From Pseudomonadota bacterium (GTDB taxonomy: Bacteria > Bdellovibrionota > Bacteriovoracia > Bacteriovoracales > Bacteriovoracaceae): a stretch of DNA of 62,926 bases. Made by a program: the position numbers and the translations under genes. Every line of letters starts with the position of its first letter. The first letter of the stretch is position 1. Location: the NCBI GenBank assembly GCA_027487685.1, contig JAIYDC010000088.1, positions 1-62,926 on the forward strand. Reading direction: 5' to 3'. Below, piece after piece: positions 1-62,926 of the stretch. Below the pieces are notes generated by a model that was not told the DNA's origin, did no database searches, and saw only the letters and a list, made by a program, of their open reading frames with translations.

Positions 1-2
1 AA

Positions 3-95
3 GATGCCTGCACCAGTTTCTTTCGCTACATCAGGAAGTACCGGGACGAGCTGTCGACTCTGTTGACGGATGAGTTTCAAGTCCTCGGCACTTGA
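3..95 (+). CDS. C-terminal end of an unidentified gene cut by the window edge
   Basis: One frame stays open from base 3 to a TGA at 93-95. It gives a charged helical-looking tail containing FFRYIRKYRDELSTLL. The other two forward frames stop earlier or look less protein-like. Too little is present to name a family. The call rests on composition only and could be wrong. Confidence 0.4.
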   Translation, partial: DACTSFFRYIRKYRDELSTLLTDEFQVLGT

Positions 96-446
96 AAACT
101 AAACTGCGTTCAGTTTAGAATAACAGTGCCAAATAATTGATTTTAACTTGGGTAATTAAACTGCCCTGGATTTGATTTGTCTTTAAGTACGAGTAGAATT
201 TTTCATTTAGAAAGAGCAGGCTTAATCCCTTTAAGCTTAGAAGAGAGATGGATGAGAAACTCAATAGGTTCTACACTTTTGTAGATAATTACCGAAAGGC
301 AGCCAACGATGTGGCTGCCTAATTAACGGAAAGCGTCTAAGTGTCTCTATTCAATGGTTCAATACGCAGGGTCCCAGTCCAGACACCACCCTTTTTGCGC
401 ACTCATTTCTTGTGGCTTTCTAGAGCGCCATTAGTAAAATGAATTC
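96..446. other. Intergenic region with a small hairpin and a doubtful 24-codon ORF
   Basis: About 350 bases of A/T-rich sequence without a convincing gene. A perfect inverted repeat (GGCAGCCA at 298-305, TGGCTGCC at 312-319, 6-base loop) is followed by TAATTAAC, not a run of T, so it is a weak terminator candidate. A 24-codon ATG frame at 248-322 overlaps the hairpin. It has a purine-rich stretch upstream but no homologue I recognise, and I do not call it a gene. Confidence 0.4.
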
Positions 447-2657
447 ATGATAGAAGTCTTTAGGAAAAGCGTGCACATGCTCCATCGTGGGCTACGCATT
501 CTGTTTCATCTTTCCTTTAAACACTTTAAGCTGACATGGTTGGGTTTGGGCCTGATTTTGTTACTAGCTTTGACCCAACTGCATAAGCTGAAATTCTTAG
601 TTATGCTCTCTGATCTTTTGGATCAGGACTTTCAGACTTACCCGCAGTTCCAAAAATTGAACACTGACTTCGACGAAGAGAATCAGAGCTCCGTCTTTAT
701 TCGGAATCAGGACAAGCCAATCACTTTCCAGCAGCATTGTCTATTAATTAGATGGCTTACCAAGGTTCATCTGGGGCAGACACAGATTGCTCGCATTTAT
801 TCCTCCTATGGTTACCGAGAAATCCTGGAAGAGAAGGACGGATTTAGTTTTCGGCCGGTATTAGTACAGGATTGTGAGAAGAGGGAGCTGGGAACGGCCG
901 AACTAAGCCAGCAACTGCAAAAGCTCGCACAGAGTCCTAGCGGTGTCGTGCTTACCAATAAAAGAAAAGATGATGTATTTGCCAGTTTCTATTTAAGAAA
1001 CTTACCGGAAAAGGGCATGTTCGGTTCCTTTGATACCACTGCCTATGAGTCGCTCCAAGCATCGTTTCGAGACCAAGTCCTGAGTAAGGAGCCGAGTCTC
1101 AAAGCAACCTGGGTTGGGATTGGGACTTATCAGTATTATCTCCAAAAGGCCTATGAACAGATGAACTTCCTGAACATCATTACGGTGGTGTTTGCCCTCT
1201 TGGGATTTAGGTTCTTCTTTGGCCGCTGGAAAAGTGGCATGATCTTTCTAGCGACTTATTTCATTTCCTTGACAATCATCTATGGCTTCATGGCATTTAT
1301 GGGATTTCCGGTGGATTCCCTCTCGGCGGCGATGCCAATCATGCTTCTGATTGCAACCCTTGAAGACTACATCTACTTCATCGTCCTATACCATCGACAA
1401 AGATCAATAGTCTCTTCTTTCCAAAAAATCATGGTCCCAGGTTTTTACACCAGTCTTTCAACCAGCATTGGCTTCTTGACCCTTTACCTTTCGGATCTGG
1501 CAATAATTCGTCGATTCGGACTCATTTGCTCTGTGGGGGCGATGATCGAATGGTTTATGATTTACCTGACGCTACCAAAGATATTGGTTCTTTTAAAACG
1601 CCGGTCTAATGGATTTACTCTCGCAGAAATTCCCGAACAAATCCAGCACCTATCACAAGCGGTGGCCCGACTCAAACTACCACGCTGGTGCACATTTCTG
1701 GCGCTTATTCCGTTTGTCTATGTTCTCTTTCAGTACCGAGGCAATCTGTCCATCAAGGACTCACCTGAAGCCGTGTTCCCCAAAAGTCACATAGTCACGA
1801 AGTCAACTGAGGAACTTTTGAAGCAAAGAAATTGGAAGTCAGAGGTAAGTTTGATCTTCCCCCAGCCTTTGTCAGAGGACAGAAGAAATGAGGTAATTGA
1901 GGACATCATGAGAACCATACCTGAGTTTGTGGCCAATGAAGGATTTCAGGAGACCAAGACTCATTTGCTACTTCCAGTTGCGAATCCTTCGCGCAAGAAG
2001 CTTGCTAGAAGTTTGATGGATTCAAGTCCCATCAGCGAGAGATGGATAGCTAGAGACTCGGGGACAGAAAGAGTTTTACTTTTCTCACAAACTACTGACG
2101 TGGTCCGAGTCTCCAAGATGCGGAAAGAGGTTTCAGCGATCTGTGGAGAGGATTGCTATCTGGCGAACATCCTGGTTTCATACAGTGAATTTGGGCTCAA
2201 AATCCTGGATACATTGACTGACAGTTTTGGGATGAGCATGATCGATATCTCACTGTTAATTCTGCTTCTGTGTTTATTCATGAACGTGAAAGATGTAATC
2301 CCACTGATCTTGTCCTCGCTTTGGGGCCCTGTTACTTTAATAAGCATTTTCCTATTCTTTGACATCGGAATATATTTTGCTACGAGCGTAGTCATGTCGG
2401 TCTTAGTCGGAATTTCCGGCGACAATGGTCTTCATTTTCTTTTTGCCAAGGGCAAGAATAAGTCATTGGAAGACGGAATCGATGAAATGGGGCTAGCTTC
2501 AGTTTTAACCATGGTTTTAATGTTCATCCTTTGTTCTTCCTTTCTATTCTCTGATTTTGAAGGTGTACGCAAAATTGGGCTCATGATGATGAGTGGCTTT
2601 GTTTTAGGCTTGATAGGGGACTTAGTAGTTTTGCGCGGACTTCTGAGTAAAATCTAA
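447..2657 (+). CDS. RND/MMPL-family membrane exporter
   Basis: A 736-aa integral membrane protein with the RND layout. There is one N-terminal membrane helix (about residues 27-48), a soluble domain of roughly 180 residues, a block of about five helices (about 240-390), a second soluble domain, and a second five-helix block (about 590-735). The helix-block motifs SAAMPIMLLIATLEDYIYFI and GISGDNGLHFLFA match the MMPL/SSD class, which usually moves lipids or hydrophobic compounds across the inner membrane using the proton gradient. The next gene downstream is a sterol-desaturase-type hydroxylase, and ketosynthase genes follow on the other strand, so a lipid product is a reasonable but inferred cargo. 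The start is not secure: ATG 447 has no clear ribosome site, and ATG 477 is an alternative. Confidence 0.75.
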   Translation: MIEVFRKSVHMLHRGLRILFHLSFKHFKLTWLGLGLILLLALTQLHKLKFLVMLSDLLDQDFQTYPQFQKLNTDFDEENQSSVFIRNQDKPITFQQHCLLIRWLTKVHLGQTQIARIYSSYGYREILEEKDGFSFRPVLVQDCEKRELGTAELSQQLQKLAQSPSGVVLTNKRKDDVFASFYLRNLPEKGMFGSFDTTAYESLQASFRDQVLSKEPSLKATWVGIGTYQYYLQKAYEQMNFLNIITVVFALLGFRFFFGRWKSGMIFLATYFISLTIIYGFMAFMGFPVDSLSAAMPIMLLIATLEDYIYFIVLYHRQRSIVSSFQKIMVPGFYTSLSTSIGFLTLYLSDLAIIRRFGLICSVGAMIEWFMIYLTLPKILVLLKRRSNGFTLAEIPEQIQHLSQAVARLKLPRWCTFLALIPFVYVLFQYRGNLSIKDSPEAVFPKSHIVTKSTEELLKQRNWKSEVSLIFPQPLSEDRRNEVIEDIMRTIPEFVANEGFQETKTHLLLPVANPSRKKLARSLMDSSPISERWIARDSGTERVLLFSQTTDVVRVSKMRKEVSAICGEDCYLANILVSYSEFGLKILDTLTDSFGMSMIDISLLILLLCLFMNVKDVIPLILSSLWGPVTLISIFLFFDIGIYFATSVVMSVLVGISGDNGLHFLFAKGKNKSLEDGIDEMGLASVLTMVLMFILCSSFLFSDFEGVRKIGLMMMSGFVLGLIGDLVVLRGLLSKI

Positions 2658-2724
2658 CCGTAAAAACGTGGAAAAAGTATTTCGGTGCTAGGAAAGACGA
2701 AATACAGCATGCTAAAATCTAAAT

Positions 2725-3507
2725 ATGGATCATGTCATTCAGTTTCTGATCGAACACATCACCTGGTTTCCAGTAATCCTATTTTTATTTCTATCCCTTC
2801 GCTACTTCTTAATCTCATCAATTATGTACGTCTCATTGTGGTTTGTATTTTCTAAGGCCTTAAAAAAAAGAAGAATCCAAGAAGGTGCTTTGCTCAAGAA
2901 CCAGATTTGGAACGAGATCCGTCATTCGCTTGAAAGCTTTGCTGCCATGTCGGTGATTTGCACACCGCTTTTTTACCTCTACGCCCATGGAAAAACCACC
3001 ATCTATCATAATTGGGTCGACTATCCACTCTGGTGGATCCCCATCAATATTTTAATTTTTTTCTTCTGGCATGATTGGACTTTTTATATCCACCATCGCT
3101 GGTTGCATACTCCCTGGGCGTATAAGCACATTCATTATGTGCACCATATTTCGCGCATCCCTACTCCCTTTGCCTCACATGCTTTCCACTGGGTCGAGGG
3201 AGCGATGCAAATTGTTTTCATCTATCCTGTTGTCATGTGGGTACCAATGCATCCATGGACTTTCGTGGGATTCATGGCGTTGTCGGCCTTCTTTGCCTCG
3301 TGGGGACACTTTAACTATGAGCTCATGCCACTTGGTACCTGGCATGCCTGGTGGGGAAGTTGGGTTACAACATCCACTCACCACAATCTGCATCACAAAT
3401 ACAACAATGGTAATTTTAGTCTTTATCTCAGAAGCTGGGACAGGGTCAATGGGACTCTTCATCCTCAAACCGAAGAGCGCTATGCTCAGTACTCGAAAAA
3501 AGACTAA
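2725..3507 (+). CDS. Fatty acid hydroxylase / sterol desaturase family membrane enzyme
   Basis: A 260-aa membrane diiron enzyme. The family His clusters are all visible: HDWTFYIHHRWLH (about 115-127), HYVHH (about 137-141) and STHHNLHH (about 216-223). Hydrophobic helices lie at about 10-45, 70-85 and 100-115. The family hydroxylates or desaturates lipid chains, sterols or carotenoids at the membrane using O2 and two irons. It lies 67 bases after the RND exporter on the same strand, so the two may be co-transcribed. Its stop overlaps by 4 bases the stop of a decayed acyl desaturase on the opposite strand. The substrate cannot be read from sequence; the setting suggests an acyl chain made by the neighbouring ketosynthases. 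Confidence 0.85.
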   Translation: MDHVIQFLIEHITWFPVILFLFLSLRYFLISSIMYVSLWFVFSKALKKRRIQEGALLKNQIWNEIRHSLESFAAMSVICTPLFYLYAHGKTTIYHNWVDYPLWWIPINILIFFFWHDWTFYIHHRWLHTPWAYKHIHYVHHISRIPTPFASHAFHWVEGAMQIVFIYPVVMWVPMHPWTFVGFMALSAFFASWGHFNYELMPLGTWHAWWGSWVTTSTHHNLHHKYNNGNFSLYLRSWDRVNGTLHPQTEERYAQYSKKD

Positions 3508-4091
3508 TCCTTTTCTACTTTCAATACGGAAACTATTCCTAGGAGAGCGAGCAATTTCAGCATCTGATAGCTGAGATCTATTTGCCAGAAGCCCTGTCCG
3601 TAGCGCGCTAGCGAAGCTGAATCATTGTGATTCACATGTCAGACCTGGCCGTAGGCCAATATTCCTATCAACCGGTTATTGGTGGCCAGATGTTTTGATC
3701 TAGGGTTTCGCGATCCAAAAAAATGACTAATGCTATCAACGGCATCGCCCAAATTGTAAACGTAGATGTAGCAAAAGAAAGCCAGCTGAACGCCAGCTAG
3801 ACCTGCATGAATATAGGCCCGAATAAATGCGCCAAGGGTATAAACGGCCACCAGGGTAACATAAACTTTAGGTCTACTCATCCAGGCCAGCACGGGATCG
3901 CGTGAGACGTCCTTTGCATAATCATTGTATTCCTGATTGGTCAGTGGACGATGATGGCCATCAAAAAGTGATCGCATAGGGCCGCCCAATGCATAGAAAA
4001 TGGAGATCAAAGTCTTACGGGTCTGCAGGTACCAACCGTTATGTGCCCATCAGAAGCCTGCCATATGGGGAGAATGAGGGTCTAGAGAAGT
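3504..4091 (-). pseudogene. Decayed membrane acyl-lipid desaturase (two in-frame TGA codons, N-terminus missing)
   Basis: Read on the minus strand, one frame runs from TSLDPHS (starting about 4091) to a TAG at 3504-3506 and matches the second half of acyl-CoA/acyl-lipid desaturases. It is broken by TGA at two places where the family has Trp: GF*WAHNGW (family GFxxxHxGW) and GQV*HVNHN (family GExWHNNHH, stop at 3639-3641). The tail ARYGQGFWQIDLSY is also family-typical. The N-terminal third, with the first two His boxes, is absent because the frame runs straight into the end of the upstream gene (stop at 4082-4084). The last His box also has Asn for its final His. The unbroken part is 123 codons from a TTG at 4010. 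I read it as a pseudogene left by a deletion. Confidence 0.75.
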
Positions 4092-4939
4092 TCGGATCTT
4101 GCCTTCAGCTCCATCAGCATGGCATGTAGGACTTCGGTGGAGATACTGTGCAGGACCAATCGGTATCCAGCTTCGCCCGTCACCGCCGGCACCAGAGGAT
4201 GGCGATTATTTACTAAAAAGAGGCGGTTATGCATATTCAGAAGATTCGCAAAATACAACCCAACGGTTTCATCAAGCTGCAGACTTTGAGTCGAGCGCCA
4301 AAACGCCCGGTCAGTCTGGAGGAACTGGAACAACGGCAGGATAATTTCAATCGCAGTGTGAATGTCGATAAAATTAAGACGCCCGTGGCGAAACTGCTCG
4401 ATTGTGATTGGCGGGTGATGAAGGTCAGAGAAATCAAAGCTCGATCTAGGACTAACTTTTAGGTTCTTCTCTTTTAATTCCCGGTTAAGGTCTATTACGA
4501 AATTATACAGATTGATGTCATGCTTAAGAATCAGATTGTCCTTAAAGGCATCTAGATCGGGCGGATAAAGAGGTTCGGTTTCTATCTTCACCCCTTCGAT
4601 ATTATGCTTGAGAAATTCTAAGATCTGAGAGCCTAGATGAAAGTGACGAACAAGAAGATAATTTCCTTCAGGAGTCACGAATCTTTTAAGTCCCCAGGTA
4701 ATAATTCCGTGCATTAACAGAGAGGAAGTCAGGGCATTAGGGAAGATTATCTTATAAAGCTGAATTAATCCCATCACCACTTTGGAAATGGGACGAATGA
4801 TGGGCATCAGAAACTGCCGGCTCCAGCGACTGGTATCAGCGATCCATGAGTCCCTGGCCAGGGGATCTAGCGGAAGATTAGCATCGTCCTGAAATGCAAG
4901 CCACGGATCAGGATCTTCCCGACGATGTATTGTCCTCAT
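4082..4939 (-). CDS. Family-unknown 285-aa protein co-encoded with the ketosynthase fusion
   Basis: A mostly helical protein without signal peptide. Residues about 45-85 are fairly hydrophobic (PISKVVMGLIQLYKIIFPNA) and may sit on the membrane. Scattered His residues occur (LVRHFHLGSQ, LHHPPITIEQFRHG) but I see no known catalytic signature. It resembles proteins I associate only loosely with the DUF6999 label, so no function is assigned. The ATG overlaps the TGA of the upstream ketosynthase fusion (ATGA), so the two are translationally coupled and probably act together. The 3' end abuts the desaturase remnant, where a deletion may also have altered this protein's C-terminus. Confidence 0.7.
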   Translation of the reverse strand: MRTIHRREDPDPWLAFQDDANLPLDPLARDSWIADTSRWSRQFLMPIIRPISKVVMGLIQLYKIIFPNALTSSLLMHGIITWGLKRFVTPEGNYLLVRHFHLGSQILEFLKHNIEGVKIETEPLYPPDLDAFKDNLILKHDINLYNFVIDLNRELKEKNLKVSPRSSFDFSDLHHPPITIEQFRHGRLNFIDIHTAIEIILPLFQFLQTDRAFWRSTQSLQLDETVGLYFANLLNMHNRLFLVNNRHPLVPAVTGEAGYRLVLHSISTEVLHAMLMELKARSELL

Positions 4940-6828
4940 TCAAAAACTTCTTCCATTTGACGGCAGTAGAGGTCGGCCACTCGATCTGCGGTCTCAACCA
5001 TCCTGCGTGCCAGTGATCCATCGTGGTCGGATTCCAGCACGATTTCGACCGCAATCAACCAACGGTGAATATGGTGTTCATCATTGGCACCGTGATACTG
5101 CAAGAACTTAAAGCAATCATTACCTAGACTCAGCTGTGAACGCACCAGGGGCAACATGACCGGGATAATTCGCTGACCTGTTCCTTCGATAATGTAAATT
5201 CCACCAAGGAGATCGACTGCATTAACTGAGTTGGCCCGACTGTACATAAAGTCATTCAATGCTTTTCCTCCGGCATTGAAATTTAACTCATCTGCGAATT
5301 GCACCTTACCACCGGCATTCTGATAATCTTGGAAGAGAATCTTCCAGTCGTTTTGCTCTTCGGAAGCATGAGTTTCAATTAGTGCTTTCAAATCCACAAA
5401 TGGGTCCTGCATATTCGATACGGCCGTTCTCATCCACTTAGAGCCCTGTCTTACTTGCGGGATCCAGTTTTCAATCCACTTGATATAGTCTTCTGTTAGA
5501 AGTTGGTTACGGGTGATCTTGGAGAAATATTTTGTGCGCCAGACTCGCGAGCGGTAGCCATGCCATACATCGGCCAGATTCAACAGTAGGTTACGGAGTT
5601 TGAGTGAATACTCGTCACTTGCCTCGACCGGAGCTATCGATTTTGTGATAAATTCCTCATTGGTCATGCTGGTCTTCTCGGTATCAGAAGCCGTGACTTG
5701 TCCTAGTGAAGCATCTGGTCCTACCACTTCGAACTGTACGAAGCCTACCGAAAAACGGCCTGATTCAGGGATGAAGCATAGGATCTTCTGACCAACTTTC
5801 ACTTCCCTTTCTTTCAAGAAGTCATCGATCATAACAAAGATCGAAGCCGAGCCCATATTCCCCCGAGTCTTCAAGTTTGAATACCAACGATCCTTAGGAA
5901 TCATCAGATTCATTTTTTCTAACAGACCCTGCATGACGCCTTCAAATTTCTGAGAAGAGTAATGCACAATAAAGTGATCCACTTCATTGGGATTGATTTC
6001 GCCTTTTTTGATAAGAGCGGCGTACTCAAACAAGCAAACTTCAAATAGCTGAGGCAGCATCCGAATGTTCTGACGCAAAAGATAGCTTCCTTGCTTTTCT
6101 GCATCCGCCATGGTCGGGTAATCATAGCAAGACTTGGAATGATCACTTATCGGGCTACCGATGTACATACAAGTGGCGTAGTCACCACTGAATGATTTTA
6201 AATGAATATTTGACACTTTAAGAGACACCTTGGAAGGACTAGGTGTGCTAGAGAGCACCATAGAACCCGAGCCATCAGAGAGCATCCAGCGCAAGAAGTG
6301 AGAATCGAAGTCCACGTCATAGCCCTCAACGAATCGGGAGGTCTTAAAGAGACGTGAAGGAAACTCACACCCAGAAACAGAAGCTTTCTTGATACGACCT
6401 AATTCTATGGCATCCGAGGCGTGTCTTAGGGCCGCAATGCCGGAAGCACAAATACCTATGTGAGTACTGGTCTCCATGGGCTGAGCCTTAAGCTCACCTT
6501 GAACCATATTGGCAAACCCCGGAACGATTAGGTCACCGCCACAAGTACCGGTGGCGATCATCTCAATTTCATCTAACCCTACGTTGGCATCTTCAAGACT
6601 CTTAGTGACTGATCGTGAGGCCATCTGCACCAGACTCAATTGTGTTTGCCCTTCTGGATTGATACCATAGTAACGAGTCTCAATCCCGTTCTCTTTCAAG
6701 ATCATATTCTTGAGTTTGGCTGAACGGGTATTGATAGGTTGAATGTACTTATCAATATCTTCATTACCAACGGGTCCTCCTGGAAGGTAGGAGCCCGTGC
6801 CGATAAGATAAACCATTTTATAAGCCAC
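4936..6828 (-). CDS. Beta-ketoacyl synthase III fused to a helical oxidase-like domain
   Basis: 630 aa, two domains. Residues 1 to about 370 are a KASIII thiolase fold with the nucleophile Cys in IGICASGIAALRHA, the His in DHFIVHYSSQKFEG and the Asn in TRGNMGSASIF, so the catalytic triad is intact. After a linker, residues about 400-630 are helical. They carry the acidic/His pattern FLQYHGANDEHHIHRW and VEIVLESDHDG, which resembles heme-oxygenase-like diiron oxidases (the TenA/UndA type of iron-containing redox enzyme). KASIII enzymes condense two acyl units; oxidases of the second type cleave or oxidise acyl chains. A fused condensation and oxidation step is inferred. The start is GTG 6828 with AGGAG eight bases upstream; ATG 6816 is also possible. 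It overlaps the next gene by 4 bases. Confidence 0.8.
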   Translation of the reverse strand: MAYKMVYLIGTGSYLPGGPVGNEDIDKYIQPINTRSAKLKNMILKENGIETRYYGINPEGQTQLSLVQMASRSVTKSLEDANVGLDEIEMIATGTCGGDLIVPGFANMVQGELKAQPMETSTHIGICASGIAALRHASDAIELGRIKKASVSGCEFPSRLFKTSRFVEGYDVDFDSHFLRWMLSDGSGSMVLSSTPSPSKVSLKVSNIHLKSFSGDYATCMYIGSPISDHSKSCYDYPTMADAEKQGSYLLRQNIRMLPQLFEVCLFEYAALIKKGEINPNEVDHFIVHYSSQKFEGVMQGLLEKMNLMIPKDRWYSNLKTRGNMGSASIFVMIDDFLKEREVKVGQKILCFIPESGRFSVGFVQFEVVGPDASLGQVTASDTEKTSMTNEEFITKSIAPVEASDEYSLKLRNLLLNLADVWHGYRSRVWRTKYFSKITRNQLLTEDYIKWIENWIPQVRQGSKWMRTAVSNMQDPFVDLKALIETHASEEQNDWKILFQDYQNAGGKVQFADELNFNAGGKALNDFMYSRANSVNAVDLLGGIYIIEGTGQRIIPVMLPLVRSQLSLGNDCFKFLQYHGANDEHHIHRWLIAVEIVLESDHDGSLARRMVETADRVADLYCRQMEEVFE

Positions 6829-6843
6829 AGCTGACTCTCCTAT

Positions 6844-8409
6844 TTAGAATAAGACTGGAAAGAGAGCAGCTCCTAGGATATTCGCTCCCCAAGACTGGGA
6901 GAGAATCCTCGCGGCCTTCGGAATGTCTTTTTGATCAATATCGGGAAAGTAAGGGAGGTATGCACCCAGGTTCCAGGTCTTAGGGTTTCCGTACTTGTAG
7001 TTCCTGTATTCTTTCCTTGTGATCGGTTCTACCAATGACTTAGGCCCCTCTTCAAAGCCAGTGGCCAGGAAAGCCTTTAAATCTTCAGGTGGATTGTTAT
7101 AGATCGCTTGGAAGTTGACTTGAATTTCCTGACCGTCGACTAATGAACTTCGCACACCATGACCTTCAATTAAGTGAGAAATGTTTTCAAAAGAAGTATC
7201 GATGGTGCGTGTGAAAGGAATAAAAGTTCTTGGATCCAGGAGCGGGAATTGGTTCCCAATGGTTGAGTCTTCATTCTTAGTGAAATTCCATGCAATGCGG
7301 CCCTGTCTTACTCCTTCTCTGAACCACGGGTAGGCAGCACGGGTCCAGGTAGCTCCACCGTCTGGCAGTTCACTCGTCTTAGGAATGATACGGAAAAGCT
7401 GTCTGGCATTACGAACTATGCTCACGCGGTCTTTTGCCGTCATCTTGTCCGGATTAGAGGACAATAAATTATTGAAGCCCATGACGGTAGCAACACCATT
7501 GATCGTCTTAAGCAATCCGTTCCAGTTATAAGCAAGTGCGACATGTAAGCTACTAATGGTAAGGTTCGCAGAAGAAATGACAGAGTGAACTTCTCCGCGG
7601 CCCATCACTACATAGCGATCTTGCTCATCCACAATCTTTGAAGTGCTATAGATCAGTTTGTTATCAAAATAAAAGGGTCTGAACTCTGGATTTATCTTTC
7701 GTTCACCATTAACGGTGGCATACACAATGTTATTCATGCGAGTATTGAACTTTTGCAAAGAAGGAAGAAGTTCATTCTTAACGAAGAAATAAAGATCATT
7801 ATCGGTTTTTATGTCTGCGAGCATGCCAACATATGGCTTGGCTACAAAATCAAATCCAGACACCCATTGTGGTGTAGGAACAAAAGCATTCACTCCTGCG
7901 TTAGCGTTGCGCAACCACCCGACAATAAATGAATGAACAAAAGGAGCATCAGAATCTTCCATCAAAGGACGAGCGCGAAAAAAAAAACCTCGCCATGGAA
8001 GGAGGAGTGCCAATTGAGCAGCTACCCACTTAGACTGAATTGATAGCTTGTTAAAGTTAATGTCGTTATTGTATTTGGCAACAAGAATGGCCAGGTCAGT
8101 TTCAGTTCTTACGCCAGGGAGAATGGTGGCAGTTTGTTTGCCGTCCTTCCAAGTATGACCACCGATCAATTCTGAACTTAAATTTTTAAAGTCGTCATTA
8201 AAGGTCTCTGCATAATCTAGGCGATCTATGGTGGCCACCTTCCGAAAGGTGGATGATTTTTTAGAAGTCTTTAGTTGTTCCTGGTAAGCTTCTTCGGTCA
8301 AAAAATTATCAGAGGGAATTGGTTTGCCAAACGTCATGCTACTGGCGTGCACTCCATTATGTATGAAAAAAGACACTAAAAAACTGCTAATAATTGCTAG
8401 ATTACTCAA
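6844..8409 (-). CDS. Secreted orphan protein, 521 aa
   Basis: It begins with a short hydrophobic stretch typical of a Sec signal (SNLAIISSFLVSFFIHNGVHA, cleavage probably after HASS). The remainder is a large soluble domain without repeats or lipobox. I do not recognise the family. It has a central hydrophobic segment LALLLPWRGFFFRARP and a region with two His (GEVHSVISSANL, SSLHVALAYN), but not the spacing of lipoxygenases or known oxygenases. The start is TTG 8409 after AGGGAGGGG. It ends 15 bases before the ketosynthase fusion on the same strand, so it is probably the first gene of that operon and an exported partner of the same pathway. Confidence 0.7.
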   Translation of the reverse strand: MSNLAIISSFLVSFFIHNGVHASSMTFGKPIPSDNFLTEEAYQEQLKTSKKSSTFRKVATIDRLDYAETFNDDFKNLSSELIGGHTWKDGKQTATILPGVRTETDLAILVAKYNNDINFNKLSIQSKWVAAQLALLLPWRGFFFRARPLMEDSDAPFVHSFIVGWLRNANAGVNAFVPTPQWVSGFDFVAKPYVGMLADIKTDNDLYFFVKNELLPSLQKFNTRMNNIVYATVNGERKINPEFRPFYFDNKLIYSTSKIVDEQDRYVVMGRGEVHSVISSANLTISSLHVALAYNWNGLLKTINGVATVMGFNNLLSSNPDKMTAKDRVSIVRNARQLFRIIPKTSELPDGGATWTRAAYPWFREGVRQGRIAWNFTKNEDSTIGNQFPLLDPRTFIPFTRTIDTSFENISHLIEGHGVRSSLVDGQEIQVNFQAIYNNPPEDLKAFLATGFEEGPKSLVEPITRKEYRNYKYGNPKTWNLGAYLPYFPDIDQKDIPKAARILSQSWGANILGAALFPVLF

Positions 8410-8579
8410 GACCCCTCCCTTGTATAATGCTAAATATTAGAATACTTAAAGAGAATCCAGTCAAACTAAAATTTCTTTAGACAACGGAACCAAACCTTTC
8501 TAAAATAGAACATGTCCAAGACTAAGTTTTTTTCAATAGCAAAAAATGCCTCATCGGTAAAACTGAGTACAGGTTAAAA

Positions 8580-9590
8580 ATGTACAGCTCAGAAATCATT
8601 GGTTCAGGAATGTTCGTTCCTCCACAAGTCATAACCAATCATGATCTTGAAAAAATCATGGAGACTAGCCATGACTGGATAGTCCAACGCTCAGGTATTG
8701 AAGAGCGCCGATGGGTGGATGTCGAAACTGCTACTTCCGATCTCGCCCAGAAGGCCTGTGCTTTTGCCATTGAAAACGCTGGCATCGATAAAAGTGAAAT
8801 TGACTGCATTCTAGTAGCGACAATGAGTCCCGATCATGACTTTCCGGGTGTCGGGTGCTTCTTGCAGCCCAAATTAGGACTGACAAAAATCCCTACCATC
8901 GATATCCGCCAGCAGTGTACTGGTTTTCTCTATGCCATGAGCATCGCAAACTCTTTCATACGTTCGGGAGAATATAAAACCATCTTGTTAGTGGGTGCTG
9001 AGATTCACTCAAAGGGTCTGGATAAGACAAGCCGCGGGCGCGATGTTTCGGTTTTATTCGGTGACGGTGCAGGGGCTATCATCATGAGACGAACTGAAAA
9101 CAATGATCCCAAAAAGGATTCATTTTTTATCTCCTCTCACCTCTTTACAGAAGGCGCTGGAGCTAAAGATTTATGGGCCCCAGCTCCCGGTTCGGCGATG
9201 GGGAATGAGCGGATTACTCATGAGAACATGAATAATAATCTCCACTATGCGTTTATGAACGGCAAAAAAGTTTTTGCCAATGCTGTGAGAAGAATGTGTG
9301 AAGCGCTCACTCTGGCACTAGATAAAAATAATTTCAAGTTAGAAGAAATTGATCTTTTTCTCTTTCATCAAGCCAACCTGCGCATCAATGAAATGATTGC
9401 TCAGGAGATGAAAATTCCTGAGTCGAAGGTTTTTAATACCATTCAAAAATATGGGAATACAACTGCAGGCACTATTCCCATTGGGATGGCAGAAGCAGTT
9501 AAGACGGGAAAGCTCAAGAAAGGCATGCTAGTAGCATCTGCAGCCTTTGGTTCTGGCTACAGTTGGGGTAGCTCGATTTACCGCTGGTAA
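8580..9590 (+). CDS. Beta-ketoacyl-ACP synthase III (FabH-like), cluster paralogue
   Basis: 336 aa, full FabH length. The catalytic Cys lies in IRQQCTGFLYA, His in LFLFHQANLRI and Asn in YGNTTAGTIPIG. VLFGDGAGA and the C-terminal AAFGSGYSWGSS are also family-typical. It normally condenses an acyl-CoA with malonyl-ACP. This copy is distinct from the fabH inside the fatty acid operon at 21.5 kb and is transcribed away from the secreted orphan/ketosynthase-fusion operon, sharing a 170-base intergenic region. Its A/T-rich codons fit the cluster, not the downstream housekeeping genes. It may supply a starter or a condensing step for a special lipid. The family is certain, the pathway inferred. Confidence 0.88.
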   Translation: MYSSEIIGSGMFVPPQVITNHDLEKIMETSHDWIVQRSGIEERRWVDVETATSDLAQKACAFAIENAGIDKSEIDCILVATMSPDHDFPGVGCFLQPKLGLTKIPTIDIRQQCTGFLYAMSIANSFIRSGEYKTILLVGAEIHSKGLDKTSRGRDVSVLFGDGAGAIIMRRTENNDPKKDSFFISSHLFTEGAGAKDLWAPAPGSAMGNERITHENMNNNLHYAFMNGKKVFANAVRRMCEALTLALDKNNFKLEEIDLFLFHQANLRINEMIAQEMKIPESKVFNTIQKYGNTTAGTIPIGMAEAVKTGKLKKGMLVASAAFGSGYSWGSSIYRW

Positions 9591-9727
9591 AGCAACTTCA
9601 TCATTTCAAGTTAGACTTGCCGTGCGCTTACTGAATTCGATCAAGGTCATACCTGCCGAATAACATAAAAAGCCGCAGCACAACTTCTCTAGGTCGATTC
9701 CAGTAAGCTCAAAGTTATCTCAAGAAG

Positions 9728-10693
9728 TTATCGTATGGCAAAGCTAGAAGTATGCGATCGAAGAGCGGCATCTTTGACCAAATGCCAGATCTGCGAGTCT
9801 TTCTTCTTACAGAGGATCTCCCATCCGTTAAAGCGCTCGACCTCTCGAATGAGCTCTGCCTCTTTCCAAAGCCTAGCGGTGCTTTGTAACTCCTTGTCGT
9901 ACTGAGTGAGGCGTGACTTTTGTGCTAGGTAAGAAGGATCAACCATCTTCACCAGATGAGACTGCATAAACATAAAAAAACCGCGTACCTTATCGAAGCC
10001 TCCTTCAAGAGCGACCAGTTTATCGAAGAACTCTGGAAACTTTTTCCGTGCAAAAAGAGAGGCAAGCTGGAACTGGTCCAGACGTTCAAGAGTCAGGAGC
10101 TCTCGTACTTCGATCGAGGAGACTTCACGGGCATCCGGGTGATTAAGCTTGATGAGGCAGGCGGCGTTGTAAAACGCTGCGAGATTATTTTCGAGGGAGT
10201 CCAAGATCCACGACTTAGCTTCGTGGGCCAGAGGGAGGCGCAGATGAGCACAGATAAAATCGAGGAGCTTTGCTGTTTCCCAAAATTTCGGGGCCTCGAT
10301 CCCAATGGTTCGGACCTTCCCCTCTTTCACCAGCTTCTTCCAACCCGCAAGTTCATTCTCAAAACTTAAAAGGACGAAGCGGCCGGAAACACCGGCACCC
10401 GCCAGGAGTTCGACAAGATCAGGGGCAAGGTCTTGTGCCTGATGCACGAAAAAACTCTCGGAGTTTCCAAACAAGTTCAAGGTCAAAAACTCATGCTCAA
10501 TCCAATTGCGGTTTATCTCTGCCGCCATTTTGTAATGAAGTGGCGCATCTCCGAGACCACGAGTCAGAAAATCTTTCGCAAGTTTAAGGCATATTGGATC
10601 AAAGGTACTTAAACCTAGAACTCCTTCATGATTTTTGAGAAGCTCCCGATTCTGAACAGAAAAGAAATCCCACAACTGCCATTTAGAATGCAT
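9728..10693 (-). CDS. holA: DNA polymerase III delta subunit-like protein
   Basis: 321 aa, close to the usual HolA size of about 330-345. The N-terminal half has the nucleotide-binding-fold pattern of clamp-loader delta (LTLNLFGNSESFFVHQA, then SGRFVLLSFENELAGWKKL). The C-terminal half is helical with the DnaX-collar style ending LIREVERFNG. No Walker A is present, as expected for delta. It would open the beta clamp during replication. The order lptE-holA with an 11-base overlap is seen in many proteobacteria and supports both names. Sequence similarity is diffuse, so the call depends partly on this synteny. Confidence 0.72.
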   Translation of the reverse strand: MHSKWQLWDFFSVQNRELLKNHEGVLGLSTFDPICLKLAKDFLTRGLGDAPLHYKMAAEINRNWIEHEFLTLNLFGNSESFFVHQAQDLAPDLVELLAGAGVSGRFVLLSFENELAGWKKLVKEGKVRTIGIEAPKFWETAKLLDFICAHLRLPLAHEAKSWILDSLENNLAAFYNAACLIKLNHPDAREVSSIEVRELLTLERLDQFQLASLFARKKFPEFFDKLVALEGGFDKVRGFFMFMQSHLVKMVDPSYLAQKSRLTQYDKELQSTARLWKEAELIREVERFNGWEILCKKKDSQIWHLVKDAALRSHTSSFAIR

Positions 10694-11327
10694 AAAGAAT
10701 CATATCCCGGACGCTAACCGCAGCGTCTACGGCAAGGTTTTTGAGGACCTTCCGCTGCACTCCAGCGTTCTGAGTTCCCACCACCTGCACTCCGGCGTCG
10801 TCAAGCACCTCGCGCGTATAGATCGTTCTTAGAGGGAGGTACTCGTTGAAGATAACCTTCGAATTTCCACGGATCTTGTCACTAAGCCCTGAGCGTAGAA
10901 GGGTGAGTTCTTCTTCGGTAGGCCTCTTAATCACAATGATCTGGAGGTAGAGTTGAACATCTGAAGTTCCAGGAATGTAGAAACTATCGCGATTAGTTCC
11001 AATCGCGTTTTTGGCCTTGAGCTGGGCCAGTCGCAAGTTCGATGAGCGAACTGATTCCATGAGCTTCTCTGGAGTCTTGATGATTCCGATGAGTAGAGCG
11101 TCGGCCTCAGAACTATGGCCGTTGATAAGCTTAAGCCCACTGAAGCCCGTAAGAATGCGATAGGTCTCCCGAGTAAAGTCAGTGTGGAGTTCCGAGAGAT
11201 TGGAATAGTTATAGAACATTGGGACCGCGAGGGTCTGTATCCCGTAAAGTGAAAGCGGGTTATCCTGCTGAGAGAAGCGGTAACCGCTGCACCCAAAGAG
11301 TAGCAAGAAAGTGAGAAGCTTTAACAT
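10683..11327 (-). CDS. lptE: LptE-like LPS-assembly lipoprotein
   Basis: 214 aa. The N-terminus MLKLLTFLLLFGCSGYRF is a lipoprotein signal, with LFGC as the lipobox and Cys13 as the lipidated residue. The family pattern follows: GYRF, then the beta-rich IQTLAVPMFYNYSN and FTRETYRILT. LptE plugs the LptD barrel in the outer membrane and helps insert lipopolysaccharide. Its stop lies inside the start of holA, a known arrangement. The ending AVSVRDMILYAF fits the family, whose C-terminus is often amphipathic. It implies a genuine LPS-bearing outer membrane. Confidence 0.78.
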   Translation of the reverse strand: MLKLLTFLLLFGCSGYRFSQQDNPLSLYGIQTLAVPMFYNYSNLSELHTDFTRETYRILTGFSGLKLINGHSSEADALLIGIIKTPEKLMESVRSSNLRLAQLKAKNAIGTNRDSFYIPGTSDVQLYLQIIVIKRPTEEELTLLRSGLSDKIRGNSKVIFNEYLPLRTIYTREVLDDAGVQVVGTQNAGVQRKVLKNLAVDAAVSVRDMILYAF

Positions 11328-11379
11328 GGCATTTTATACCATGGACAAGATCGAAGGGCTAGGTTAGTGGTAGAGAATC

Positions 11380-11892
11380 ATGTTTAAAAAGATTGAGTTT
11401 AAGGGTTTAAATTACGATGAGTTGGACCGGTACGACGCACATGACCTTAAACGTGAAAAGCTCCACACCTTCTATCAGACTTTTGACTTCATTAACTTGA
11501 TCAAGAGCTGGCCTGATCTTATTGGCCCATCACTCGCAGCTGTGACATGTCCCCTCAAGATCAAAGGCGACACACTGATTATCCTCTCTAAGCATGCTAG
11601 CTACTCCCAGAATATCTCTTTTTTGTCGGAGGAGCTAAAGCGGAAAATCTTCATCTTATTCCCAGAACTCCGTCCTGTGGTGAAGCGTCTTAACTTCCAA
11701 ACCCAGGAGAACTTTTTCCGTCCTGGGGGAAGGACGAGTGAGGTCGCAGCAGGAAAACCACCCGCACCGAAATTCCATCCACAGGACCCTCGCTATAAAA
11801 TTTTAAAGAGTGAAGCAGACCGCCTCTTCGCAGATGTGCCGGATCCTGAACTCAGGGCGATCCTAACCTCGATCTACATCCAGTCAAAGTAA
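11380..11892 (+). CDS. DUF721/DciA-like protein
   Basis: 170 aa. The middle part (about 35-105) has the DUF721 pattern: a W-x-D-(L/I)-(I/V)-G motif (SWPDLIGPSLAAVTCP), then KGDTLIILSKHASYSQNISFLSEELKRKI. DciA proteins recruit or load the replicative helicase in bacteria lacking DnaC. The C-terminal third is a proline- and charge-rich extension ending in a short helix. It starts 52 bases from the divergent lptE, and its last 41 bases overlap the 3' end of the methyltransferase gene on the other strand. The family is likely; the role in replication is from family knowledge. Confidence 0.72.
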   Translation: MFKKIEFKGLNYDELDRYDAHDLKREKLHTFYQTFDFINLIKSWPDLIGPSLAAVTCPLKIKGDTLIILSKHASYSQNISFLSEELKRKIFILFPELRPVVKRLNFQTQENFFRPGGRTSEVAAGKPPAPKFHPQDPRYKILKSEADRLFADVPDPELRAILTSIYIQSK

Positions 11893-12448
11893 CGAACGCG
11901 AGGTTTCCATCGCACGCCACTGAGGATTTAGTGCCCGCCCAGTGTTGCTCGAGCTCCCGGAGGATCCGTACGTCGTTGCGCACGACCAGAAAAGCGGACC
12001 CCTCGCTGGCCAGGGAACGCTCGATAGCTTTGAGGAATACTGCCCATCCGTCCCGAATAAAAGAGCGACAGAGTTCGCGCCGTGGATCAGAAGCAGGTCT
12101 CCCATGGCCGGGAAGAAAGTATGGAGGATTACTGACGATAAGGTCATAGGCCACTGCCGGTTTCCAGTCGCTGAAGGCAGAAATATGGACATTTGCAGAG
12201 ACCGTAGTCCGCAAAACTTGTGCGATGTTGAGCGCGAGGTATGGTTCCCATTCCGGCTGAACCTCAACGAGAGTCAGCTCTAAGGGTAAGATGGCATTGG
12301 CGAGTTCTATGCCAATCACACCTGACCCTGCTCCCAGGTCGAGAATCCGAATTGGTCTCAAACTACCGATGGCCCGAGTGACGAATTCGACGAGGCGAAG
12401 AGAATCCTCGTTAAGTCGATAGAAGTCAGGCTCCGCGTAAGTGCTCAC
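11852..12448 (-). CDS. SAM-dependent N6-adenine-type methyltransferase (TrmN6/PrmC-like)
   Basis: 198 aa. Motif I is ILDLGAGSGVIGIELA (about 35-50), followed by the acidic end of strand 2 (LTLVEVQPEW). The catalytic NPPY lies in DLIVSNPPYFLPGHG. NPPY methyltransferases modify adenine, glutamine or cytosine nitrogens. The N-terminal YRLNEDSLRLVEFV resembles the start of TrmN6, which methylates A37 of tRNA-Val, making that the best guess over PrmC or RsmC. The start is GTG 12448, overlapping the stop of the upstream gene (GTGA). The 3' end overlaps the convergent DciA-like gene by 41 bases. Confidence 0.78.
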   Translation of the reverse strand: MSTYAEPDFYRLNEDSLRLVEFVTRAIGSLRPIRILDLGAGSGVIGIELANAILPLELTLVEVQPEWEPYLALNIAQVLRTTVSANVHISAFSDWKPAVAYDLIVSNPPYFLPGHGRPASDPRRELCRSFIRDGWAVFLKAIERSLASEGSAFLVVRNDVRILRELEQHWAGTKSSVACDGNLAFVTLTGCRSRLGSP

Positions 12449-13509
12449 CTAAGGATGACCTCCGCCGTCTTACGGACAAGCGCCTCATCGATATCACCGA
12501 GTTCAATTAGTTTGTACAAGCAGAGCATAAACGAAGCCTCTGTCTCAAGGCCCTCTTTAAGAAACTTTCGTCGACCAGGAAGGAAGCTCTTACCAGAGGT
12601 GCGCGAGTAGAGGTCCGCCAGACGCTCATCATCCAAGAGGTAAATGAGCCAAAGTTGATCTTGAGCTTCCAGTCGCTTGAGCTCAGGCAGAAGCGCCTCC
12701 GAGATGAGAGGAGCGACGTCTATAAAAGGCCAAACCCAATAAGACTGCTCGGGAAGAGGGATACGTGGACCGCGAAGCTCACGAACCCGGAACATTTCCG
12801 GGAGGAGCGAGAGCCGCCGAAAATGGACCAGCTCAGGGGCCACGGCCAGTGTGAAACGCAGGTCGAGCTTAGCTTCGACTTCATTCGTATCTATCCCATC
12901 CAGCAGACGTAAAAGGCCCGGGTCGTTGTAATAGCTTCGGAGGTAGAGCACTAGAAGCTGAAAAATGCTTCGATCTGCTGGGTGCCGAGCTAGCTTTGAT
13001 AGAATTTGCTGTGCCTGATCTCGGGCAATCCGATGGTATCGACTCGCTCTGAAAGCAGATCTCTCCCAATTCAATCTCGGCGCTGTCTTGATAAAATCGC
13101 GCAAGATCCCATCAGACCGTGAAACATTTCCTATCATGAGGTACAGGTAAGACCGAAGGAGGAGCTCAGGTAGAGTGTCATCCGGAACCTCGCTCAGCGC
13201 CTCGATAATCCTATTTTTAACCTGGATATCTGTGATGAGATTGAACTGCGAATTAATGATCTCCGTAAGGAAAGGGGATCCAATTCTCTCCTCTTGAGTT
13301 GTCCCCTGAGATTGGAGCGATCCGATCCAACTCATCCACCGCTTCAGTGCATGGGCCTGTGGAAGTTTAACCACGCAGTCTCGGAGGCGAATGAGGAACT
13401 TCTCGTTGATAACTTCAGGGGGATGAAGAAGAACGCCCAATTGATAAATATCTGTGTTAAAGTCGGCACAAGTGACTTCATCTATGTTAAACGAACTGAG
13501 GACGCGCAA
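12445..13509 (-). CDS. Unknown helical protein, probably the C-terminal part of a frameshifted GYF-domain protein
   Basis: 354 codons from TTG 13509, but the open frame extends back to the A10 tract at 13574-13583 with protein-like sequence (ILEKLTLRPVAGLDGLRV) and no ATG or good ribosome site. The body is a string of amphipathic helices (LLLRSYLYLMIGNVSRSDG, LRLLDGIDTNEVEAKLDLRF) without Cys or a known signature, reminiscent of helical-repeat folds. The simplest reading is that it is translated by a -1 shift from the GYF gene, giving a 597-aa membrane protein with this part outside the cytoplasm. The function is unknown. Confidence 0.6.
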   Translation of the reverse strand: MRVLSSFNIDEVTCADFNTDIYQLGVLLHPPEVINEKFLIRLRDCVVKLPQAHALKRWMSWIGSLQSQGTTQEERIGSPFLTEIINSQFNLITDIQVKNRIIEALSEVPDDTLPELLLRSYLYLMIGNVSRSDGILRDFIKTAPRLNWERSAFRASRYHRIARDQAQQILSKLARHPADRSIFQLLVLYLRSYYNDPGLLRLLDGIDTNEVEAKLDLRFTLAVAPELVHFRRLSLLPEMFRVRELRGPRIPLPEQSYWVWPFIDVAPLISEALLPELKRLEAQDQLWLIYLLDDERLADLYSRTSGKSFLPGRRKFLKEGLETEASFMLCLYKLIELGDIDEALVRKTAEVILR

Positions 13510-13565
13510 ACCATCAAGCCCAGCGACGGGTCTCAGGGTGAGCTTCTCTAAGATAACGGCACTCT

Positions 13566-14237
13566 CTAAAAGCTTTTTTTTTTCTCTACGGGAAGGCCCT
13601 GGGCGTGTACCAAACTTACGAGAGTTGTCTGTGGTAAGGTTAGATCGGATCGAAATATCCGCTGAATGATACTTTTCCTGAAGTAGATCATAAGGAAGAG
13701 CATGATAAAGCCAAACGCTCCCGCGTAAATCAACCAGCGCTGTTTATTCAACTCCACAGACTCGGATGGGGGCTGAGACTTTCGCACCCTTAATGAGGGA
13801 TTAGTTTTTTTTTTCTCACCGCTAGCAGCGTCGATGGGGGCGGGGTTCCGAGGAGGTTGCACCTCCGGTCGAACCGGTGAAGGATCAGAGGAAGCAGGTT
13901 TCTCAACTGGAGAAGGCTGCTTTAAACCGGAGAGGTCTATCTGACCTACATGGGTTACGTGATCTCTGTCAGGAACAGGGGCATGCTCTGCCACTGGATT
14001 CGTAAGGACATCCTTGGCTTCGCTGATAGGATTAAAACACTGAATTTCCTCACCGATGAGAAAGCGCTGAACGAGGTCATCCTCACGTAGGTAGAACCAG
14101 TAACCGTTGCCGGAGCACACCTCATCATCGGCCTTAATAGATCCATTATGATAAAGCTCAAGTACCTTCTCTTTAGAGATGGGTCCGAGGATATGATTAG
14201 AGCGTGTCCGAATAAGCCAGTTTTTATCCATAATCAC
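13566..14237 (-). CDS. GYF_2-domain membrane protein, N-terminal frame
   Basis: 223 aa in the unshifted frame. Residues 1-55 are a GYF_2 domain (WLIRTRSNHILGPISKEKV, then GYWFYLREDDLV). Next is a long Pro/Ser/Glu-rich linker (about 60-165) and one membrane helix (LIYAGAFGFIMLFLMIYF, about 168-186), followed by about 35 residues ending EKKKSF at a TAG. GYF_2 domains are thought to bind proline-rich peptides. The start is GTG 14237, overlapping the mlaD-like stop (GTGA), or ATG 14231. Two A10 tracts occur in the gene: one inside the linker (13805-13814) and one just before the stop (13574-13583). The second allows a shift into the following frame. Confidence 0.75.
   Translation of the reverse strand: MIMDKNWLIRTRSNHILGPISKEKVLELYHNGSIKADDEVCSGNGYWFYLREDDLVQRFLIGEEIQCFNPISEAKDVLTNPVAEHAPVPDRDHVTHVGQIDLSGLKQPSPVEKPASSDPSPVRPEVQPPRNPAPIDAASGEKKKTNPSLRVRKSQPPSESVELNKQRWLIYAGAFGFIMLFLMIYFRKSIIQRIFRSDLTLPQTTLVSLVHAQGLPVEKKKSF
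13574..13583 (-). promoter_or_regulatory. A10 slippery tract, candidate -1 frameshift or transcript slippage site
   Basis: On the minus strand the codons read GAG AAA AAA AAA AGC TTT TAG. Slipping back one base, or adding one A to the mRNA, gives GAG AAA AAA AAA AAG CTT TTA. This removes the stop and enters the downstream 1.1 kb open frame. The joined frame from GTG 14237 to 12445 is exactly 598 codons. No ATG start or Shine-Dalgarno exists for the downstream frame. A sequencing or assembly indel in the homopolymer is the competing explanation. Confidence 0.6.
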
Positions 14238-15613
14238 CGGGCAAAGAGGCCAATAAGGGCGGCCAGATCTTGATCAGTAAACCGGAGCCCCAAAGAAATT
14301 GTAGCACTTGTTTTGCCATCTTTGGAAATAAGATCTTCTCCGGCGAGACGGGTAAACATCACGTTCCAGATCTTGATCTCCGAGTACCAACGTAAATTTG
14401 GCCCCGCATCCTTTTGGTAGTCAAAGAGCTCAAGACCGGTCCTGATGCCGAAGTCTGGTACGAAGTAGTCAAGACCAACGCCTCCCGTGGATTCGATCAG
14501 GCCTGCGCGAAGAGCGAACCGCTGGATTCTGCGGCCAATTTGGAAGTTGAACTTAAAGTTGGACTTGTTGATCTTCCGAACTGATCTCTTACTCTCCTCA
14601 CCGCCGTCCACTGTGGTGTATGTTTCAGTTTCCGTCTCTGTTTCAGGTCCAAAATCATTGGTGACAACGCCAAGCCTGAAAAAGCGCTCTGGCGCTGGAT
14701 AAATATCCAGCTCGAATCGCGTATCAGAACCAATCCGCGTGTTCGCCCCAGTAGACAGACCAATGTCGGCTTCGATGTTATTGATGCGGTTCACAAGTCG
14801 GTTCACGGATGAAAGAGTCTGAGAGACCTGATCAACAACGGCATCATCGCGAAGAAGCTTCCCGACCGTACCCTTGCCTTCTTTAACATCAGCAACAATA
14901 GTTTTCAGGTCATTTACGGTGGCATCGACTTTGTCTAGGATGGGACCGATTTTAGAGAGATCACCCATCAGGGAATCTTTCTGGTGCCGGTCCGTCTCGT
15001 GGGCGAGCTGAGACGTCAGAGCTTCAACATCGTCAATAATCCGGTTGATCTTTTCTTCGTTACCATCGGTGATCCGGCGCAGGCTTCTCGTGACCTCGCT
15101 GATGTTTTCCACGATTTCTTTGATCATGTTCCGGCCCTCATCGTCCCGGAGAGCGGCCTTAATGTTTCCAGTGATTTCTTTTACGTCCTTTAAGACCGCA
15201 GAGGCATCTTTGGCGAGATTATCGAACCCCTCTCCTGGCTCGGTCTTTATCAGTGTACCTGCTGCCAAACGGTCACCACTCTGATCGCCGAGATCCAGAT
15301 CGATAAACTTGTCACCAAGTAGACCCACGGATTTTATCTTGAGCTTCGCCGAGGATGTAATCTTGATCGCCTCTAGCATCTCAAAGGTCAGTAGAGCCTT
15401 ATTTCCCTCAAGTTCAATCTTCTTTATTCGACCAGCATTGATACCGGCCACCTTAATTGGAGTTTTCTCGAAAATGCCAGAGGCATCTTCGAGGATTGTT
15501 TTATACGGGATGTGCTTTCCGAACCCGGATTGATTCTGAGTGATCTTCAACGACATCACCACTACGCTGGCGAGCGCCACAAGTGTTAAGAGTCCAACCT
15601 TCAGAGGGTTCAA
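14234..15613 (-). CDS. mlaD: MCE/MlaD-family lipid transport protein with a beta-rich C-terminal domain
   Basis: 459 aa. An N-terminal anchor helix (LLTLVALASVVVMSLKI, about 8-24) leads to the MCE domain (about 37-115: YKTILEDASGIFEKTPIKVA, KIKSVGLLGDKFIDLDLG). A long helical, coiled-coil-prone stretch follows (about 130-285, many Asp/Glu/Lys/Val heptads). Residues about 295-459 are beta-rich with alternating aromatic strands and end in FAR, looking like a barrel or outer-membrane contact domain. MCE proteins form hexameric lipid tunnels between the membranes. The fused C-terminus is unlike E. coli MlaD, which is about 180 aa. A short ETETETET repeat sits in a loop. The start is TTG 15613 after GGAG. 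It follows mlaF by 67 bases. Confidence 0.85.
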   Translation of the reverse strand: MNPLKVGLLTLVALASVVVMSLKITQNQSGFGKHIPYKTILEDASGIFEKTPIKVAGINAGRIKKIELEGNKALLTFEMLEAIKITSSAKLKIKSVGLLGDKFIDLDLGDQSGDRLAAGTLIKTEPGEGFDNLAKDASAVLKDVKEITGNIKAALRDDEGRNMIKEIVENISEVTRSLRRITDGNEEKINRIIDDVEALTSQLAHETDRHQKDSLMGDLSKIGPILDKVDATVNDLKTIVADVKEGKGTVGKLLRDDAVVDQVSQTLSSVNRLVNRINNIEADIGLSTGANTRIGSDTRFELDIYPAPERFFRLGVVTNDFGPETETETETYTTVDGGEESKRSVRKINKSNFKFNFQIGRRIQRFALRAGLIESTGGVGLDYFVPDFGIRTGLELFDYQKDAGPNLRWYSEIKIWNVMFTRLAGEDLISKDGKTSATISLGLRFTDQDLAALIGLFAR

Positions 15614-15680
15614 TGAGTCTCACTCCGTAAAAATCAATAACATTCATATCGGTTATTAAATTGATGATAATCGATTCCGG

Positions 15681-16427
15681 CTATAACTCAAGAAATCTCC
15701 TGATGACAGGATTTTCCGATTTTTTGAAATTTTCCACATCCAAATGCTCAACTACCCTGCCCTTCTCCATGAACACGATGTAGTCCGAGTATTTGAGTGT
15801 GGCATGGATGTCATGAGAGATGATAATTGACGTAAAACCCCTGTGTTCATTCCTTCTTTGCGTATCCCGCATAAGATCATAAACAGTGTGAGTGGTGATG
15901 GGATCAAGGCCCGAGGTGGGCTCGTCATAGAGCATGATGTGTGGGTCTAATGCCAAGCCTCGAGCGAGCCCTACACGCTTGCGCATGCCTCCTGAAAGCT
16001 CGGAGGGTAGTCGCTTGGCCGCCTCTGGCAAGATCCCAACAGAGTCAAGTAGTGACATGACCTTCGACCGAATTTCTTCCTCTGAAAGTTTTGTGAACTC
16101 CCGAAGCGGAAACGCCACGTTCTCAAAAGAGCTAAGGAAGTCAAACAACGCCGCATACTGGAAGACCATGCCGAAGTTCGTCCGGAACTCTCTAAGTGCC
16201 AGCTCCCCAAGGTGGTTAACAGTTTGATCGAGGACAATCACATCGCCAGAGGTCGGCATAACCAGGCCTAGGATGTGCTTCATTAGGGTTGTCTTTCCGG
16301 CCCCGGAGAACCCGAGGATCGTCGTAATCTTGCCTCGTTGGATACCGAAGTTGAGGTCCCGGAGAATCACCGAGTCTCCGAAGTTCTTCGAGACATTTCG
16401 AAACTCTACAGCGTACTTGCCCGTCAT
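15681..16427 (-). CDS. mlaF: Mla-type ABC transporter ATPase
   Basis: 248 aa, normal MlaF length. Walker A is LGFSGAGKTTLMKH (about 37-50), the signature LSGGMRKRVGLARGLA, and Walker B IMLYDEPTSGLDP, with a switch His in IIISHDIHATLKY. It powers movement of phospholipids between the inner and outer membranes together with the MlaE permease and MCE protein. Its ATG overlaps the mlaE stop (ATGA), so the two are coupled; the MCE gene follows. No mlaB-type STAS gene or mlaC is seen here. Confidence 0.92.
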   Translation of the reverse strand: MTGKYAVEFRNVSKNFGDSVILRDLNFGIQRGKITTILGFSGAGKTTLMKHILGLVMPTSGDVIVLDQTVNHLGELALREFRTNFGMVFQYAALFDFLSSFENVAFPLREFTKLSEEEIRSKVMSLLDSVGILPEAAKRLPSELSGGMRKRVGLARGLALDPHIMLYDEPTSGLDPITTHTVYDLMRDTQRRNEHRGFTSIIISHDIHATLKYSDYIVFMEKGRVVEHLDVENFKKSENPVIRRFLEL

Positions 16428-17221
16428 AGGATTCTCGCCAGAAAGCTCGTCAGGAAGAAGTCAACAACCAGAACGGTAATCATGCCCCAAACCACGGCCA
16501 TGTTGGTGCCGCGACCTACGCCCTCGGCGCCGCCGGTGACTGTAAAGCCATGGTATGTTCCGATGATGCCGATGAGATATCCGAAAACCGTGGCCTTAAT
16601 CAGGCCCTCGGCGACCATCCCGAGGCGCATAAAATCGCTGATCTTTTGCGTGTAGAGGATCTCGTCGATCTGAATAACTTTAACTCCGATGAGCCAAGAA
16701 CCCCAGTAGCCAATTAAAAGGAAAATCGCTGAGAGGAGAGGCATCGCCAGCGTCGCACCAAGGATCCGCGGGACTGCGAGGTATTGATAGCTGTTTATTC
16801 CCATGACCTCTAGAGCATCAATCTGCTCGGTCACTTTCATGCTTCCAATTTGCGCTGCCATGGCGGCCCCGCACCGACCGGCAACAACGAGGCCTGAAAG
16901 CACAGGCGCCAACTCCTTAGCGAGAGCAATCGTCACGATAGGTCCGATGAAGGAGTCGGCGTTTATGGCCTTGAATCCCAGGTAAATCTGGAAGGCAAAG
17001 ACTGCGCCGGTAAAGATCGATGTGAGAAAAATGATGAAGATCGACTTATTTCCCATGAAATAGATCTGATCAAAGAGGAGCCTAAACCGGAACGGTGGCT
17101 TGAAAGTCCAGAAGAGCGTCCTGAAAGTGAAATTCGTAAACTCCCCCAGACCCTGAAGGTGTTTGAGGATGTTCTCCCCGAGATCCGTGACTCGTGCTTC
17201 TGCTATGGCCTTGAGATTCAT
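16424..17221 (-). CDS. mlaE: Mla-type ABC transporter permease
   Basis: 265 aa with about five to six membrane helices. Family marks include GPIVTIALAKELAPVLSGLV, GRCGAAMAAQIGSMKVTEQI and DALEVMGINSYQYLAVPR, all typical of MlaE/YrbE. It is the membrane dimer of the retrograde or anterograde phospholipid transporter. Its ATG is 2 bases after the alr stop, followed by mlaF and the MCE gene, so alr-mlaE-mlaF-mlaD appears to be one transcript. Confidence 0.93.
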   Translation of the reverse strand: MNLKAIAEARVTDLGENILKHLQGLGEFTNFTFRTLFWTFKPPFRFRLLFDQIYFMGNKSIFIIFLTSIFTGAVFAFQIYLGFKAINADSFIGPIVTIALAKELAPVLSGLVVAGRCGAAMAAQIGSMKVTEQIDALEVMGINSYQYLAVPRILGATLAMPLLSAIFLLIGYWGSWLIGVKVIQIDEILYTQKISDFMRLGMVAEGLIKATVFGYLIGIIGTYHGFTVTGGAEGVGRGTNMAVVWGMITVLVVDFFLTSFLARIL

Positions 17222-17223
17222 CG

Positions 17224-18336
17224 TTAACTCACCTTATAGACCCGTGGGATCCGATTCGTCACCGCGCACATGACCTGGTACGCGTGAGTATTTGCCTGGA
17301 GGGCGAGATCAGTAATCCCACGGGAATCGTGGTTCCAGATTTCGACAACGTCATTGACCTTCAGTTGGCCTCTCTGGTCAGAATCAAACTGGAAATAAGT
17401 CATATCCATATTCACGCGACCAAATACTCGCCCACGAAGACCGTTTAAAACCAGTGGAACTCCCGAGTAGAAAGTCAGGAAGCCATCCCCGTAGCCAACG
17501 GGAAGAATGGCAAAAGACGAGTCGCGATCTGCAGAGTTCATTCCATACCCTACAGGAGTTCCCTGTTTGACCTCGAAGGTCGATAAAACACGGGTCACCC
17601 AGCGTGAAACTTGCTTGCCGGTCCAAAATACAGGTTCCAAGACACTCGGAGGGCCATAGAGCATGAGGCCTGGTCTAACGAAGGTCTCCTCGACACCGAA
17701 GTTCTGTTCGATGGCGCCAGAGTTAGACACTGAAGTCTCTTCAACGGCCACACCCGTATTGGCGAGAAAATTTCGAATCCGGATGAATTCCGCGTATTGC
17801 CGACGGCAGAGGTCGTCGCTCTCCAAAGGAATCGAGGCCCGGGCAAAATGAGTCATCAGGTGCTTAACGCCTCGGTTTTTCAAACGCGGCAGTCTCGCTA
17901 TGAGGTCGGCTTCGCTGAGGCCTAACCGGTTCATTCCAGTGTTGAGCTTTAGTATGAGCGGGAGATTTCGGAATTTAGTTTGAGTGAGTACGAGTTCGAG
18001 GTCGCGGCGATTGTGAAGGACAGGCACGAAATTGAAGTTAAGGTAGGCATCCGAGAGCTTGTCATCCTCGAGTTCCGAGTCTGAGAAAATAAACACGCGT
18101 GCATCCAGGTCTGGGCAATCTTCCATGAGCTTCAGCGCTTCGCAAAGTGTAGCGCAGCCGAGATCACGAACGCCGCAGTCTCGGACGAGGAACTGGGCGA
18201 CCGGAACCATGCCGTTTCCGTAGGCGTCGGCTTTCACCATGGGAAGAAGACGCGCGTGAGGAGCGAGACGCTGGATCAGGGCAAGGTTCCCGGCCAAATG
18301 ACCAAGGTTAACTTCGAGAAAAGTGTGATAGCGCAT
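17224..18336 (-). CDS. alr: Alanine racemase
   Basis: 370 aa. The PLP lysine lies in the N-terminal motif PMVKADAYGNGM (Lys34) and the opposite catalytic Tyr in PVGYGMNSADR (about 267). VRPGLMLYG and LPVGYGDGF are also family hallmarks. It makes D-alanine for peptidoglycan. The ATG shares one base with the TAA of the upstream gene, so the two are probably coupled. Fold type III and length are normal. Confidence 0.95.
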   Translation of the reverse strand: MRYHTFLEVNLGHLAGNLALIQRLAPHARLLPMVKADAYGNGMVPVAQFLVRDCGVRDLGCATLCEALKLMEDCPDLDARVFIFSDSELEDDKLSDAYLNFNFVPVLHNRRDLELVLTQTKFRNLPLILKLNTGMNRLGLSEADLIARLPRLKNRGVKHLMTHFARASIPLESDDLCRRQYAEFIRIRNFLANTGVAVEETSVSNSGAIEQNFGVEETFVRPGLMLYGPPSVLEPVFWTGKQVSRWVTRVLSTFEVKQGTPVGYGMNSADRDSSFAILPVGYGDGFLTFYSGVPLVLNGLRGRVFGRVNMDMTYFQFDSDQRGQLKVNDVVEIWNHDSRGITDLALQANTHAYQVMCAVTNRIPRVYKVS

Positions 18337-19772
18337 TAGATAGTGATTCTCTTGGCGTTGGGCCGGTTGATGAGAAGCCGCTTTTCTTCATCTCTCAGAG
18401 CTAGCTCGCTGAACTCCTTCTCAAAGAGACGCAGGAAATGAGCAGAAGACGGCGGTACGAGTTTGAGAACAGGCAGCATGTCTTCCGAGAGAACCTGAGC
18501 AGTATCTTCGAAGAACTTCCAGTAGCTGAACTGCTTCACAAAGGACTGAAGCATCTGGGTCTCCGCCTCTACGGACTCCTTTGGGATAAAAAACATCACG
18601 TGCCATGGCCCAAAGAGAGAGAGCTTTGTGCTCTTCTGCAGACGCCCAGAAAGCTGAATGAAAAAATCGTTAAAGAATGATGACCAAAAGAATTTATTAG
18701 TCAGTCGGCGTTTGGCGACGTCAGTGAGAGGAATAAGGCTAAGAGAAACGATCCGGACATCGGCGTCGAAGCCCGCCTTCTGCATCCGGTCCATGTCGTC
18801 GAGTGCCTCCCACATAGGCAGGAACTGAGAAGAGTAGTGAGGGAGTTGCTGGTAAAGTCGGAGCTTGCGCAGGCTGGAGCTCAGCATGGCCTCGAGTACA
18901 TCCCAAGGGAAATCGGCCATTCGGGCCTCAGGCGATGAGACATACAACAGAAGGTCTGGATTCGAGGCACCGGAGGAAATCCTCACCAAGACCGGTTCGG
19001 TCTCAAAAAGATCGCGCGCAACCTGCGTCCCCATCTCCTGAGCAAATGGTTCGATACCTTGTAGGTTCGCCTGCCCCAGCCAAAGAGAGGGAAAGGGATG
19101 ATACTTTTTACGAACGAGTTCAGGGCCCATCAGTTTCTGGCCAGATGGGTTGAGCTCAAAAATGCCGTAGCCGTCAATCGCCTCCCATTTCTCAAGCTTA
19201 CCAATCAAAGAATGGGTAAAGTCCTGTCGAGTTGAATCGGCTTCGATCTCTCCGCAGAGCGTCCGGATAAAATCAAAATTCACTCGAAACTCTTCCGCGC
19301 CCGAGCGCTCGGAGAGAAGGCGTTGAGACCTGGCCTGGAGCCGCTGAACCCGGGCCTCAAGGTCGCTTCGCTCCCGCTCTTGGCGCAGCTCCAGAGTGCG
19401 TTGCCCAACGAGGGCCAACACCTGTGCCGCAAGGGAAACGTCGTAGTGAAGGTATCCCGCAGGTGATAGACCGAGGGTTGACTGAAGGAGGACCTTAGTC
19501 GACTCCTTGGAGAAAAAAGCATAACAAAGGGATTTATCGATCACTTTCGGGTGACTTCGAAACTGAATGCTTCCCTGACTCATCTTCGTCACATCGACGA
19601 TCGCAAGATCAGGAGTCTGGACTGTGCTAGCGACCCAGAACTCATCGAGGCTCTGGTAAAGGTGCGCAAGGATATTTTGCTGCCGAAGTGCTCCGGCAAT
19701 CTCCTTCGCGCAGCCTAGGTCATCCATCAGAATTGCAACTGTTAAATCCGATCCTTGAAGCGCGGTTTGCAT
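18336..19772 (-). CDS. Receiver-like regulatory or scaffold protein, 478 aa
   Basis: Residues about 9-125 look like a response-regulator receiver (LTVAILMDDLGCAKEI, then the phospho-Asp position in DLAIVDVTKMSQG). A coiled coil follows (about 130-165: LRQERERSDLEARVQRLQAR), then a C-terminal half of about 300 residues with mixed helices and strands that I cannot assign. No HisKA, GGDEF, HTH or HD motif is visible. The start ATG 19772 has GGGAGG at good spacing. It heads the alr-mla transcript. It may sense a signal or act as a scaffold; the receiver call itself is tentative. Confidence 0.6.
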   Translation of the reverse strand: MQTALQGSDLTVAILMDDLGCAKEIAGALRQQNILAHLYQSLDEFWVASTVQTPDLAIVDVTKMSQGSIQFRSHPKVIDKSLCYAFFSKESTKVLLQSTLGLSPAGYLHYDVSLAAQVLALVGQRTLELRQERERSDLEARVQRLQARSQRLLSERSGAEEFRVNFDFIRTLCGEIEADSTRQDFTHSLIGKLEKWEAIDGYGIFELNPSGQKLMGPELVRKKYHPFPSLWLGQANLQGIEPFAQEMGTQVARDLFETEPVLVRISSGASNPDLLLYVSSPEARMADFPWDVLEAMLSSSLRKLRLYQQLPHYSSQFLPMWEALDDMDRMQKAGFDADVRIVSLSLIPLTDVAKRRLTNKFFWSSFFNDFFIQLSGRLQKSTKLSLFGPWHVMFFIPKESVEAETQMLQSFVKQFSYWKFFEDTAQVLSEDMLPVLKLVPPSSAHFLRLFEKEFSELALRDEEKRLLINRPNAKRITI

Positions 19773-19906
19773 AGGTCCTCCCGACCAAATGAAAGCATCA
19801 GCTCAATGGTATCGTAGGAGTAGAAAGCATGTAAAGGATCGCGCCTGTCCATTTACCCCGAGTTAAATAGTCCGGAGAAAAGAAAGACGACTTGAGGCCC
19901 GCAGGA

Positions 19907-20440
19907 TCAGCTCTCAACACTTCCCCACAGCCTCAGGGCAAGATCCTCGGGCGGGAGTTTGCCGTCAAGGGTTGTGGGAATCTCTTGAAAGACCCGGCGG
20001 CGCTCATGATAAATCTTCTCGAGCTCTACAGGCCCCCGAGCGAGCATGGGCCGAGGCGTCTCAAGGTCCATAAGGAGTCGGTTCCATGCCACTTCGAACG
20101 GCACATCGAGGTGGACGAACCGTAACCGAGAACCACGCCGGTAGAGCTCCCAAAGAAGAGGTGAAAGAGTTCCGCCACCGAGAGCAAGTACACCTCGTCC
20201 CTCTTCCTTAAGCCACGACTCGAACTGCTGACGCTCAAGAACCCGGAATCGCTCCCAGCCAATAGCTTCGATCAGGTCCGCCAGTTGGGCAGATCCTTGA
20301 CCAGCTTCCTGGAGGATGAGTTGGTCGAGGTCGTCGAATCGTTCCCACCCATCCGGAGCGCAGGCCTCTAGCGCTCGCACAAGGCTCGTCTTTCCAGCAC
20401 CGGAGAAGCCTGCTATCAAAATCTTTTCGCATTTGGCCAT
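19907..20440 (-). CDS. aroK: Shikimate kinase
   Basis: 177 aa, the normal size. The P-loop is IAGFSGAGKTSLV (about 9-21), a DD-type motif FDDLDQL binds shikimate and Mg, and the conserved glycine stretch is LALGGGTLSP. The Arg in the lid region is in METPRPML-like LETPRPMLARG. It phosphorylates shikimate in aromatic amino acid synthesis; chorismate synthase is at 49.8 kb. The gene is alone on this strand, with a 66-base gap to the divergent DUF177-rpmF operon. Confidence 0.85.
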   Translation of the reverse strand: MAKCEKILIAGFSGAGKTSLVRALEACAPDGWERFDDLDQLILQEAGQGSAQLADLIEAIGWERFRVLERQQFESWLKEEGRGVLALGGGTLSPLLWELYRRGSRLRFVHLDVPFEVAWNRLLMDLETPRPMLARGPVELEKIYHERRRVFQEIPTTLDGKLPPEDLALRLWGSVES

Positions 20441-20506
20441 GTGGCCCTTCTCTTTGTCCGTTTATTTTTATAAAAGCTAGAGCAGAAAAAAATTAAAGGG
20501 CGCCCT

Positions 20507-21049
20507 ATGAATAAGATAGATAATAAGCACGTTGCCGCAAAGATTAATCTGATCAAACTCCCGTCTAACGTCCCCTTCTCTTTTGAGCTTGACCAGGAAA
20601 CTGACTGGGTCCGAAGCTTTCTCATGGAGATGAACGAGAACGCAACCGAGAAGTCACCGGAGGCCTACCTCGAGGATACCTCCATCTTTATTTCAGGCGA
20701 ACTTGAAAAGAAGAACAAGACAGATATGGGAGAGTTTCTCCTGGTTAAGGGCACAATAGAGGCTGACTACGTGACTGAGTGTGTCCGGACGCTAAGGCCA
20801 ATGACAGTCCAGCTCGATGTTCCGTTCAAGATCGTCTTTGTTGACGAATCACTTGCAACTACTGAATTATTTGAGGGGATTGACGAAACTTACGTCGAAA
20901 ACGATGTCTTTGAGATTTACTTCTATGGCAAACGGACCGTGGACTTTCAAGATATGCTTCATGAACAGATCTTCCTCAATTACAACCAATACCCAGTTCT
21001 TGACGCAGAAGCTAAGCTTGAGGGCGTTGATTCAGAAGAGCTTCCATAG
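20507..21049 (+). CDS. DUF177/YceD-family protein
   Basis: 180 aa. It has the YceD pattern: an acidic N-terminal strand region, the core KGTIEADYVTECVRTLRPM in which substrates are usually Cys-containing, and a C-terminal half rich in acid residues (GIDETYVENDVFEIYFYG, EQIFLNYNQYPV). DUF177 is nearly always just upstream of rpmF, as here, and has been linked to 23S rRNA processing or accumulation. This position supports the call more than the sequence does. Confidence 0.82.
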   Translation: MNKIDNKHVAAKINLIKLPSNVPFSFELDQETDWVRSFLMEMNENATEKSPEAYLEDTSIFISGELEKKNKTDMGEFLLVKGTIEADYVTECVRTLRPMTVQLDVPFKIVFVDESLATTELFEGIDETYVENDVFEIYFYGKRTVDFQDMLHEQIFLNYNQYPVLDAEAKLEGVDSEELP

Positions 21050-21167
21050 GGGCGCCGCCGGACCAGTCAAGATTGGGCTTGGCAACAGGTGGAAGTTGTA
21101 TTAGAAATAAAACCTCATTTTTAAGAAGCTCAATAAAGTACAAGAGTTAATATTATCGGAGGCATTT

Positions 21168-21380
21168 GTGGCAGTACCTAAGAAGAGAACCAGCGTTTCC
21201 CGGAAAGGGTTGAGAAGAGCTGGTCAACATCATAAACTTTACAGAAAATTCCCCCAGGCCTGTCCGAATTGCGGAGACTCTGTTCTCCCACATCACGTTT
21301 GCCCATCATGTGGTCACTACAAGGGCAAGCAGGTATTCGAAATTAAGGTCAAAGCTGAAGAAGCTCCTGCACAAGCTTAA
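21168..21380 (+). CDS. rpmF: 50S ribosomal protein L32
   Basis: 70 aa. It starts AVPKKRTSVSRKGLRRAG, the standard L32 N-terminus, and carries the zinc ribbon with two CxxC pairs (ACPNCGDS and VCPSCGHY). The start at 21168 is GTG, after GGAGG six bases upstream. It stands between DUF177 and fabH, the widely conserved order, and ends before a strong terminator. Confidence 0.95.
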   Translation: MAVPKKRTSVSRKGLRRAGQHHKLYRKFPQACPNCGDSVLPHHVCPSCGHYKGKQVFEIKVKAEEAPAQA

Positions 21381-21407
21381 TTCAGAAAGAAATTTCTTAC
21401 AAAAAAA

Positions 21408-21432
21408 GCCTTCGAAAGAAGGCTTTTTTTTT
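21408..21432 (+). terminator. Intrinsic terminator after rpmF
   Basis: Stem GCCTTC / GAAGGC with a GAAA tetraloop, preceded by A7 and followed by T9. It is a textbook Rho-independent terminator and, with the A run on the left, would also work on the other strand. It separates rpmF from the fabH operon. Confidence 0.93.
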
Positions 21433-21485
21433 GGATCAACAGTCTCGATTCATAGAAAGGAATAGAGGCGTAAAAGGTAAGATCA

Positions 21486-22487
21486 ATGAGACTCTTCAAT
21501 ACTAAAATTCTAGGCACCGGAAGTTACCTGCCTGAGCGCATTGTCACTAACCAAGACCTCTCCCAGCGCATCGACACAAGTCACGACTGGATCGTCGAAC
21601 GCACGGGCATTCACCAGCGGCGGGTATCAGACCTTTCTAAAGGCGAAAATCCGAGCGGGATGGCGAAAGAAGCGGCTTTAAAGGCGATTCAAGCAGCGAA
21701 CTTGACTCCAAATGACATCGACCTCATCCTTGTCTCGGCCACGATGCCCGACCAAAGCATGCCCAATACGGCGGCGGTAGTCCAAGAGAAACTCGGCATT
21801 ACAAATCTTTGCCCCACGCTGGACGTGAACGCCGCCTGTTCTGGATGGATCTATCTTGTCCCGATGGCAGATGCGATGATAAAGACGGGACTCTACAAGC
21901 ATATCTTGGTTATTGGCTCGGAGATGCTGTCTTCGTTCAATAACTGGGACGATCGCAACACTTGCATCCTCTTTGGTGACGCCTGTGGAGCCGCGGTTTT
22001 GGGTCGCGCCTCTGAGAACGAAGACTCACGCATCTATAGCTCAATCCTTACTTGTGACTCAACCAAGAAAGACCATTTGACACTCATGGCCGGTGGCGCC
22101 AATAAGCGTATTACCCACGAGGTGCTTGAAAAAAACGAGCATTGGATGACGATGAACGGACAACAGATTTTCAAAGCAGCAGTCACCACTATGGCCGCAC
22201 ACGCTGAGCGCGTTGCCAAGGAAGCGGAGTTAACCCTCGATCAGATCGATTGGTTTATTCCACATCAAGCAAATCTCAGAATCATCGAAGCAGTGGGTAC
22301 ACGATTCAACATCCCAGCTTCGAAGGTCATCATCAATGTTGAACGTTATGCGAACACTTCCTCAGCCTCCGTCCCTGTAGCTCTGGATGAGGCAATCCGG
22401 GATGGTCGAATCAAGCGCGGCGATAACCTATTGATGGCCGCTTTTGGAGCTGGCCTTACCGCCGGAGCGATCTGCCTTAAATACTAA
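21486..22487 (+). CDS. fabH: Beta-ketoacyl-ACP synthase III
   Basis: 333 aa. Catalytic residues: Cys in VNAACSGWIYLV, His in WFIPHQANLRI, Asn in YANTSSASVP. It begins the fatty acid cycle by condensing acetyl-CoA (or a branched starter) with malonyl-ACP. It leads the fabH-fabD-fabG-acpP-fabF order and is the housekeeping copy; a second FabH and a fused KASIII lie in the 5-9.6 kb cluster. The gap to fabD is 18 bases. Confidence 0.95.
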   Translation: MRLFNTKILGTGSYLPERIVTNQDLSQRIDTSHDWIVERTGIHQRRVSDLSKGENPSGMAKEAALKAIQAANLTPNDIDLILVSATMPDQSMPNTAAVVQEKLGITNLCPTLDVNAACSGWIYLVPMADAMIKTGLYKHILVIGSEMLSSFNNWDDRNTCILFGDACGAAVLGRASENEDSRIYSSILTCDSTKKDHLTLMAGGANKRITHEVLEKNEHWMTMNGQQIFKAAVTTMAAHAERVAKEAELTLDQIDWFIPHQANLRIIEAVGTRFNIPASKVIINVERYANTSSASVPVALDEAIRDGRIKRGDNLLMAAFGAGLTAGAICLKY

Positions 22488-22505
22488 CCCTCCTTAGGAG
22501 ATTTC

Positions 22506-23438
22506 ATGCAAGTTACAGTCGTCTTCCCTGGACAAGGAACCCAGTACGTGGGCATGGGAAAAGTCTATGCCCACTTAGCGTTATTCGAGCGGACGAACAG
22601 CGCTACGGGCTATGACCTCAAGAAACTCATGCTCGAAGGCCCCGCTGAGGAACTCAAGCTCACTGAGAACACCCAACCAGCGATCGTTGCTCACTCCCTG
22701 ATGCTCTTCGAGCAACTCACGGAGCTCCTTAGGAACAAAAACATGACCATCGCACGGGTCCTCGGTCATTCCGTTGGCGAGTATGCTGCTCTTGCTGCTG
22801 CAGGGGCCCTGACCTTCGAGGAGGCCGTACGCGCCGTTCACTTTCGTGGTAAGTACATGCAAGAGGCGGTTCCGGCCGGAAAAGGCACCATGTACGCGAT
22901 CCTGAAACAGGACGCGGTCATCATCCGCGAGGCCTGCGCGATGGCCTCGACCGATCACGAGGAAGTTTCTCCCGCCAACTTTAACGAACCTTCTCAGATC
23001 GTGATCTCCGGTGACAAAAATGCCTGCCAACGGGCCATTCGTCTGATGGAGGAAAAGTCAGGAGATCGGGTGAAGGCGATCGAACTGCAGGTGTCAGCAC
23101 CTTTCCACTGCGCTCTTATGAAACCCGCAGAGCTCAAGCTGCGTCCCATCCTCGATGGAATCCGCTTCCGGGCACCAACTACGGCCTACGTCGCGAACGT
23201 TGACGCCCAGGAGTATGCCCCGGGAACGGCACCAGAGATTCTCAAAGAGAACCTCCTGAAGCAGGTCTGCGGCTCGGTCTTCTGGACTCAGAGCATACAG
23301 GGACTTCCAAACGATACCGTCATCATAGAATGCGGTCCGGGGAAAGTCCTAGCTGGCCTTATCAAAAAAATTAACCCTAACCTGAAGGTCATCTCCCTTG
23401 ATACGGAGACCGGATTTTCTGAAGTCGAGGCTTTATGA
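22506..23438 (+). CDS. fabD: Malonyl-CoA:ACP transacylase
   Basis: 310 aa. The nucleophile elbow is VLGHSVGEYAALAAAG (Ser about 92), with the FPGQGTQYVGMG start and the His in SAPFHCALMKPA. It transfers malonyl from CoA to the ACP encoded downstream. The ribosome site is TTAGGAGA, and it overlaps fabG by 4 bases (ATGA). Confidence 0.94.
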   Translation: MQVTVVFPGQGTQYVGMGKVYAHLALFERTNSATGYDLKKLMLEGPAEELKLTENTQPAIVAHSLMLFEQLTELLRNKNMTIARVLGHSVGEYAALAAAGALTFEEAVRAVHFRGKYMQEAVPAGKGTMYAILKQDAVIIREACAMASTDHEEVSPANFNEPSQIVISGDKNACQRAIRLMEEKSGDRVKAIELQVSAPFHCALMKPAELKLRPILDGIRFRAPTTAYVANVDAQEYAPGTAPEILKENLLKQVCGSVFWTQSIQGLPNDTVIIECGPGKVLAGLIKKINPNLKVISLDTETGFSEVEAL

Positions 23439-24196
23439 TCGCAACTTTCGCTGATTTAAAAAATAAAGTTATTCTCATTACCGGTGCAGGCCGTGGAATC
23501 GGAAAGGACATCTCACTTGCGCTATCTGCTCAGGGCGCACATGTCGTCTTTAACTACCGCGGTGATGAGAAGAAGGCGATGGAGCTCAAAGAAGAGCTTG
23601 AAACAGCAGGCGGCAGTGCAACCGGCCTTAAGTTTGACGTCACTGACTACGGTGCTATGACGAAGGCAATCGATGAATTTACTAAGACCATTGCCCCAAT
23701 TTCAGGTCTCGTTAACAACGCTGGAATTTCTAAGGACACTCTCCTCCTCAGGCTCAAGCCCGAAGAAATATCATCGATCATCGACACAAACCTTAAGGGT
23801 TCGATGATGGTAACCCAGGCCCTCTCCCGAAACTTTCTTAAAGCAGAAAATGTCTCCATCGTGAACATGAGTTCCGTCGTCGGTCTTATGGGTAACCCCT
23901 CTCAAGCGGCTTATGCGGCATCAAAAGCAGGCCTGATCGGTTTTTCGAAATCAGTCGCCAAGGAATTAGCTTCCCGGAATGTACGTTGTAACGTCATCTG
24001 TCCCGGCTTCATCCAAACGGATATGACAGAAGCTCTGAATGAGAAGGCCAAGGAGGAATATTCCAAATCCATTCCCCTCGCCCGCTTCGGAAGTACTCAA
24101 GAAGTGGCCAATTTAACTTGTTTTCTATTGAGCAGCGCGTCGGGATACATCACTGGTGAGGTGATTAAAATTGACGGCGGATTGTACATTCAATAA
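23435..24196 (+). CDS. fabG: 3-oxoacyl-ACP reductase
   Basis: 253 aa short-chain dehydrogenase. The NADP motif is TGAGRGIGKDI, with NNAGIS, catalytic Ser in VNMSSVVGLMG and the pair YAASKAG (Tyr-x3-Lys). It ends in the family tail VIKIDGGLYIQ. It reduces 3-oxoacyl-ACP in chain elongation. Its start overlaps fabD. Confidence 0.95.
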   Translation: MIATFADLKNKVILITGAGRGIGKDISLALSAQGAHVVFNYRGDEKKAMELKEELETAGGSATGLKFDVTDYGAMTKAIDEFTKTIAPISGLVNNAGISKDTLLLRLKPEEISSIIDTNLKGSMMVTQALSRNFLKAENVSIVNMSSVVGLMGNPSQAAYAASKAGLIGFSKSVAKELASRNVRCNVICPGFIQTDMTEALNEKAKEEYSKSIPLARFGSTQEVANLTCFLLSSASGYITGEVIKIDGGLYIQ

Positions 24197-24231
24197 ATTA
24201 GCCGGCATCTCACATTTTGGAGGATATTTTA

Positions 24232-24465
24232 ATGGAATTACAAGAGAAGGTAATTAAGCTCGTTTCTGAAGCTACGAAAATGGACGCGGCCAACATCGGC
24301 CTGAATACGAGCTTCGTTGATGATCTTAATCTTGACTCACTTGATATGGTCGAGCTTATGATGAAAATGGAAGACGAGTTCGGCGTTGAGATTCCGGAAG
24401 ACGAAACTGAGAATCTAAAGTCCATCGGTGACGTTGTGACTTACCTTAAAGCAAAATCTCACTAA
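24232..24465 (+). CDS. acpP: Acyl carrier protein
   Basis: 77 aa. The phosphopantetheine Ser lies in NLDSLDMVELMMKMEDEF, with the acidic helix II expected of ACP. The start is ATG 24232, because TTTTGGAGGA just upstream is its ribosome site; a longer reading from a TTG at 24217 would start inside that site. It carries all acyl intermediates of the surrounding operon. Confidence 0.96.
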   Translation: MELQEKVIKLVSEATKMDAANIGLNTSFVDDLNLDSLDMVELMMKMEDEFGVEIPEDETENLKSIGDVVTYLKAKSH

Positions 24466-24476
24466 ATCGACCTTTT

Positions 24477-24498
24477 AAGGCCACCGAAAGGTGGCCTT
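24477..24498 (+). terminator. Hairpin between acpP and fabF
   Basis: Perfect 9-bp stem AAGGCCACC / GGTGGCCTT with a GAAA loop. It is followed by CTAG instead of T-rich sequence, so it may be a weak or attenuating terminator that boosts acpP over fabF, or an mRNA-stabilising hairpin. Confidence 0.7.
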
Positions 24499-24519
24499 CT
24501 AGTTTGAGGATCATAAGCT

Positions 24520-25767
24520 ATGAAACTATGTCGTGTAGCAGTCACAGGAATGGGCGCGATCTGTGGATTGGGTAACTCCCTGGACGAAGTTTGGGCCAAT
24601 GCGCTCGCAGGGAAATCCGGAATCTCGACCCTGGAGAGACAGAACACCGAAGGGTGGCCAGTCACGTTTGGTGGCGAAGTTAAAAACTTTAAGCTCTTAC
24701 CGGAGCTTATGGAACTTAAAGACCAGGACCGATTCGACCTGTTTAATCATTACGCCCTTCATTCCACGGACGAGGCCCTGAGGCAATCCAAGCTCCTCGA
24801 AGCAGGTTACCCTTCAGAGAAGATTGGGATTATTTTCGGAACCGGCCTCGGGGGGTTTCCGCACATAGAGTCTAACCACAAAGTGTTTTTAGAGAAGGGT
24901 CCACGCCGTGTGTCTCCGTTCTTTATCCCGTCCGTCATACCTAATATGCCCGAAGGTCTCATTTCAATTAAATGGGGTTTCCGGGGAATTAATTTTGCCA
25001 TCGCTTCGGCCTGCGCTTCAAGCGCCCACGCACTAGGCCTGGCCGCAACAGAGATCATGCTTGGCCGTCAGGACGCCATGATCACCGGTGGCACAGAGGG
25101 TGTCATAACCCCGTTTACAATTGCTGGCTTCGCCTCCATGAAAGCGCTCTCAAAAAGAAACGAAGAGCCGCACCGGGCATCTAGGCCCTACGACGTTGAC
25201 CGAGACGGCTTCGTCATGGGTGAGGGCGCAGGGATCATCGTGCTTGAGAACTACGAGAAGGCCAAGGCACGGGGTGCCCGGATCATCGCTGAGGTCGTAG
25301 GCTTCGGTGGTAGCTCAGACGCCAATCACATCACGGCCCCCCATCCAGAGGGGCTTGGCGCCATGATCTGTATGCAGCAGACTCTCGATATGGCCGGAAT
25401 CGCCCGCGAGGAAGTCGGCTACATCAACGCCCATGGAACCTCAACTCCTCTTGGAGACCTCGCAGAAACTGGTGCGATCAAAAAAGTCTTCGGTGCTCAT
25501 GCCTATAAGCTCGCAGTTTCCTCCACAAAATCGATGACGGGCCACCTTCTCGGCGCAGCTGGGGGGCTTGAATCAATCTTTTGTATCAAGGCGCTGGAAA
25601 CAGGGATGATCCCACCGACCATCAATCTCGAAAAGCAGGACCCAAACTGCGATCTCTACTACGTGCCGAATAAGAGCGAAAAACGGGAAATCCGCTACGC
25701 CCTCAACAACTCGTTCGGTTTCGGTGGGACCAACTCCTCTACTCTTTTCAAAAAAGCTGACATCTGA
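24520..25767 (+). CDS. fabF: 3-oxoacyl-ACP synthase II
   Basis: 415 aa. The nucleophile Cys is in IASACASSAHALGLA, the two His are in INAHGTSTPLGD and SMTGHLLGAAGG, and the Lys in VSSTKSMTGH. VTGMGAICGLG starts the protein as usual. It elongates and feeds unsaturated and long chains. It follows the acpP hairpin and ends before a convergent terminator. Confidence 0.95.
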   Translation: MKLCRVAVTGMGAICGLGNSLDEVWANALAGKSGISTLERQNTEGWPVTFGGEVKNFKLLPELMELKDQDRFDLFNHYALHSTDEALRQSKLLEAGYPSEKIGIIFGTGLGGFPHIESNHKVFLEKGPRRVSPFFIPSVIPNMPEGLISIKWGFRGINFAIASACASSAHALGLAATEIMLGRQDAMITGGTEGVITPFTIAGFASMKALSKRNEEPHRASRPYDVDRDGFVMGEGAGIIVLENYEKAKARGARIIAEVVGFGGSSDANHITAPHPEGLGAMICMQQTLDMAGIAREEVGYINAHGTSTPLGDLAETGAIKKVFGAHAYKLAVSSTKSMTGHLLGAAGGLESIFCIKALETGMIPPTINLEKQDPNCDLYYVPNKSEKREIRYALNNSFGFGGTNSSTLFKKADI

Positions 25768-25772
25768 TTTTA

Positions 25773-25800
25773 CTAGGTCCTCCACGGAGGGCCTAGTTTT
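25773..25800. terminator. Convergent terminator between fabF and the TauE-like gene
   Basis: An 11-bp stem CTAGGTCCTCC / GGAGGGCCTAG with one T-G wobble and a tiny loop is followed by TTTT. On the other strand it is preceded by AAAA, so it could serve both converging genes. Confidence 0.8.
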
Positions 25801-26536
25801 ACTGAAGAAGATTGATTCCGAGAAGAAAGGCATTGGCCAGAATGAAGCCGCTTAAGAGGCGCTGATAACTCTCTTCCGAGGCAAACGCGAAGACGCGTTT
25901 GCCTAACAGGTAGCGAACCGATAGGGAGATGGCCGCACCGGTGGCCTCGGGTGCACCTAATAACTTGCCACTAACGACCATGAGTACGAGGATCTGGAGC
26001 GTGGCCATGAAAGCGTAGTCGAAGCTAACACCCGCCAGGACTTTCGACTTCTCTTTATACAAACTCGAAACCAGAGGAGTGAGAATCGAGCCTCCCATGT
26101 TCGAAAGGCCATGAACGAGACCCATGACGGCCAGTGCCGCTGGAAGGTTAGACTTCATCGACGCTTGGAGCCCAGAGCGCAAGCGGGTAGAGGTCCGAAG
26201 CACGAAAGCAATGACGAGCATGATTGTGACGAAGAAACGAATCTCCCATTTAATGTCAAATTTGGTTGAGGCAATCATTCCAAGGACCAGAGCAGGTAGA
26301 CAAATAAGAAAGAACCGCTGACGGTACCCGCCGTTAAGTCGTTCCTTTCTATGATCCGCGACCTGGCTCCAGCTCAGGGCCGCAGAGGCAGGGAGTAAGG
26401 AAAAGAGCGCTTGGGTGTAATCGTGTCCCAGAAGTAAAAGCAGCGGAGTCCCAAAGAGCAAAAGACCCACTCCAAAGAGCGACTGCACGATAGAAAGAAG
26501 GAGGATAAGAAGGTATATTTCCATGACTGTATGCAC
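25799..26536 (-). CDS. TauE/SafE-family membrane transporter
   Basis: 245 aa with about seven to eight hydrophobic helices and the family arrangement of two repeats: the N-terminal LLSIVQSLFGVGLLLFGTPLL and a second half with NMGGSILTPLVSSLY. TauE/SafE proteins export or import small organic anions or sulfur compounds. The start is uncertain: GTG 26536, or ATG 26524 without a good ribosome site. It is divergent from glyA. Confidence 0.8.
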   Translation of the reverse strand: MHTVMEIYLLILLLSIVQSLFGVGLLLFGTPLLLLLGHDYTQALFSLLPASAALSWSQVADHRKERLNGGYRQRFFLICLPALVLGMIASTKFDIKWEIRFFVTIMLVIAFVLRTSTRLRSGLQASMKSNLPAALAVMGLVHGLSNMGGSILTPLVSSLYKEKSKVLAGVSFDYAFMATLQILVLMVVSGKLLGAPEATGAAISLSVRYLLGKRVFAFASEESYQRLLSGFILANAFLLGINLLQ

Positions 26537-26620
26537 AATACCCCAATACCCCTTTTCTAATCAAGCTCTTAGGAAAGAGTTACCATTTCATAAAAGTCCT
26601 TGAAATCAATAGGCACCCCC

Positions 26621-26642
26621 TCCCATTTTTCATAAAATGGGA
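26621..26642 (+). promoter_or_regulatory. Hairpin in the glyA leader
   Basis: A perfect 9-bp stem TCCCATTTT / AAAATGGGA with a TCAT loop ends 6 bases before the AGGAG ribosome site of glyA. It could terminate, stabilise or occlude the message. No SAM- or glycine-riboswitch core is recognisable in the 125-base intergenic region. Confidence 0.45.
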
Positions 26643-26660
26643 CCATCCAGGAGCATCCCC

Positions 26661-27902
26661 ATGATGAAACATATCGAATCCGTCGATCCAGAAGTCGCCT
26701 CTTTTATAAAGCAAGAACAGAACCGACAAGAACTTGGCCTAGAGCTCATCGCTAGTGAGAACTACTGCTCTCCTGCGGTGATGGAGGCCCAAGGGTCTTG
26801 TCTCACGAATAAGTACGCCGAAGGCTATCCCAAGAAGCGCTATTACAATGGCTGTGAGTTCGTCGACGAGATCGAGACACTGGCCATCGAACGCCTAAAA
26901 AAAATATTCAATGCTGGGTTCGCCAACGTTCAGCCGCACTCAGGTTCCCAGGCGAATATGGCCGTCTACCTCGCCACCATGAACCCGGGAGATACGTTCC
27001 TTGGGATGGACCTAGCGCAAGGGGGACACCTCACCCACGGTTCTCCGGTGAACTTCTCAGGCAAACTCTTCAAAGCACTCCACTACGGCCTTGATCCCAA
27101 GACCGAAACCATCGACTACAACCGTCTTGAAGAAATTGCCCGCAAAGAGCGCCCACGGATGATCATCGCAGGTGCATCGGCTTACCCGCGGATCATCGAC
27201 TTTGAAAAATTCTCTGCCATCGCCAAGTCAATCGATGCCATCTTCATGGTGGACATGGCCCACATCGCTGGACTCATTGCTGCTGGAGTACATCCGACAC
27301 CCATGGGACTAGCAGATGTCGTGACCTCAACCACTCACAAGACTCTCAGGGGCCCACGTGGTGGTATCATTCTCACCAATAGTGAAGAGCTTGGTAAAAA
27401 GTTCAACTCGTTGATCTTCCCTGGCATCCAGGGAGGTCCTCTCGAGCACGTGATCGCAGGTAAGGCGGTAGCCTTCAAGGAGGCCCTGGCCCCTGAATTC
27501 CGGACTTACCAAGAGCAGGTCGTTCGGAACGCAAAGATCCTAGCAAGTACACTGATGGAGCATGGTATCGGTCTCGTCTCAGGTGGCACTGACAATCACC
27601 TTCTCCTGGTTAAGACTGACTCGGTCAATATGTCTGGGAAAGAAGCGGGCGAAGTCCTCGAGCGCGTAGACATTACCTGTAACAAGAACATGGTCCCGAA
27701 TGATAAGCGCTCTCCATTTGTCACCTCCGGCATCCGCCTCGGAACACCGGCAGTTACCACCCGCGGCTTCCGTGAAGACGAAACTAAGCTGATGGCCGAA
27801 CTGATTGTTCGCGCCCTAAGGAACCATCAGAATGAAGGTATCCTCCGTGAAGTAAAAGGCGCAGTCCACGAGCTGTGCCGGAAATTTCCGGTCTACAAAT
27901 AA
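26661..27902 (+). CDS. glyA: Serine hydroxymethyltransferase
   Basis: 413 aa from ATG 26661, chosen because AGGAG lies seven bases upstream; an ATG at 26637 would add eight residues of no family resemblance. The PLP-binding motif [14 protein letters not shown] carries the Lys, with [29 protein letters not shown] and [14 protein letters not shown]. It interconverts serine and glycine and makes methylene-tetrahydrofolate. Length and motifs are normal. Confidence 0.97.
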
Positions 27903-27912
27903 GGTGCAATCG

Positions 27913-28167
27913 ATGAAATACCTCGTACTCCTGGCACTACTCACCTCTTGCAGTTCCATGACCAAAGAAAAGGTCGGCCACTCCACCGAATCGGCCGGGG
28001 AAAGCGACGCCAAGCCGGTGAGCCCGTATACGGTTCAGCCTTGCTACTGCATGAAGATCTTTAGGCCTGTCTGCGCTAGCGGTCAAAATTTTGGAAACTC
28101 CTGCGAAGCTGAGTGCCATGGCCACAAAACCTGGGCCGAGGGACAATGCGGAAAAACACAGCGATAA
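27913..28167 (+). CDS. Lipoprotein with a Kazal-like domain
   Basis: 84 aa from ATG 27913. The signal KYLVLLALLTSCSS ends in the lipobox LTSC. Residues about 38-81 match the Kazal inhibitor layout: CYCMKIFRPVCASG, then NFGNSCEAECHG and a final GQCG, with six Cys at typical spacing and the PVC motif. Kazal domains inhibit serine proteases or act as structural modules. It directly follows glyA, 10 bases after its stop. It could be co-transcribed although the functions are unrelated. A lipid-anchored surface protease inhibitor is the straightforward guess. Confidence 0.7.
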   Translation: MKYLVLLALLTSCSSMTKEKVGHSTESAGESDAKPVSPYTVQPCYCMKIFRPVCASGQNFGNSCEAECHGHKTWAEGQCGKTQR

Positions 28168-28185
28168 CCGAGGGTTAAATTCTTG

Positions 28186-28210
28186 AGGAGAGGAGACTGG
28201 CACCTCTCCT
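28186..28210 (+). terminator. Hairpin downstream of the Kazal-like lipoprotein gene
   Basis: An 8-bp stem AGGAGAGG / CCTCTCCT with a 9-base loop is followed by TGGG, with no T run. It is a likely 3' end structure for the glyA-Kazal transcript. Confidence 0.5.
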
Positions 28211-28306
28211 TGGGAATGCCAAAAATCGGCCATTTAGCTTCCTATCTTGACAGCGAAGTGCTAAAACAGTGAGGGTTAACCACTAGATATAGTATAGGTC
28301 TGCATT

Positions 28307-28807
28307 ATGAAATGTCCCTATTGTTCGGCCCCGGATACAAAAGTTTTGGATTCCAGAAATCTCGAAGAAGGCTGCGTCATAAGACGGCGTCGAAAATGCG
28401 AGAGCTGCCAGAAACGCTTCACCACTTTTGAAACAGTCGAATTGGCCATGCCGATGGTCATCAAGCGCGATGGCCGGCGTGAACCTTATCAGCAAGATAA
28501 GATTCTTAAGGGAATTGAAAAAGCCGTTGAAAAAAGACCGATCTCAGCCGTTCAGATCGAGCGTGTCATAAGTAACATCGAAAAGGCCATTTTGGATATT
28601 TCCGACAAGGAGATCCAGAGTAAGGAAATTGGTAACCTCGTGATGATGTACCTGCGCCACCTCGATCCCGTCGCCTACATCCGCTTCGCTGCCGTTTACC
28701 GCAAGTTCCAGGACGTTGACGAGTTCGTTAACGAACTTAAGCATGATGAGTATAACCAGTACAAAATAATCCCCTTACAACCCAAGGATGATAGCCGTGA
28801 GCACTAA
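28307..28807 (+). CDS. nrdR: Transcriptional repressor of ribonucleotide reductase genes
   Basis: 166 aa. The N-terminal zinc ribbon has MKCPYCSAPDTKVLDSR and CESCQKRFTTFE, and the ATP-cone follows (IKRDGRREPYQQDKI, VAYIRFAAVYRKFQDVDEF). NrdR senses ATP/dATP and represses nrd genes. It overlaps nusB, a very common order. Confidence 0.95.
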   Translation: MKCPYCSAPDTKVLDSRNLEEGCVIRRRRKCESCQKRFTTFETVELAMPMVIKRDGRREPYQQDKILKGIEKAVEKRPISAVQIERVISNIEKAILDISDKEIQSKEIGNLVMMYLRHLDPVAYIRFAAVYRKFQDVDEFVNELKHDEYNQYKIIPLQPKDDSREH

Positions 28808-29249
28808 GCGCGAGGCCCGTGAGTTCTGCCTCCAATTCCTTTACCACTTTCAGCTTCCAGCGTTTTCCGAGCAAAAGAAGACCCTGGAAACAACTGAGAT
28901 CTTTCAGCGCGTCCAAGAGTTTAAACAAACTCTTGCCATAGAACTAGACTCCGAAGCTCAGGCCTACGTGGCAACGATGGTCAAGGGTATCCTTAAGCAC
29001 CACCAGGACCTCGAGGCGATCATCGTTAAGTACCTCAAGAACTGGAAACTCTCCCGAATTTCAAAGATTGAACACACTATCTTCATCATGGCGATCTATG
29101 AGCTAAAGTTTCATCCAGAAGTTCCAGGGAAAATTGTCATCAATGAAGCTATTGAACTTGGTAAGAAATATTCGACGAAAGAGTCCGGTGCTTTTTTGAA
29201 CGGCATCCTGGACAACGTTTTCAAGCAAGAACTCAACCGCAATGAATAA
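28797..29249 (+). CDS. nusB: Transcription antitermination factor NusB
   Basis: 150 aa from GTG 28797, placed by AAGGA eight bases upstream; ATG 28788 in frame is the alternative. All-helical, with the family motifs REAREFCLQFLYHFQ, KNWKLSRISKIEHTIFIMAIYEL and VIINEAIELGKKY-like IVINEAIELGKKYS. It binds boxA RNA with NusE in rRNA antitermination. It overlaps nrdR and its end overlaps the next small gene. Confidence 0.93.
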   Translation: MSTKREAREFCLQFLYHFQLPAFSEQKKTLETTEIFQRVQEFKQTLAIELDSEAQAYVATMVKGILKHHQDLEAIIVKYLKNWKLSRISKIEHTIFIMAIYELKFHPEVPGKIVINEAIELGKKYSTKESGAFLNGILDNVFKQELNRNE

Positions 29250-29610
29250 CGTTGCGGCCTATGTGACTCCCCTCACCTGCGGGGTCATCTGGCTCATCAA
29301 GGGCGAGATGAGCACCGAGGCCCCGGTCTATAGAGAGCTAGATTACCTCCTAGATGGTCTACTCACCGCCAACCTCAAAGCCTCGGCGAATTTCGGAAGT
29401 CATGTTGTCGTTGGCAGTAGCTTCGCCGGGCCACTTTACGTCATGATACTTAGAGAGCTACGAGCACAAGAAATCGAAAGCTACGTAGCACTTCTAAAAA
29501 AAGAGCTGGGCCCAGAGAAGGAAATTCTGGTCCTCGACGACGCAGACAACTTTGCAAAGCTACGAGTCGAACTAGGCCCTCTCGCGGCGCACCTCAGACT
29601 TCTTCAGTAA
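29242..29610 (+). CDS. Hypothetical 122-aa protein coupled to nusB
   Basis: Starts 8 bases inside the nusB end. The sequence is a mixed alpha/beta small protein with VVVGSSFAGPLYVMILRELRAQE. I do not recognise the family. Good codon pattern and overlap with nusB favour a real gene. No signal peptide is seen. Confidence 0.55.
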   Translation: MNNVAAYVTPLTCGVIWLIKGEMSTEAPVYRELDYLLDGLLTANLKASANFGSHVVVGSSFAGPLYVMILRELRAQEIESYVALLKKELGPEKEILVLDDADNFAKLRVELGPLAAHLRLLQ

Positions 29611-29762
29611 TACCCCATTTGATTGTCCACTCATTTCCCTGCGCAAGGCGAAACCACTGTCATCAATGGAGCTTACCTTCAATATAGGCCGGCACATGGG
29701 TTGCTTAAAGTGAATGCAATAATGTTTGTGCAAGTAAGCACTTTCAAAAAAAAGGAGTCATC

Positions 29763-30527
29763 ATGAAGCATAACAAGATCTGGAAGCCTCTCGCCCTGGG
29801 AACTTGTGTTATCGCGGCGGTATCATGCGGAAGTAACGACGACGACGACTCAAGTAAGCCTCGGCAGCAAGAGCAGCCCCAGCAGGAGGAGCAGCGTGAT
29901 CAGGGGATTTATAAAATTACATTTAAGACTCTGAACCCTGCCGTCGTGGGTAACACCTCTACTGGAATAGGGACAATCACTGTCACCGACCAGAGCTTCA
30001 AGTTTAAGTTGGGTATGGCAGGAACTCCCACTCAAATGACTCATCTCCAGCATATCCACGCCGCTGCAGAATGTCCGACGGCCGCCCAGGATGTAAATGG
30101 TGATGGCTTCATCGACGTACTCGAAGGAATCCCTTCATATGGAGCGATCCTGATACCGCTAGATGGAAACCTGAATTCCCAAGCCGAAGGTGGAATGTAT
30201 GGGCCTCGCTCAAATGATCTAGGGCTTTATAGCTATACTCGAGAAGCGGGCCTGCCGCTCATGCTCACCGACCTTCAGGCAGAAGACACAAACCCAGATG
30301 ATCCGATCGTAAAGCTCCCTGAAGGAGAACTCCTAAATCTTGAAGGACGGACTGTGATTATTCATGGAGTACCTAAGTCAGCAAATCTTCCTGGAACTAT
30401 CGGAACGCTTGAAGGGCTAGCACCGGAAGATACGCTTCCGATTGCGTGCGGTACTATCACAAGAGTACAGGAAGATGTAACGCTCCCTGGTACTACAGAC
30501 AATAGAACGAATCCAGCAGTAGAATAA
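29763..30527 (+). CDS. Calcium-motif lipoprotein with a CHRD / Cu-Zn SOD-like fold
   Basis: 254 aa. The N-terminus has a lipobox (VIAAVSCGSND), a poly-Asp/Gln/Glu linker, and a beta-rich domain. HLQHIHAAAECP precedes DVNGDGFIDVLEG, an EF-hand-like Ca loop. GRTVIIHGVP and IACGTI recall the CHRD or Cu/Zn superoxide dismutase barrel, though the full metal ligand set is not evident. AGGAG five bases upstream gives a strong start. It is a surface or periplasmic lipoprotein of unknown role. Confidence 0.6.
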   Translation: MKHNKIWKPLALGTCVIAAVSCGSNDDDDSSKPRQQEQPQQEEQRDQGIYKITFKTLNPAVVGNTSTGIGTITVTDQSFKFKLGMAGTPTQMTHLQHIHAAAECPTAAQDVNGDGFIDVLEGIPSYGAILIPLDGNLNSQAEGGMYGPRSNDLGLYSYTREAGLPLMLTDLQAEDTNPDDPIVKLPEGELLNLEGRTVIIHGVPKSANLPGTIGTLEGLAPEDTLPIACGTITRVQEDVTLPGTTDNRTNPAVE

Positions 30528-30547
30528 CTAGCGGATGATTTAGGTAA

Positions 30548-30568
30548 GGGCCCCTTTAAAAGGGGCCC
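30548..30568. terminator. Convergent terminator hairpin
   Basis: GGGCCCC / GGGGCCC stem with a TTTAAAA loop lies between the lipoprotein gene and the convergent repeat protein. It is GC-rich but lacks a strong T run. Confidence 0.65.
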
Positions 30569-30575
30569 TCCTTCA

Positions 30576-31409
30576 TTAGAGAGATATCACCTTGGCCTGT
30601 CGGAAGTCATGGTCACGCATAGATTTTTCGAAGATGCTTCCTAGGCGATCCACGACATAAAGACGACCGGCCTGATCAATGAAGTAGTTAGAGCCGAAGC
30701 GGTGGACAGTCGTGAGTCGGAGTGAGACCGGCAGTGCGGGAAGAACGAGCTTGCCGCTTTCCGCGACGGTGTAGAGAAGACCAGCAGAGTCCATGAAGTA
30801 ATTCCCACCACGGCGCCTAAGAATACCAACCCGAGAAGAGGTATCCAGGTTGACGGATCCGTCATATGCAACGGTGTATAAAGCTCCACGATTCGTCATA
30901 AAATAAGTACCACCGAATGCAACAATCTCCCCCGCCTTGAATTCGAGTTCTGACTTACGGATCACTCCATCACTCGTCACAACGTAGAGGTCTAGGGCCG
31001 TGACCTCAAGACTATGGGCAACGGTAAAGAACGTCCCTCCGAAGTTAGCTGCGCCCCGGAAAGCTTCATTTTCTGTGATCTTGAGGGTTCCCTTGCGATC
31101 GATGGCGTGGGCAACGCCCTCCGAGGAGAGGAAGTAATTGAGGCCTTTCCCGAGGATCTTCTCCGGAATAATCTCATACTTACGGAAGAGAAGACCCGTT
31201 TCATCTACAGTGGCGAGGACAGTTCCATCCTCGACGAAGAACTGGCCCCCCTTGAGAGTGACTTTCTGTGGATACGCGAAGTGACCGAAATCGTAAGTTA
31301 AACCGGTCGTGTCAGTAGTCACAACGATTCCGTTTTCCATGATGATGTAGGACTGGGAACTGGCGGCGAAGGACAGCGTAGCAATTAAGACAGCAACAAT
31401 AGACTTCAT
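30576..31409 (-). CDS. Secreted repeat protein, probable beta-propeller (paralogue 1)
   Basis: 277 aa. A Sec signal (IVAVLIATLSFAASSQS) is followed by about seven degenerate repeats of 33-40 residues carrying GG-x-YF-x(3-5)-G-x-LYTV (for example GGTYFMTNRGALYTVAYDG and GGNYFMDSAGLLYTVAESG). The spacing and Tyr/Phe/Gly pattern suggest a propeller or similar beta fold. Function is unknown. It pairs with a close paralogue 170 bases upstream. AAAGGAG precedes the ATG. Confidence 0.7.
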   Translation of the reverse strand: MKSIVAVLIATLSFAASSQSYIIMENGIVVTTDTTGLTYDFGHFAYPQKVTLKGGQFFVEDGTVLATVDETGLLFRKYEIIPEKILGKGLNYFLSSEGVAHAIDRKGTLKITENEAFRGAANFGGTFFTVAHSLEVTALDLYVVTSDGVIRKSELEFKAGEIVAFGGTYFMTNRGALYTVAYDGSVNLDTSSRVGILRRRGGNYFMDSAGLLYTVAESGKLVLPALPVSLRLTTVHRFGSNYFIDQAGRLYVVDRLGSIFEKSMRDHDFRQAKVISL

Positions 31410-31520
31410 AGGTGCATCTCCTTTGAGGATAATTAAGCAAGACGCACTATACTTGTTGATTGAGCTGTTTCATACGCAACGGAGTGAAATTGAATTGGCA
31501 GAGACAAGGGAGCGAATGAT

Positions 31521-31549
31521 CGTATGCTCCCTTAAGACGGGAGCATACG
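31521..31549. terminator. Perfect 11-bp hairpin between the two repeat-protein paralogues
   Basis: CGTATGCTCCC / GGGAGCATACG, 7-base loop TTAAGAC. It lies 33 bases after the stop of the upstream paralogue (minus strand) with no T run after it. Probably the 3' end of that transcript. Confidence 0.6.
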
Positions 31550-31581
31550 AATGCTGGGCATCACTTGAGCAAGGCAAAGAA

Positions 31582-32421
31582 TTAACGGTTAAAAAGTATC
31601 CGCGCTCCGCGCAGGTCGTGGGTTGAGCTACGTTCGAAGATTTTTCCGGTTTGATCCACAGTAAAGATTCGTCCCTCGGCATCGATCATAAAATTGGCCC
31701 CAAAACGCTGAAGACCCGCGACCCTGAGATTTACCGGTAACACTGGGAGCGCTAAAATGCCCTCTTCAGAGACGGTATGGAGAAGATTGTTCGAATCGAC
31801 AAAAAAGTTTCCACCGGCCTTCGCGACTGAGCCTACTCTTACCTCTGGTTTGGCAAAGACAAAACCATCTTTGGAGACAGTATAAGTAAGACCTGCTCGG
31901 GTCTGAAAGTATGTTCCGGCAGCGACTGTTATCTCGGCAGGATTAAGCCCAGGAATCACCATCTTAAAGTAATTGCCTTTTTGGTTAACAGTATAGAGTT
32001 CAACCGTTGGCTTACGGTCATCTGGCTTAACTAGAAAATAGTTTCCGCCAAATGCAATCGCCTTGCGGAAAATCTTGTCATCTTTATCATACTCGTAAGA
32101 AAAACCGAGATTATCAATCGCCAGGAGATGGTTATCACCATCGATCAGGTAATTGAGACCTTTACCCTTCACTTTGTCGATCTTGGTATTTGGCTTCTCA
32201 AAGAGAAAACCGTTCTCGTTGATCGTCGATAGCTTTTTGTCTTCAATGAAGTAGTTACCTCCAGTCGTAGTCACCTTGTAATGAAGGTGGAAGTGACCGA
32301 AGTCGTACACGAAGCCCTTTTTATCTGTCGTCAACGTCACTCCGCTCTGAAGAACAAGAAAGCTCTGAGCAAAAGAGCTAACGGAGGCGAGGAGAATACT
32401 GACGGTAATAAAGGATTTCAT
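31582..32421 (-). CDS. Secreted repeat protein, probable beta-propeller (paralogue 2)
   Basis: 279 aa, aligned almost end to end with its downstream neighbour. It has a signal peptide (ITVSILLASVSSFAQSF), then repeats such as GGNYFIEDKKLSTINENG, GGNFFVDSNNLLHTVSEEG and GANFMIDAEGRIFTVDQTG. It clearly arose by tandem duplication; the two have diverged substantially at residue level. AAGGAG precedes the ATG. Function is unknown. Confidence 0.7.
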   Translation of the reverse strand: MKSFITVSILLASVSSFAQSFLVLQSGVTLTTDKKGFVYDFGHFHLHYKVTTTGGNYFIEDKKLSTINENGFLFEKPNTKIDKVKGKGLNYLIDGDNHLLAIDNLGFSYEYDKDDKIFRKAIAFGGNYFLVKPDDRKPTVELYTVNQKGNYFKMVIPGLNPAEITVAAGTYFQTRAGLTYTVSKDGFVFAKPEVRVGSVAKAGGNFFVDSNNLLHTVSEEGILALPVLPVNLRVAGLQRFGANFMIDAEGRIFTVDQTGKIFERSSTHDLRGARILFNR

Positions 32422-32522
32422 GGGAGAGACTCCTTGAAGATAAGTATGCGCATCATACTCTCCAAGGCCGTTTCGCGCTAGAAGTCATAAAATATTTACA
32501 AGAGCTGTAAATAACTAGAAGT

Positions 32523-32546
32523 AGAAGGGCCTTTAGGGGCCCTTCT
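32523..32546. terminator. Hairpin after the E1 gene
   Basis: A 9-bp stem AGAAGGGCC / GGCCCTTCT lies just past the stop of the minus-strand E1 gene. On that strand it is followed by ACTTCTAGTTATTT, so it is a moderate terminator. Confidence 0.65.
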
Positions 32547-32558
32547 TAATGAGGATAG

Positions 32559-34607
32559 TTAGTACTTGCAAAGCTCCCGTGCGGCGGCAGCAATCTTATT
32601 TGTATCCGGAAGTGTCGCACGCTCTAAAATACGGTTAAAACCAACCGGGGTGAAGGTCGAACCGACACGGCGAACGGGAGCATCAAGGTGCTCGAAGGCA
32701 CGGTCGTTGATCACGCCCACAAGCTCGCCGCCAAAGCCAGCGAAGACTTTATCCTCGTGGACAACAAGTGCACGGTGAGTTTTCTTCACTGTTGCTACAA
32801 TGGCATCGTAGTCCAGCGGATTAAGGGAGCGTAGGTCGAGGACTTCGACCTCAAGGCCTTCTTTAGCTAGGATCTCGGCCGCCTCGAGTGAGAAATGGAC
32901 CGTATTCCCGTAGGTGATGATGGAGAGATCTCGGCCTTCCCGGCGCAAGCGTGCCTTACCAAACGGAACTTCAAAGTCTTCCGGTACTGGCGTCATCGCG
33001 TACTTAGCATTGTAGAGTGCTTTCGGTTCGAGATAAACAGTGCAACCACGGGAGCGCATCGACGTTCGGAGGAGACCAGCGGCATCGTCGGCAAAAGCAG
33101 GAACAACCACACGGATACCAGGCAACGTAGTCAACGTTCCTTCTAAATTCTGAGAGTGGTACAGACCGCCCCCGATGTAGCCACCCGAGGCCAGGCGGAT
33201 CGTGATATTAGGTGAGAAAGCGCCATTACTGCGCCAATAGTCGTGAGACGTTTCAACCATTTGCTCCATAGCAGGCCAGAAGTAGTCTGCGAATTCAGCG
33301 CCCTCAACTACGATGCGAAGCTTGTCGTCAAAACGAGACATCCCATTGGCGGTCCCAAGAATGTAATCTTCGGCGATAGGGCCATTGAACACCCGTTCCT
33401 TCCCGAACTCCTGCTGCATCCCTTTTGTAACGTTAAAGATTCCGCCCTTCTCTTTGTTCGCTACGTCCTGCCCCCAGATAAAAGTATCAGGGTTATGTCT
33501 GAACTCGGCCTTAAGCGTTCCATTGATCGCATCAATGAACTTCTTCGGCTCGGTTGTTTCGTGATGAATTCCATCCAGGTATTTTTGCGGTTGGTGAGAC
33601 TCCGGAACAACGAAATCAAAGATAGACTCTGGCGTTGGATTCGGTGCCTTGACTGCCTTGGAATGGGCCTCTAGAAGAATGGCCTTCGCCTCTTCTTCCA
33701 ACTTCACGATTTCTTTCTCTGAGAAGATCTTGGCCTTCACAAGGTCATTTTTAAAGCTTGGAAGCGGATCCTGGGCCTTCGCAGCAGCACGCTCCGCTTC
33801 GTCGCGGTACCATTCATGGTTGTCAGAGTTAGAGTGGTTACCGATCCGAACGCAATCTGCGTGAACGATCACTGGCTCGTGGTGCTTGAGTGCGTGCTCC
33901 CGAGCGGTGATCATGGCGTTCATGGAGTCGAAAACATCTTTGCCGTCGCACTTAATAATCTTTAAATTCTTAAAACCGGAGAAGTTGTCGGCGACCTGCT
34001 CATTGGCGGTCTGGTCGGACTTCGGCACGGAAATCCCGTAGCCGTTATCCTGGAACACGAAGACACAAGGAAGGAGCTCACGATCAGCGCCTGTGATCGC
34101 CTCATAACAGTAGCCCTCGGAGACGGAGGACTCCCCTTGAGATGAGATCGCGACACCTTTATGCTTATAGGTCTTCATGCCACGAGCGACACCGACAGCA
34201 TGGAGGATATGATTTCCGGTGCACGACGAGACGTTGTGGATGTTCCATTCTGGCTTCGCAAAATGGTTAGACATATGACGACCGCCAGAGGCCAGGTCGG
34301 TTGCCTTGGAGATGCCGTTTAAGATCAGTTCCTCGGCCGACAAACCCGCCGAAAGAGCAGTCAGCATGTCCCGGTAGTAGGGAAAGAGATGGTCAGTATG
34401 GCGGTCAAAGACCTGGCCTATCGCAAGCTGGATCGCATCGTGGCCCGCGTAGGGAGCATGGTAGGACCATCCGAGGGCCTGCTTAAGGTAATTAGGAGCG
34501 CGCTCGTCGATCATCCGACCAAGGATCATAAGGTGGAGCCACCGAGTCAAAATTTGCTTGTCCGTTTTTTTAATATCATGATGTTTCACGATCTTGATCG
34601 TCGTCAT
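32559..34607 (-). CDS. 2-oxo acid dehydrogenase E1, alpha and beta subunits fused
   Basis: 682 aa from ATG 34607, placed by GGAG upstream; a longer frame reaches 34670. The first half is E1 alpha (YRDMLTALSAGLSAEEL, then the thiamine motif QGESSVSEGYCYEAI ... QDNGYGIS). The second half (about 360-682) is E1 beta (WGQDVANKEKGGIFNVTKGM, NGPIAEDYILGTANGMS, GGGLYHSQNLEG). The usual two subunits are one chain here. The alpha half resembles branched-chain or acetoin-type E1. It would decarboxylate a branched-chain or pyruvate-like 2-oxo acid. No E2 or E3 gene is next to it. Confidence 0.9.
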   Translation of the reverse strand: MTTIKIVKHHDIKKTDKQILTRWLHLMILGRMIDERAPNYLKQALGWSYHAPYAGHDAIQLAIGQVFDRHTDHLFPYYRDMLTALSAGLSAEELILNGISKATDLASGGRHMSNHFAKPEWNIHNVSSCTGNHILHAVGVARGMKTYKHKGVAISSQGESSVSEGYCYEAITGADRELLPCVFVFQDNGYGISVPKSDQTANEQVADNFSGFKNLKIIKCDGKDVFDSMNAMITAREHALKHHEPVIVHADCVRIGNHSNSDNHEWYRDEAERAAAKAQDPLPSFKNDLVKAKIFSEKEIVKLEEEAKAILLEAHSKAVKAPNPTPESIFDFVVPESHQPQKYLDGIHHETTEPKKFIDAINGTLKAEFRHNPDTFIWGQDVANKEKGGIFNVTKGMQQEFGKERVFNGPIAEDYILGTANGMSRFDDKLRIVVEGAEFADYFWPAMEQMVETSHDYWRSNGAFSPNITIRLASGGYIGGGLYHSQNLEGTLTTLPGIRVVVPAFADDAAGLLRTSMRSRGCTVYLEPKALYNAKYAMTPVPEDFEVPFGKARLRREGRDLSIITYGNTVHFSLEAAEILAKEGLEVEVLDLRSLNPLDYDAIVATVKKTHRALVVHEDKVFAGFGGELVGVINDRAFEHLDAPVRRVGSTFTPVGFNRILERATLPDTNKIAAAARELCKY

Positions 34608-34820
34608 AATGAGCTCCATGTACATGAACGTGTATAAAAAAATTTGAGTATGGGAAGGTAACATGAGCAAGAAGGATCAGGCAAACAGAAGGGCCTTGAA
34701 TTAACTCGCGACAGAGGGGCGGTGGGCGCCAGTGACGCGACACGTTATCTGCATTTTTAAGACTAGGCTCTCCCATGCATGACAGAGGCAGTCGGGTTTA
34801 TTTTCCCTAAGAGCTTTCTC

Positions 34821-34834
34821 TTGATTAACATCAA
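34821..34834 (+). promoter_or_regulatory. Perfect FNR/CRP-type box upstream of the aminotransferase gene
   Basis: TTGAT-TAAC-ATCAA matches the FNR consensus TTGATnnnnATCAA exactly. It lies 59 bases before the ATG. A possible -10 TATATT is at 34864-34869, putting the box centre about 48 bases before the likely start site, close to the -41.5 class II position. It lies between divergent genes, so the E1 gene could also respond. Whether this organism has FNR is not shown here. Confidence 0.55.
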
Positions 34835-34892
34835 GGCTTCGTCATAAACTGGCGAAAACTCGTTATATTATTTTTTTCATTACGGAGCGAAC

Positions 34893-36281
34893 ATGGCAAA
34901 GACAGTGGCCGACGGTTTCTTCAATGATCCCCGCCTTACGCAGGCAAAAAAACTCATAACCGAAGCCCTCGGAGAGCACTCATCGAAGATTACTGGTGTG
35001 CGTGCTGCCGACCCCGAACTGAAAGAATCATATCAAGCGCTCTTAAAAAAAGTCGCCGATTACCGCGGTGGTGCACTTTTCTATAACTATCTTGGCTCAG
35101 GTATAGGTAACGGCCCTCTGGTCGAACTCGCTGACGGATCGGTGAAGTATGACTTCATCACTGGGATCGGTGTGCACTACATGGGTCACTCGCACCCAGG
35201 AGTCATTGAGGCGCAGCTCAAAGGCGCGGTCTCAAACACCGTTATGAACGGACATCTTCAGCAGAACACTGACACAGCTGCCCTCCTGGAGCTGATATCC
35301 CGCGAGGCTTGTAAATACGGCGCCGGGGTGAAGAACGTTTTCATCTCCACTTCAGGAGCAATGGCAAACGAGAACGCTTTTAAAATCATCTTTCAAAAGC
35401 GCTTTCCGGCCAACCGCTTTTTCGCCTTCGAAAAGTGCTTCGCTGGGCGGACTCTCGGTATGGCATGGGTCACAGATAAAGCGGCTTACCGCCAAGGTCT
35501 CCCGAAGACCCTCGATGTGGACTACATTCCCTTTTATTGCGAGGCTGACCACCAGGGCTCAATTGACGCCGCTGTCTATGCTATGAAAAAGCAGATCACG
35601 CGCTTCCCAGGTATGCATGCCGGCTTCGTCATGGAAGTCATTCAGGGCGAGAATGGTAGTTGGGTCGGGAACACTGAATATTTCGAAGCGCTGATCAAGG
35701 TCTGTAGAGAAAATAACATCTCCGTCTTCATCGACGAGGTCCAGAGTTTTGCCCGGACGACCGAGCTCTTCGCATTCCAGCACTTCAAGCTCGACAAGCA
35801 CGCCGACGTCGTCGCAATCGGGAAGAACTCCCAGGTCTGCGCTACACTCTTTACCGATGATCACAAGCCTAAGCCAGGCCTTATGTCCCAGACATTCACC
35901 GGTTCTGCGGCACAGATCGCCGCGGCTTACTATGTTATCGATGCCATCGTAACCGGCGGTTACCTAGGTGTTGACGGCAAGATCGAGAGGTTACACAAGC
36001 GATTCAAAATGAACCTGGAACGGATTTCAAAAAAGTACCCGGATAAGCTCAAGGGCCCTTACGGTATTGGTGCTATGGTGGCCATGAGCGTATTCAACGG
36101 AGACGAGCCGAAGTCTAAGGCCTTCACGTTGAAGCTCTTTGAGAACGGAGTCCTGTCTTTCATGGCCGGAGGTCATCCGACAACCCGCGTGCGCTTTCTG
36201 ATGCCTGTGATGGCGACGGAAGAGCGGCACATCGACGAGGTCTGCGAGATCATTGAGAGAACTCTGAGCGAGATGGACTAA
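34893..36281 (+). CDS. Class III PLP aminotransferase (AstC or lysine 6-aminotransferase type)
   Basis: 462 aa. PLP Lys is in VVAIGKNSQVCATLF, with VFISTSGAMANENAFK, the Asp of VFIDEVQSF and the glycine loop SQTFTGSAAQI. The KxxQVC context resembles lysine 6-aminotransferases, but the next gene is AstA-like, which suits the succinylornithine aminotransferase AstC. It would move an omega-amino group from a basic amino acid to 2-oxoglutarate. GGAG lies upstream of the ATG. It leaves 4 bases to the next start. Confidence 0.88.
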   Translation: MAKTVADGFFNDPRLTQAKKLITEALGEHSSKITGVRAADPELKESYQALLKKVADYRGGALFYNYLGSGIGNGPLVELADGSVKYDFITGIGVHYMGHSHPGVIEAQLKGAVSNTVMNGHLQQNTDTAALLELISREACKYGAGVKNVFISTSGAMANENAFKIIFQKRFPANRFFAFEKCFAGRTLGMAWVTDKAAYRQGLPKTLDVDYIPFYCEADHQGSIDAAVYAMKKQITRFPGMHAGFVMEVIQGENGSWVGNTEYFEALIKVCRENNISVFIDEVQSFARTTELFAFQHFKLDKHADVVAIGKNSQVCATLFTDDHKPKPGLMSQTFTGSAAQIAAAYYVIDAIVTGGYLGVDGKIERLHKRFKMNLERISKKYPDKLKGPYGIGAMVAMSVFNGDEPKSKAFTLKLFENGVLSFMAGGHPTTRVRFLMPVMATEERHIDEVCEIIERTLSEMD

Positions 36282-36285
36282 CCCG

Positions 36286-37338
36286 ATGTTCATCATCCGT
36301 CCGATTGAGACGAAAGACCTCGACGGTTTGATGGAGCTTCTGGAGAAATCAGGTCATGGTTTGACCTCGCTTCCCAAAGATCCGGAGGTTCTTAAAAAGC
36401 GGATACGGATATCGGAGAGAAGCTTTCTTCATCGAGAAGACGGGCCAGGTGGAGAGGATTACCTCTTTGTCATGGAGGAGCTCTTCACAGGTAGACTCGT
36501 CGGAGTGTGTGCCATTATCTCAAAGATCGGTGGCTTTGAACCCTATTACTTCTACCGGGTCGAAAAGACCCAGCACGAGTCGAAGGCGATCCACGTGAAA
36601 AACGAGGTCACATCGCTTCATTTTCACTTCATTCACAATGGCCCGGCGGAGATCTGTTCTCTTTACCTCCACCCGGATTACCGTAACTCTCAGAACGGTC
36701 GCTTCCTCTCTCTCTCCCGCTTCCTCTTTATCGCTGAAAATCGCCGCTATTTCGAGGACCAGGTGGTTGCTGAGCTGCGCGGAATGGTAAATGATTCGGG
36801 TCATTCGCCGTTTTGGGATGCGGTGGGGAAGAATTTCTTCAAGATCGACTTCCCGACCGCGGACTACCTTTATGTTAAGAACAAGCGCTTCATTGAAGAG
36901 CTCCTTCCGAAGTACCCGATTGTTACGAATCTTCTCCCAGAGGACGCCCAATTTGTAGTCGGGAAGGTCCATCAAAATACAGAACCTGCGAAGCGGATTC
37001 TCGAGCAAGAGGGTTTTCGTTTCTCGGGTTTAGTAGGTATCTTTGAACCAGGGCCTGTCCTCATCGCCGACGTTGATAACATCCGTGCCATCCGAGAAAG
37101 CATTATCGGTGAGATTAGAGAGATCGCAGACAAAGGTATGAAGTCCGAAATCTTTATCATATCCCGCACCAACGATAATTTTCGTGCCGCCCTAGGCGGC
37201 GTCGTCAAGCTTAAAACCGGGGGCTATAGAATTTCAGGAGTCACAGCGGCGGCCCTCAAGCTAAGGGTTGGCGACAAGATCCGCTTCGTTTCCTTCCGAC
37301 CCAAGGTGCCTGCGCGCAAGGCCGCGAAGAAGAAATAG
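36286..37338 (+). CDS. astA: Arginine N-succinyltransferase-like protein
   Basis: 350 aa, AstA length. Family motifs include the start FIIRPIETKDLDGLMELLEKSG, the repeated FFKIDFPTADYL region, the ALL/GLTSLP patch (HGLTSLPKDPEVLKKRI), the beta-rich GNAT-like core (CSLYLHPDYRNSQNGRFLS) and the LLPKYPIVTNLLPEDAQ motif. The ending has a basic extension (RKAAKKK). It catalyses step 1 of arginine succinyltransferase catabolism in known organisms. AstB and AstE are not in this window. Confidence 0.85.
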   Translation: MFIIRPIETKDLDGLMELLEKSGHGLTSLPKDPEVLKKRIRISERSFLHREDGPGGEDYLFVMEELFTGRLVGVCAIISKIGGFEPYYFYRVEKTQHESKAIHVKNEVTSLHFHFIHNGPAEICSLYLHPDYRNSQNGRFLSLSRFLFIAENRRYFEDQVVAELRGMVNDSGHSPFWDAVGKNFFKIDFPTADYLYVKNKRFIEELLPKYPIVTNLLPEDAQFVVGKVHQNTEPAKRILEQEGFRFSGLVGIFEPGPVLIADVDNIRAIRESIIGEIREIADKGMKSEIFIISRTNDNFRAALGGVVKLKTGGYRISGVTAAALKLRVGDKIRFVSFRPKVPARKAAKKK

Positions 37339-37431
37339 CCCGAGCGTGTATTTAAGCCTTGATAAATTCCCCTGATCCTTGATCAAATAGGCTAACCAAA
37401 CCAAACATGACGTTTTAACAAAGGTTAAACT

Positions 37432-37917
37432 ATGAAGGCACTTCTGGCCCTTGCCCTCACTCTAGGATCTCTATCTGTCCTGGCCGAGAGCAAGATAACA
37501 CTTTCTATAAGCTTGAGTCCTGCAGGGTCATTTCAGGCCGTGAGCCAGAAGTTAAAAGGGAACGTTATCAAGACAGGTGAGAGCTTCAGCGCCGATAAAA
37601 TCACCGTCAGCATTGAATCTCTCAAGACCGGCATCGATCTGCGAGATGAGCATACTTGGAAGCATATGAATTCCACCAAGCACCCTAAGGCGACGCTTTC
37701 TGACGTTAAAGGTTTAAACGGAAAGGCCACTGGAACCCTAGAGGTCAACGGGATCAAGCAGCCCGTCGGTATCGAGTACAAGATCGCCGGCCCCAACATT
37801 GTAGCGAAGTTCACCGTTAAGGCCTCAGAGTTCGGTCTTAAAAAGGTTGAGTACCTCGGCGTCGGCGTGAGTGATTCGATCGCTGCGGAAGCCATCCTTC
37901 CTTACGTCGCAAGATAA
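37432..37917 (+). CDS. Periplasmic YceI-family protein
   Basis: 161 aa. Signal peptide KALLALALTLGSLSVLAES, then the YceI lipocalin-like barrel: EHTWKHMNSTKHPKATLSDV and the C-terminal FGLKKVEYLGVGVSDSI. YceI proteins bind isoprenoid or amide lipids in the periplasm. It begins a run of six envelope genes whose ends touch or overlap, so it may serve a common redox or lipid function. Confidence 0.88.
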   Translation: MKALLALALTLGSLSVLAESKITLSISLSPAGSFQAVSQKLKGNVIKTGESFSADKITVSIESLKTGIDLRDEHTWKHMNSTKHPKATLSDVKGLNGKATGTLEVNGIKQPVGIEYKIAGPNIVAKFTVKASEFGLKKVEYLGVGVSDSIAAEAILPYVAR

Positions 37918-37923
37918 TTGTCG

Positions 37924-38301
37924 ATGCGCAGAACTGCCCTCACCCTCTCTATTCTGCTACTCTTCGCCAGTTGCCAAGACTACAATACTAATTCATTTGA
38001 CCGCGACAAGTATGGAGCTACTGAGCTTACCGGAGGCACAAATTTTCGCGCCTCATACGATATCCTCCAGGACCGCTGTATGAACTGCCACCGGCACGCA
38101 CAATGGTCTGCGTATACGGATAAGAACGATTGGGTTACCAACGAAAACCTCGTCGTCCCGGGAGATCCCAACGGCTCGCAACTGATTTTCCGGATTATCA
38201 ACCACGGGAGTGCCAGCTCTAATATGCCCCAAGGTGGAAGTGCCCTACCAACCGCTGAGTATAGTAAGCTCGTCGAGTGGGTAAGCGACTTTGACTCATG
38301 A
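37924..38301 (+). CDS. Lipoprotein with a CxxCH heme motif
   Basis: 125 aa from ATG 37924 (TTG 37918 is in frame). Lipobox LLLFASCQD, and a single c-type heme motif in DRCMNCHRHAQW. The C-terminal part (VPGDPNGSQLIFRIINHG, SSNMPQGGSALP, Met possibly the sixth ligand) resembles small cytochrome c domains. A lipid-anchored monohaem electron carrier is likely. The next gene's ATG overlaps its TGA. Confidence 0.75.
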   Translation: MRRTALTLSILLLFASCQDYNTNSFDRDKYGATELTGGTNFRASYDILQDRCMNCHRHAQWSAYTDKNDWVTNENLVVPGDPNGSQLIFRIINHGSASSNMPQGGSALPTAEYSKLVEWVSDFDS

Positions 38302-39443
38302 AGCGCTTCATTCTGGTGCTCGCTTTTTTATTCAGCAACGCTACCTGGAGCTACACTCAGTTCATTGGACACGGCTACACCTCCTGCCTTAACTGCCACT
38401 ATAACCCCTCCGGTGGTGGCCCCCTGAATGATTACGGCCGAGTGGTCTCCGCAACGCTCATCTCCTCTGGGAAGCTCTATCCAAAAGTCTGGAACGAGGA
38501 GCAAGTCGCTGGGTCCTCAGGCTTTCTTTTCCGGAATCCGACCCAGAACTGGTTTCGAACTCAGGTCAATTACCGTGGCTTTCAATTAGTGCAAAATCCC
38601 GGATCGACTCGCAGTGAACAAAAGCGCTGGATCAATATGCAGGCCGACGCAAGAGCGATCGTGAAGTTCGGTGAGAATGACCGTTTTGTCGGCGTGGCCA
38701 ATTTTGGTTATTCTCCAGTACCAGAGAACTTAAAAGGCGAAGAACCAGAGTGGCGCAGCCGGGAACACTATCTTGGGTACCGGATTAATCCCAAGGTCGG
38801 TGTCTACGCAGGTCTCATGGACAAGGTTTTTGGGGTCAAAGTCATAGAACATATCGCCTTTTCCCGCCAGGCACCGGAGGTCATGCAGAATGACCAAACC
38901 CACGGCGTTCTCCTCCACTACCTTGGGGAGAGCTGGGAAGCTTTCGGTCACGGCTTTGCCGGAAACCTAACTCAGGACGACGATCTTCGGATGAAAGGTG
39001 GAAGTGTCATGGTCGAGCGGACGGCCTTCGACGTGCATCGTGTGGGCGCCTCAGTGATGTCGAGTCGAAACCAATATCAAGAACTCTTATCATACTCAAC
39101 TCATGCGAGGCTCAACCTGAAGGAAGGGTCGGCCGTCCTCGCCGAGGTGGGCCAGGTCCAACGCAAGACCGAGAATGGCTCTGACGATCGTACCATGCGC
39201 TACGGTCTTCTCCAGACGTACCTTCGTCCCACCCGAGGCCTCTATTTCCTGTCAAACATTGAGTACTTCAAACGCAACATCACAGAGTCCGATTATACCG
39301 TCCGCTGGGGGCCAGGGGTTCAGCTCTTTCCGGCCCAGCGCTTAGAGCTTCGCTTCGACGCCTATAACACAAGGAGCTTCTCACCAGATACCTCGAGCAA
39401 AGACTCGTGGATGTACCTGTTGCAGACGCACATATGGCTATGA
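38298..39443 (+). CDS. Outer-membrane-type protein with an N-terminal CxxCH heme motif
   Basis: 381 aa. Signal peptide KRFILVLAFLFSNATWS is followed by a heme-type motif (TSCLNCHYNPSGGGPLNDYG, residues about 28-48), then an all-beta region with aromatic-rich strands (VGVYAGLMDKVFGVKVIEHI, RLELRFDAYNTRSF) ending WMYLLQTHIWL, a barrel-like end. A haem-bearing N-terminus attached to a barrel suggests electron passage near or through the outer membrane; the exact role is inferred. It is coupled by 4-base overlaps on both sides. Confidence 0.75.
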   Translation: MKRFILVLAFLFSNATWSYTQFIGHGYTSCLNCHYNPSGGGPLNDYGRVVSATLISSGKLYPKVWNEEQVAGSSGFLFRNPTQNWFRTQVNYRGFQLVQNPGSTRSEQKRWINMQADARAIVKFGENDRFVGVANFGYSPVPENLKGEEPEWRSREHYLGYRINPKVGVYAGLMDKVFGVKVIEHIAFSRQAPEVMQNDQTHGVLLHYLGESWEAFGHGFAGNLTQDDDLRMKGGSVMVERTAFDVHRVGASVMSSRNQYQELLSYSTHARLNLKEGSAVLAEVGQVQRKTENGSDDRTMRYGLLQTYLRPTRGLYFLSNIEYFKRNITESDYTVRWGPGVQLFPAQRLELRFDAYNTRSFSPDTSSKDSWMYLLQTHIWL

Positions 39444-40462
39444 AGCTCATTTTCCTGATTGCACTTTTTCTCTGGTCCGGTGTTCACGCCAGCGAAGTGA
39501 CCCAAGCCTTCAAGGCGCGAGACTTCCATCAGGTCGAAGAGCTTTACAAACGCAACCCCGATCAGAGCTACTCGCCTAAGGAACTCGTCTATATTTCCTT
39601 TTCCCTTCGGAAACTCGGCCTCTATCGCCAGGACATCGAGCTCAGCATCCGTCTCATTGAGGAAAAGTACAGCACGTTCCATACACAACTTCTCAGTGAA
39701 GTTGCCCGAGGAGAAACGATTGACGGGGAAGCGTACCCTGAGGCACTCAAGGTCCTCTACTGGAACCTGATGAAGGACTATGGTCGAATCATCCAAAGCT
39801 ACGAGAAGCAGTCAAAACTCCTCGATACAGATCATAAACACTACCTCATTTTTAGTAAGTTCTTAAGCGAGCTGGAATTCCGAGAAGGAAAGGTCGACCG
39901 ATTCAACGACCGAATCCTGTCGCACTTGAGGCGCCTCGAGGACACTGTCTATCGGTTCAGCCGTTCTCTATCTTTTCAGTACGTGAGCTGGCAGACCGAG
40001 GCCACTCTGGCAGGCCCGGCCAAGGACACAGGACTGGTCATCACCAACAGCGGTGTGTGTGCCGGCGGAGAGGCAGGATGGGAAAACGCATTCTTCCACT
40101 TCTACGTCGACGGCTGTGTCATCGCAGGCTCAGGTGGAGTGTCGGCCGACGCCAGTTCTCCGGTCACTTACCAGCAAAGCAGTGTACCGGCCTATGGCGC
40201 CAAAATTGGCCCGGGTGCCTCAATGATTGTATCATCCTCTGGCTCACGCATTGGTGTGCGTCTGCCGATCATATACACCTACCAGACTCTGCAGGATCCA
40301 AAGTCTGATAACTACAGCATCGAGCAAAATGATTCCCTCGCCTACATCGCCTCGCTTTACTCGCGTTGGCAGTTCAAGACCTGGTACTTCCAAACAGAAT
40401 TTGGAAAGTACATCCAGGCCGAACAGACGTACTGGGGACTCGGGCTCGGAAAGAATTTTTGA
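39440..40462 (+). CDS. Secreted helical-plus-barrel protein, unknown family
   Basis: 340 aa from ATG 39440, which overlaps the preceding TGA. A signal peptide (KLIFLIALFLWSGVHASE) leads to a helical N-terminal half (about 20-180: TPR-like DFHQVEELYKRNPDQSY) and then a beta-rich C-terminus (GGEAGWENAFFHFYVDG, VRLPIIYTYQTLQ, WGLGLGKNF), the last residue aromatic as in barrels. It is not a known protein. Its place in the operon suggests it completes the CxxCH outer-membrane complex. One Cys sits in the middle (DGCVIAG). Confidence 0.65.
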   Translation: MKLIFLIALFLWSGVHASEVTQAFKARDFHQVEELYKRNPDQSYSPKELVYISFSLRKLGLYRQDIELSIRLIEEKYSTFHTQLLSEVARGETIDGEAYPEALKVLYWNLMKDYGRIIQSYEKQSKLLDTDHKHYLIFSKFLSELEFREGKVDRFNDRILSHLRRLEDTVYRFSRSLSFQYVSWQTEATLAGPAKDTGLVITNSGVCAGGEAGWENAFFHFYVDGCVIAGSGGVSADASSPVTYQQSSVPAYGAKIGPGASMIVSSSGSRIGVRLPIIYTYQTLQDPKSDNYSIEQNDSLAYIASLYSRWQFKTWYFQTEFGKYIQAEQTYWGLGLGKNF

Positions 40463-40893
40463 TGACGACAAAAGAACGTTCGCTTAAAGGCCTTCTCATT
40501 AATCCCCCCTTCCAGCTCAAACTTATGAGCTACTTCGCTGGTCTCTTCGTCCTGACGACAGCTTCGCTCTACTCCACCACCTTCCTATTCTTCTGGAATC
40601 TGAAGCAAAAAGGTCTAGCGGTCGGAATTCCGGAGGGACACGTTTTTTATCAATTCCTGCAAAACCAGAAGCATGACCTGGATTTCCTCTTCATCGGACT
40701 TGCAGCGGTCAATCTGGTACTTCTTCTCGCTGTTGGGCTTCTCCTTTCTCACCGGATCGCAGGACCCATCCACCGGTTGAAGCTCTACCTGAAAGACCCC
40801 GATCCGGTAGGGCCTATGAAACTGCGAGACGGCGATTTCTTTAAAGAGCTTGCCCCCTTGGCAGAAGAAGTTAAGCGCAAGGATAGGTCTTGA
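40462..40893 (+). CDS. HAMP-like two-helix membrane protein
   Basis: 143 aa from ATG 40462, sharing one base with the upstream stop (TGATG). Two membrane helices (MSYFAGLFVLTTASLYSTTF, LAAVNLVLLLAVGLLLSH), then HRIAGPIHRLKLYLKDPD, which is the conserved start of a HAMP domain. No kinase or chemotaxis output is attached and the C-terminus is short. It could be a stand-alone sensor or adaptor for the redox operon. Confidence 0.68.
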   Translation: MTTKERSLKGLLINPPFQLKLMSYFAGLFVLTTASLYSTTFLFFWNLKQKGLAVGIPEGHVFYQFLQNQKHDLDFLFIGLAAVNLVLLLAVGLLLSHRIAGPIHRLKLYLKDPDPVGPMKLRDGDFFKELAPLAEEVKRKDRS

Positions 40894-41069
40894 GAGCGGC
40901 GGGGCTTATTCTGGTGCTGATTCTCTCGAGCTGCCAGAAGCGAACACCCTCCGATGAGTACGTCCTCATTGAGTTTGCTGCTCGCCTAGAAGAAGACTAC
41001 TCGAGACTCTCACTGGAGTCCGGTAGCGGTGACAAAACCAATCAAAAAAAATCACATCCAGACAAATAG
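40890..41069 (+). CDS. Tiny lipoprotein at the end of the operon
   Basis: 59 aa: a TTG start overlapping the previous TGA (TTGA), then a signal and lipobox RAAGLILVLILSSCQKRTP, with Cys15. The C-terminus is short and charged (LEEDYSRLSLESGSGDKTN). The start codon is a TTG, but signal, lipobox and overlap together support it. It closes the six-gene run. Confidence 0.65.
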   Translation: MRAAGLILVLILSSCQKRTPSDEYVLIEFAARLEEDYSRLSLESGSGDKTNQKKSHPDK

Positions 41070-41076
41070 TTTCGGA

Positions 41077-41883
41077 CTATTGACCCCGGCTCGTGCTCTC
41101 GAAAATCTTGTCCGCAGAAGCGGCTACGAAGCCATGATAGAGTTCTCCCGACGGTAGTGGGTAGCGCTTTGCGAACTCATAATAGCAGGCAGGGATCGTA
41201 AGGCGTCCATCCACCAGGGAAACCTCAAAGTTATTGGCAAGAGTCGACGACTGCTCGAGATAGACATCTCTAGAGCCCTTGACTTCGCCACCACTGGAAT
41301 TAAGCTTAACCCCTCTGGCCTTTAAAAATTCGTTTAAGACAAGAATATCTGAATATTTCTTGAGCCTATTAATGAAGACCGTAAAGTGGTTCGGCTGGTA
41401 GCCGAAAGCGGCAACCCAGGCAGCATAGTCGCTTTCTTCATGAAGTTCCTGGTAAGTCGAAGTCGTGAGATTCCAGGGTCTCCCGATTGAGGAGAAGTCA
41501 AACCGTTGCTCAAGCTCCGCTGGCATCTGATCAATTAAACTCGACACCGTTGCCCTAAGCGTTGAGGACAGCTCTTCGAGCTTTAACTCGGAAATAAAGA
41601 TCTTGGGAAGGGCCCGGTCGCTATGCTCATAGTGCTTGGCGTAGAGCTTCTTCTCAGGAAAATGGTAATCCGATTTGTAAACATATCCCGCCTTCAGGAA
41701 AGGCTTGGCCAAAACATCTACCCCTACACGGGGATGACGGAAGGTTCTCAGTGCGATGTGATCGTTCTGAATTGTCTCCCCTTCAGAAACGAGGAGGTCA
41801 TGAATTTTCTTCGCGAGAGGATTGATCACAATGTAGTCGGCCCACATTTTATCAAGGAGGGCCGGCAGCTTATTTACAGTCAT
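41077..41883 (-). CDS. DUF1338 / 2-oxoadipate dioxygenase-like enzyme
   Basis: 268 aa, the short DUF1338 type. Metal-site region NDHIALRTFRHPRVGVDVLA, plus KLYAKHYEHSD, then FTVFINRLKKYSDILVLNEF and the GGEVKGSRDVYLEQSSTLAN motif near the C-terminus. Known members convert 2-oxoadipate to 2-hydroxyglutarate in lysine breakdown (HglS, YdcJ); a short form could act on a related acid. It is divergent from the AstD-like aldehyde dehydrogenase, sharing a 143-base promoter region. Confidence 0.82.
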   Translation of the reverse strand: MTVNKLPALLDKMWADYIVINPLAKKIHDLLVSEGETIQNDHIALRTFRHPRVGVDVLAKPFLKAGYVYKSDYHFPEKKLYAKHYEHSDRALPKIFISELKLEELSSTLRATVSSLIDQMPAELEQRFDFSSIGRPWNLTTSTYQELHEESDYAAWVAAFGYQPNHFTVFINRLKKYSDILVLNEFLKARGVKLNSSGGEVKGSRDVYLEQSSTLANNFEVSLVDGRLTIPACYYEFAKRYPLPSGELYHGFVAASADKIFESTSRGQ

Positions 41884-42026
41884 AGATATCTCCTAAAAAT
41901 ATAATATTATTCTAACAGAGTTATGAGCGGGATCAAATGATACAAGTCATTAACTCTCCGTATTATAGTGGGATAATCACCAGAAACAGGTTAGGATAGC
42001 TCAAGTTTTAAGAGAAGGAATTCCCC

Positions 42027-43535
42027 ATGCAAATGCAACTCAAAGGCGACTATTTTAACGGACGCTTTCACCTTCCTAACCTCGCCGGGGCGCAGGAAAA
42101 GATACTAAAGTACTCTCCTGCGGATCTCTCACTGGTCCTGTGGGAGGCGGGAGTGTTCTACGACCATATTGACCTTGTCGTGGAATCTGCCCAGAAGGGG
42201 TATGAGGTCTGGCGCAAGCTCTCCTTCGCTGAACGCATAGGCTACCTCAAGAAGTACCAAGAGGTCGTCCGGGCCCGCAAGGACGAGATCGCCCTGGCCC
42301 TTGCCCTTGAGGTAGGAAAGCCCCTTTGGGAAGCAAAGACCGAAGCCGCGGCCCTCGACTCGAAAGTTTCCGTAACGATCACCGATTCCTATGAACGAAT
42401 CAAGCAGGAGACGATTAAAGAAGTGATGCCAAAAATCGATGGCCACGTCGTTTACAGGCCACTAGGTCCCTCCTTCGTGATCGGGCCATTTAACTTCCCT
42501 TGCCATCTCGCCAATGGACAGATCCTTGCGGCCCTGCTAGCGGGCAACTCGATTATCTTTAAGCCATCGGAGAAGACTATCTACTCAGCCCAGCTCATGG
42601 TGGAGTGCCTCCACGAGGCCGGCTTCCCTGAGGGAGTCATTAACTTCATCAATGGAACCGGCCATACGGCTTCGAAGCTCACGTCAGACAAACGCATCAA
42701 GGGTGTCTTCTTTACCGGCTCTAGGGCCGTGGGCCTGCGCATTCTCGAAAACACTTACCGGGATCTCGACAAGCTCGTGGCCCTAGAGCTCGGGGGCAAG
42801 AACTCAACGATCATCCACCATGACACGAATATGTCCCACGCACTACCAGAGCTCCTCAGGTCGTGCTTTCTCACCACCGGCCAGCGGTGCACTTCCACTT
42901 CCATGATCCTGGTCCATCGAAAAATAGAACAGGAGTTTATCGCTCAGTTCAAAGCGATAACGGAGCGAATCCGTGTCGGACACCCGACATCCAAGCCAGA
43001 TCCGTTTATGGGACCGCTGATCGACGCCCAAGCAGAAAAGCTTTACTTCGACTTCTGCCGCGCCGGCAAGCAAGAGGGCGCCGAAGAAATCGTGGCGCCA
43101 CGAAAACTAGACATCGGTGTCGAGGGGTATTATGTCTCTCCGTCGATCCACTACGCTAAAAGGCCAGACCTCTCCGGGAAGTTTATCCAAGAGGAGATCT
43201 TCGGCCCCAACTGCTTCTTCATTCCCTACGACGACATTGAAGAAGCAATTGCTGTTACTAACTCTACTCCTTACGGCCTTGCGGCATCAGTCTTTACCCG
43301 GAGCACAGACGTTTACCAGATTTGTCTCAGGGACATAGAAGCAGGCCTTGTGAATCTCAACCGATCCACCGTCGGGGCCACGGCCCGGCTTCCATTTGGA
43401 GGCCTTAAGCACTCGGGCAACCATCGACCTGCCGCAGTTTCGATGATCGATCACTGTGTCGGAATCGTCGCGTCCCTCGAGACTCTCGACGACACGAGTT
43501 CGAAGCTCGAAGATGTCGTGGGGTTGAAAGAATAA
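42027..43535 (+). CDS. astD: Succinylglutamate semialdehyde dehydrogenase-like enzyme
   Basis: 502 aa. Catalytic Cys in FLTTGQRCTSTSMILV, Glu in VALELGGKNSTIIHHD, and the NAD motif FFTGSRAVGLRI. The AstD-style stretches GPFNFPCHLANGQILAALLAGN and LKHSGNHRPAAVSMIDHCVG match AstD more than other aldehyde dehydrogenases. It would oxidise the semialdehyde made by the aminotransferase. The same enzyme could serve a lysine route. MFS gene follows after 4 bases. Confidence 0.85.
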   Translation: MQMQLKGDYFNGRFHLPNLAGAQEKILKYSPADLSLVLWEAGVFYDHIDLVVESAQKGYEVWRKLSFAERIGYLKKYQEVVRARKDEIALALALEVGKPLWEAKTEAAALDSKVSVTITDSYERIKQETIKEVMPKIDGHVVYRPLGPSFVIGPFNFPCHLANGQILAALLAGNSIIFKPSEKTIYSAQLMVECLHEAGFPEGVINFINGTGHTASKLTSDKRIKGVFFTGSRAVGLRILENTYRDLDKLVALELGGKNSTIIHHDTNMSHALPELLRSCFLTTGQRCTSTSMILVHRKIEQEFIAQFKAITERIRVGHPTSKPDPFMGPLIDAQAEKLYFDFCRAGKQEGAEEIVAPRKLDIGVEGYYVSPSIHYAKRPDLSGKFIQEEIFGPNCFFIPYDDIEEAIAVTNSTPYGLAASVFTRSTDVYQICLRDIEAGLVNLNRSTVGATARLPFGGLKHSGNHRPAAVSMIDHCVGIVASLETLDDTSSKLEDVVGLKE

Positions 43536-43539
43536 GGCA

Positions 43540-44766
43540 ATGACCAATACTGAAGAGCACCTAGCAACACTCCGGCGCGAGCGCTGGTGGGTTGTGATCC
43601 TAGCAGCGATTCAAGTCGCCCACATCCTCGATTTCGTCATCATGATGCCGCTGGGGCCAACCTTTATGCGGGTTTTCAAAATTTCGCCAGTTGAGTTCTC
43701 GACACTCGTCTCGGCCTACACATTCAGCGCCGGGATCGTCGGATTTTTCGGGGCGCTCTACGCAGATCACTTTGACCGAAAAAAATTCCTCCTCTTTAAC
43801 TTTACAGGTTTTATCATCGGCACTTTGATGTGCGCCCTGGCACCGGGCTTCGGTGCCCTGCTCGTTGCTCGGATCATTGCAGGCGCCTTCGGAGGAGTTC
43901 TAAACGCTACAGTTCTCTCCCTCGTCTCGGACCTGATTCCCTTTGAGCGTCGTGGGAACGCCATGGGGGCCGTCATGTCGGCTTTCTCAATTTCGAGCAT
44001 CCTAGGAGTTCCCACCGGACTCTGGATCGCCAGTATCTTAGACTGGCATGCGGCCTTCTACTTCATTTGTCTGGTAGGAGTCGTCTTCTGGGTGCTTTCG
44101 ATGATTATGCTTCCCTCGGTTCGTGTTCGCTCTGAGCCCAAAAGTTTCAGCGAAAACCTCAAAAACTTCCGCGGCATCGTTTTTCAGTGGGACTATCTTT
44201 TAAGCTTTACGCTCACGAGTGTTCTCGGCTTCGGGATCTTCGGAGTTATCCCCTTCATCTCGCCCTACATGGTACGAAACGTTGGACTCAGGGAAGATCA
44301 GCTCCCGCTTATCTACCTCTTCGGCGGACTCTTCACTATCATCTCTGCGCGAGTCATCGGAAAACTCTGTGATCGTGTCGGTAGCTTCCGGGTCTTCCGA
44401 ATCGTTGCGGTAATCTCCATATTCCCCATCTACGCCCTAACAAATCTTCCGGCCGGCATCCCGGTCTGGATTGCATTAGCGGTCACAACACTCTTCACCA
44501 TGACTGGCTCGGGCCGCTTCATTCCCGCGATGACAATTGTTTCGGCAGTGGTCAAGCCTCAGGAACGAGGGACGTTCATGAGCCTTGAGAACGCCGCACG
44601 ACAACTCTCGACCGGTGCATCGTCCCAGGTGGCAGGATTTATCATTGGCTCCACTGCTGCCGGTGCTCTTACCAATTACAACATCGTCGGGCTCATCGCG
44701 ATTTCGACGTCACTGGTCGCCATCGCCATCGCGTACCGGATCAAGACGAAGTTTAACCTGAGGTAG
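43540..44766 (+). CDS. MFS transporter
   Basis: 408 aa with about twelve hydrophobic helices. MFS loop motif in ALYADHFDRKKFLLFNF between helices 2 and 3, and the second half has KLCDRVGSFRVF. The N-terminal helix carries VAHILDFVIMMPLGP. Probably a drug or amino acid/metabolite exporter. It follows the aldehyde dehydrogenase closely; co-transcription is likely. Substrate unknown. Confidence 0.87.
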   Translation: MTNTEEHLATLRRERWWVVILAAIQVAHILDFVIMMPLGPTFMRVFKISPVEFSTLVSAYTFSAGIVGFFGALYADHFDRKKFLLFNFTGFIIGTLMCALAPGFGALLVARIIAGAFGGVLNATVLSLVSDLIPFERRGNAMGAVMSAFSISSILGVPTGLWIASILDWHAAFYFICLVGVVFWVLSMIMLPSVRVRSEPKSFSENLKNFRGIVFQWDYLLSFTLTSVLGFGIFGVIPFISPYMVRNVGLREDQLPLIYLFGGLFTIISARVIGKLCDRVGSFRVFRIVAVISIFPIYALTNLPAGIPVWIALAVTTLFTMTGSGRFIPAMTIVSAVVKPQERGTFMSLENAARQLSTGASSQVAGFIIGSTAAGALTNYNIVGLIAISTSLVAIAIAYRIKTKFNLR

Positions 44767-44767
44767 T

Positions 44768-45661
44768 ATGAACATAACCTCCCCCCATCTCGCGGCCATA
44801 ACGGCCTTCTCCCTCTGGGGAATCTTTCCTCTCTACTGGAAAATTTTCGCTGAAGCGGGTGCTTGGGATCTTTTCGGCCATCGCCTCATATGGTCCTTCC
44901 TAAGCCTTATCCTGATCCTGGCCTATCAAAAAAAGCTCATCGGTTTAAGAGCGATCTGGACCCAAAAGAGGACTCGTTACCTCCTGATGCTTTCAGCAAT
45001 TCTTATCTCCGCCAACTGGCTCCTTTATATCTATGCCGTTAACATCGGTAAGGTGTTGGAGGCGAGTATGGGATACTTTCTCAACCCTCTGATCAATGTT
45101 TTTGTTGGGTGGCTCGTGCTGAAGGAGAAGCTTAGACCCACGCAATGGCCGGCGATCGCCCTGGCGATGATTGCGATTGTCATCATGGGCCTCCAGACAG
45201 ACCTAACGCACTTTCCATGGATCGCCATCGCCCTTTCGATCACCTTTGCATTATACGGAATCATCCGAAAAGTTGCTCATGTCGGCGCTATAGAGGGTCT
45301 GGCCTTTGAAACCTCCTTCATCATCGGACCGGTGCTCATCTATTGGATGTTCTACCCAACCACACCCTTGACGGTCTTTCACGAGCTCCCGGCCTGGAAG
45401 CTCCTCCTGCTATCCCTCTCAGGACTTATCACCTCTATACCGCTGATCCTTTTTGCCTACGGTGCCCGCCGCCTCAAATTTCAGACTTTAGGTTTTATCC
45501 AGTACCTTTCTCCGAGCCTTAAGTTCTTGTGTGGTCTTTTGGTCCTGCACGAGCCCCTCTCCTCAGAAAAGCTCCAGACCTTCTTTCTTATCTGGATCGC
45601 GCTGGGTTGGTACACACTGGAATCAGTTATTTTTTTTCGAAAGAAGCCTGCGCTGGTCTAG
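44768..45661 (+). CDS. rarD: RarD-type EamA transporter
   Basis: 297 aa with ten hydrophobic helices. RarD-family marks: GIFPLYWKIFAEAGAWDLFGHRLIWS, NWLLYIYAVNIGKVLEASMGYF and FIQYLSPSLKFLCGLLVLHEPL. The family handles metabolite export (chloramphenicol sensitivity in some hosts). One base after the MFS stop; its stop overlaps OxyR's stop by 4 bases on the other strand. Confidence 0.9.
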   Translation: MNITSPHLAAITAFSLWGIFPLYWKIFAEAGAWDLFGHRLIWSFLSLILILAYQKKLIGLRAIWTQKRTRYLLMLSAILISANWLLYIYAVNIGKVLEASMGYFLNPLINVFVGWLVLKEKLRPTQWPAIALAMIAIVIMGLQTDLTHFPWIAIALSITFALYGIIRKVAHVGAIEGLAFETSFIIGPVLIYWMFYPTTPLTVFHELPAWKLLLLSLSGLITSIPLILFAYGARRLKFQTLGFIQYLSPSLKFLCGLLVLHEPLSSEKLQTFFLIWIALGWYTLESVIFFRKKPALV

Positions 45662-46599
45662 GTAATCGCGATGACTTCAGACTTCTTTGACGTTTTCCCG
45701 AGGTGTTTAGGGATATTTTTCACAATGGTTTTTACAAGCGCAGCTTCAATGGACTTTTTCATTGAATGTGGGCCTGTGACAAAGGCTACATCTCGTACAG
45801 GAATGTGATTTTTGAAATCCCGAAGAAGCTTCTGATCAACGGCGCTTAGGTTCTCACCCGCAAGATATGGGAGCACGGTGAATCCTTGTCCCGCTTTCAC
45901 GAAGTTGACCAATGTCTCGAGGCTTCCGGCCTCAAAGTAGAGGTGCCGAGCATCGGTAGTGACCTTTGTCACTTGGCACAGGTTTAAGGCCTGGGCGCGC
46001 AGGCAGTGGCCCTCTTTTAAAAGCCAAGCCTCGCGTAAATCGAGATCTTTCTCATCGAGGCTTTTCTTCTTCAGGAGGTCGTGGCCCGGCGATAAGAAAA
46101 CACGGAAGGGCTCATAGAAGAGATGCTCCTCGATAATTTCCTTGACCTCCAGGGGGGCCGCCAGAAGACCAGCGTCGATTTTTCCTTCTTTAAGAAGCTT
46201 TACGATCTCATCTGTCTGGTGCTCGTAAATTTTGAGTTCGACCTCAGGATTCTCGGCGACGAATTTCTGAACAAAAAGAGGAAGTATGTAGGGCGCAAGT
46301 GTAGGGATCACCCCGAGCATGAATTCGCCAGCAACCTCCCCTCGAAGTGACTTTGAGAGTTCCTCGAGCTCCTGGGCCCCTCGCATAACCTTCCTAGCGT
46401 AGTCGAGGACTTTTTTTCCCATGGGGGTCGGTTCTACGGGCGTTTTGCTTCGATCGAAAACGATGATCTGGAGGTAATCCTCGAGTTTCTGGATCTGCAT
46501 CGAAAGAGTGGGTTGAGTCACGAAGCATTCGCGCGCCGCCTGGGCGAAGTTTCGGCAACGGTCAACTGCGATAATGTAGTTAAGTTGGGTGAGCGTCAT
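45658..46599 (-). CDS. oxyR: OxyR-type LysR regulator
   Basis: 313 aa from ATG 46599, with AAAGG five bases upstream; the longer frame to 46644 has no ribosome site. N-terminal helix-turn-helix (LTQLNYIIAVDRCRNFAQAA). The two redox Cys of OxyR are both present in KEGHCLRAQALNLCQ (spacing of 8), which LysR paralogues lack. It activates peroxide defence genes when oxidised. Divergent from the YdcZ-like gene by 65 bases, which it might regulate. No catalase gene is adjacent. Confidence 0.9.
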   Translation of the reverse strand: MTLTQLNYIIAVDRCRNFAQAARECFVTQPTLSMQIQKLEDYLQIIVFDRSKTPVEPTPMGKKVLDYARKVMRGAQELEELSKSLRGEVAGEFMLGVIPTLAPYILPLFVQKFVAENPEVELKIYEHQTDEIVKLLKEGKIDAGLLAAPLEVKEIIEEHLFYEPFRVFLSPGHDLLKKKSLDEKDLDLREAWLLKEGHCLRAQALNLCQVTKVTTDARHLYFEAGSLETLVNFVKAGQGFTVLPYLAGENLSAVDQKLLRDFKNHIPVRDVAFVTGPHSMKKSIEAALVKTIVKNIPKHLGKTSKKSEVIAIT

Positions 46600-46664
46600 G
46601 GATACCTTTTCGGAAATCTTCAGAGTATACTTTGATTCAATCATAACTTTTTTCCGAGGTCGAT

Positions 46665-47108
46665 ATGTTGTTTGGATTCGTGCTCGCCGCCATTGTTATA
46701 GGAATGGTCATGCCTATTCAAGCGGTGCTCAACGCTGAGCTCGCGCGGCAACTCCGAAGCCCGTACCTTGGGGCCCTTGTGTCATTATCCGTCGGCGCTC
46801 TGATCGTTGCTCTATTCGCACTCGTCAACGGGAGCGGTGAGCTTCGCAAAATTACGCAAGTGCCTCCGCAATATTTTCTGGGAGGACTTCTTGGGGCCAT
46901 CTTCGTGGGCTCCTCGCTATTTCTTGTCCCTAAGCTGGGTGCCACGGCCATGGTTGGCGCCTTTATTACCGGCCAGCTCCTGGGGTCTATTCTGATCGAT
47001 CACTACGGTCTTCTGGGTCTCGTGGCCCAACCAGTGACTCCCTCGCGCCTCTTTGGAGTCATTCTTCTTTTCACAGGACTTTTGATGGTGGTAAGGAAGG
47101 GCGCATGA
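46665..47108 (+). CDS. DMT/YdcZ-family membrane protein
   Basis: 147 aa with five hydrophobic helices: FVLAAIVIGMVMPIQAVLNAELA, GALIVALFALV, GGLLGAIFVGSSLFL, VGAFITGQLLG, LFGVILLFTGLLMVV. DUF606/YdcZ proteins usually form dimers or pairs. Its stop overlaps the next ATG by 4 bases, so it may be the membrane partner of that ATPase, although such a pairing is not known to me. Confidence 0.8.
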   Translation: MLFGFVLAAIVIGMVMPIQAVLNAELARQLRSPYLGALVSLSVGALIVALFALVNGSGELRKITQVPPQYFLGGLLGAIFVGSSLFLVPKLGATAMVGAFITGQLLGSILIDHYGLLGLVAQPVTPSRLFGVILLFTGLLMVVRKGA

Positions 47109-48085
47109 TCAACGCGCAAAACATCTCCCTCACTTTTGACCGACGTGGGATAGCGGGCCTCCATGAAGTGTCTTTAAACCTTCCTACGGGAGCGGTATTC
47201 ACGGTTCTGGGGCCGAATGGATCAGGTAAGACTACACTTTTAAAAATACTTGCGGGAACTATTTCACCAGACTCCGGTAGCGTCCAGATCCAGGGTAGCC
47301 TCGCATTTTTCTCTCCCGGTGATCCCCAGGTTGAGACGAAAAACGTCCAGGCATTTTTGATTGATTCAGCTCCATCGGACATCGACTCAGAGAAAAAAAT
47401 CCAGCTGACACGGGATCTTGCGGACACCTTCGAGTTTACCTTCCAGTTGCGACAAACCCTGGGAGAGCTGTCGGCCGGACAACGGCAGAAAGTCCTGCTG
47501 GCCGCCGTCCTCATCGGCCGGCCTCAAGTCCTTCTTATGGACGAGCCCTTCGCTCACCTTGATCCCTTCACGCGCACTGAGATCCTCACGAACCTCTTTA
47601 CCTACATCCGGCAGCAGGAGATATCCGTCGTTTGGGTTACGCATGATCTTCCGGAGGCCTTCCGCTTCTCAGATCAGATCGCCCTCCTCAATTTCGGGCG
47701 CTTTGAGACGCTCACCGATCCACTGAGCCTCGTGACTCGGCCTAAGAACCTCTTTGTCGCTCAATTCGTTGGCTACAGAAACTTTTTTCCGGTTAAATAT
47801 GCAAGTGGAGTATGGTCTTCTCTTTGGGGTCCCCTACCATACCCCGAGACTAGTAAGGAGGACGCCCTCCTGGTTGTGCCAGACCATGCCTGGACCGCAG
47901 TAAGTCATGGGCTTCCCATGAAGGTGCTGAGGGTCGAAGCAGGGCTTCAACTTCTTCGCTACGAACTCGAGTTCGAGCAGCAACGGGTCCAACTTCAACG
48001 CTCAACCCGGGAAATGATTTGGCCTATAGGTACGACGGTCCATCTAGCGCCAAGGTCTGAAGAATCTTTCCTAATACCCCTCTGA
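47105..48085 (+). CDS. ABC transporter ATPase without a classical permease
   Basis: 326 aa. Walker A VLGPNGSGKTTLLKI, signature LSAGQRQKVLLAA, Walker B VLLMDEPFAHLDP and switch VTHDLPEAF. A C-terminal region of about 100 residues is TOBE-like (PotA type). ATPases of this shape usually serve importers of polyamines or sugars, but only the YdcZ-like protein is present here. Overlap with that gene suggests coupling. Confidence 0.87.
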   Translation: MINAQNISLTFDRRGIAGLHEVSLNLPTGAVFTVLGPNGSGKTTLLKILAGTISPDSGSVQIQGSLAFFSPGDPQVETKNVQAFLIDSAPSDIDSEKKIQLTRDLADTFEFTFQLRQTLGELSAGQRQKVLLAAVLIGRPQVLLMDEPFAHLDPFTRTEILTNLFTYIRQQEISVVWVTHDLPEAFRFSDQIALLNFGRFETLTDPLSLVTRPKNLFVAQFVGYRNFFPVKYASGVWSSLWGPLPYPETSKEDALLVVPDHAWTAVSHGLPMKVLRVEAGLQLLRYELEFEQQRVQLQRSTREMIWPIGTTVHLAPRSEESFLIPL

Positions 48086-48178
48086 CCCCCTCGTGGTCTT
48101 TGAATTCCTTAGACTTAAGTCACTCAAAAAAACTTCGACCGTCTGGTCAGGGGGAGCCCCCTGTGATAAGTGTCCCAC

Positions 48179-49078
48179 ATGGCCATTACCTATTTTGATA
48201 AAGAAAAGTACCAGAGAAAACCGGAGTGGTTGAAAGTTAAGCTCCCCCAGGGACAGGACTTCAAGGAAATCCGCGATAACCTCCGTGAGAAAGGACTTGC
48301 CACAGTTTGCGAGGAGGCGAAGTGCCCGAACATTTCAGAGTGTTGGAGTGCCCGGACCGCAACAGTGATGATCTTAGGCGACACGTGCACCCGCGCCTGT
48401 AAGTTTTGCCATGTGAAGACCGGGAATCCTAAAGGCTTTATTAACGCCGAGGAGATCGAGAATACTTCTAAAATGGTGGCCCTCATGTCTCTGCGCTACA
48501 TCGTCATCACCAGTGTGGACCGGGACGACGTTTCTGACCACGGTGCGGGCCATTTCGCGGCCGTTGTTGAGCGCGTTCATCGGGACCATCCGGAGACGAA
48601 AGTCGAGGTGCTGATACCTGACTTCGGTGTTGAACCAGAAAGAATGCACACCCTCGCCCGCTCTAATCCTTACGTTATCGCCCAGAACGTCGAAACAGTG
48701 AAGAGGCTCACTCACCCTGTGCGTGACCCTCGCGCCGGTTACGAGAAAACTCTCGCTTGTCTCGACTTCTATAAGACTCATTATCCGCATATTCAGACTA
48801 AGACGTCGCTCATGATGGGTTTAGGTGAGACATGGAAGGAAATAGAAGAGACTCTGGTGGACCTTCGAGCGATCAACGTCGACATCGTGACCTTTGGGCA
48901 GTACCTGCAACCTTCCAAGAGGCACCTCAATGTGGAGAAATTTTACACTCCTGAGGAATTCGAAGAACTCAAGCGCCTGGCCCTGAAGTTAGGTTTTAAA
49001 TTTGTGGCGAGCGGTCCCTTGGTTCGTAGCTCCTATAAGGCAGCTGACTTCCTGGACTACGTCGAAAGCAAGAGCTGA
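48179..49078 (+). CDS. lipA: Lipoyl synthase
   Basis: 299 aa from ATG 48179; an upstream in-frame GTG 48170 is also possible. Radical SAM cluster CTRACKFCHVKTG, the second [4Fe-4S] cluster in CEEAKCPNISECW, and the terminal RSSYKA serine. It inserts two sulfurs into octanoyl chains. Followed immediately by lipB. The E1 gene of the window (32.5 kb) needs lipoylated E2. Confidence 0.97.
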   Translation: MAITYFDKEKYQRKPEWLKVKLPQGQDFKEIRDNLREKGLATVCEEAKCPNISECWSARTATVMILGDTCTRACKFCHVKTGNPKGFINAEEIENTSKMVALMSLRYIVITSVDRDDVSDHGAGHFAAVVERVHRDHPETKVEVLIPDFGVEPERMHTLARSNPYVIAQNVETVKRLTHPVRDPRAGYEKTLACLDFYKTHYPHIQTKTSLMMGLGETWKEIEETLVDLRAINVDIVTFGQYLQPSKRHLNVEKFYTPEEFEELKRLALKLGFKFVASGPLVRSSYKAADFLDYVESKS

Positions 49079-49082
49079 GCTG

Positions 49083-49823
49083 ATGAAAGACGCTATCCTC
49101 CGGGCCCTTGACCCTGCGGAGTTTGCGCTCAATTCGACGTGTTTTGAGGTCCTCGATCAACGCACCGTCGTTGTGACCAACTGGAACTGGGACTATCCTC
49201 TCGCTCATCGTTTCCAGCGCCGGGCCCTTGAGCTAGTGCAGGAAACACCCCAGCTCCGTATCCTTATCTGCTGCTCCCACCCCAACGTTTTAACCCACGG
49301 CAGAGGTCTGCAGAGACCGCGTAAAGGGGAGATCCTTAAGTTAGTCGATTTCGACTCAAAAGCGCATCCCAACCTTCCTTATCCGCTTCATCAAATCGAG
49401 CGAGGCGGGGGACTTACCTTCCACCACCCAGGGCAGTTTATCTTCTACCCGATCCTTAAGCTCAATCCCAGCTCCCTCTCTCTCTCTCGCATGATCGATG
49501 AGATCTTTGACTTCACCATCGATGTCTTGGCAAGTTGGGGCCTTGAAGGCCTTCACCACCAGAATAAACTCCTGGGCCTATGGCACGGCGATCAGAAACT
49601 CGCCTCCATGGGCATCGCCATCGAAAAGCTAAGTACGTTTCACGGGATGGCGTTGAACCTCCGGGAAAACTCGGAGATGATAAGAGCACTTTCGGCGCTG
49701 AATCCCTGCGGTCTGACCGCAGAGACCTACACCGCGGTGGAGAAACTTATGGAGTTAACACCTACTGCAATCGAGAAGTTTCGGCACGAGTTTCTCCAAA
49801 GGATAAAAGATGAGTGGAAATAG
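49083..49823 (+). CDS. lipB: Octanoyl-ACP:protein N-octanoyltransferase
   Basis: 246 aa from ATG 49083, 5 bases after the lipA stop. Motifs: RGGGLTFHHPGQFIFYPIL, KLASMGIAIEK (Lys) and catalytic Cys in LNPCGLTAETY. It transfers octanoate from ACP to lipoyl domains. It overlaps aroC by 14 bases. Length is slightly above the usual, N-terminal extension. Confidence 0.94.
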   Translation: MKDAILRALDPAEFALNSTCFEVLDQRTVVVTNWNWDYPLAHRFQRRALELVQETPQLRILICCSHPNVLTHGRGLQRPRKGEILKLVDFDSKAHPNLPYPLHQIERGGGLTFHHPGQFIFYPILKLNPSSLSLSRMIDEIFDFTIDVLASWGLEGLHHQNKLLGLWHGDQKLASMGIAIEKLSTFHGMALNLRENSEMIRALSALNPCGLTAETYTAVEKLMELTPTAIEKFRHEFLQRIKDEWK

Positions 49824-50811
49824 CATCGGTCAACTCTTTCGAATAACAACCTTCGGGGAGTCCCACGGCCAGGGCCTAGGAGTTGTGATCGACGGGATGC
49901 CTGCGGGACTTCTGGTTAATGCCGATGACTTGGCCATAGAACTCAAGCGCCGTGCACCTGGGCAGCATGCAGTCCATACTTCCCGCAAGGAAGACGACGT
50001 GCCAGAGATTCTCTCCGGCGTTTTTGAAGGAAAAAGTCTCGGAACCCCGATCACAGTGATAGTTCGGAACACGAACCAGCACAGCCAGGATTATGACCCC
50101 TTAAAAGATTCCTACCGACCTGGGCATGCTGACCGTACGACAATGCTGAAGTATGGACACCGCGATCACCGAGGAGGCGGGCGGGCCTCAGGTCGCGAGA
50201 CTCTTGCAAGAGTGATCGGAGGTTACTTCGCGGGCCTGGTGATCCCGGCCATCTCATTCTACGCTTACATCGAAGAAGTCGCTCACTTCCGTCTTCCTGT
50301 GACTCCGCGGGATCATTCCGTCGAACGGGGTGAGATCAACATTCCCGACGAAACACTCTCTGCAACCGTTGTGGATTTTCTTAAGGATTGCAAAATCAAG
50401 GGAGAATCTGCCGGAGGTGTGGTTGCGCTTTCGATCCGCAACGCTCCAGCGGGTCTCGGAGAACCAGTCTTCGACAAACTTAAGGCCGACTTTGCCAAGG
50501 CCATGCTCTCGCTACCGGCGTGCATCGGTTTTAGCGTAGCCGATGCCTTTTCGACGGCCAAACTCCCGGGTTCTGTGATGTCTGCGACTCCTGCTACGTT
50601 CGGCGGCATGGAAGGCGGTATCTCAAACGGTGAGGAGATTGTCCTTAAGCTCGCTTTTAAGGCACCGTCAACCATCGGAGATAAAGCGAAGGCCGGCCGT
50701 CATGATCCCTGCATTCTTCCACGAGTCGTCCCCGTGGTCGAGGCCATGGCAAAGATCGTTATGGCGGATCACTTCCTGCGCCAGGCGGCGTACGAGTCTT
50801 TTCACTCTTAA
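49810..50811 (+). CDS. aroC: Chorismate synthase
   Basis: 333 aa. GNSIGQLFRITTFGESHGQGL start, RPGHADRTTMLKYGHRDHRGGGRASGRETLARV-like FMN pocket (positions about 104-135), and the C-terminal MAKIVMADHFLRQ. It uses reduced FMN. The gene overlaps lipB and its last 53 bases overlap the convergent sulfatase-type gene. It is clearly a full-length chorismate synthase. Confidence 0.97.
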   Translation: MSGNSIGQLFRITTFGESHGQGLGVVIDGMPAGLLVNADDLAIELKRRAPGQHAVHTSRKEDDVPEILSGVFEGKSLGTPITVIVRNTNQHSQDYDPLKDSYRPGHADRTTMLKYGHRDHRGGGRASGRETLARVIGGYFAGLVIPAISFYAYIEEVAHFRLPVTPRDHSVERGEINIPDETLSATVVDFLKDCKIKGESAGGVVALSIRNAPAGLGEPVFDKLKADFAKAMLSLPACIGFSVADAFSTAKLPGSVMSATPATFGGMEGGISNGEEIVLKLAFKAPSTIGDKAKAGRHDPCILPRVVPVVEAMAKIVMADHFLRQAAYESFHS

Positions 50812-52828
50812 GATAGGCATCTGTGAGACCAATGAGACCCCGCCCCCGGCGCTGAAGTGCCCGCAATTCAGGCGTTTCCTCACTCGGCACAAGGATCTGC
50901 CGCTTCAGATCTTCCCACCGCCAGAACTTTTCATGATGAATCGCCCCATGCTCGTTAGCGACGAGGCCTGAACTATTAACCGCAGTCCCAGCTTCAGAGA
51001 AGAGATCTTCTCCAAGCTTGACGTAGCTCTGTCCGGAAAGGGCAAGGTTAATCAAAGTGGGAAAGATGTCCTCGTGGGAGCCAAACTTCTCGGGGTCAAC
51101 CTTGGCCGGGCGGTAGGGCCCGGGTATCGACAGAAAGAATGGAACAGCATAGCGCTTGAACTCCTGCTCGAGGCCCACACCCTTGGCGATCCAGAAGCTG
51201 TGGTCACCGGTGAGTGCCACAATCGTCTTCTCACCAAGAGAGGAGGTCTTTATGCGAGTCAGGAATTCACCCATCTTCTGGTTAGCGTACTGCAGACCCA
51301 GGAAGCGCTTACGAGCGAGATCCTCTGGAATCGACAGTCCCTGTGCAATCTGAGGGGAGATCGTGAGGGGCCTAGGCTGGTAAGAAGTTGGATACTCAAA
51401 GGGCGGGTGATTTGAGGTAGAGAGAACCAAAAAGAACTGAGGCTTGGTCGCCGTTCGAAGCTGTTCGTCAATGAAGCCGTAGACGTATTCATCAAAGATT
51501 CCCCACTCATTTCCGAGGTCTCGCTCGGCGAAGTTGGCAAGCTCAGGAAGGGCCTCCTTGATTTCATCAGCACCCCAAAGTCTATCGAAGCCTTGAACAG
51601 TAAGGTACTTCCCAAGATCACGCCAGCCAAGCTTCCCGCCGTAGACGAAGTGGGTTTCATATCCACTCTGTTGAAATGCTCTTTGACCAGCAGAGCCAAG
51701 AGATGTCCCGAGGTACTCAGACTCAGATAAGTACCGGGCACCGGGCCTGATCACCTGTCCCACAGCGACGGAAACGATGCTTCCGATCGTACCATTTTCA
51801 GCCGGTAGAAAATTCTTAAACAGGATACCCTGTTTGAAGTGCTCCCGAAGATCTCCGAAGAGATCGAAGGAACTTCTGTCCTCCTCATCCCAGAAACTTC
51901 CAAAGCTCTCCATGACGACAAGGACAACGTGCGGTGGGTTTGCTTTAAGGAATGGCACTGTTGGTGTCATGACCTCTAGGGCCTTTTTGAGCTCCCCTGA
52001 CATGGGCGTCTTTCCGCGAACGGCCTCAAACGCTTCTTTCCAATCCGAGAAGCCGAAATTATTCAGATAGTCATAGCGGTCTTGCCCGTAGGTCTTTCGG
52101 ATCTTGATTGCTCGATTGAGAGTGAGGGCCCCATTGAGAGCAAGTTCATTAATGAATTCATTGTCGCTTATGTGAGCGTCCTCAAGGGAGAGCGGAAGAC
52201 GAGAAAAATTTCCACGCGCCATCAGCGCCAGAAGAGCTAGTCCCGCTAGGAATGTCATTGGCATGGCACCTGACAGGGCCCGCGGCCTGAGGTCGAATTC
52301 AAGAGGCGAAAAAAGGAAACGAATAAAGCGCCAAAGACCATAGTGAATAGGTCCCAGCACTCCGAACCAGAAAATTACGTTATAGTTCTTATAGATAGTA
52401 ATGATAAGGGCCCGCGTATCGTCTTCCAAGAAGCCAAAACTCAGAACATTCAAATGCTCCTGGAAGTAGGAGTAAAATCCATAGTCGAAGATATACAGCC
52501 ATCCGATCAAGAGGTAGCCGCCAAAAAGAAGCCCAACGACCATGGGTCGAAGACCCCGGATCGTGCGTTTGCCAGGAAGAAGAAAGCCGATGTTGAGGAG
52601 TAGAAATGGCAGGGCGTTCACATAAGCAAGTGGCATGAGATCAAAGCGAAACCCAAGCCAAAACGCACGCCGGAGCGAGACTGGATCGGTCATCAACGAC
52701 TCGACGTCAGCAAAATAGAATGCGAAAGAGATACGCGCGAGGGTCATCAGTAGAGCAAACACGAAGAAAAGGAAGATCTGGTTTTTGAGCCAGCGCCAGT
52801 AATAGTGTCGGAAAGAAAGATTCATCAA
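50759..52828 (-). CDS. LtaS/sulfatase-family membrane phosphotransferase
   Basis: 689 aa. About five N-terminal membrane helices (1-220) and an extracytoplasmic alkaline-phosphatase-fold domain. VVLVVMESFGSFWDEED begins it; a Thr nucleophile is likely in PAENGTIGSIVSVAV; GLQYANQKMGEFL and VALTGDHSFWIAKG are late metal-site motifs. It resembles lipoteichoic acid synthase, more likely adding phosphoglycerol or phosphoethanolamine to an envelope glycan in this Gram-negative. A TTG/ATG start at 52828; 3' end overlaps aroC by 53 bases. Confidence 0.82.
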   Translation of the reverse strand: MMNLSFRHYYWRWLKNQIFLFFVFALLMTLARISFAFYFADVESLMTDPVSLRRAFWLGFRFDLMPLAYVNALPFLLLNIGFLLPGKRTIRGLRPMVVGLLFGGYLLIGWLYIFDYGFYSYFQEHLNVLSFGFLEDDTRALIITIYKNYNVIFWFGVLGPIHYGLWRFIRFLFSPLEFDLRPRALSGAMPMTFLAGLALLALMARGNFSRLPLSLEDAHISDNEFINELALNGALTLNRAIKIRKTYGQDRYDYLNNFGFSDWKEAFEAVRGKTPMSGELKKALEVMTPTVPFLKANPPHVVLVVMESFGSFWDEEDRSSFDLFGDLREHFKQGILFKNFLPAENGTIGSIVSVAVGQVIRPGARYLSESEYLGTSLGSAGQRAFQQSGYETHFVYGGKLGWRDLGKYLTVQGFDRLWGADEIKEALPELANFAERDLGNEWGIFDEYVYGFIDEQLRTATKPQFFLVLSTSNHPPFEYPTSYQPRPLTISPQIAQGLSIPEDLARKRFLGLQYANQKMGEFLTRIKTSSLGEKTIVALTGDHSFWIAKGVGLEQEFKRYAVPFFLSIPGPYRPAKVDPEKFGSHEDIFPTLINLALSGQSYVKLGEDLFSEAGTAVNSSGLVANEHGAIHHEKFWRWEDLKRQILVPSEETPELRALQRRGRGLIGLTDAYLKSEKTRTPPGAGSDPP

Positions 52829-52872
52829 GACCTCTTAGTGGCATCATACCAACTTGGAGGTGGGGTTGCCAA

Positions 52873-53979
52873 TCAGTCCTCTTCGGCAGTGTCACCGAAC
52901 ATGAGGTTTCTTTCGAAGTCGTCGGGTTTGGAAGCGTTCCCGCGTGCCTCCTCCATGGAGATCAGGCCCTGTTTGTAAATATTTGTGATGTGCTGATCGA
53001 AACTCTGGGCCCCCGAGCCTCCACGGCCCTGACCTTTCTCAATGTAAGTATATATTTCTTTGGTCTTCGACGGATCAAGGATTGATTCACGAATCCCCGG
53101 ATTGTTAATCATAATCTCCTGCGCGGCAACCCGGCCTTTACCATCGGTAGTTTTAAGCAAGCGCTGAGAAATCGTAGCGTGGAGATTATCCGCAAGCCGC
53201 GTACGTACCACGCTCTGCTCCTCCGGGGGGAACATCGCAATGATTCGACCGATCGTCGAAAGAGCGTCTGTTGTATGAACAGTTCCGAACACGAGGTGTC
53301 CCGTTTCCGCGGCCTTAATGGCAATGGAGACGGTCTCAGCGTCTCGCATCTCTCCGATCAGGATAATATCGGGATCCTGTCGAAGGGCAGAGCGCAGTGC
53401 GGAGCTAAAGTCTTCGGTGTCCTGGCCAATCTCCCGTTGAGTGATCCGAGCTTTTATCGGACTGTGGACGTACTCCACCGGATCTTCAAGGGTCAAGACG
53501 TGAACAGGAGAGGTGCGGTTAATGTAATTAATCATCGCTGCAAGCGTAGACGACTTACCAGAACCAGTCGCGCCGGTAACAAGCACAAGACCCGCATTGG
53601 CCGAGGCAATTTTATTGATCACGGTGGGGAGTTTCAGCTCTTCGGTAGTAGGAACTTTAGCGTTAATCAGCCGCAGAATAATGCCGAGCTTTCCCTGGTA
53701 GCGGAGGATGTTGAAACGGACTCTACACACGTTTGGTACCTCGAAAGATCCGTCATGCTCCTTCAACCGATCGATGTGCTTGAGTACCTCCTGATCCTTG
53801 ATCATAACGGAGCACATAAGCTTCATGTCTTCATTCGTCAGCTGGTCCGCCTTGACCTGGACGAGATCGCCTCGGAGCCGGAAACAGGGTTTCTCATCTG
53901 TACGGAGGTGTATATCACTTACGTTCGATGCAAACGCGGATTTAATAATATTTACGAACGTCTCTTTGGTCATCGCCAT
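52873..53979 (-). CDS. pilT: Twitching motility ATPase
   Basis: 368 aa. Walker A VTGATGSGKSSTLAAMI, Asp box LTLEDPVEYVHSPIK, Walker B DIILIGEMRDAETVSIAIK and the His box HLVFGTVHTTDALS. The AIRNLIRE-type tail is altered. It retracts type IV pili; predators and gliders use it. It stands alone here with no pil structural genes. C-terminal extension of about 20 acidic residues. Confidence 0.94.
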   Translation of the reverse strand: MAMTKETFVNIIKSAFASNVSDIHLRTDEKPCFRLRGDLVQVKADQLTNEDMKLMCSVMIKDQEVLKHIDRLKEHDGSFEVPNVCRVRFNILRYQGKLGIILRLINAKVPTTEELKLPTVINKIASANAGLVLVTGATGSGKSSTLAAMINYINRTSPVHVLTLEDPVEYVHSPIKARITQREIGQDTEDFSSALRSALRQDPDIILIGEMRDAETVSIAIKAAETGHLVFGTVHTTDALSTIGRIIAMFPPEEQSVVRTRLADNLHATISQRLLKTTDGKGRVAAQEIMINNPGIRESILDPSKTKEIYTYIEKGQGRGGSGAQSFDQHITNIYKQGLISMEEARGNASKPDDFERNLMFGDTAEED

Positions 53980-54115
53980 AAGCTTCCGTTGAAATGAGGG
54001 ACAGTGATAGCTTATCGTCCGCCCGGTCAGGAAACTGAGAGGACTTGGTTGATGACCTCGTTCCTGACTTTAATGCTCCAGTGTACTCAAATGTGGAAAT
54101 TCCGATACTAAATAT

Positions 54116-55258
54116 ATGGCAATTACCTGGACCAGCGAGCGGCTCTTTTTCGACGGAGACGAGTACTTTGAAAGCGTGCTCCTTGACATTGACGGGGCCC
54201 GCATGTCGATTAACGTAGAGATGTATATCTTCAACGACGACCTCCTCGGACAAAAAGTCGCCGCCCACCTCATCGCCGCTCACGAGCGGGGGGTGAAGGT
54301 GCGGATTCTCGTAGACGGAATCGGATCCTGGGGATTCTTCGACAGGTTGTATGGTATTTTTCAAAAGCGCGGAATAGAGGTCAAGTTTTACAATCCCATG
54401 CCTTTCTATCATCCTCATTTCGAAAAAGCAGATGGCCTTAAAAAAATTTCTGTTTGGGGCGCCCGCCTCTGGCGCGTCAATCGCCGGGACCATCGGAAGA
54501 TCATCATCATCGACGAGGCTATCCTCTACACGGGTAGCTTTAACCTGACGGCAGAACATACGCGTCTCCACATTGAAGGACCCTGGAAAGATATGGGAGT
54601 GAGGGTAACAGGGGATCACATCCGCTTCGGAGTCCTGAATTTCCTGAAGCTCTGGCGGTTAAGGGACTACTACCGCTACCGACGACAACAGAAAGGCCAG
54701 TTGAACTTTAACTGGCGGACCTCACCGCTGCGCCTGAATCAGACCATCATCCGGAGGCGCTTTTTTTATAATGATTTTCTTCAGCGGATCGGTGGCGCCA
54801 ATGAGCGCATCTGGCTCATGACTCCTTATTTTATTCCCAAAAGACGGCTCATTCGATTTCTCGTGAAGGCGGCAGAGCGCGGGGTGGATGTGCGGCTTCT
54901 TATCTCCCAACGTACCGACGTAAAGTTTTTTGCATGGCTACAATACTTCTACTACGACTACTTGATCAAAAAAGGTGTGAAAGTCTACCAGTACACTACC
55001 GCAGTCTTACATGCCAAAAACTACATCATCGACGACTTCATGACTGTTGGTTCGACGAATCTCAACCATCGGAGTTTCATCCACGATTTAGAGATCGACC
55101 TTGCCATAGTAGACGAGCATAATAAAAGGGTGATCGAGGCGCACTTCATCGAATCGACACAAGCGCAAAAGACAGTGACACTCGAGACACTGGAGCAGCG
55201 ACCGTTCCGAGACCGATTCCTCTCGAGGCTATTTTTTATTTTTAAATATTGGTTTTAG
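54116..55258 (+). CDS. cls: Phospholipase D-family cardiolipin synthase
   Basis: 380 aa with both HKD motifs: HRKIIIIDEAILYTGSFN (about 133-150) and HAKNYIIDDFMTVGSTNLN. It lacks the N-terminal membrane helices of ClsA and resembles ClsB. It makes cardiolipin from two phosphatidylglycerols. Two bases lie before the EEP-type enzyme, which may act with it. No strong ribosome site at ATG 54116. Confidence 0.9.
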   Translation: MAITWTSERLFFDGDEYFESVLLDIDGARMSINVEMYIFNDDLLGQKVAAHLIAAHERGVKVRILVDGIGSWGFFDRLYGIFQKRGIEVKFYNPMPFYHPHFEKADGLKKISVWGARLWRVNRRDHRKIIIIDEAILYTGSFNLTAEHTRLHIEGPWKDMGVRVTGDHIRFGVLNFLKLWRLRDYYRYRRQQKGQLNFNWRTSPLRLNQTIIRRRFFYNDFLQRIGGANERIWLMTPYFIPKRRLIRFLVKAAERGVDVRLLISQRTDVKFFAWLQYFYYDYLIKKGVKVYQYTTAVLHAKNYIIDDFMTVGSTNLNHRSFIHDLEIDLAIVDEHNKRVIEAHFIESTQAQKTVTLETLEQRPFRDRFLSRLFFIFKYWF

Positions 55259-55259
55259 T

Positions 55260-56003
55260 ATGAAGCTTAAGATTCTCTCGTATAACATTCACAAGGGCTT
55301 TACCATAGGCAACCGAGATTTCATTCTCGAGCAGATTCGGATTGCATTAAGAGAGACCGATGCGGATATCTTGTTCCTTCAAGAAGTGCTCGGCGACCAC
55401 AAAGATGAGAAGTGCCGCATCCCAGACTGGAAAACAGCTATCCAATTCGAGTATATCGCTGATTCGATATGGCCTCATTTTGCCTACGGGAAGAACGCAG
55501 TCTACCCGGAAGGGCACCATGGCAACGCAATTCTCTCAAAGTTTCCTATCATCGAGTGGCAAAATCATGTTATCTCTACCAACCGCTTCGAGCACCGAGG
55601 TCTTTTAAAGACCAAGGTCATGATTCCGCAGATTGAACGAGAGATCCTCCTCTGCAATACTCATCTCGATTTGACTCAGACTGGCCGGAATCTACAGACC
55701 GAGATGATTGTAAAGCACCTTAAGGGAGAAAAAGATCTGCCCTGGATCCTGGTTGGAGACTTCAACGACTGGAACAAAAAAATATCCCCTCGGATCGAGA
55801 AGTCCCTTGATGCAACAGAAGTCTTCCAGAACCTCCTCGGGCACTATCCGGCGACGTTTCCGTCCTTCTTTCCCATCCTCTCCCTCGATCGGATCTTCGT
55901 GCATAAACTGACACCTGTCACCGCGACGGCGCTTAAGGATGCACATTGGAAGAATCTATCGGATCATCTCCCACTTTACGTCGAGCTTGACCTGGCAACC
56001 TAG
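55260..56003 (+). CDS. Endonuclease/exonuclease/phosphatase-family enzyme
   Basis: 247 aa. EEP motifs LSYNIHKGF, LFLQEVLGD, LLCNTHLDLT, ILVGDFNDW and NLSDHLPLYVEL, with metal and catalytic His/Asp intact. YbhP-type members sit next to cls genes in many bacteria, as here. It probably hydrolyses a phosphodiester, perhaps of a lipid. Its end overlaps the convergent peptidase by 4 bases. Confidence 0.88.
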   Translation: MKLKILSYNIHKGFTIGNRDFILEQIRIALRETDADILFLQEVLGDHKDEKCRIPDWKTAIQFEYIADSIWPHFAYGKNAVYPEGHHGNAILSKFPIIEWQNHVISTNRFEHRGLLKTKVMIPQIEREILLCNTHLDLTQTGRNLQTEMIVKHLKGEKDLPWILVGDFNDWNKKISPRIEKSLDATEVFQNLLGHYPATFPSFFPILSLDRIFVHKLTPVTATALKDAHWKNLSDHLPLYVELDLAT

Positions 56004-56662
56004 TTAATGACGAACTTATGTCCCTCGCTGAAGGCGAAGGTTTTCCCAATAAACCTGAGCTCCGGTCCGTTGATAACGATCCCTGCTCCATCTGGGCAGG
56101 CGTAGATCAGCTTTTTTTTGACCTTTGAGTATTTCTTGAAGACAGTGTCGTATCGGGTCGAATTCCGGAAGTGAGGAAAGAAGGCAAAATCAACGAGACC
56201 AAGGGACGAAAGATTCTTAAGACCTACGGAATTCTCGTCTCGGTCAAAATCTGGATACCCCGCCATATCGATATCGGAGGTCATGAGAATCGCCCCAGCA
56301 GAAAGACCTGTGAGCACCCCGCCACGTTCCACGAATCGCCGAAGTTCATTCAAAAGCTTCGCTCGGCGGAGACTCCGGAGAAAATAGAAGGTATTGCCAC
56401 CGGCCAGATGGATGGCGTCACTGCGCATAACCTCAGTAAACATAATCCGATCGAACGGAACATCGATCGGAAAGTGAATAAACCGCGAGATCCGGTATTT
56501 CGAATAGTGCTTAACGAAAACCTTGAACTCCTGCTCAGAAAGGTATGACGAAGAAGGGATGAAAGTCACAACAGGGTTTCTCTTGTTGAGAACCTCCACG
56601 AAAGCACGGTCTAGGTCGAGGTTCTCCCCGTCGCCGCCGCCGCTGAAGAGGACGAGCTTCAT
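56000..56662 (-). CDS. Peptidase S51-like (peptidase E)
   Basis: 220 aa. Nucleophile Ser in VLTGLSAGAILMTSD, DAIHLAGGNTFYFLRSL and the C-terminal region CPDGAGIVINGPELRFIG. Peptidase E cuts Asp-X dipeptides; cyanophycinases are relatives. Its ATG overlaps the SelO-like stop by 4 bases, suggesting coupling. Confidence 0.85.
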   Translation of the reverse strand: MKLVLFSGGGDGENLDLDRAFVEVLNKRNPVVTFIPSSSYLSEQEFKVFVKHYSKYRISRFIHFPIDVPFDRIMFTEVMRSDAIHLAGGNTFYFLRSLRRAKLLNELRRFVERGGVLTGLSAGAILMTSDIDMAGYPDFDRDENSVGLKNLSSLGLVDFAFFPHFRNSTRYDTVFKKYSKVKKKLIYACPDGAGIVINGPELRFIGKTFAFSEGHKFVIN

Positions 56663-58494
56663 ATACCCTCGCGGCAGTCCCGGACAATCGAATAGAAATT
56701 CTGCAAAATATTCCGGTGCCGCCCAGGGACGGTATCCTGCGCCCGCTTCTGATCAGGATTCAAATTTTGGTAGGTCGTGAACTGACGAGTAAGCTCGAAG
56801 AGTTCCTGGGGGGGAAGCTTGGGCCTTACCTTTTGAACTTTTTGAACAATAAAGGAGATCGAGTCGCCAGTAACTCGGTCATATTTATTGATGATAGAGG
56901 CCCGCATTGTGAGTTCGAGGAGCAGGTGTTTCCGATCGGTCCCTGTGACGCGTGCAAGAGCGCCGACCAACGCCAGGTAAGTGTCCTGGAATCGTGCGAT
57001 CTGCTTGCACCTGATGGGAGTCAAACGCAGATCCGATCGTCGGGCGTAGGACGAGCGGATAACCTCGATGAAGTCCTCCGCTGGAAGTAGAGCTTGTCTC
57101 GTAAGGTAGAGCTGAGGAAATTCACGCAGGATATCTCGCATACAGAAAACGGCATCACGGGTCACACCATCAGCAACCTTATACAAGCCACGCTTAGATT
57201 TCGCGCGCTCAAAATAGGTAAAGGCCTTTCTAAACTTTGCCACGTGACTTCGGTTGCCCTTGAGGAGCAGCTCTTGCTGCTCCTTGCGGAAACCGATTTT
57301 CTGGAGGAGGTTCCGATCTTTACATTCGTTGAAGTGATGATCGAAGAAGCCGAGGAGTGCATGATTCCGGAAGCTCGAAAGTGAGCGCTTTTTCCCCGTG
57401 GTCAGGAAGTCAGCTATCTGAACGAAGCACTGAACAATATACTTGGCCTTTTGCTTCTGCTCAAGAATCGTCGTCGAAAAACGCTGGACATCGTCGTAGC
57501 GGTACTCTGCGTGGAATAGTCCAAACTGTCGGATCGACCCATAATCGATGATTCCGCCGTCCATGAGTATGTTGTCACCGTCCCAGTCGAGCCAGCAAAA
57601 AATATACTCGTCCTCAAAACGTGCCGCGGCCTCAGAGAATGATCGTGCCACTTCGCGGGCCAGTGAGAAGTATTTGTCTTTGTCATTCCGGAAGTTCGCC
57701 AGGGGCCATGCCTTGTTCTCGAGCTGGCGGTTAATGTAATAGTCAGCAACTTGCTTGAGAGTTGCGTGATTCCCCTGCTTCAGGTGTCCAAAAAAATGAC
57801 TCGGACGCATGAGATTGGGGTTAGCTCGGACATTAATCCCAAGGCCCTTCTCATGCTCAATTATCGCCAGGATACGCTCGGTCCGAAGTTTGTTCTTATT
57901 CAGAACTTCAGAGAAGAAAAGAGTTTCAAGGCCTTCGCTCACCTCGGAGAGACCGCAGCCGTAGGAGATGCTCGGGTCACCGGTCTGGTAAAATTTCTTG
58001 TTGATGTTACAGGCCGGGGAAAGTTTCGTCGCTCCGGTGCCACAGCTCGAGATATCCCAGGTAATTCCATTAGCGCGGACAGTTCCATTCCAGATGGAGC
58101 GGCCATCACCACTGGTGCGCCCCGATTTGTCTGGGTGTTGCAGCTGAAGATACCGGGTGGCCATGAACGTTTTTGGGTAGACGTCTTCTTCCGTGACTTT
58201 GACGTTATTCATGACGTCGTACTCGTTAATGATCACCAGGCTGAAGGTTTCGAGGATCTCGCGCTCGAGCTCGGGGTTGAGCTGGGCCGGATGCGACTTC
58301 GGAAGAAGACCCATCTCCTTAGCGAGGTCGAAGTTAAAGAAGGCGACCTTCCCTCCGCGGCGGTGGCGCGCTTTGTATTCGACGCAGCCGCCGGGAACCT
58401 GAGACTTAAACGGGTGATCTCCGTTGATCCGGGCGAAAGAGGTGTAGGTGCGTTTGCCGATCTCATCAATCGTGTTTTTCTTTGCCTGGCCCAT
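56659..58494 (-). CDS. Divergent SelO-like pseudokinase / protein adenylyltransferase
   Basis: 611 aa. The SelO pattern is present: SSCGTGATKLSPAC, YGCGLSEVSEGLETLFFSEVL, RANPNLMRPSHFFGHL (family APSHxRFG), ADYYINRQ, and the DN-DYG-like metal block FCWLDWDGDNILMDGGIIDYG. SelO proteins transfer AMP to Ser/Thr/Tyr and usually defend against oxidative stress. Several otherwise constant positions differ (for example HGVMNTDN is CWLDWDGDN), so substrate or activity may have changed. An inverted repeat lies seven bases before the ATG. Confidence 0.78.
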   Translation of the reverse strand: MGQAKKNTIDEIGKRTYTSFARINGDHPFKSQVPGGCVEYKARHRRGGKVAFFNFDLAKEMGLLPKSHPAQLNPELEREILETFSLVIINEYDVMNNVKVTEEDVYPKTFMATRYLQLQHPDKSGRTSGDGRSIWNGTVRANGITWDISSCGTGATKLSPACNINKKFYQTGDPSISYGCGLSEVSEGLETLFFSEVLNKNKLRTERILAIIEHEKGLGINVRANPNLMRPSHFFGHLKQGNHATLKQVADYYINRQLENKAWPLANFRNDKDKYFSLAREVARSFSEAAARFEDEYIFCWLDWDGDNILMDGGIIDYGSIRQFGLFHAEYRYDDVQRFSTTILEQKQKAKYIVQCFVQIADFLTTGKKRSLSSFRNHALLGFFDHHFNECKDRNLLQKIGFRKEQQELLLKGNRSHVAKFRKAFTYFERAKSKRGLYKVADGVTRDAVFCMRDILREFPQLYLTRQALLPAEDFIEVIRSSYARRSDLRLTPIRCKQIARFQDTYLALVGALARVTGTDRKHLLLELTMRASIINKYDRVTGDSISFIVQKVQKVRPKLPPQELFELTRQFTTYQNLNPDQKRAQDTVPGRHRNILQNFYSIVRDCREGI

Positions 58495-58500
58495 TGTTAC

Positions 58501-58517
58501 TTATCAATCCTTGATAA
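58501..58517. promoter_or_regulatory. Inverted repeat upstream of the SelO-like gene
   Basis: TTATCAA-TCC-TTGATAA, perfect 7+3+7, lies just upstream of the minus-strand start at 58494. It contains an FNR/CRP-like half-site TTGAT and may be an operator. Its closeness to the start codon suits a repressor. A similar palindrome (TATCAATC-GATTGATA) is at 62873-62888. Confidence 0.4.
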
Positions 58518-58605
58518 AGTCCTAAACAAAAACCTTATGGACAGTATATAGGACGTCGTCAAAAACTCGGCAGAAAAAAGGAGCTAGGCAAAAGTGACCC
58601 TTCCC

Positions 58606-59436
58606 CTAAAGTTCATCGAGGAAGCGCAGGAATCGAGCACGCTGAGTTCCGCCATCTATGAAGTAAGCATCAATGTGAGACCCAGACTTGAGTTTCCAGT
58701 GCCACTTCCGCGGCGAGGCCACCCCCTTATAGATAACCTTTCCAAACTTCGGAGGCACAATCTCGTCGTGGTCTCCGGTGATCACCAGCAGTGGACTGGT
58801 GAATCGTTTAAAGACCTCATCAGCAGCGTACTCATCTGAAATCAGAAGGTAAGCCAGGGGCGAAAAGGGCCATAGGAACCAGCGCGAATGAAGCTTATCA
58901 AAGGCGATATCTTGATAAGAGGAAAAGGCAGAATCCATAACGACAAGGTCGACCTGCGGGCACTCCTTCCAGTCCGGGAGTGCCCTGAGCGAGATCGCTC
59001 CCCCCGTACTCTGACCGTAAAGTACGAACTTCCCTCCCCCACTCTTTTGATGAAAGGCATAGGCCTGGTCAAAAGCCGCAAGGGCGTCGAGGTAGATACC
59101 GGCCTGGGAGGAGACCCCCTCTGACTTCGCATATCCCCGATAATCGAAGGTAAAGAGATTGTAACCATGCTCAATAAGCCAGACGAGGCTAAAGAAATGT
59201 GTCGAAATATTCTGAGCGTTGCCGTGAAACTGGATGACGGTCCCGCGCACTTTTTGTGACCGCGTGGGAAAGAACCAACCATGGAGCTTAGTTCCATCCT
59301 TTGCTGAGAAGAAGACATCCTCGTATTTAAGATTAAATTTGGCCGGATCGACGTAGTGCCGGGCCGACGGCTGATAGAAAACATGAGAACAACTGTTCCC
59401 AAGGAAAAAGGCGAGGATCAAAATCAAAAATCGCAT
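58606..59436 (-). CDS. Alpha/beta hydrolase lipoprotein
   Basis: 276 aa. Lipoprotein signal RFLILILAFFLGNSCSH. Hydrolase elbow FVLYGQSTGGAISLRAL (Ser), FHGNAQNISTH oxyanion region, acid in VITGDHDEIVPP and His in LKSGSHIDAYF. Related to BEM46/YqhN esterases. Substrate unknown; it may trim envelope lipids or peptides. Confidence 0.85.
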   Translation of the reverse strand: MRFLILILAFFLGNSCSHVFYQPSARHYVDPAKFNLKYEDVFFSAKDGTKLHGWFFPTRSQKVRGTVIQFHGNAQNISTHFFSLVWLIEHGYNLFTFDYRGYAKSEGVSSQAGIYLDALAAFDQAYAFHQKSGGGKFVLYGQSTGGAISLRALPDWKECPQVDLVVMDSAFSSYQDIAFDKLHSRWFLWPFSPLAYLLISDEYAADEVFKRFTSPLLVITGDHDEIVPPKFGKVIYKGVASPRKWHWKLKSGSHIDAYFIDGGTQRARFLRFLDEL

Positions 59437-59526
59437 GGTAAGTCCTTAATCAAATCTTAACTCGGCCAACGGAATCCACATACCCACTCCGCATCATTTA
59501 GAGACATAATGAGGCAAAAGGGACCC

Positions 59527-59649
59527 ATGAAAACACTCATTCGTTTTGGCCTTATTCTTCTGAGCCCCTATCTTATGATCGTCTACTGGCGAAACTCGAT
59601 GCGCGAGCTCGGCGACCTCCATGCCCGCGTTGATCTCAACTACGAATAG
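59527..59649 (+). CDS. Small 40-aa membrane protein candidate
   Basis: KTLIRFGLILLSPYLMIVYW is a single membrane helix, followed by a short charged tail. ATG 59527 has GGGACCC upstream, a weak ribosome site. Its last 14 bases overlap the convergent dipeptidase gene. Too small to be certain. Confidence 0.4.
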   Translation: MKTLIRFGLILLSPYLMIVYWRNSMRELGDLHARVDLNYE

Positions 59650-60289
59650 TCTCGGCGACATCAAAGTCAAAGTACTGCTCGGGAAATGGCTCGGCCCGAA
59701 GCGAGAAGTGCCACCATTCTTGCGAATAGTTCCGGAATCCGGCCTTAACCATCACCTCTTCAAGCTGCCGCCTGTTATCCCGCGCACTAGAGCTAATCAG
59801 CGGGGAATCGGTAAACGAGCGCTCATGAAAATAATCAAACTCTGTCCCCATATCGAGTTCAACTCCGGAGGGCATGACTAAAGTCAGGTCAACGGCGGCG
59901 CCCCGAGAGTGAGATGACCGGGTCGAGATAAAGCCGCGCTCAAAGAGCTCTGAGCGCGTATACTCCGGGTAAAAACGCTCTTTCAATCGAAGATTATCTT
60001 CTGGCCTCTGGGCCCATTCCTGAAAAAAAGTGACCGCCTTGACCGGCCGATAGCCATCAAAAATCTTAAGTCCGAGACCTAGGGCCTCGGCTTCACGCTG
60101 GGCCAAGCTTAGCATTTGAGCTAATGCCCTGGATACGAGGACAACCTGAGCGGTGTATCCAGGGACCACCACTCCAGTAAAGTTGTCACTTGTGGCATAG
60201 GAAGCGGCCAGTCTGATGCCTGGACAAGACTCGCTAACGGATACGAAGCCGGGATGAATTGATGTCATGGGCCCATTCTCCCCGATCAT
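59636..60289 (-). CDS. D-Ala-D-Ala dipeptidase (VanX-like)
   Basis: 217 aa. Zinc motif SSHSRGAAVDLTLV (SxHxxGxAxD) and EWWHFSLR (ExxWH), with the loop MGTEFDYFHERSF. It cuts D-Ala-D-Ala or related cell-wall peptides. Its start overlaps the DUF4105 stop (ATGA). No obvious signal peptide. No vanHA neighbours, so a wall recycling role is more likely than resistance. Confidence 0.9.
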   Translation of the reverse strand: MIGENGPMTSIHPGFVSVSESCPGIRLAASYATSDNFTGVVVPGYTAQVVLVSRALAQMLSLAQREAEALGLGLKIFDGYRPVKAVTFFQEWAQRPEDNLRLKERFYPEYTRSELFERGFISTRSSHSRGAAVDLTLVMPSGVELDMGTEFDYFHERSFTDSPLISSSARDNRRQLEEVMVKAGFRNYSQEWWHFSLRAEPFPEQYFDFDVAETIRS

Positions 60290-62142
60290 GGAAAGTACCG
60301 CAAGCCGAACTCGGAAAAGGTGCTACCATGGCCCGATCGCTCCAAGACCCCAGCACGCGTGAAGAGAGAAACTTTTCGGTGAAGCTGAAACCGAAGCTCT
60401 GCTTCGTGCTCCCAGGTCGAGTCCTCGAAGGGAGATTGAGGTTGGTAGGTATTAAAATGGTACCTCGAAGCAACACCTGCAACTAAGCTTTGATGAAATC
60501 GGTAGCGCAGAAAAAGCTTGGGCCCCATACCGATTCTGTACTGATCCCGGAACTGCGACTGGATTCCTAACTCTCCGGTTAAGAGAACAGCGCCCAAGAG
60601 GTCACCCACCAGGAAGCTCGCACCGCCACCGCCAGAGAGATAGGCCCCCGGGCAGTTGTAGCAGTCTTTGGTCTGAAAATCACGGGCCCCTACCTCTAAC
60701 TCCCAGGCCAGAGGCTTCGTCCAAAAACTCTGGGGCGGGTAATTCCGAACCGAAAGGATTTTGAGCTGATCGAGGATAATTCCCGTGGGCCGTCCGGGGG
60801 TGGAGCGCATCTCCAGTGAAAGCGTTCCCATCTCCAGGGCCCCATGCCGGAGAGCGCCGACCTCCGGATCAAGGAGGTCATGGAGCGCAGGTCTTACCTC
60901 GAGGCGAAACCCTGAACTATCGTCGTAAGAAGTCCGATATGCCCCTGACAGGCGGAGTGGGGTATGCCCTGAGGCGGGGTCCTCACCGGGGGAGGCCCCA
61001 GGGCCACCAAGGTCCGTGACGACGGGATTGAGCGCGCGCGCTTGGAGCAACGGAAACTTGTGCCTGACGGTCTTGGGGTCTTCGCTCAAGATAGACCGCG
61101 CATGCCGGTAGTCATAGGCCTCGATGGCGACATCCAAAATCCGTGCAGCTGCCGGCCCGTCGAGCTTGGCGAGAAGCTTGGCAGCGCCGGCCGGCCCTTC
61201 TGCTAAGGCCTCTGCGAGGCGCAACTCTGAGAGGGTGAGCTTAGTGGAAATTCTAGAAAGCCGAGAGACCGTAGACTCCCGGCGCTGGCCTTCACCTATC
61301 AACCCCACGGCCCTAAGGACGTGAAGCGTCTCGGCGGGTACCGTGTAGAGCGAAAAACTCTCCGTCAATGGGAGGTCAGGGCGGATAACATTGATCAGTC
61401 CGAGTATATGGAAAGCGCAATTTTCTTTTAAGTAGAAATAATCGAAATGAGTCTGAGTGAGCTCCCAGACGTGATCTACGAGCTCTCTCACTTCTTCTGG
61501 GGTAAGCCGAAGGTCATACGCCCAGAGATCTCGGAATTCGAGGTCTGAGTATTCCCGGATCTTGTAGTAGTAGGGAGTGGCTGCGAAGGTTCCGGGAAAC
61601 CCGCCGGTAAAGCCATTCCAAAGATAGGCCAGGGGATTGGTGGAGTCGGCCCGGGCCCCGAAGTTTACTCCGTAGTCGAGAAGCTCTGTCTCGTTGCCAT
61701 TCTCAAAGCGCGAGAAGCGCAGAAGGGTATGACCAAAGGCCGAGCTGGGGTTTGTGAGGTAGTTTGAAGAGAAAATAACACTGGCGCGACGGGCGGCCAT
61801 CTTTTCAGTGAAAGCACTGTAGGCCCGGCACTTCGAAAGATCCGCGCTCCAGCGCCCCCCGAGTTCACGGTTGAGCCATTTGTAACGGAGGGGAAAGCGA
61901 CAGATCGGGTGGTCATCGGAGAGCTCTCCGTAACTGAAACGGCGGATCGCCTCGTTGAGTTCGGCCTCGGGATCAACTTTGCCTTGAGGGGAGAGAAAAA
62001 AGCGAAGACCATCGGCGTCGCTTTTGTGTCCATGCCATGTTTCTCGGTAATGAAGGAGGCGGTGCCACTTAGGAGAGCTTGCGGTCCCAGGACGAGCGAA
62101 CGACTCACAAGATAGAAAGATTAAAATAAAGATGAGATACAT
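60286..62142 (-). CDS. DUF4105 (Lnb N-terminal) envelope protein
   Basis: 618 aa. Signal YLIFILIFLSCESFARPG (a Cys at 11 may be a lipobox variant), then the DUF4105 motif IFSSNYLTNPSSAFGHTLLR. The second half is beta-rich with barrel-like strands (MGPKLFLRYRFHQSLVAGVA) ending FGLRYFP, an aromatic end. DUF4105 proteins include lacto-N-biosidase-like folds and envelope enzymes; the C-terminal barrel would anchor it in the outer membrane. Coupled to the dipeptidase. Confidence 0.78.
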   Translation of the reverse strand: MYLIFILIFLSCESFARPGTASSPKWHRLLHYRETWHGHKSDADGLRFFLSPQGKVDPEAELNEAIRRFSYGELSDDHPICRFPLRYKWLNRELGGRWSADLSKCRAYSAFTEKMAARRASVIFSSNYLTNPSSAFGHTLLRFSRFENGNETELLDYGVNFGARADSTNPLAYLWNGFTGGFPGTFAATPYYYKIREYSDLEFRDLWAYDLRLTPEEVRELVDHVWELTQTHFDYFYLKENCAFHILGLINVIRPDLPLTESFSLYTVPAETLHVLRAVGLIGEGQRRESTVSRLSRISTKLTLSELRLAEALAEGPAGAAKLLAKLDGPAAARILDVAIEAYDYRHARSILSEDPKTVRHKFPLLQARALNPVVTDLGGPGASPGEDPASGHTPLRLSGAYRTSYDDSSGFRLEVRPALHDLLDPEVGALRHGALEMGTLSLEMRSTPGRPTGIILDQLKILSVRNYPPQSFWTKPLAWELEVGARDFQTKDCYNCPGAYLSGGGGASFLVGDLLGAVLLTGELGIQSQFRDQYRIGMGPKLFLRYRFHQSLVAGVASRYHFNTYQPQSPFEDSTWEHEAELRFQLHRKVSLFTRAGVLERSGHGSTFSEFGLRYFP

Positions 62143-62177
62143 GGGACCCGCCTAGTGGACGGATCCCATTATAGAAA

Positions 62178-62633
62178 TTAGATCTGTGTGTTGCAAGTCG
62201 TAGCGGCCACTGTATTGATGCTATGGGTGACAGCAGGTGCAGCGGCGTCAGCATCAGGGAAAATCGCGCCGTAGTTCGCCTTCAGCGCCTGACCAAACTC
62301 AATCGAGTTCGCGCAACCATAGACCTTCGATAGGCCTACGATGGTCTCGCCATTGCCACGAGCGATATCGTTTGAGAGGGCCACTCGATTGGCCTCTACG
62401 AACGCCTGGGCATCGGCCTTCAGTGGGGCCGGGGAATCACAGTTCGAGGTTCCGGCCGTTATTGCAATCGACTGAAAACCTGTTCCGTTGGTAATGCTCG
62501 CCAGGGACTGCTTCCACCAAGTCTGGTCCCCTTCGAAAATCATCGAACCAAGACCACAGCCAGCAGAACCGTATCTCGCAGCAAACGCTCCTGCAGAACT
62601 TAGGGTGAGCAACACAACTAAAAGCTTTTTCAT
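62178..62633 (-). CDS. DUF3015 secreted protein
   Basis: 151 aa. Signal KKLLVVLLTLSSAGAFAA and the DUF3015 core GSAGCGLGSMIFEGDQTWW, with a second Cys in TSNCDSPA and a third in VYGCANSIE. Members are of unknown function and common in delta-like bacteria. Confidence 0.82.
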   Translation of the reverse strand: MKKLLVVLLTLSSAGAFAARYGSAGCGLGSMIFEGDQTWWKQSLASITNGTGFQSIAITAGTSNCDSPAPLKADAQAFVEANRVALSNDIARGNGETIVGLSKVYGCANSIEFGQALKANYGAIFPDADAAAPAVTHSINTVAATTCNTQI

Positions 62634-62926
62634 AATTTACTCCATTGAAAAAAACCAACTGAAGACATCTTCTCTTTATTATCCGAGGATCTGGATTTTC
62701 TTCAACTTATAAATTTCTAAAGCTTAGGTAGTACCCGATGAAATGACTTTGTAACTGCCCTCGAATATTGGTGTTACCCTTGGGGTAGCAGAATGGCGTT
62801 GTAGTAATACATAAAGATATCTAAATGATCCTGGAGTCGCCTTGGATCCTTAGTCGTACACCAAGTTTTCCTTATCAATCGATTGATATTCGCCCTAAGT
62901 GTTGCACAGGTGTGATTGACGATGAA
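62634..62926. other. Terminal intergenic region with a 16-bp palindrome
   Basis: No gene is seen in these 293 bases. The palindrome TATCAATC/GATTGATA at 62873-62888 resembles the half-site upstream of the SelO-like gene. The rest is A/T-rich and holds no recognisable RNA. Confidence 0.45.

Follow-up and report, generated by a model that had tools for sequence, protein, structure and literature searches.

This locus raises the question of whether the genes gathered around a fused ketosynthase-oxidase form a single biosynthetic system, and which of them belong to it. The preliminary description of the window (the whole stretch of 62,926 nucleotides analysed here) had drawn a cluster of 6.9 kb at positions 2725–9590, with the fusion, a coupled 285-aa protein, a secreted orphan, a second FabH, a hydroxylase and a desaturase remnant, and with an RND exporter just upstream. 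The co-inherited unit is smaller than this. Its core consists of the ketosynthase (KAS), the oxidase of HDO type and the DUF6999 protein, with the hydroxylase as a frequent partner, and the secreted orphan, the second FabH, the RND exporter and the desaturase remnant lie outside the cassette.

Gene layout of the locus

The features of the region are as follows.

447–2657, plus strand: RND-type protein (weak HpnN/HAE3 match only)
2725–3507, plus strand: FA_hydroxylase, a membrane enzyme of the sterol-desaturase type (PF04116, E 8e-23), convergent to the core
about 3577–4081, minus strand: remnant of an SCD-type fatty-acid desaturase, read directly and not counted as a working part
4082–4939, minus strand: DUF6999 gene, 285 aa (PF22523, E 7.2e-104)
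4936–6828, minus strand: whole KAS-HDO fusion gene, 630 aa, GTG start
5713–6828, minus strand: KASIII domain of the fusion, residues 1–372, StlD/DarB-like (NCBIfam PRK06816, fold, triad)
5617–5700, minus strand: linker of the fusion, residues 377–404 (AlphaFold2 pLDDT <50)
4939–5613, minus strand: HDO-type (heme-oxygenase-like) oxidase domain of the fusion, residues 406–630 (PF14518, 3dde profile match, conservation, all-helical model)
6844–8409, minus strand: secreted-looking protein, 521 aa
8580–9590, plus strand: second FabH (TIGR00747, 345 bits vs a cut-off of 292)

The fusion is present as first described, and the protein said to be coupled to it is a member of PF22523 (DUF6999). The stop codon of the fusion and the start codon of the DUF6999 gene share four bases (ATGA), an overlap which suggests, from the sequence, that translation of the two is coupled.

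The fused enzyme and the DUF6999 protein

Residues 1–370 of the fusion match NCBIfam PRK06816, the StlD/DarB type, with an E-value of 3.8e-97 (325.7 bits). The KASIII active residues that had been recognised earlier, Cys127, His289 and Asn324, do not vary in any of the 40 aligned fusions. The AlphaFold2 model of the fusion has a mean pLDDT of 85, with values below 50 in the linker. A fold search was carried out with the whole chain, in which the matches were all taken up by the KAS domain and the HDO domain was outside its reach. The best fold was that of solved StlD (5gk2/5gk0; Z 48.6 over 362 residues, rmsd 2.3, 31% identity), with AbyA1 (Z 38.9) and OleA (Z 38.6) as runners-up. As modelled, the N-terminal part of the fusion is a predicted KASIII fold with a Cys-His-Asn triad, and StlD is its nearest relative. 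OleA has the KASIII fold and joins two long acyl chains by condensation. Its place among the next-best folds would suit a cassette producing a hydrocarbon or long-chain ketone, in which an OleA-like KAS would join chains head to head and an UndA-like HDO would cleave or decarboxylate the β-keto acid, and UndA, an HDO, does turn fatty acids into alkenes by decarboxylation (PMC13108848). StlD is, however, clearly the better fold match by Z score, and we regard a product of this kind as improbable.

The StlD/DarB β-ketosynthase family NF005293 has a curated cut-off of 450 bits, which is missed by the fusion with its 325.7 bits and by a Cellvibrio fusion with 342, whereas DarB proteins from the window's phylum reach 542–545 bits. 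Since the score lies under the subfamily cut-off, the condensation partners may differ from those of StlD/DarB. In the tree, the KAS domain of the window falls in a clade of 17 DUF6999-linked fusions (99/100), with DarB apart and the fusions of loci L022 and L023 outside. These results bear on a reading in which the cassette would make an ordinary 2,5-dialkylresorcinol, with the KAS forming a cyclohexanedione and the HDO replacing DarA as the aromatase, i.e. the DarAB function with another oxidase. The closeness of the KAS domain to StlD/DarB in sequence and fold favours it, as does the production of cyclohexanediones by StlD/DarB enzymes (Fuchs et al. 2013, as cited in PMC4414361 and PMC3949708), the aromatisation of which would need an oxidase. 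A Variovorax genome has also been reported with an antiSMASH 'resorcinol' cluster showing no similarity to known clusters (PMC10946135), and this may be the present cassette caught by a generic rule. Against it stand the low score and the separate clade, and none of DarA, DarG or DarH is among the seven proteins encoded at 447–9590, whereas dar loci of the window's phylum have DarG together with DarH (L024) or DarG (L026). The StlD/DarB cut-off and the neighbours rule out a standard dialkylresorcinol cluster as the class of this locus, and we consider the same function served by another oxidase rather unlikely.

The oxidase-like nature of the C-terminal part had been proposed from its pattern, with structure prediction and a profile search of residues 400–630 as the check, and both bear it out. 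Residues 406–630 are all helix in the AlphaFold2 model. The PF14518 cut-off of 28.9 bits is exceeded by the whole fusion (29.6) and by the domain alone (32.3), PF14518 is matched in 28 of 29 domain members, and with the profile built from these 29 domains the solved heme-oxygenase-like fold PDB 3dde is matched at an E-value of 5.6e-10. By PF14518 and by its heme-oxygenase-like helical fold the domain belongs to the HDO class. The candidate metal ligands are H487, E491, D494, E548, H579, D583 and H586, all invariant or nearly so in the 40 fusions (His and acid residues kept in 38–40 of 40). They comprise three His and as many as four acids, to be compared with the set of 3 His and 3 carboxylates on three core helices that marks the HDO class. 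Glu548 and the motif H579-x3-D583-x2-H586 are conserved, and the order of ligands in α-1 is unusual. The 3dde segment HAHEEAGHE aligns with HA-x-x-E-x-x-D of the fusion, and Asp494 stands at the position of the usual α-1 His while His487 is invariant. Because α-1 reads H487-x3-E491-x2-D494 and not the usual Glu...His, the metal site would be an unusual one, and we read it as a candidate diiron site whose ligands come in a shifted order. E491, D583 and H586 are altered only in L022 and L023, whose fusions are without DUF6999 nearby, and all three change together, as expected if they formed one metal site.

The altered residues in these two loci would also fit an HDO domain that is non-catalytic or protective (e.g. 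peroxide-limiting, as proposed for DtpC), with the cassette being a condensing enzyme only, and an HDO-type protein with no known biosynthetic role guards Acinetobacter against drying stress (PMC13232832). DtpC, however, is encoded alongside the KatE catalase, and that paper's text makes no mention of a ketoacyl synthase (PMC13232832). With the His and acid residues kept in nearly all fusions and two membrane oxidative enzymes adjoining the cassette, a purely protective domain appears very improbable. DtpC was also considered as a relative of the cassette and set aside, the common ground being the HDO-type domain only.

The DUF6999 protein matches PF22523 with 347 bits against a cut-off of 27, over model positions 1–275 of 275. 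Its predicted structure is all-helical with a pLDDT of 90.4; no confident fold relative was found (best Foldseek E 0.35; VIA-align Z <3), nor any solved relative by sequence profile. The weak Foldseek rows (E >1) include PolF, UndA and heme oxygenase. No paper naming DUF6999 was found in the literature searched, which had most subscription papers outside its reach. In the alignment used for the model and the invariant residues, from which the row of the Pseudoalteromonas plasmid was left out, the invariant polar residues include R98, H99, H140, D141, D192, D223, R260, H264 and E269, and by their resemblance these look like an active or metal site. The protein is not claimed to be a second HDO, since hhalign against the HDO profile gave a probability of 0.1%.

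Co-inheritance and origin of the cassette

A neighbourhood survey for the fusion together with the 285-aa family had been suggested as a check on the system. Genome contigs scanned with the DUF6999 alignment yielded 328 relatives, of which the best 80 were read. These are closely related to one another and come from Variovorax, Achromobacter, Bordetella, Cellvibrio, Deefgea, Chitinimonas and others. The fusion lies directly before DUF6999 in 80 of the best 80 loci (L081, at a contig end, shows part only). Seventy-eight of the loci have a homologue of the FA_hydroxylase, and 78 have one of an FA_desaturase. The gene order, wherever it was listed, is hydroxylase - desaturase - fusion - DUF6999, which holds for about 78 of the 80, and no further conserved gene was found beside the cassette across these loci. 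Since the best 80 loci are close kin, an even draw of 398 Pseudomonadota was made. DUF6999 occurs in nine of these genomes (2.3%), one of which (G369) is the genome of locus L053, and in all nine KAS and HDO lie directly upstream of it. Seven have the two domains in a single open frame, whereas in G595 and G740 the frames are separate. One and the same fused ORF is found in 87 of 89 loci. The single plasmid carrier found, from Pseudoalteromonas, has KAS, HDO and DUF6999 as three separate genes in that order, and a search for viral carriers of the cassette found none. The presence of separate adjacent genes in some carriers and of a fusion in the rest is a Rosetta-stone signal for a single substrate. 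Within the window's own phylum, the fusion, DUF6999 and an FA_hydroxylase occur in five genomes (G201, G196, G247, G204 and G344), and the fusions of two others (G261 and G259) are without DUF6999 nearby, and it is these that carry the altered metal residues. The control genome of Caulobacter vibrioides has matches to DUF6999, PF14518, FA_hydroxylase and FA_desaturase, at the level of the genome; no link could be made between the cassette and the cold-induced sterol desaturase CCNA_01743 of Caulobacter (PMC8552747).

KAS-HDO-DUF6999 is a real, repeatedly inherited cassette. A chance neighbourhood of unrelated genes does describe the secreted orphan, the second FabH, the RND gene and the desaturase remnant, but for the core pair it is refuted by adjacency in the nine even-sample genomes and in the best 80 loci, and as an account of the locus we give it next to no credence. 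The four outlying genes are all present as first described, and it is their membership in the system that did not hold. The 521-aa protein has relatives across the phylum (36 of 192 genomes), and in G344 these are on contigs other than that of the fusion. The second FabH is one of three FabH genes in the genome above the TIGR00747 cut-off. Neither an RND exporter nor the secreted orphan was found beside other cassette copies among the best 80 loci. The desaturase remnant, truncated at its N-terminus and with two in-frame TGA where Trp is expected, does not travel with the fusion. A decayed copy of the operon's desaturase was considered for it and rejected, as there was no blast match between the two; no homologue of the operon desaturase was found in the window's own genome, which has seven other PF00487 matches.

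The hydroxylase takes an intermediate position. An FA_hydroxylase adjoins the core in 78 of the 80 beta/gamma loci and in five loci of the same phylum, so the enzyme is often beside the core elsewhere. The window copy, on the strand opposite to the core, is closest to second-type hydroxylases found beside the fusion in relatives (34–35%), and in the hydroxylase tree it is not separated from a paralogue. It is probably an accessory to the core, as a candidate orthologue of the module's own enzyme.

In the tree of KAS domains the window's copy and that of G344 are sisters (100/99). A search of 57 other relatives, of which 25 belong to the same genus, found DUF6999 in none, and the first 9.6 kb of the window has a GC content of 44% vs 51% in the remainder. 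Taken together, these three observations suggest lateral arrival of the cassette.

A proposed route and its relation to known systems

The cluster of lipid type that would condense and oxidise, as first proposed, is well supported by its domains and their co-occurrence. From these domains, the conserved residues, the fusion and the co-inheritance we infer both reactions, their order, the substrates, the product and the role of DUF6999. On balance we favour a two-step lipid synthase that would condense and then oxidise, with DUF6999 as partner and membrane enzymes for tailoring, and the product is probably an oxidised lipid. The KASIII domain would take two acyl thioesters, presumably from the general fatty-acid pool, as no ACP, ligase or acyltransferase is conserved alongside. 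A Claisen condensation like that of StlD/DarB would give a β-keto, 1,3-diketone or cyclohexanedione-type product, to be handed over the flexible linker to the HDO domain with its proposed diiron centre. This domain would oxidise it with O2, as the counterpart of the separate aromatase (DarA, StlC) of resorcinol and stilbene pathways. DUF6999 would be an obligate partner of condensation and oxidation, either as a third enzyme or as a substrate-handling subunit, and the membrane hydroxylase and desaturase would tailor the chains before or after. A bolder proposal, possible although we hold it with some doubt, is a widespread class of bifunctional lipid synthases in which one polypeptide would condense two acyl chains and then oxidise the product at a diiron centre of altered ligand order. 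DUF6999 would be a third enzyme of new fold, and hundreds of proteobacterial species would make a new family of compounds in this way, either membrane lipids or signals.

Each of the families involved already carries a name; in the literature searched, no description was found of the fusion, of its linkage to DUF6999 or of the three-part system. That literature, with few subscription papers covered, held nothing on point for ketosynthase-HDO fusions, and the words 'ketosynthase' and 'fusion' are absent from the text of a 2026 HDO review (PMC13108848). Through the cassette the orphan Pfam family DUF6999 gains a place in a defined three-part system, and two well-studied families, the ketosynthases and the heme-oxygenase-like diiron oxidases, come together in one chain. 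A fused ketosynthase would directly reveal the substrate of the oxidase, and finding the substrate is usually where the difficulty lies with the HDO superfamily. The occurrence in Variovorax, Cellvibrio and Deefgea, bacteria that are easy to handle, means that a search for the product is possible at once.

Among known systems, the membrane enzymes of the FA_hydroxylase/FA_desaturase type are represented in the window by the PF04116 gene at 2725–3507. In the beta/gamma operons a PF00487 desaturase is present as well, whereas the window has only the decayed, unmatched remnant. OleA and the OleABCD system share the KASIII fold, at lower fold similarity (Z 38.6). The likeness to StlD/DarB is closer and lies in the KASIII fold, the Cys-His-Asn triad and the expected joining of two acyl units; the cassette differs in its C-terminal HDO, in DUF6999, in its score below the cut-off and in its separate clade. 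With the HDO enzymes (UndA, SznF, BesC, AetD; 3dde) the fusion shares PF14518, the all-helical domain, the H-x3-D-x2-H motif and the conserved Glu548, whereas it has H487-x3-E491-x2-D494 in α-1 in place of Glu...His and its oxidase sits behind a ketosynthase.

Base composition and two genes near the fusion

3577-4081 (-), remnant of an SCD-type fatty-acid desaturase, directly after the DUF6999 gene
6844-8409 (-), 521-aa secreted-looking protein

The desaturase remnant, which lacks its N-terminus and carries two in-frame TGA codons at positions expected as Trp, is a pseudogene. A Pfam scan of the 521-aa protein returned nothing over the cut-off; its family is present in 36 of 192 same-phylum genomes, some of them with several copies. 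Because GC content is 44% in positions 1-9600 versus 51% in the remaining window, and GC3 is low in the 521-aa protein and second FabH genes within this stretch, positions 1-9600 were possibly acquired laterally.

Divergent fusions and other oxidase genes

L022:9083-10984, divergent KAS-HDO fusion
L023:8791-10692, divergent KAS-HDO fusion

Neither fusion, each from a comparison locus, has DUF6999 nearby, and the candidate metal ligands E491, D583 and H586 are all altered in both; they perhaps form a separate line whose oxidase is different or dead. The window's own genome encodes a second PF14518 protein, of the DUF3050 type and without a ketosynthase (contig C124, L157:7987-8754), with an FA_desaturase about 1 kb away, and three FA_hydroxylase matches inside 3 kb (contig C105, 11494-14199).

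A related KASIII in Streptomyces

Positions 9706-18144 of a mobilizable Streptomyces plasmid (L029) encode a KASIII with 37% identity to the KAS domain of the window fusion, together with two ACPs, FabF, FabG, a P450, a flavin monooxygenase, an SCP2 protein and a 321-aa unknown protein.
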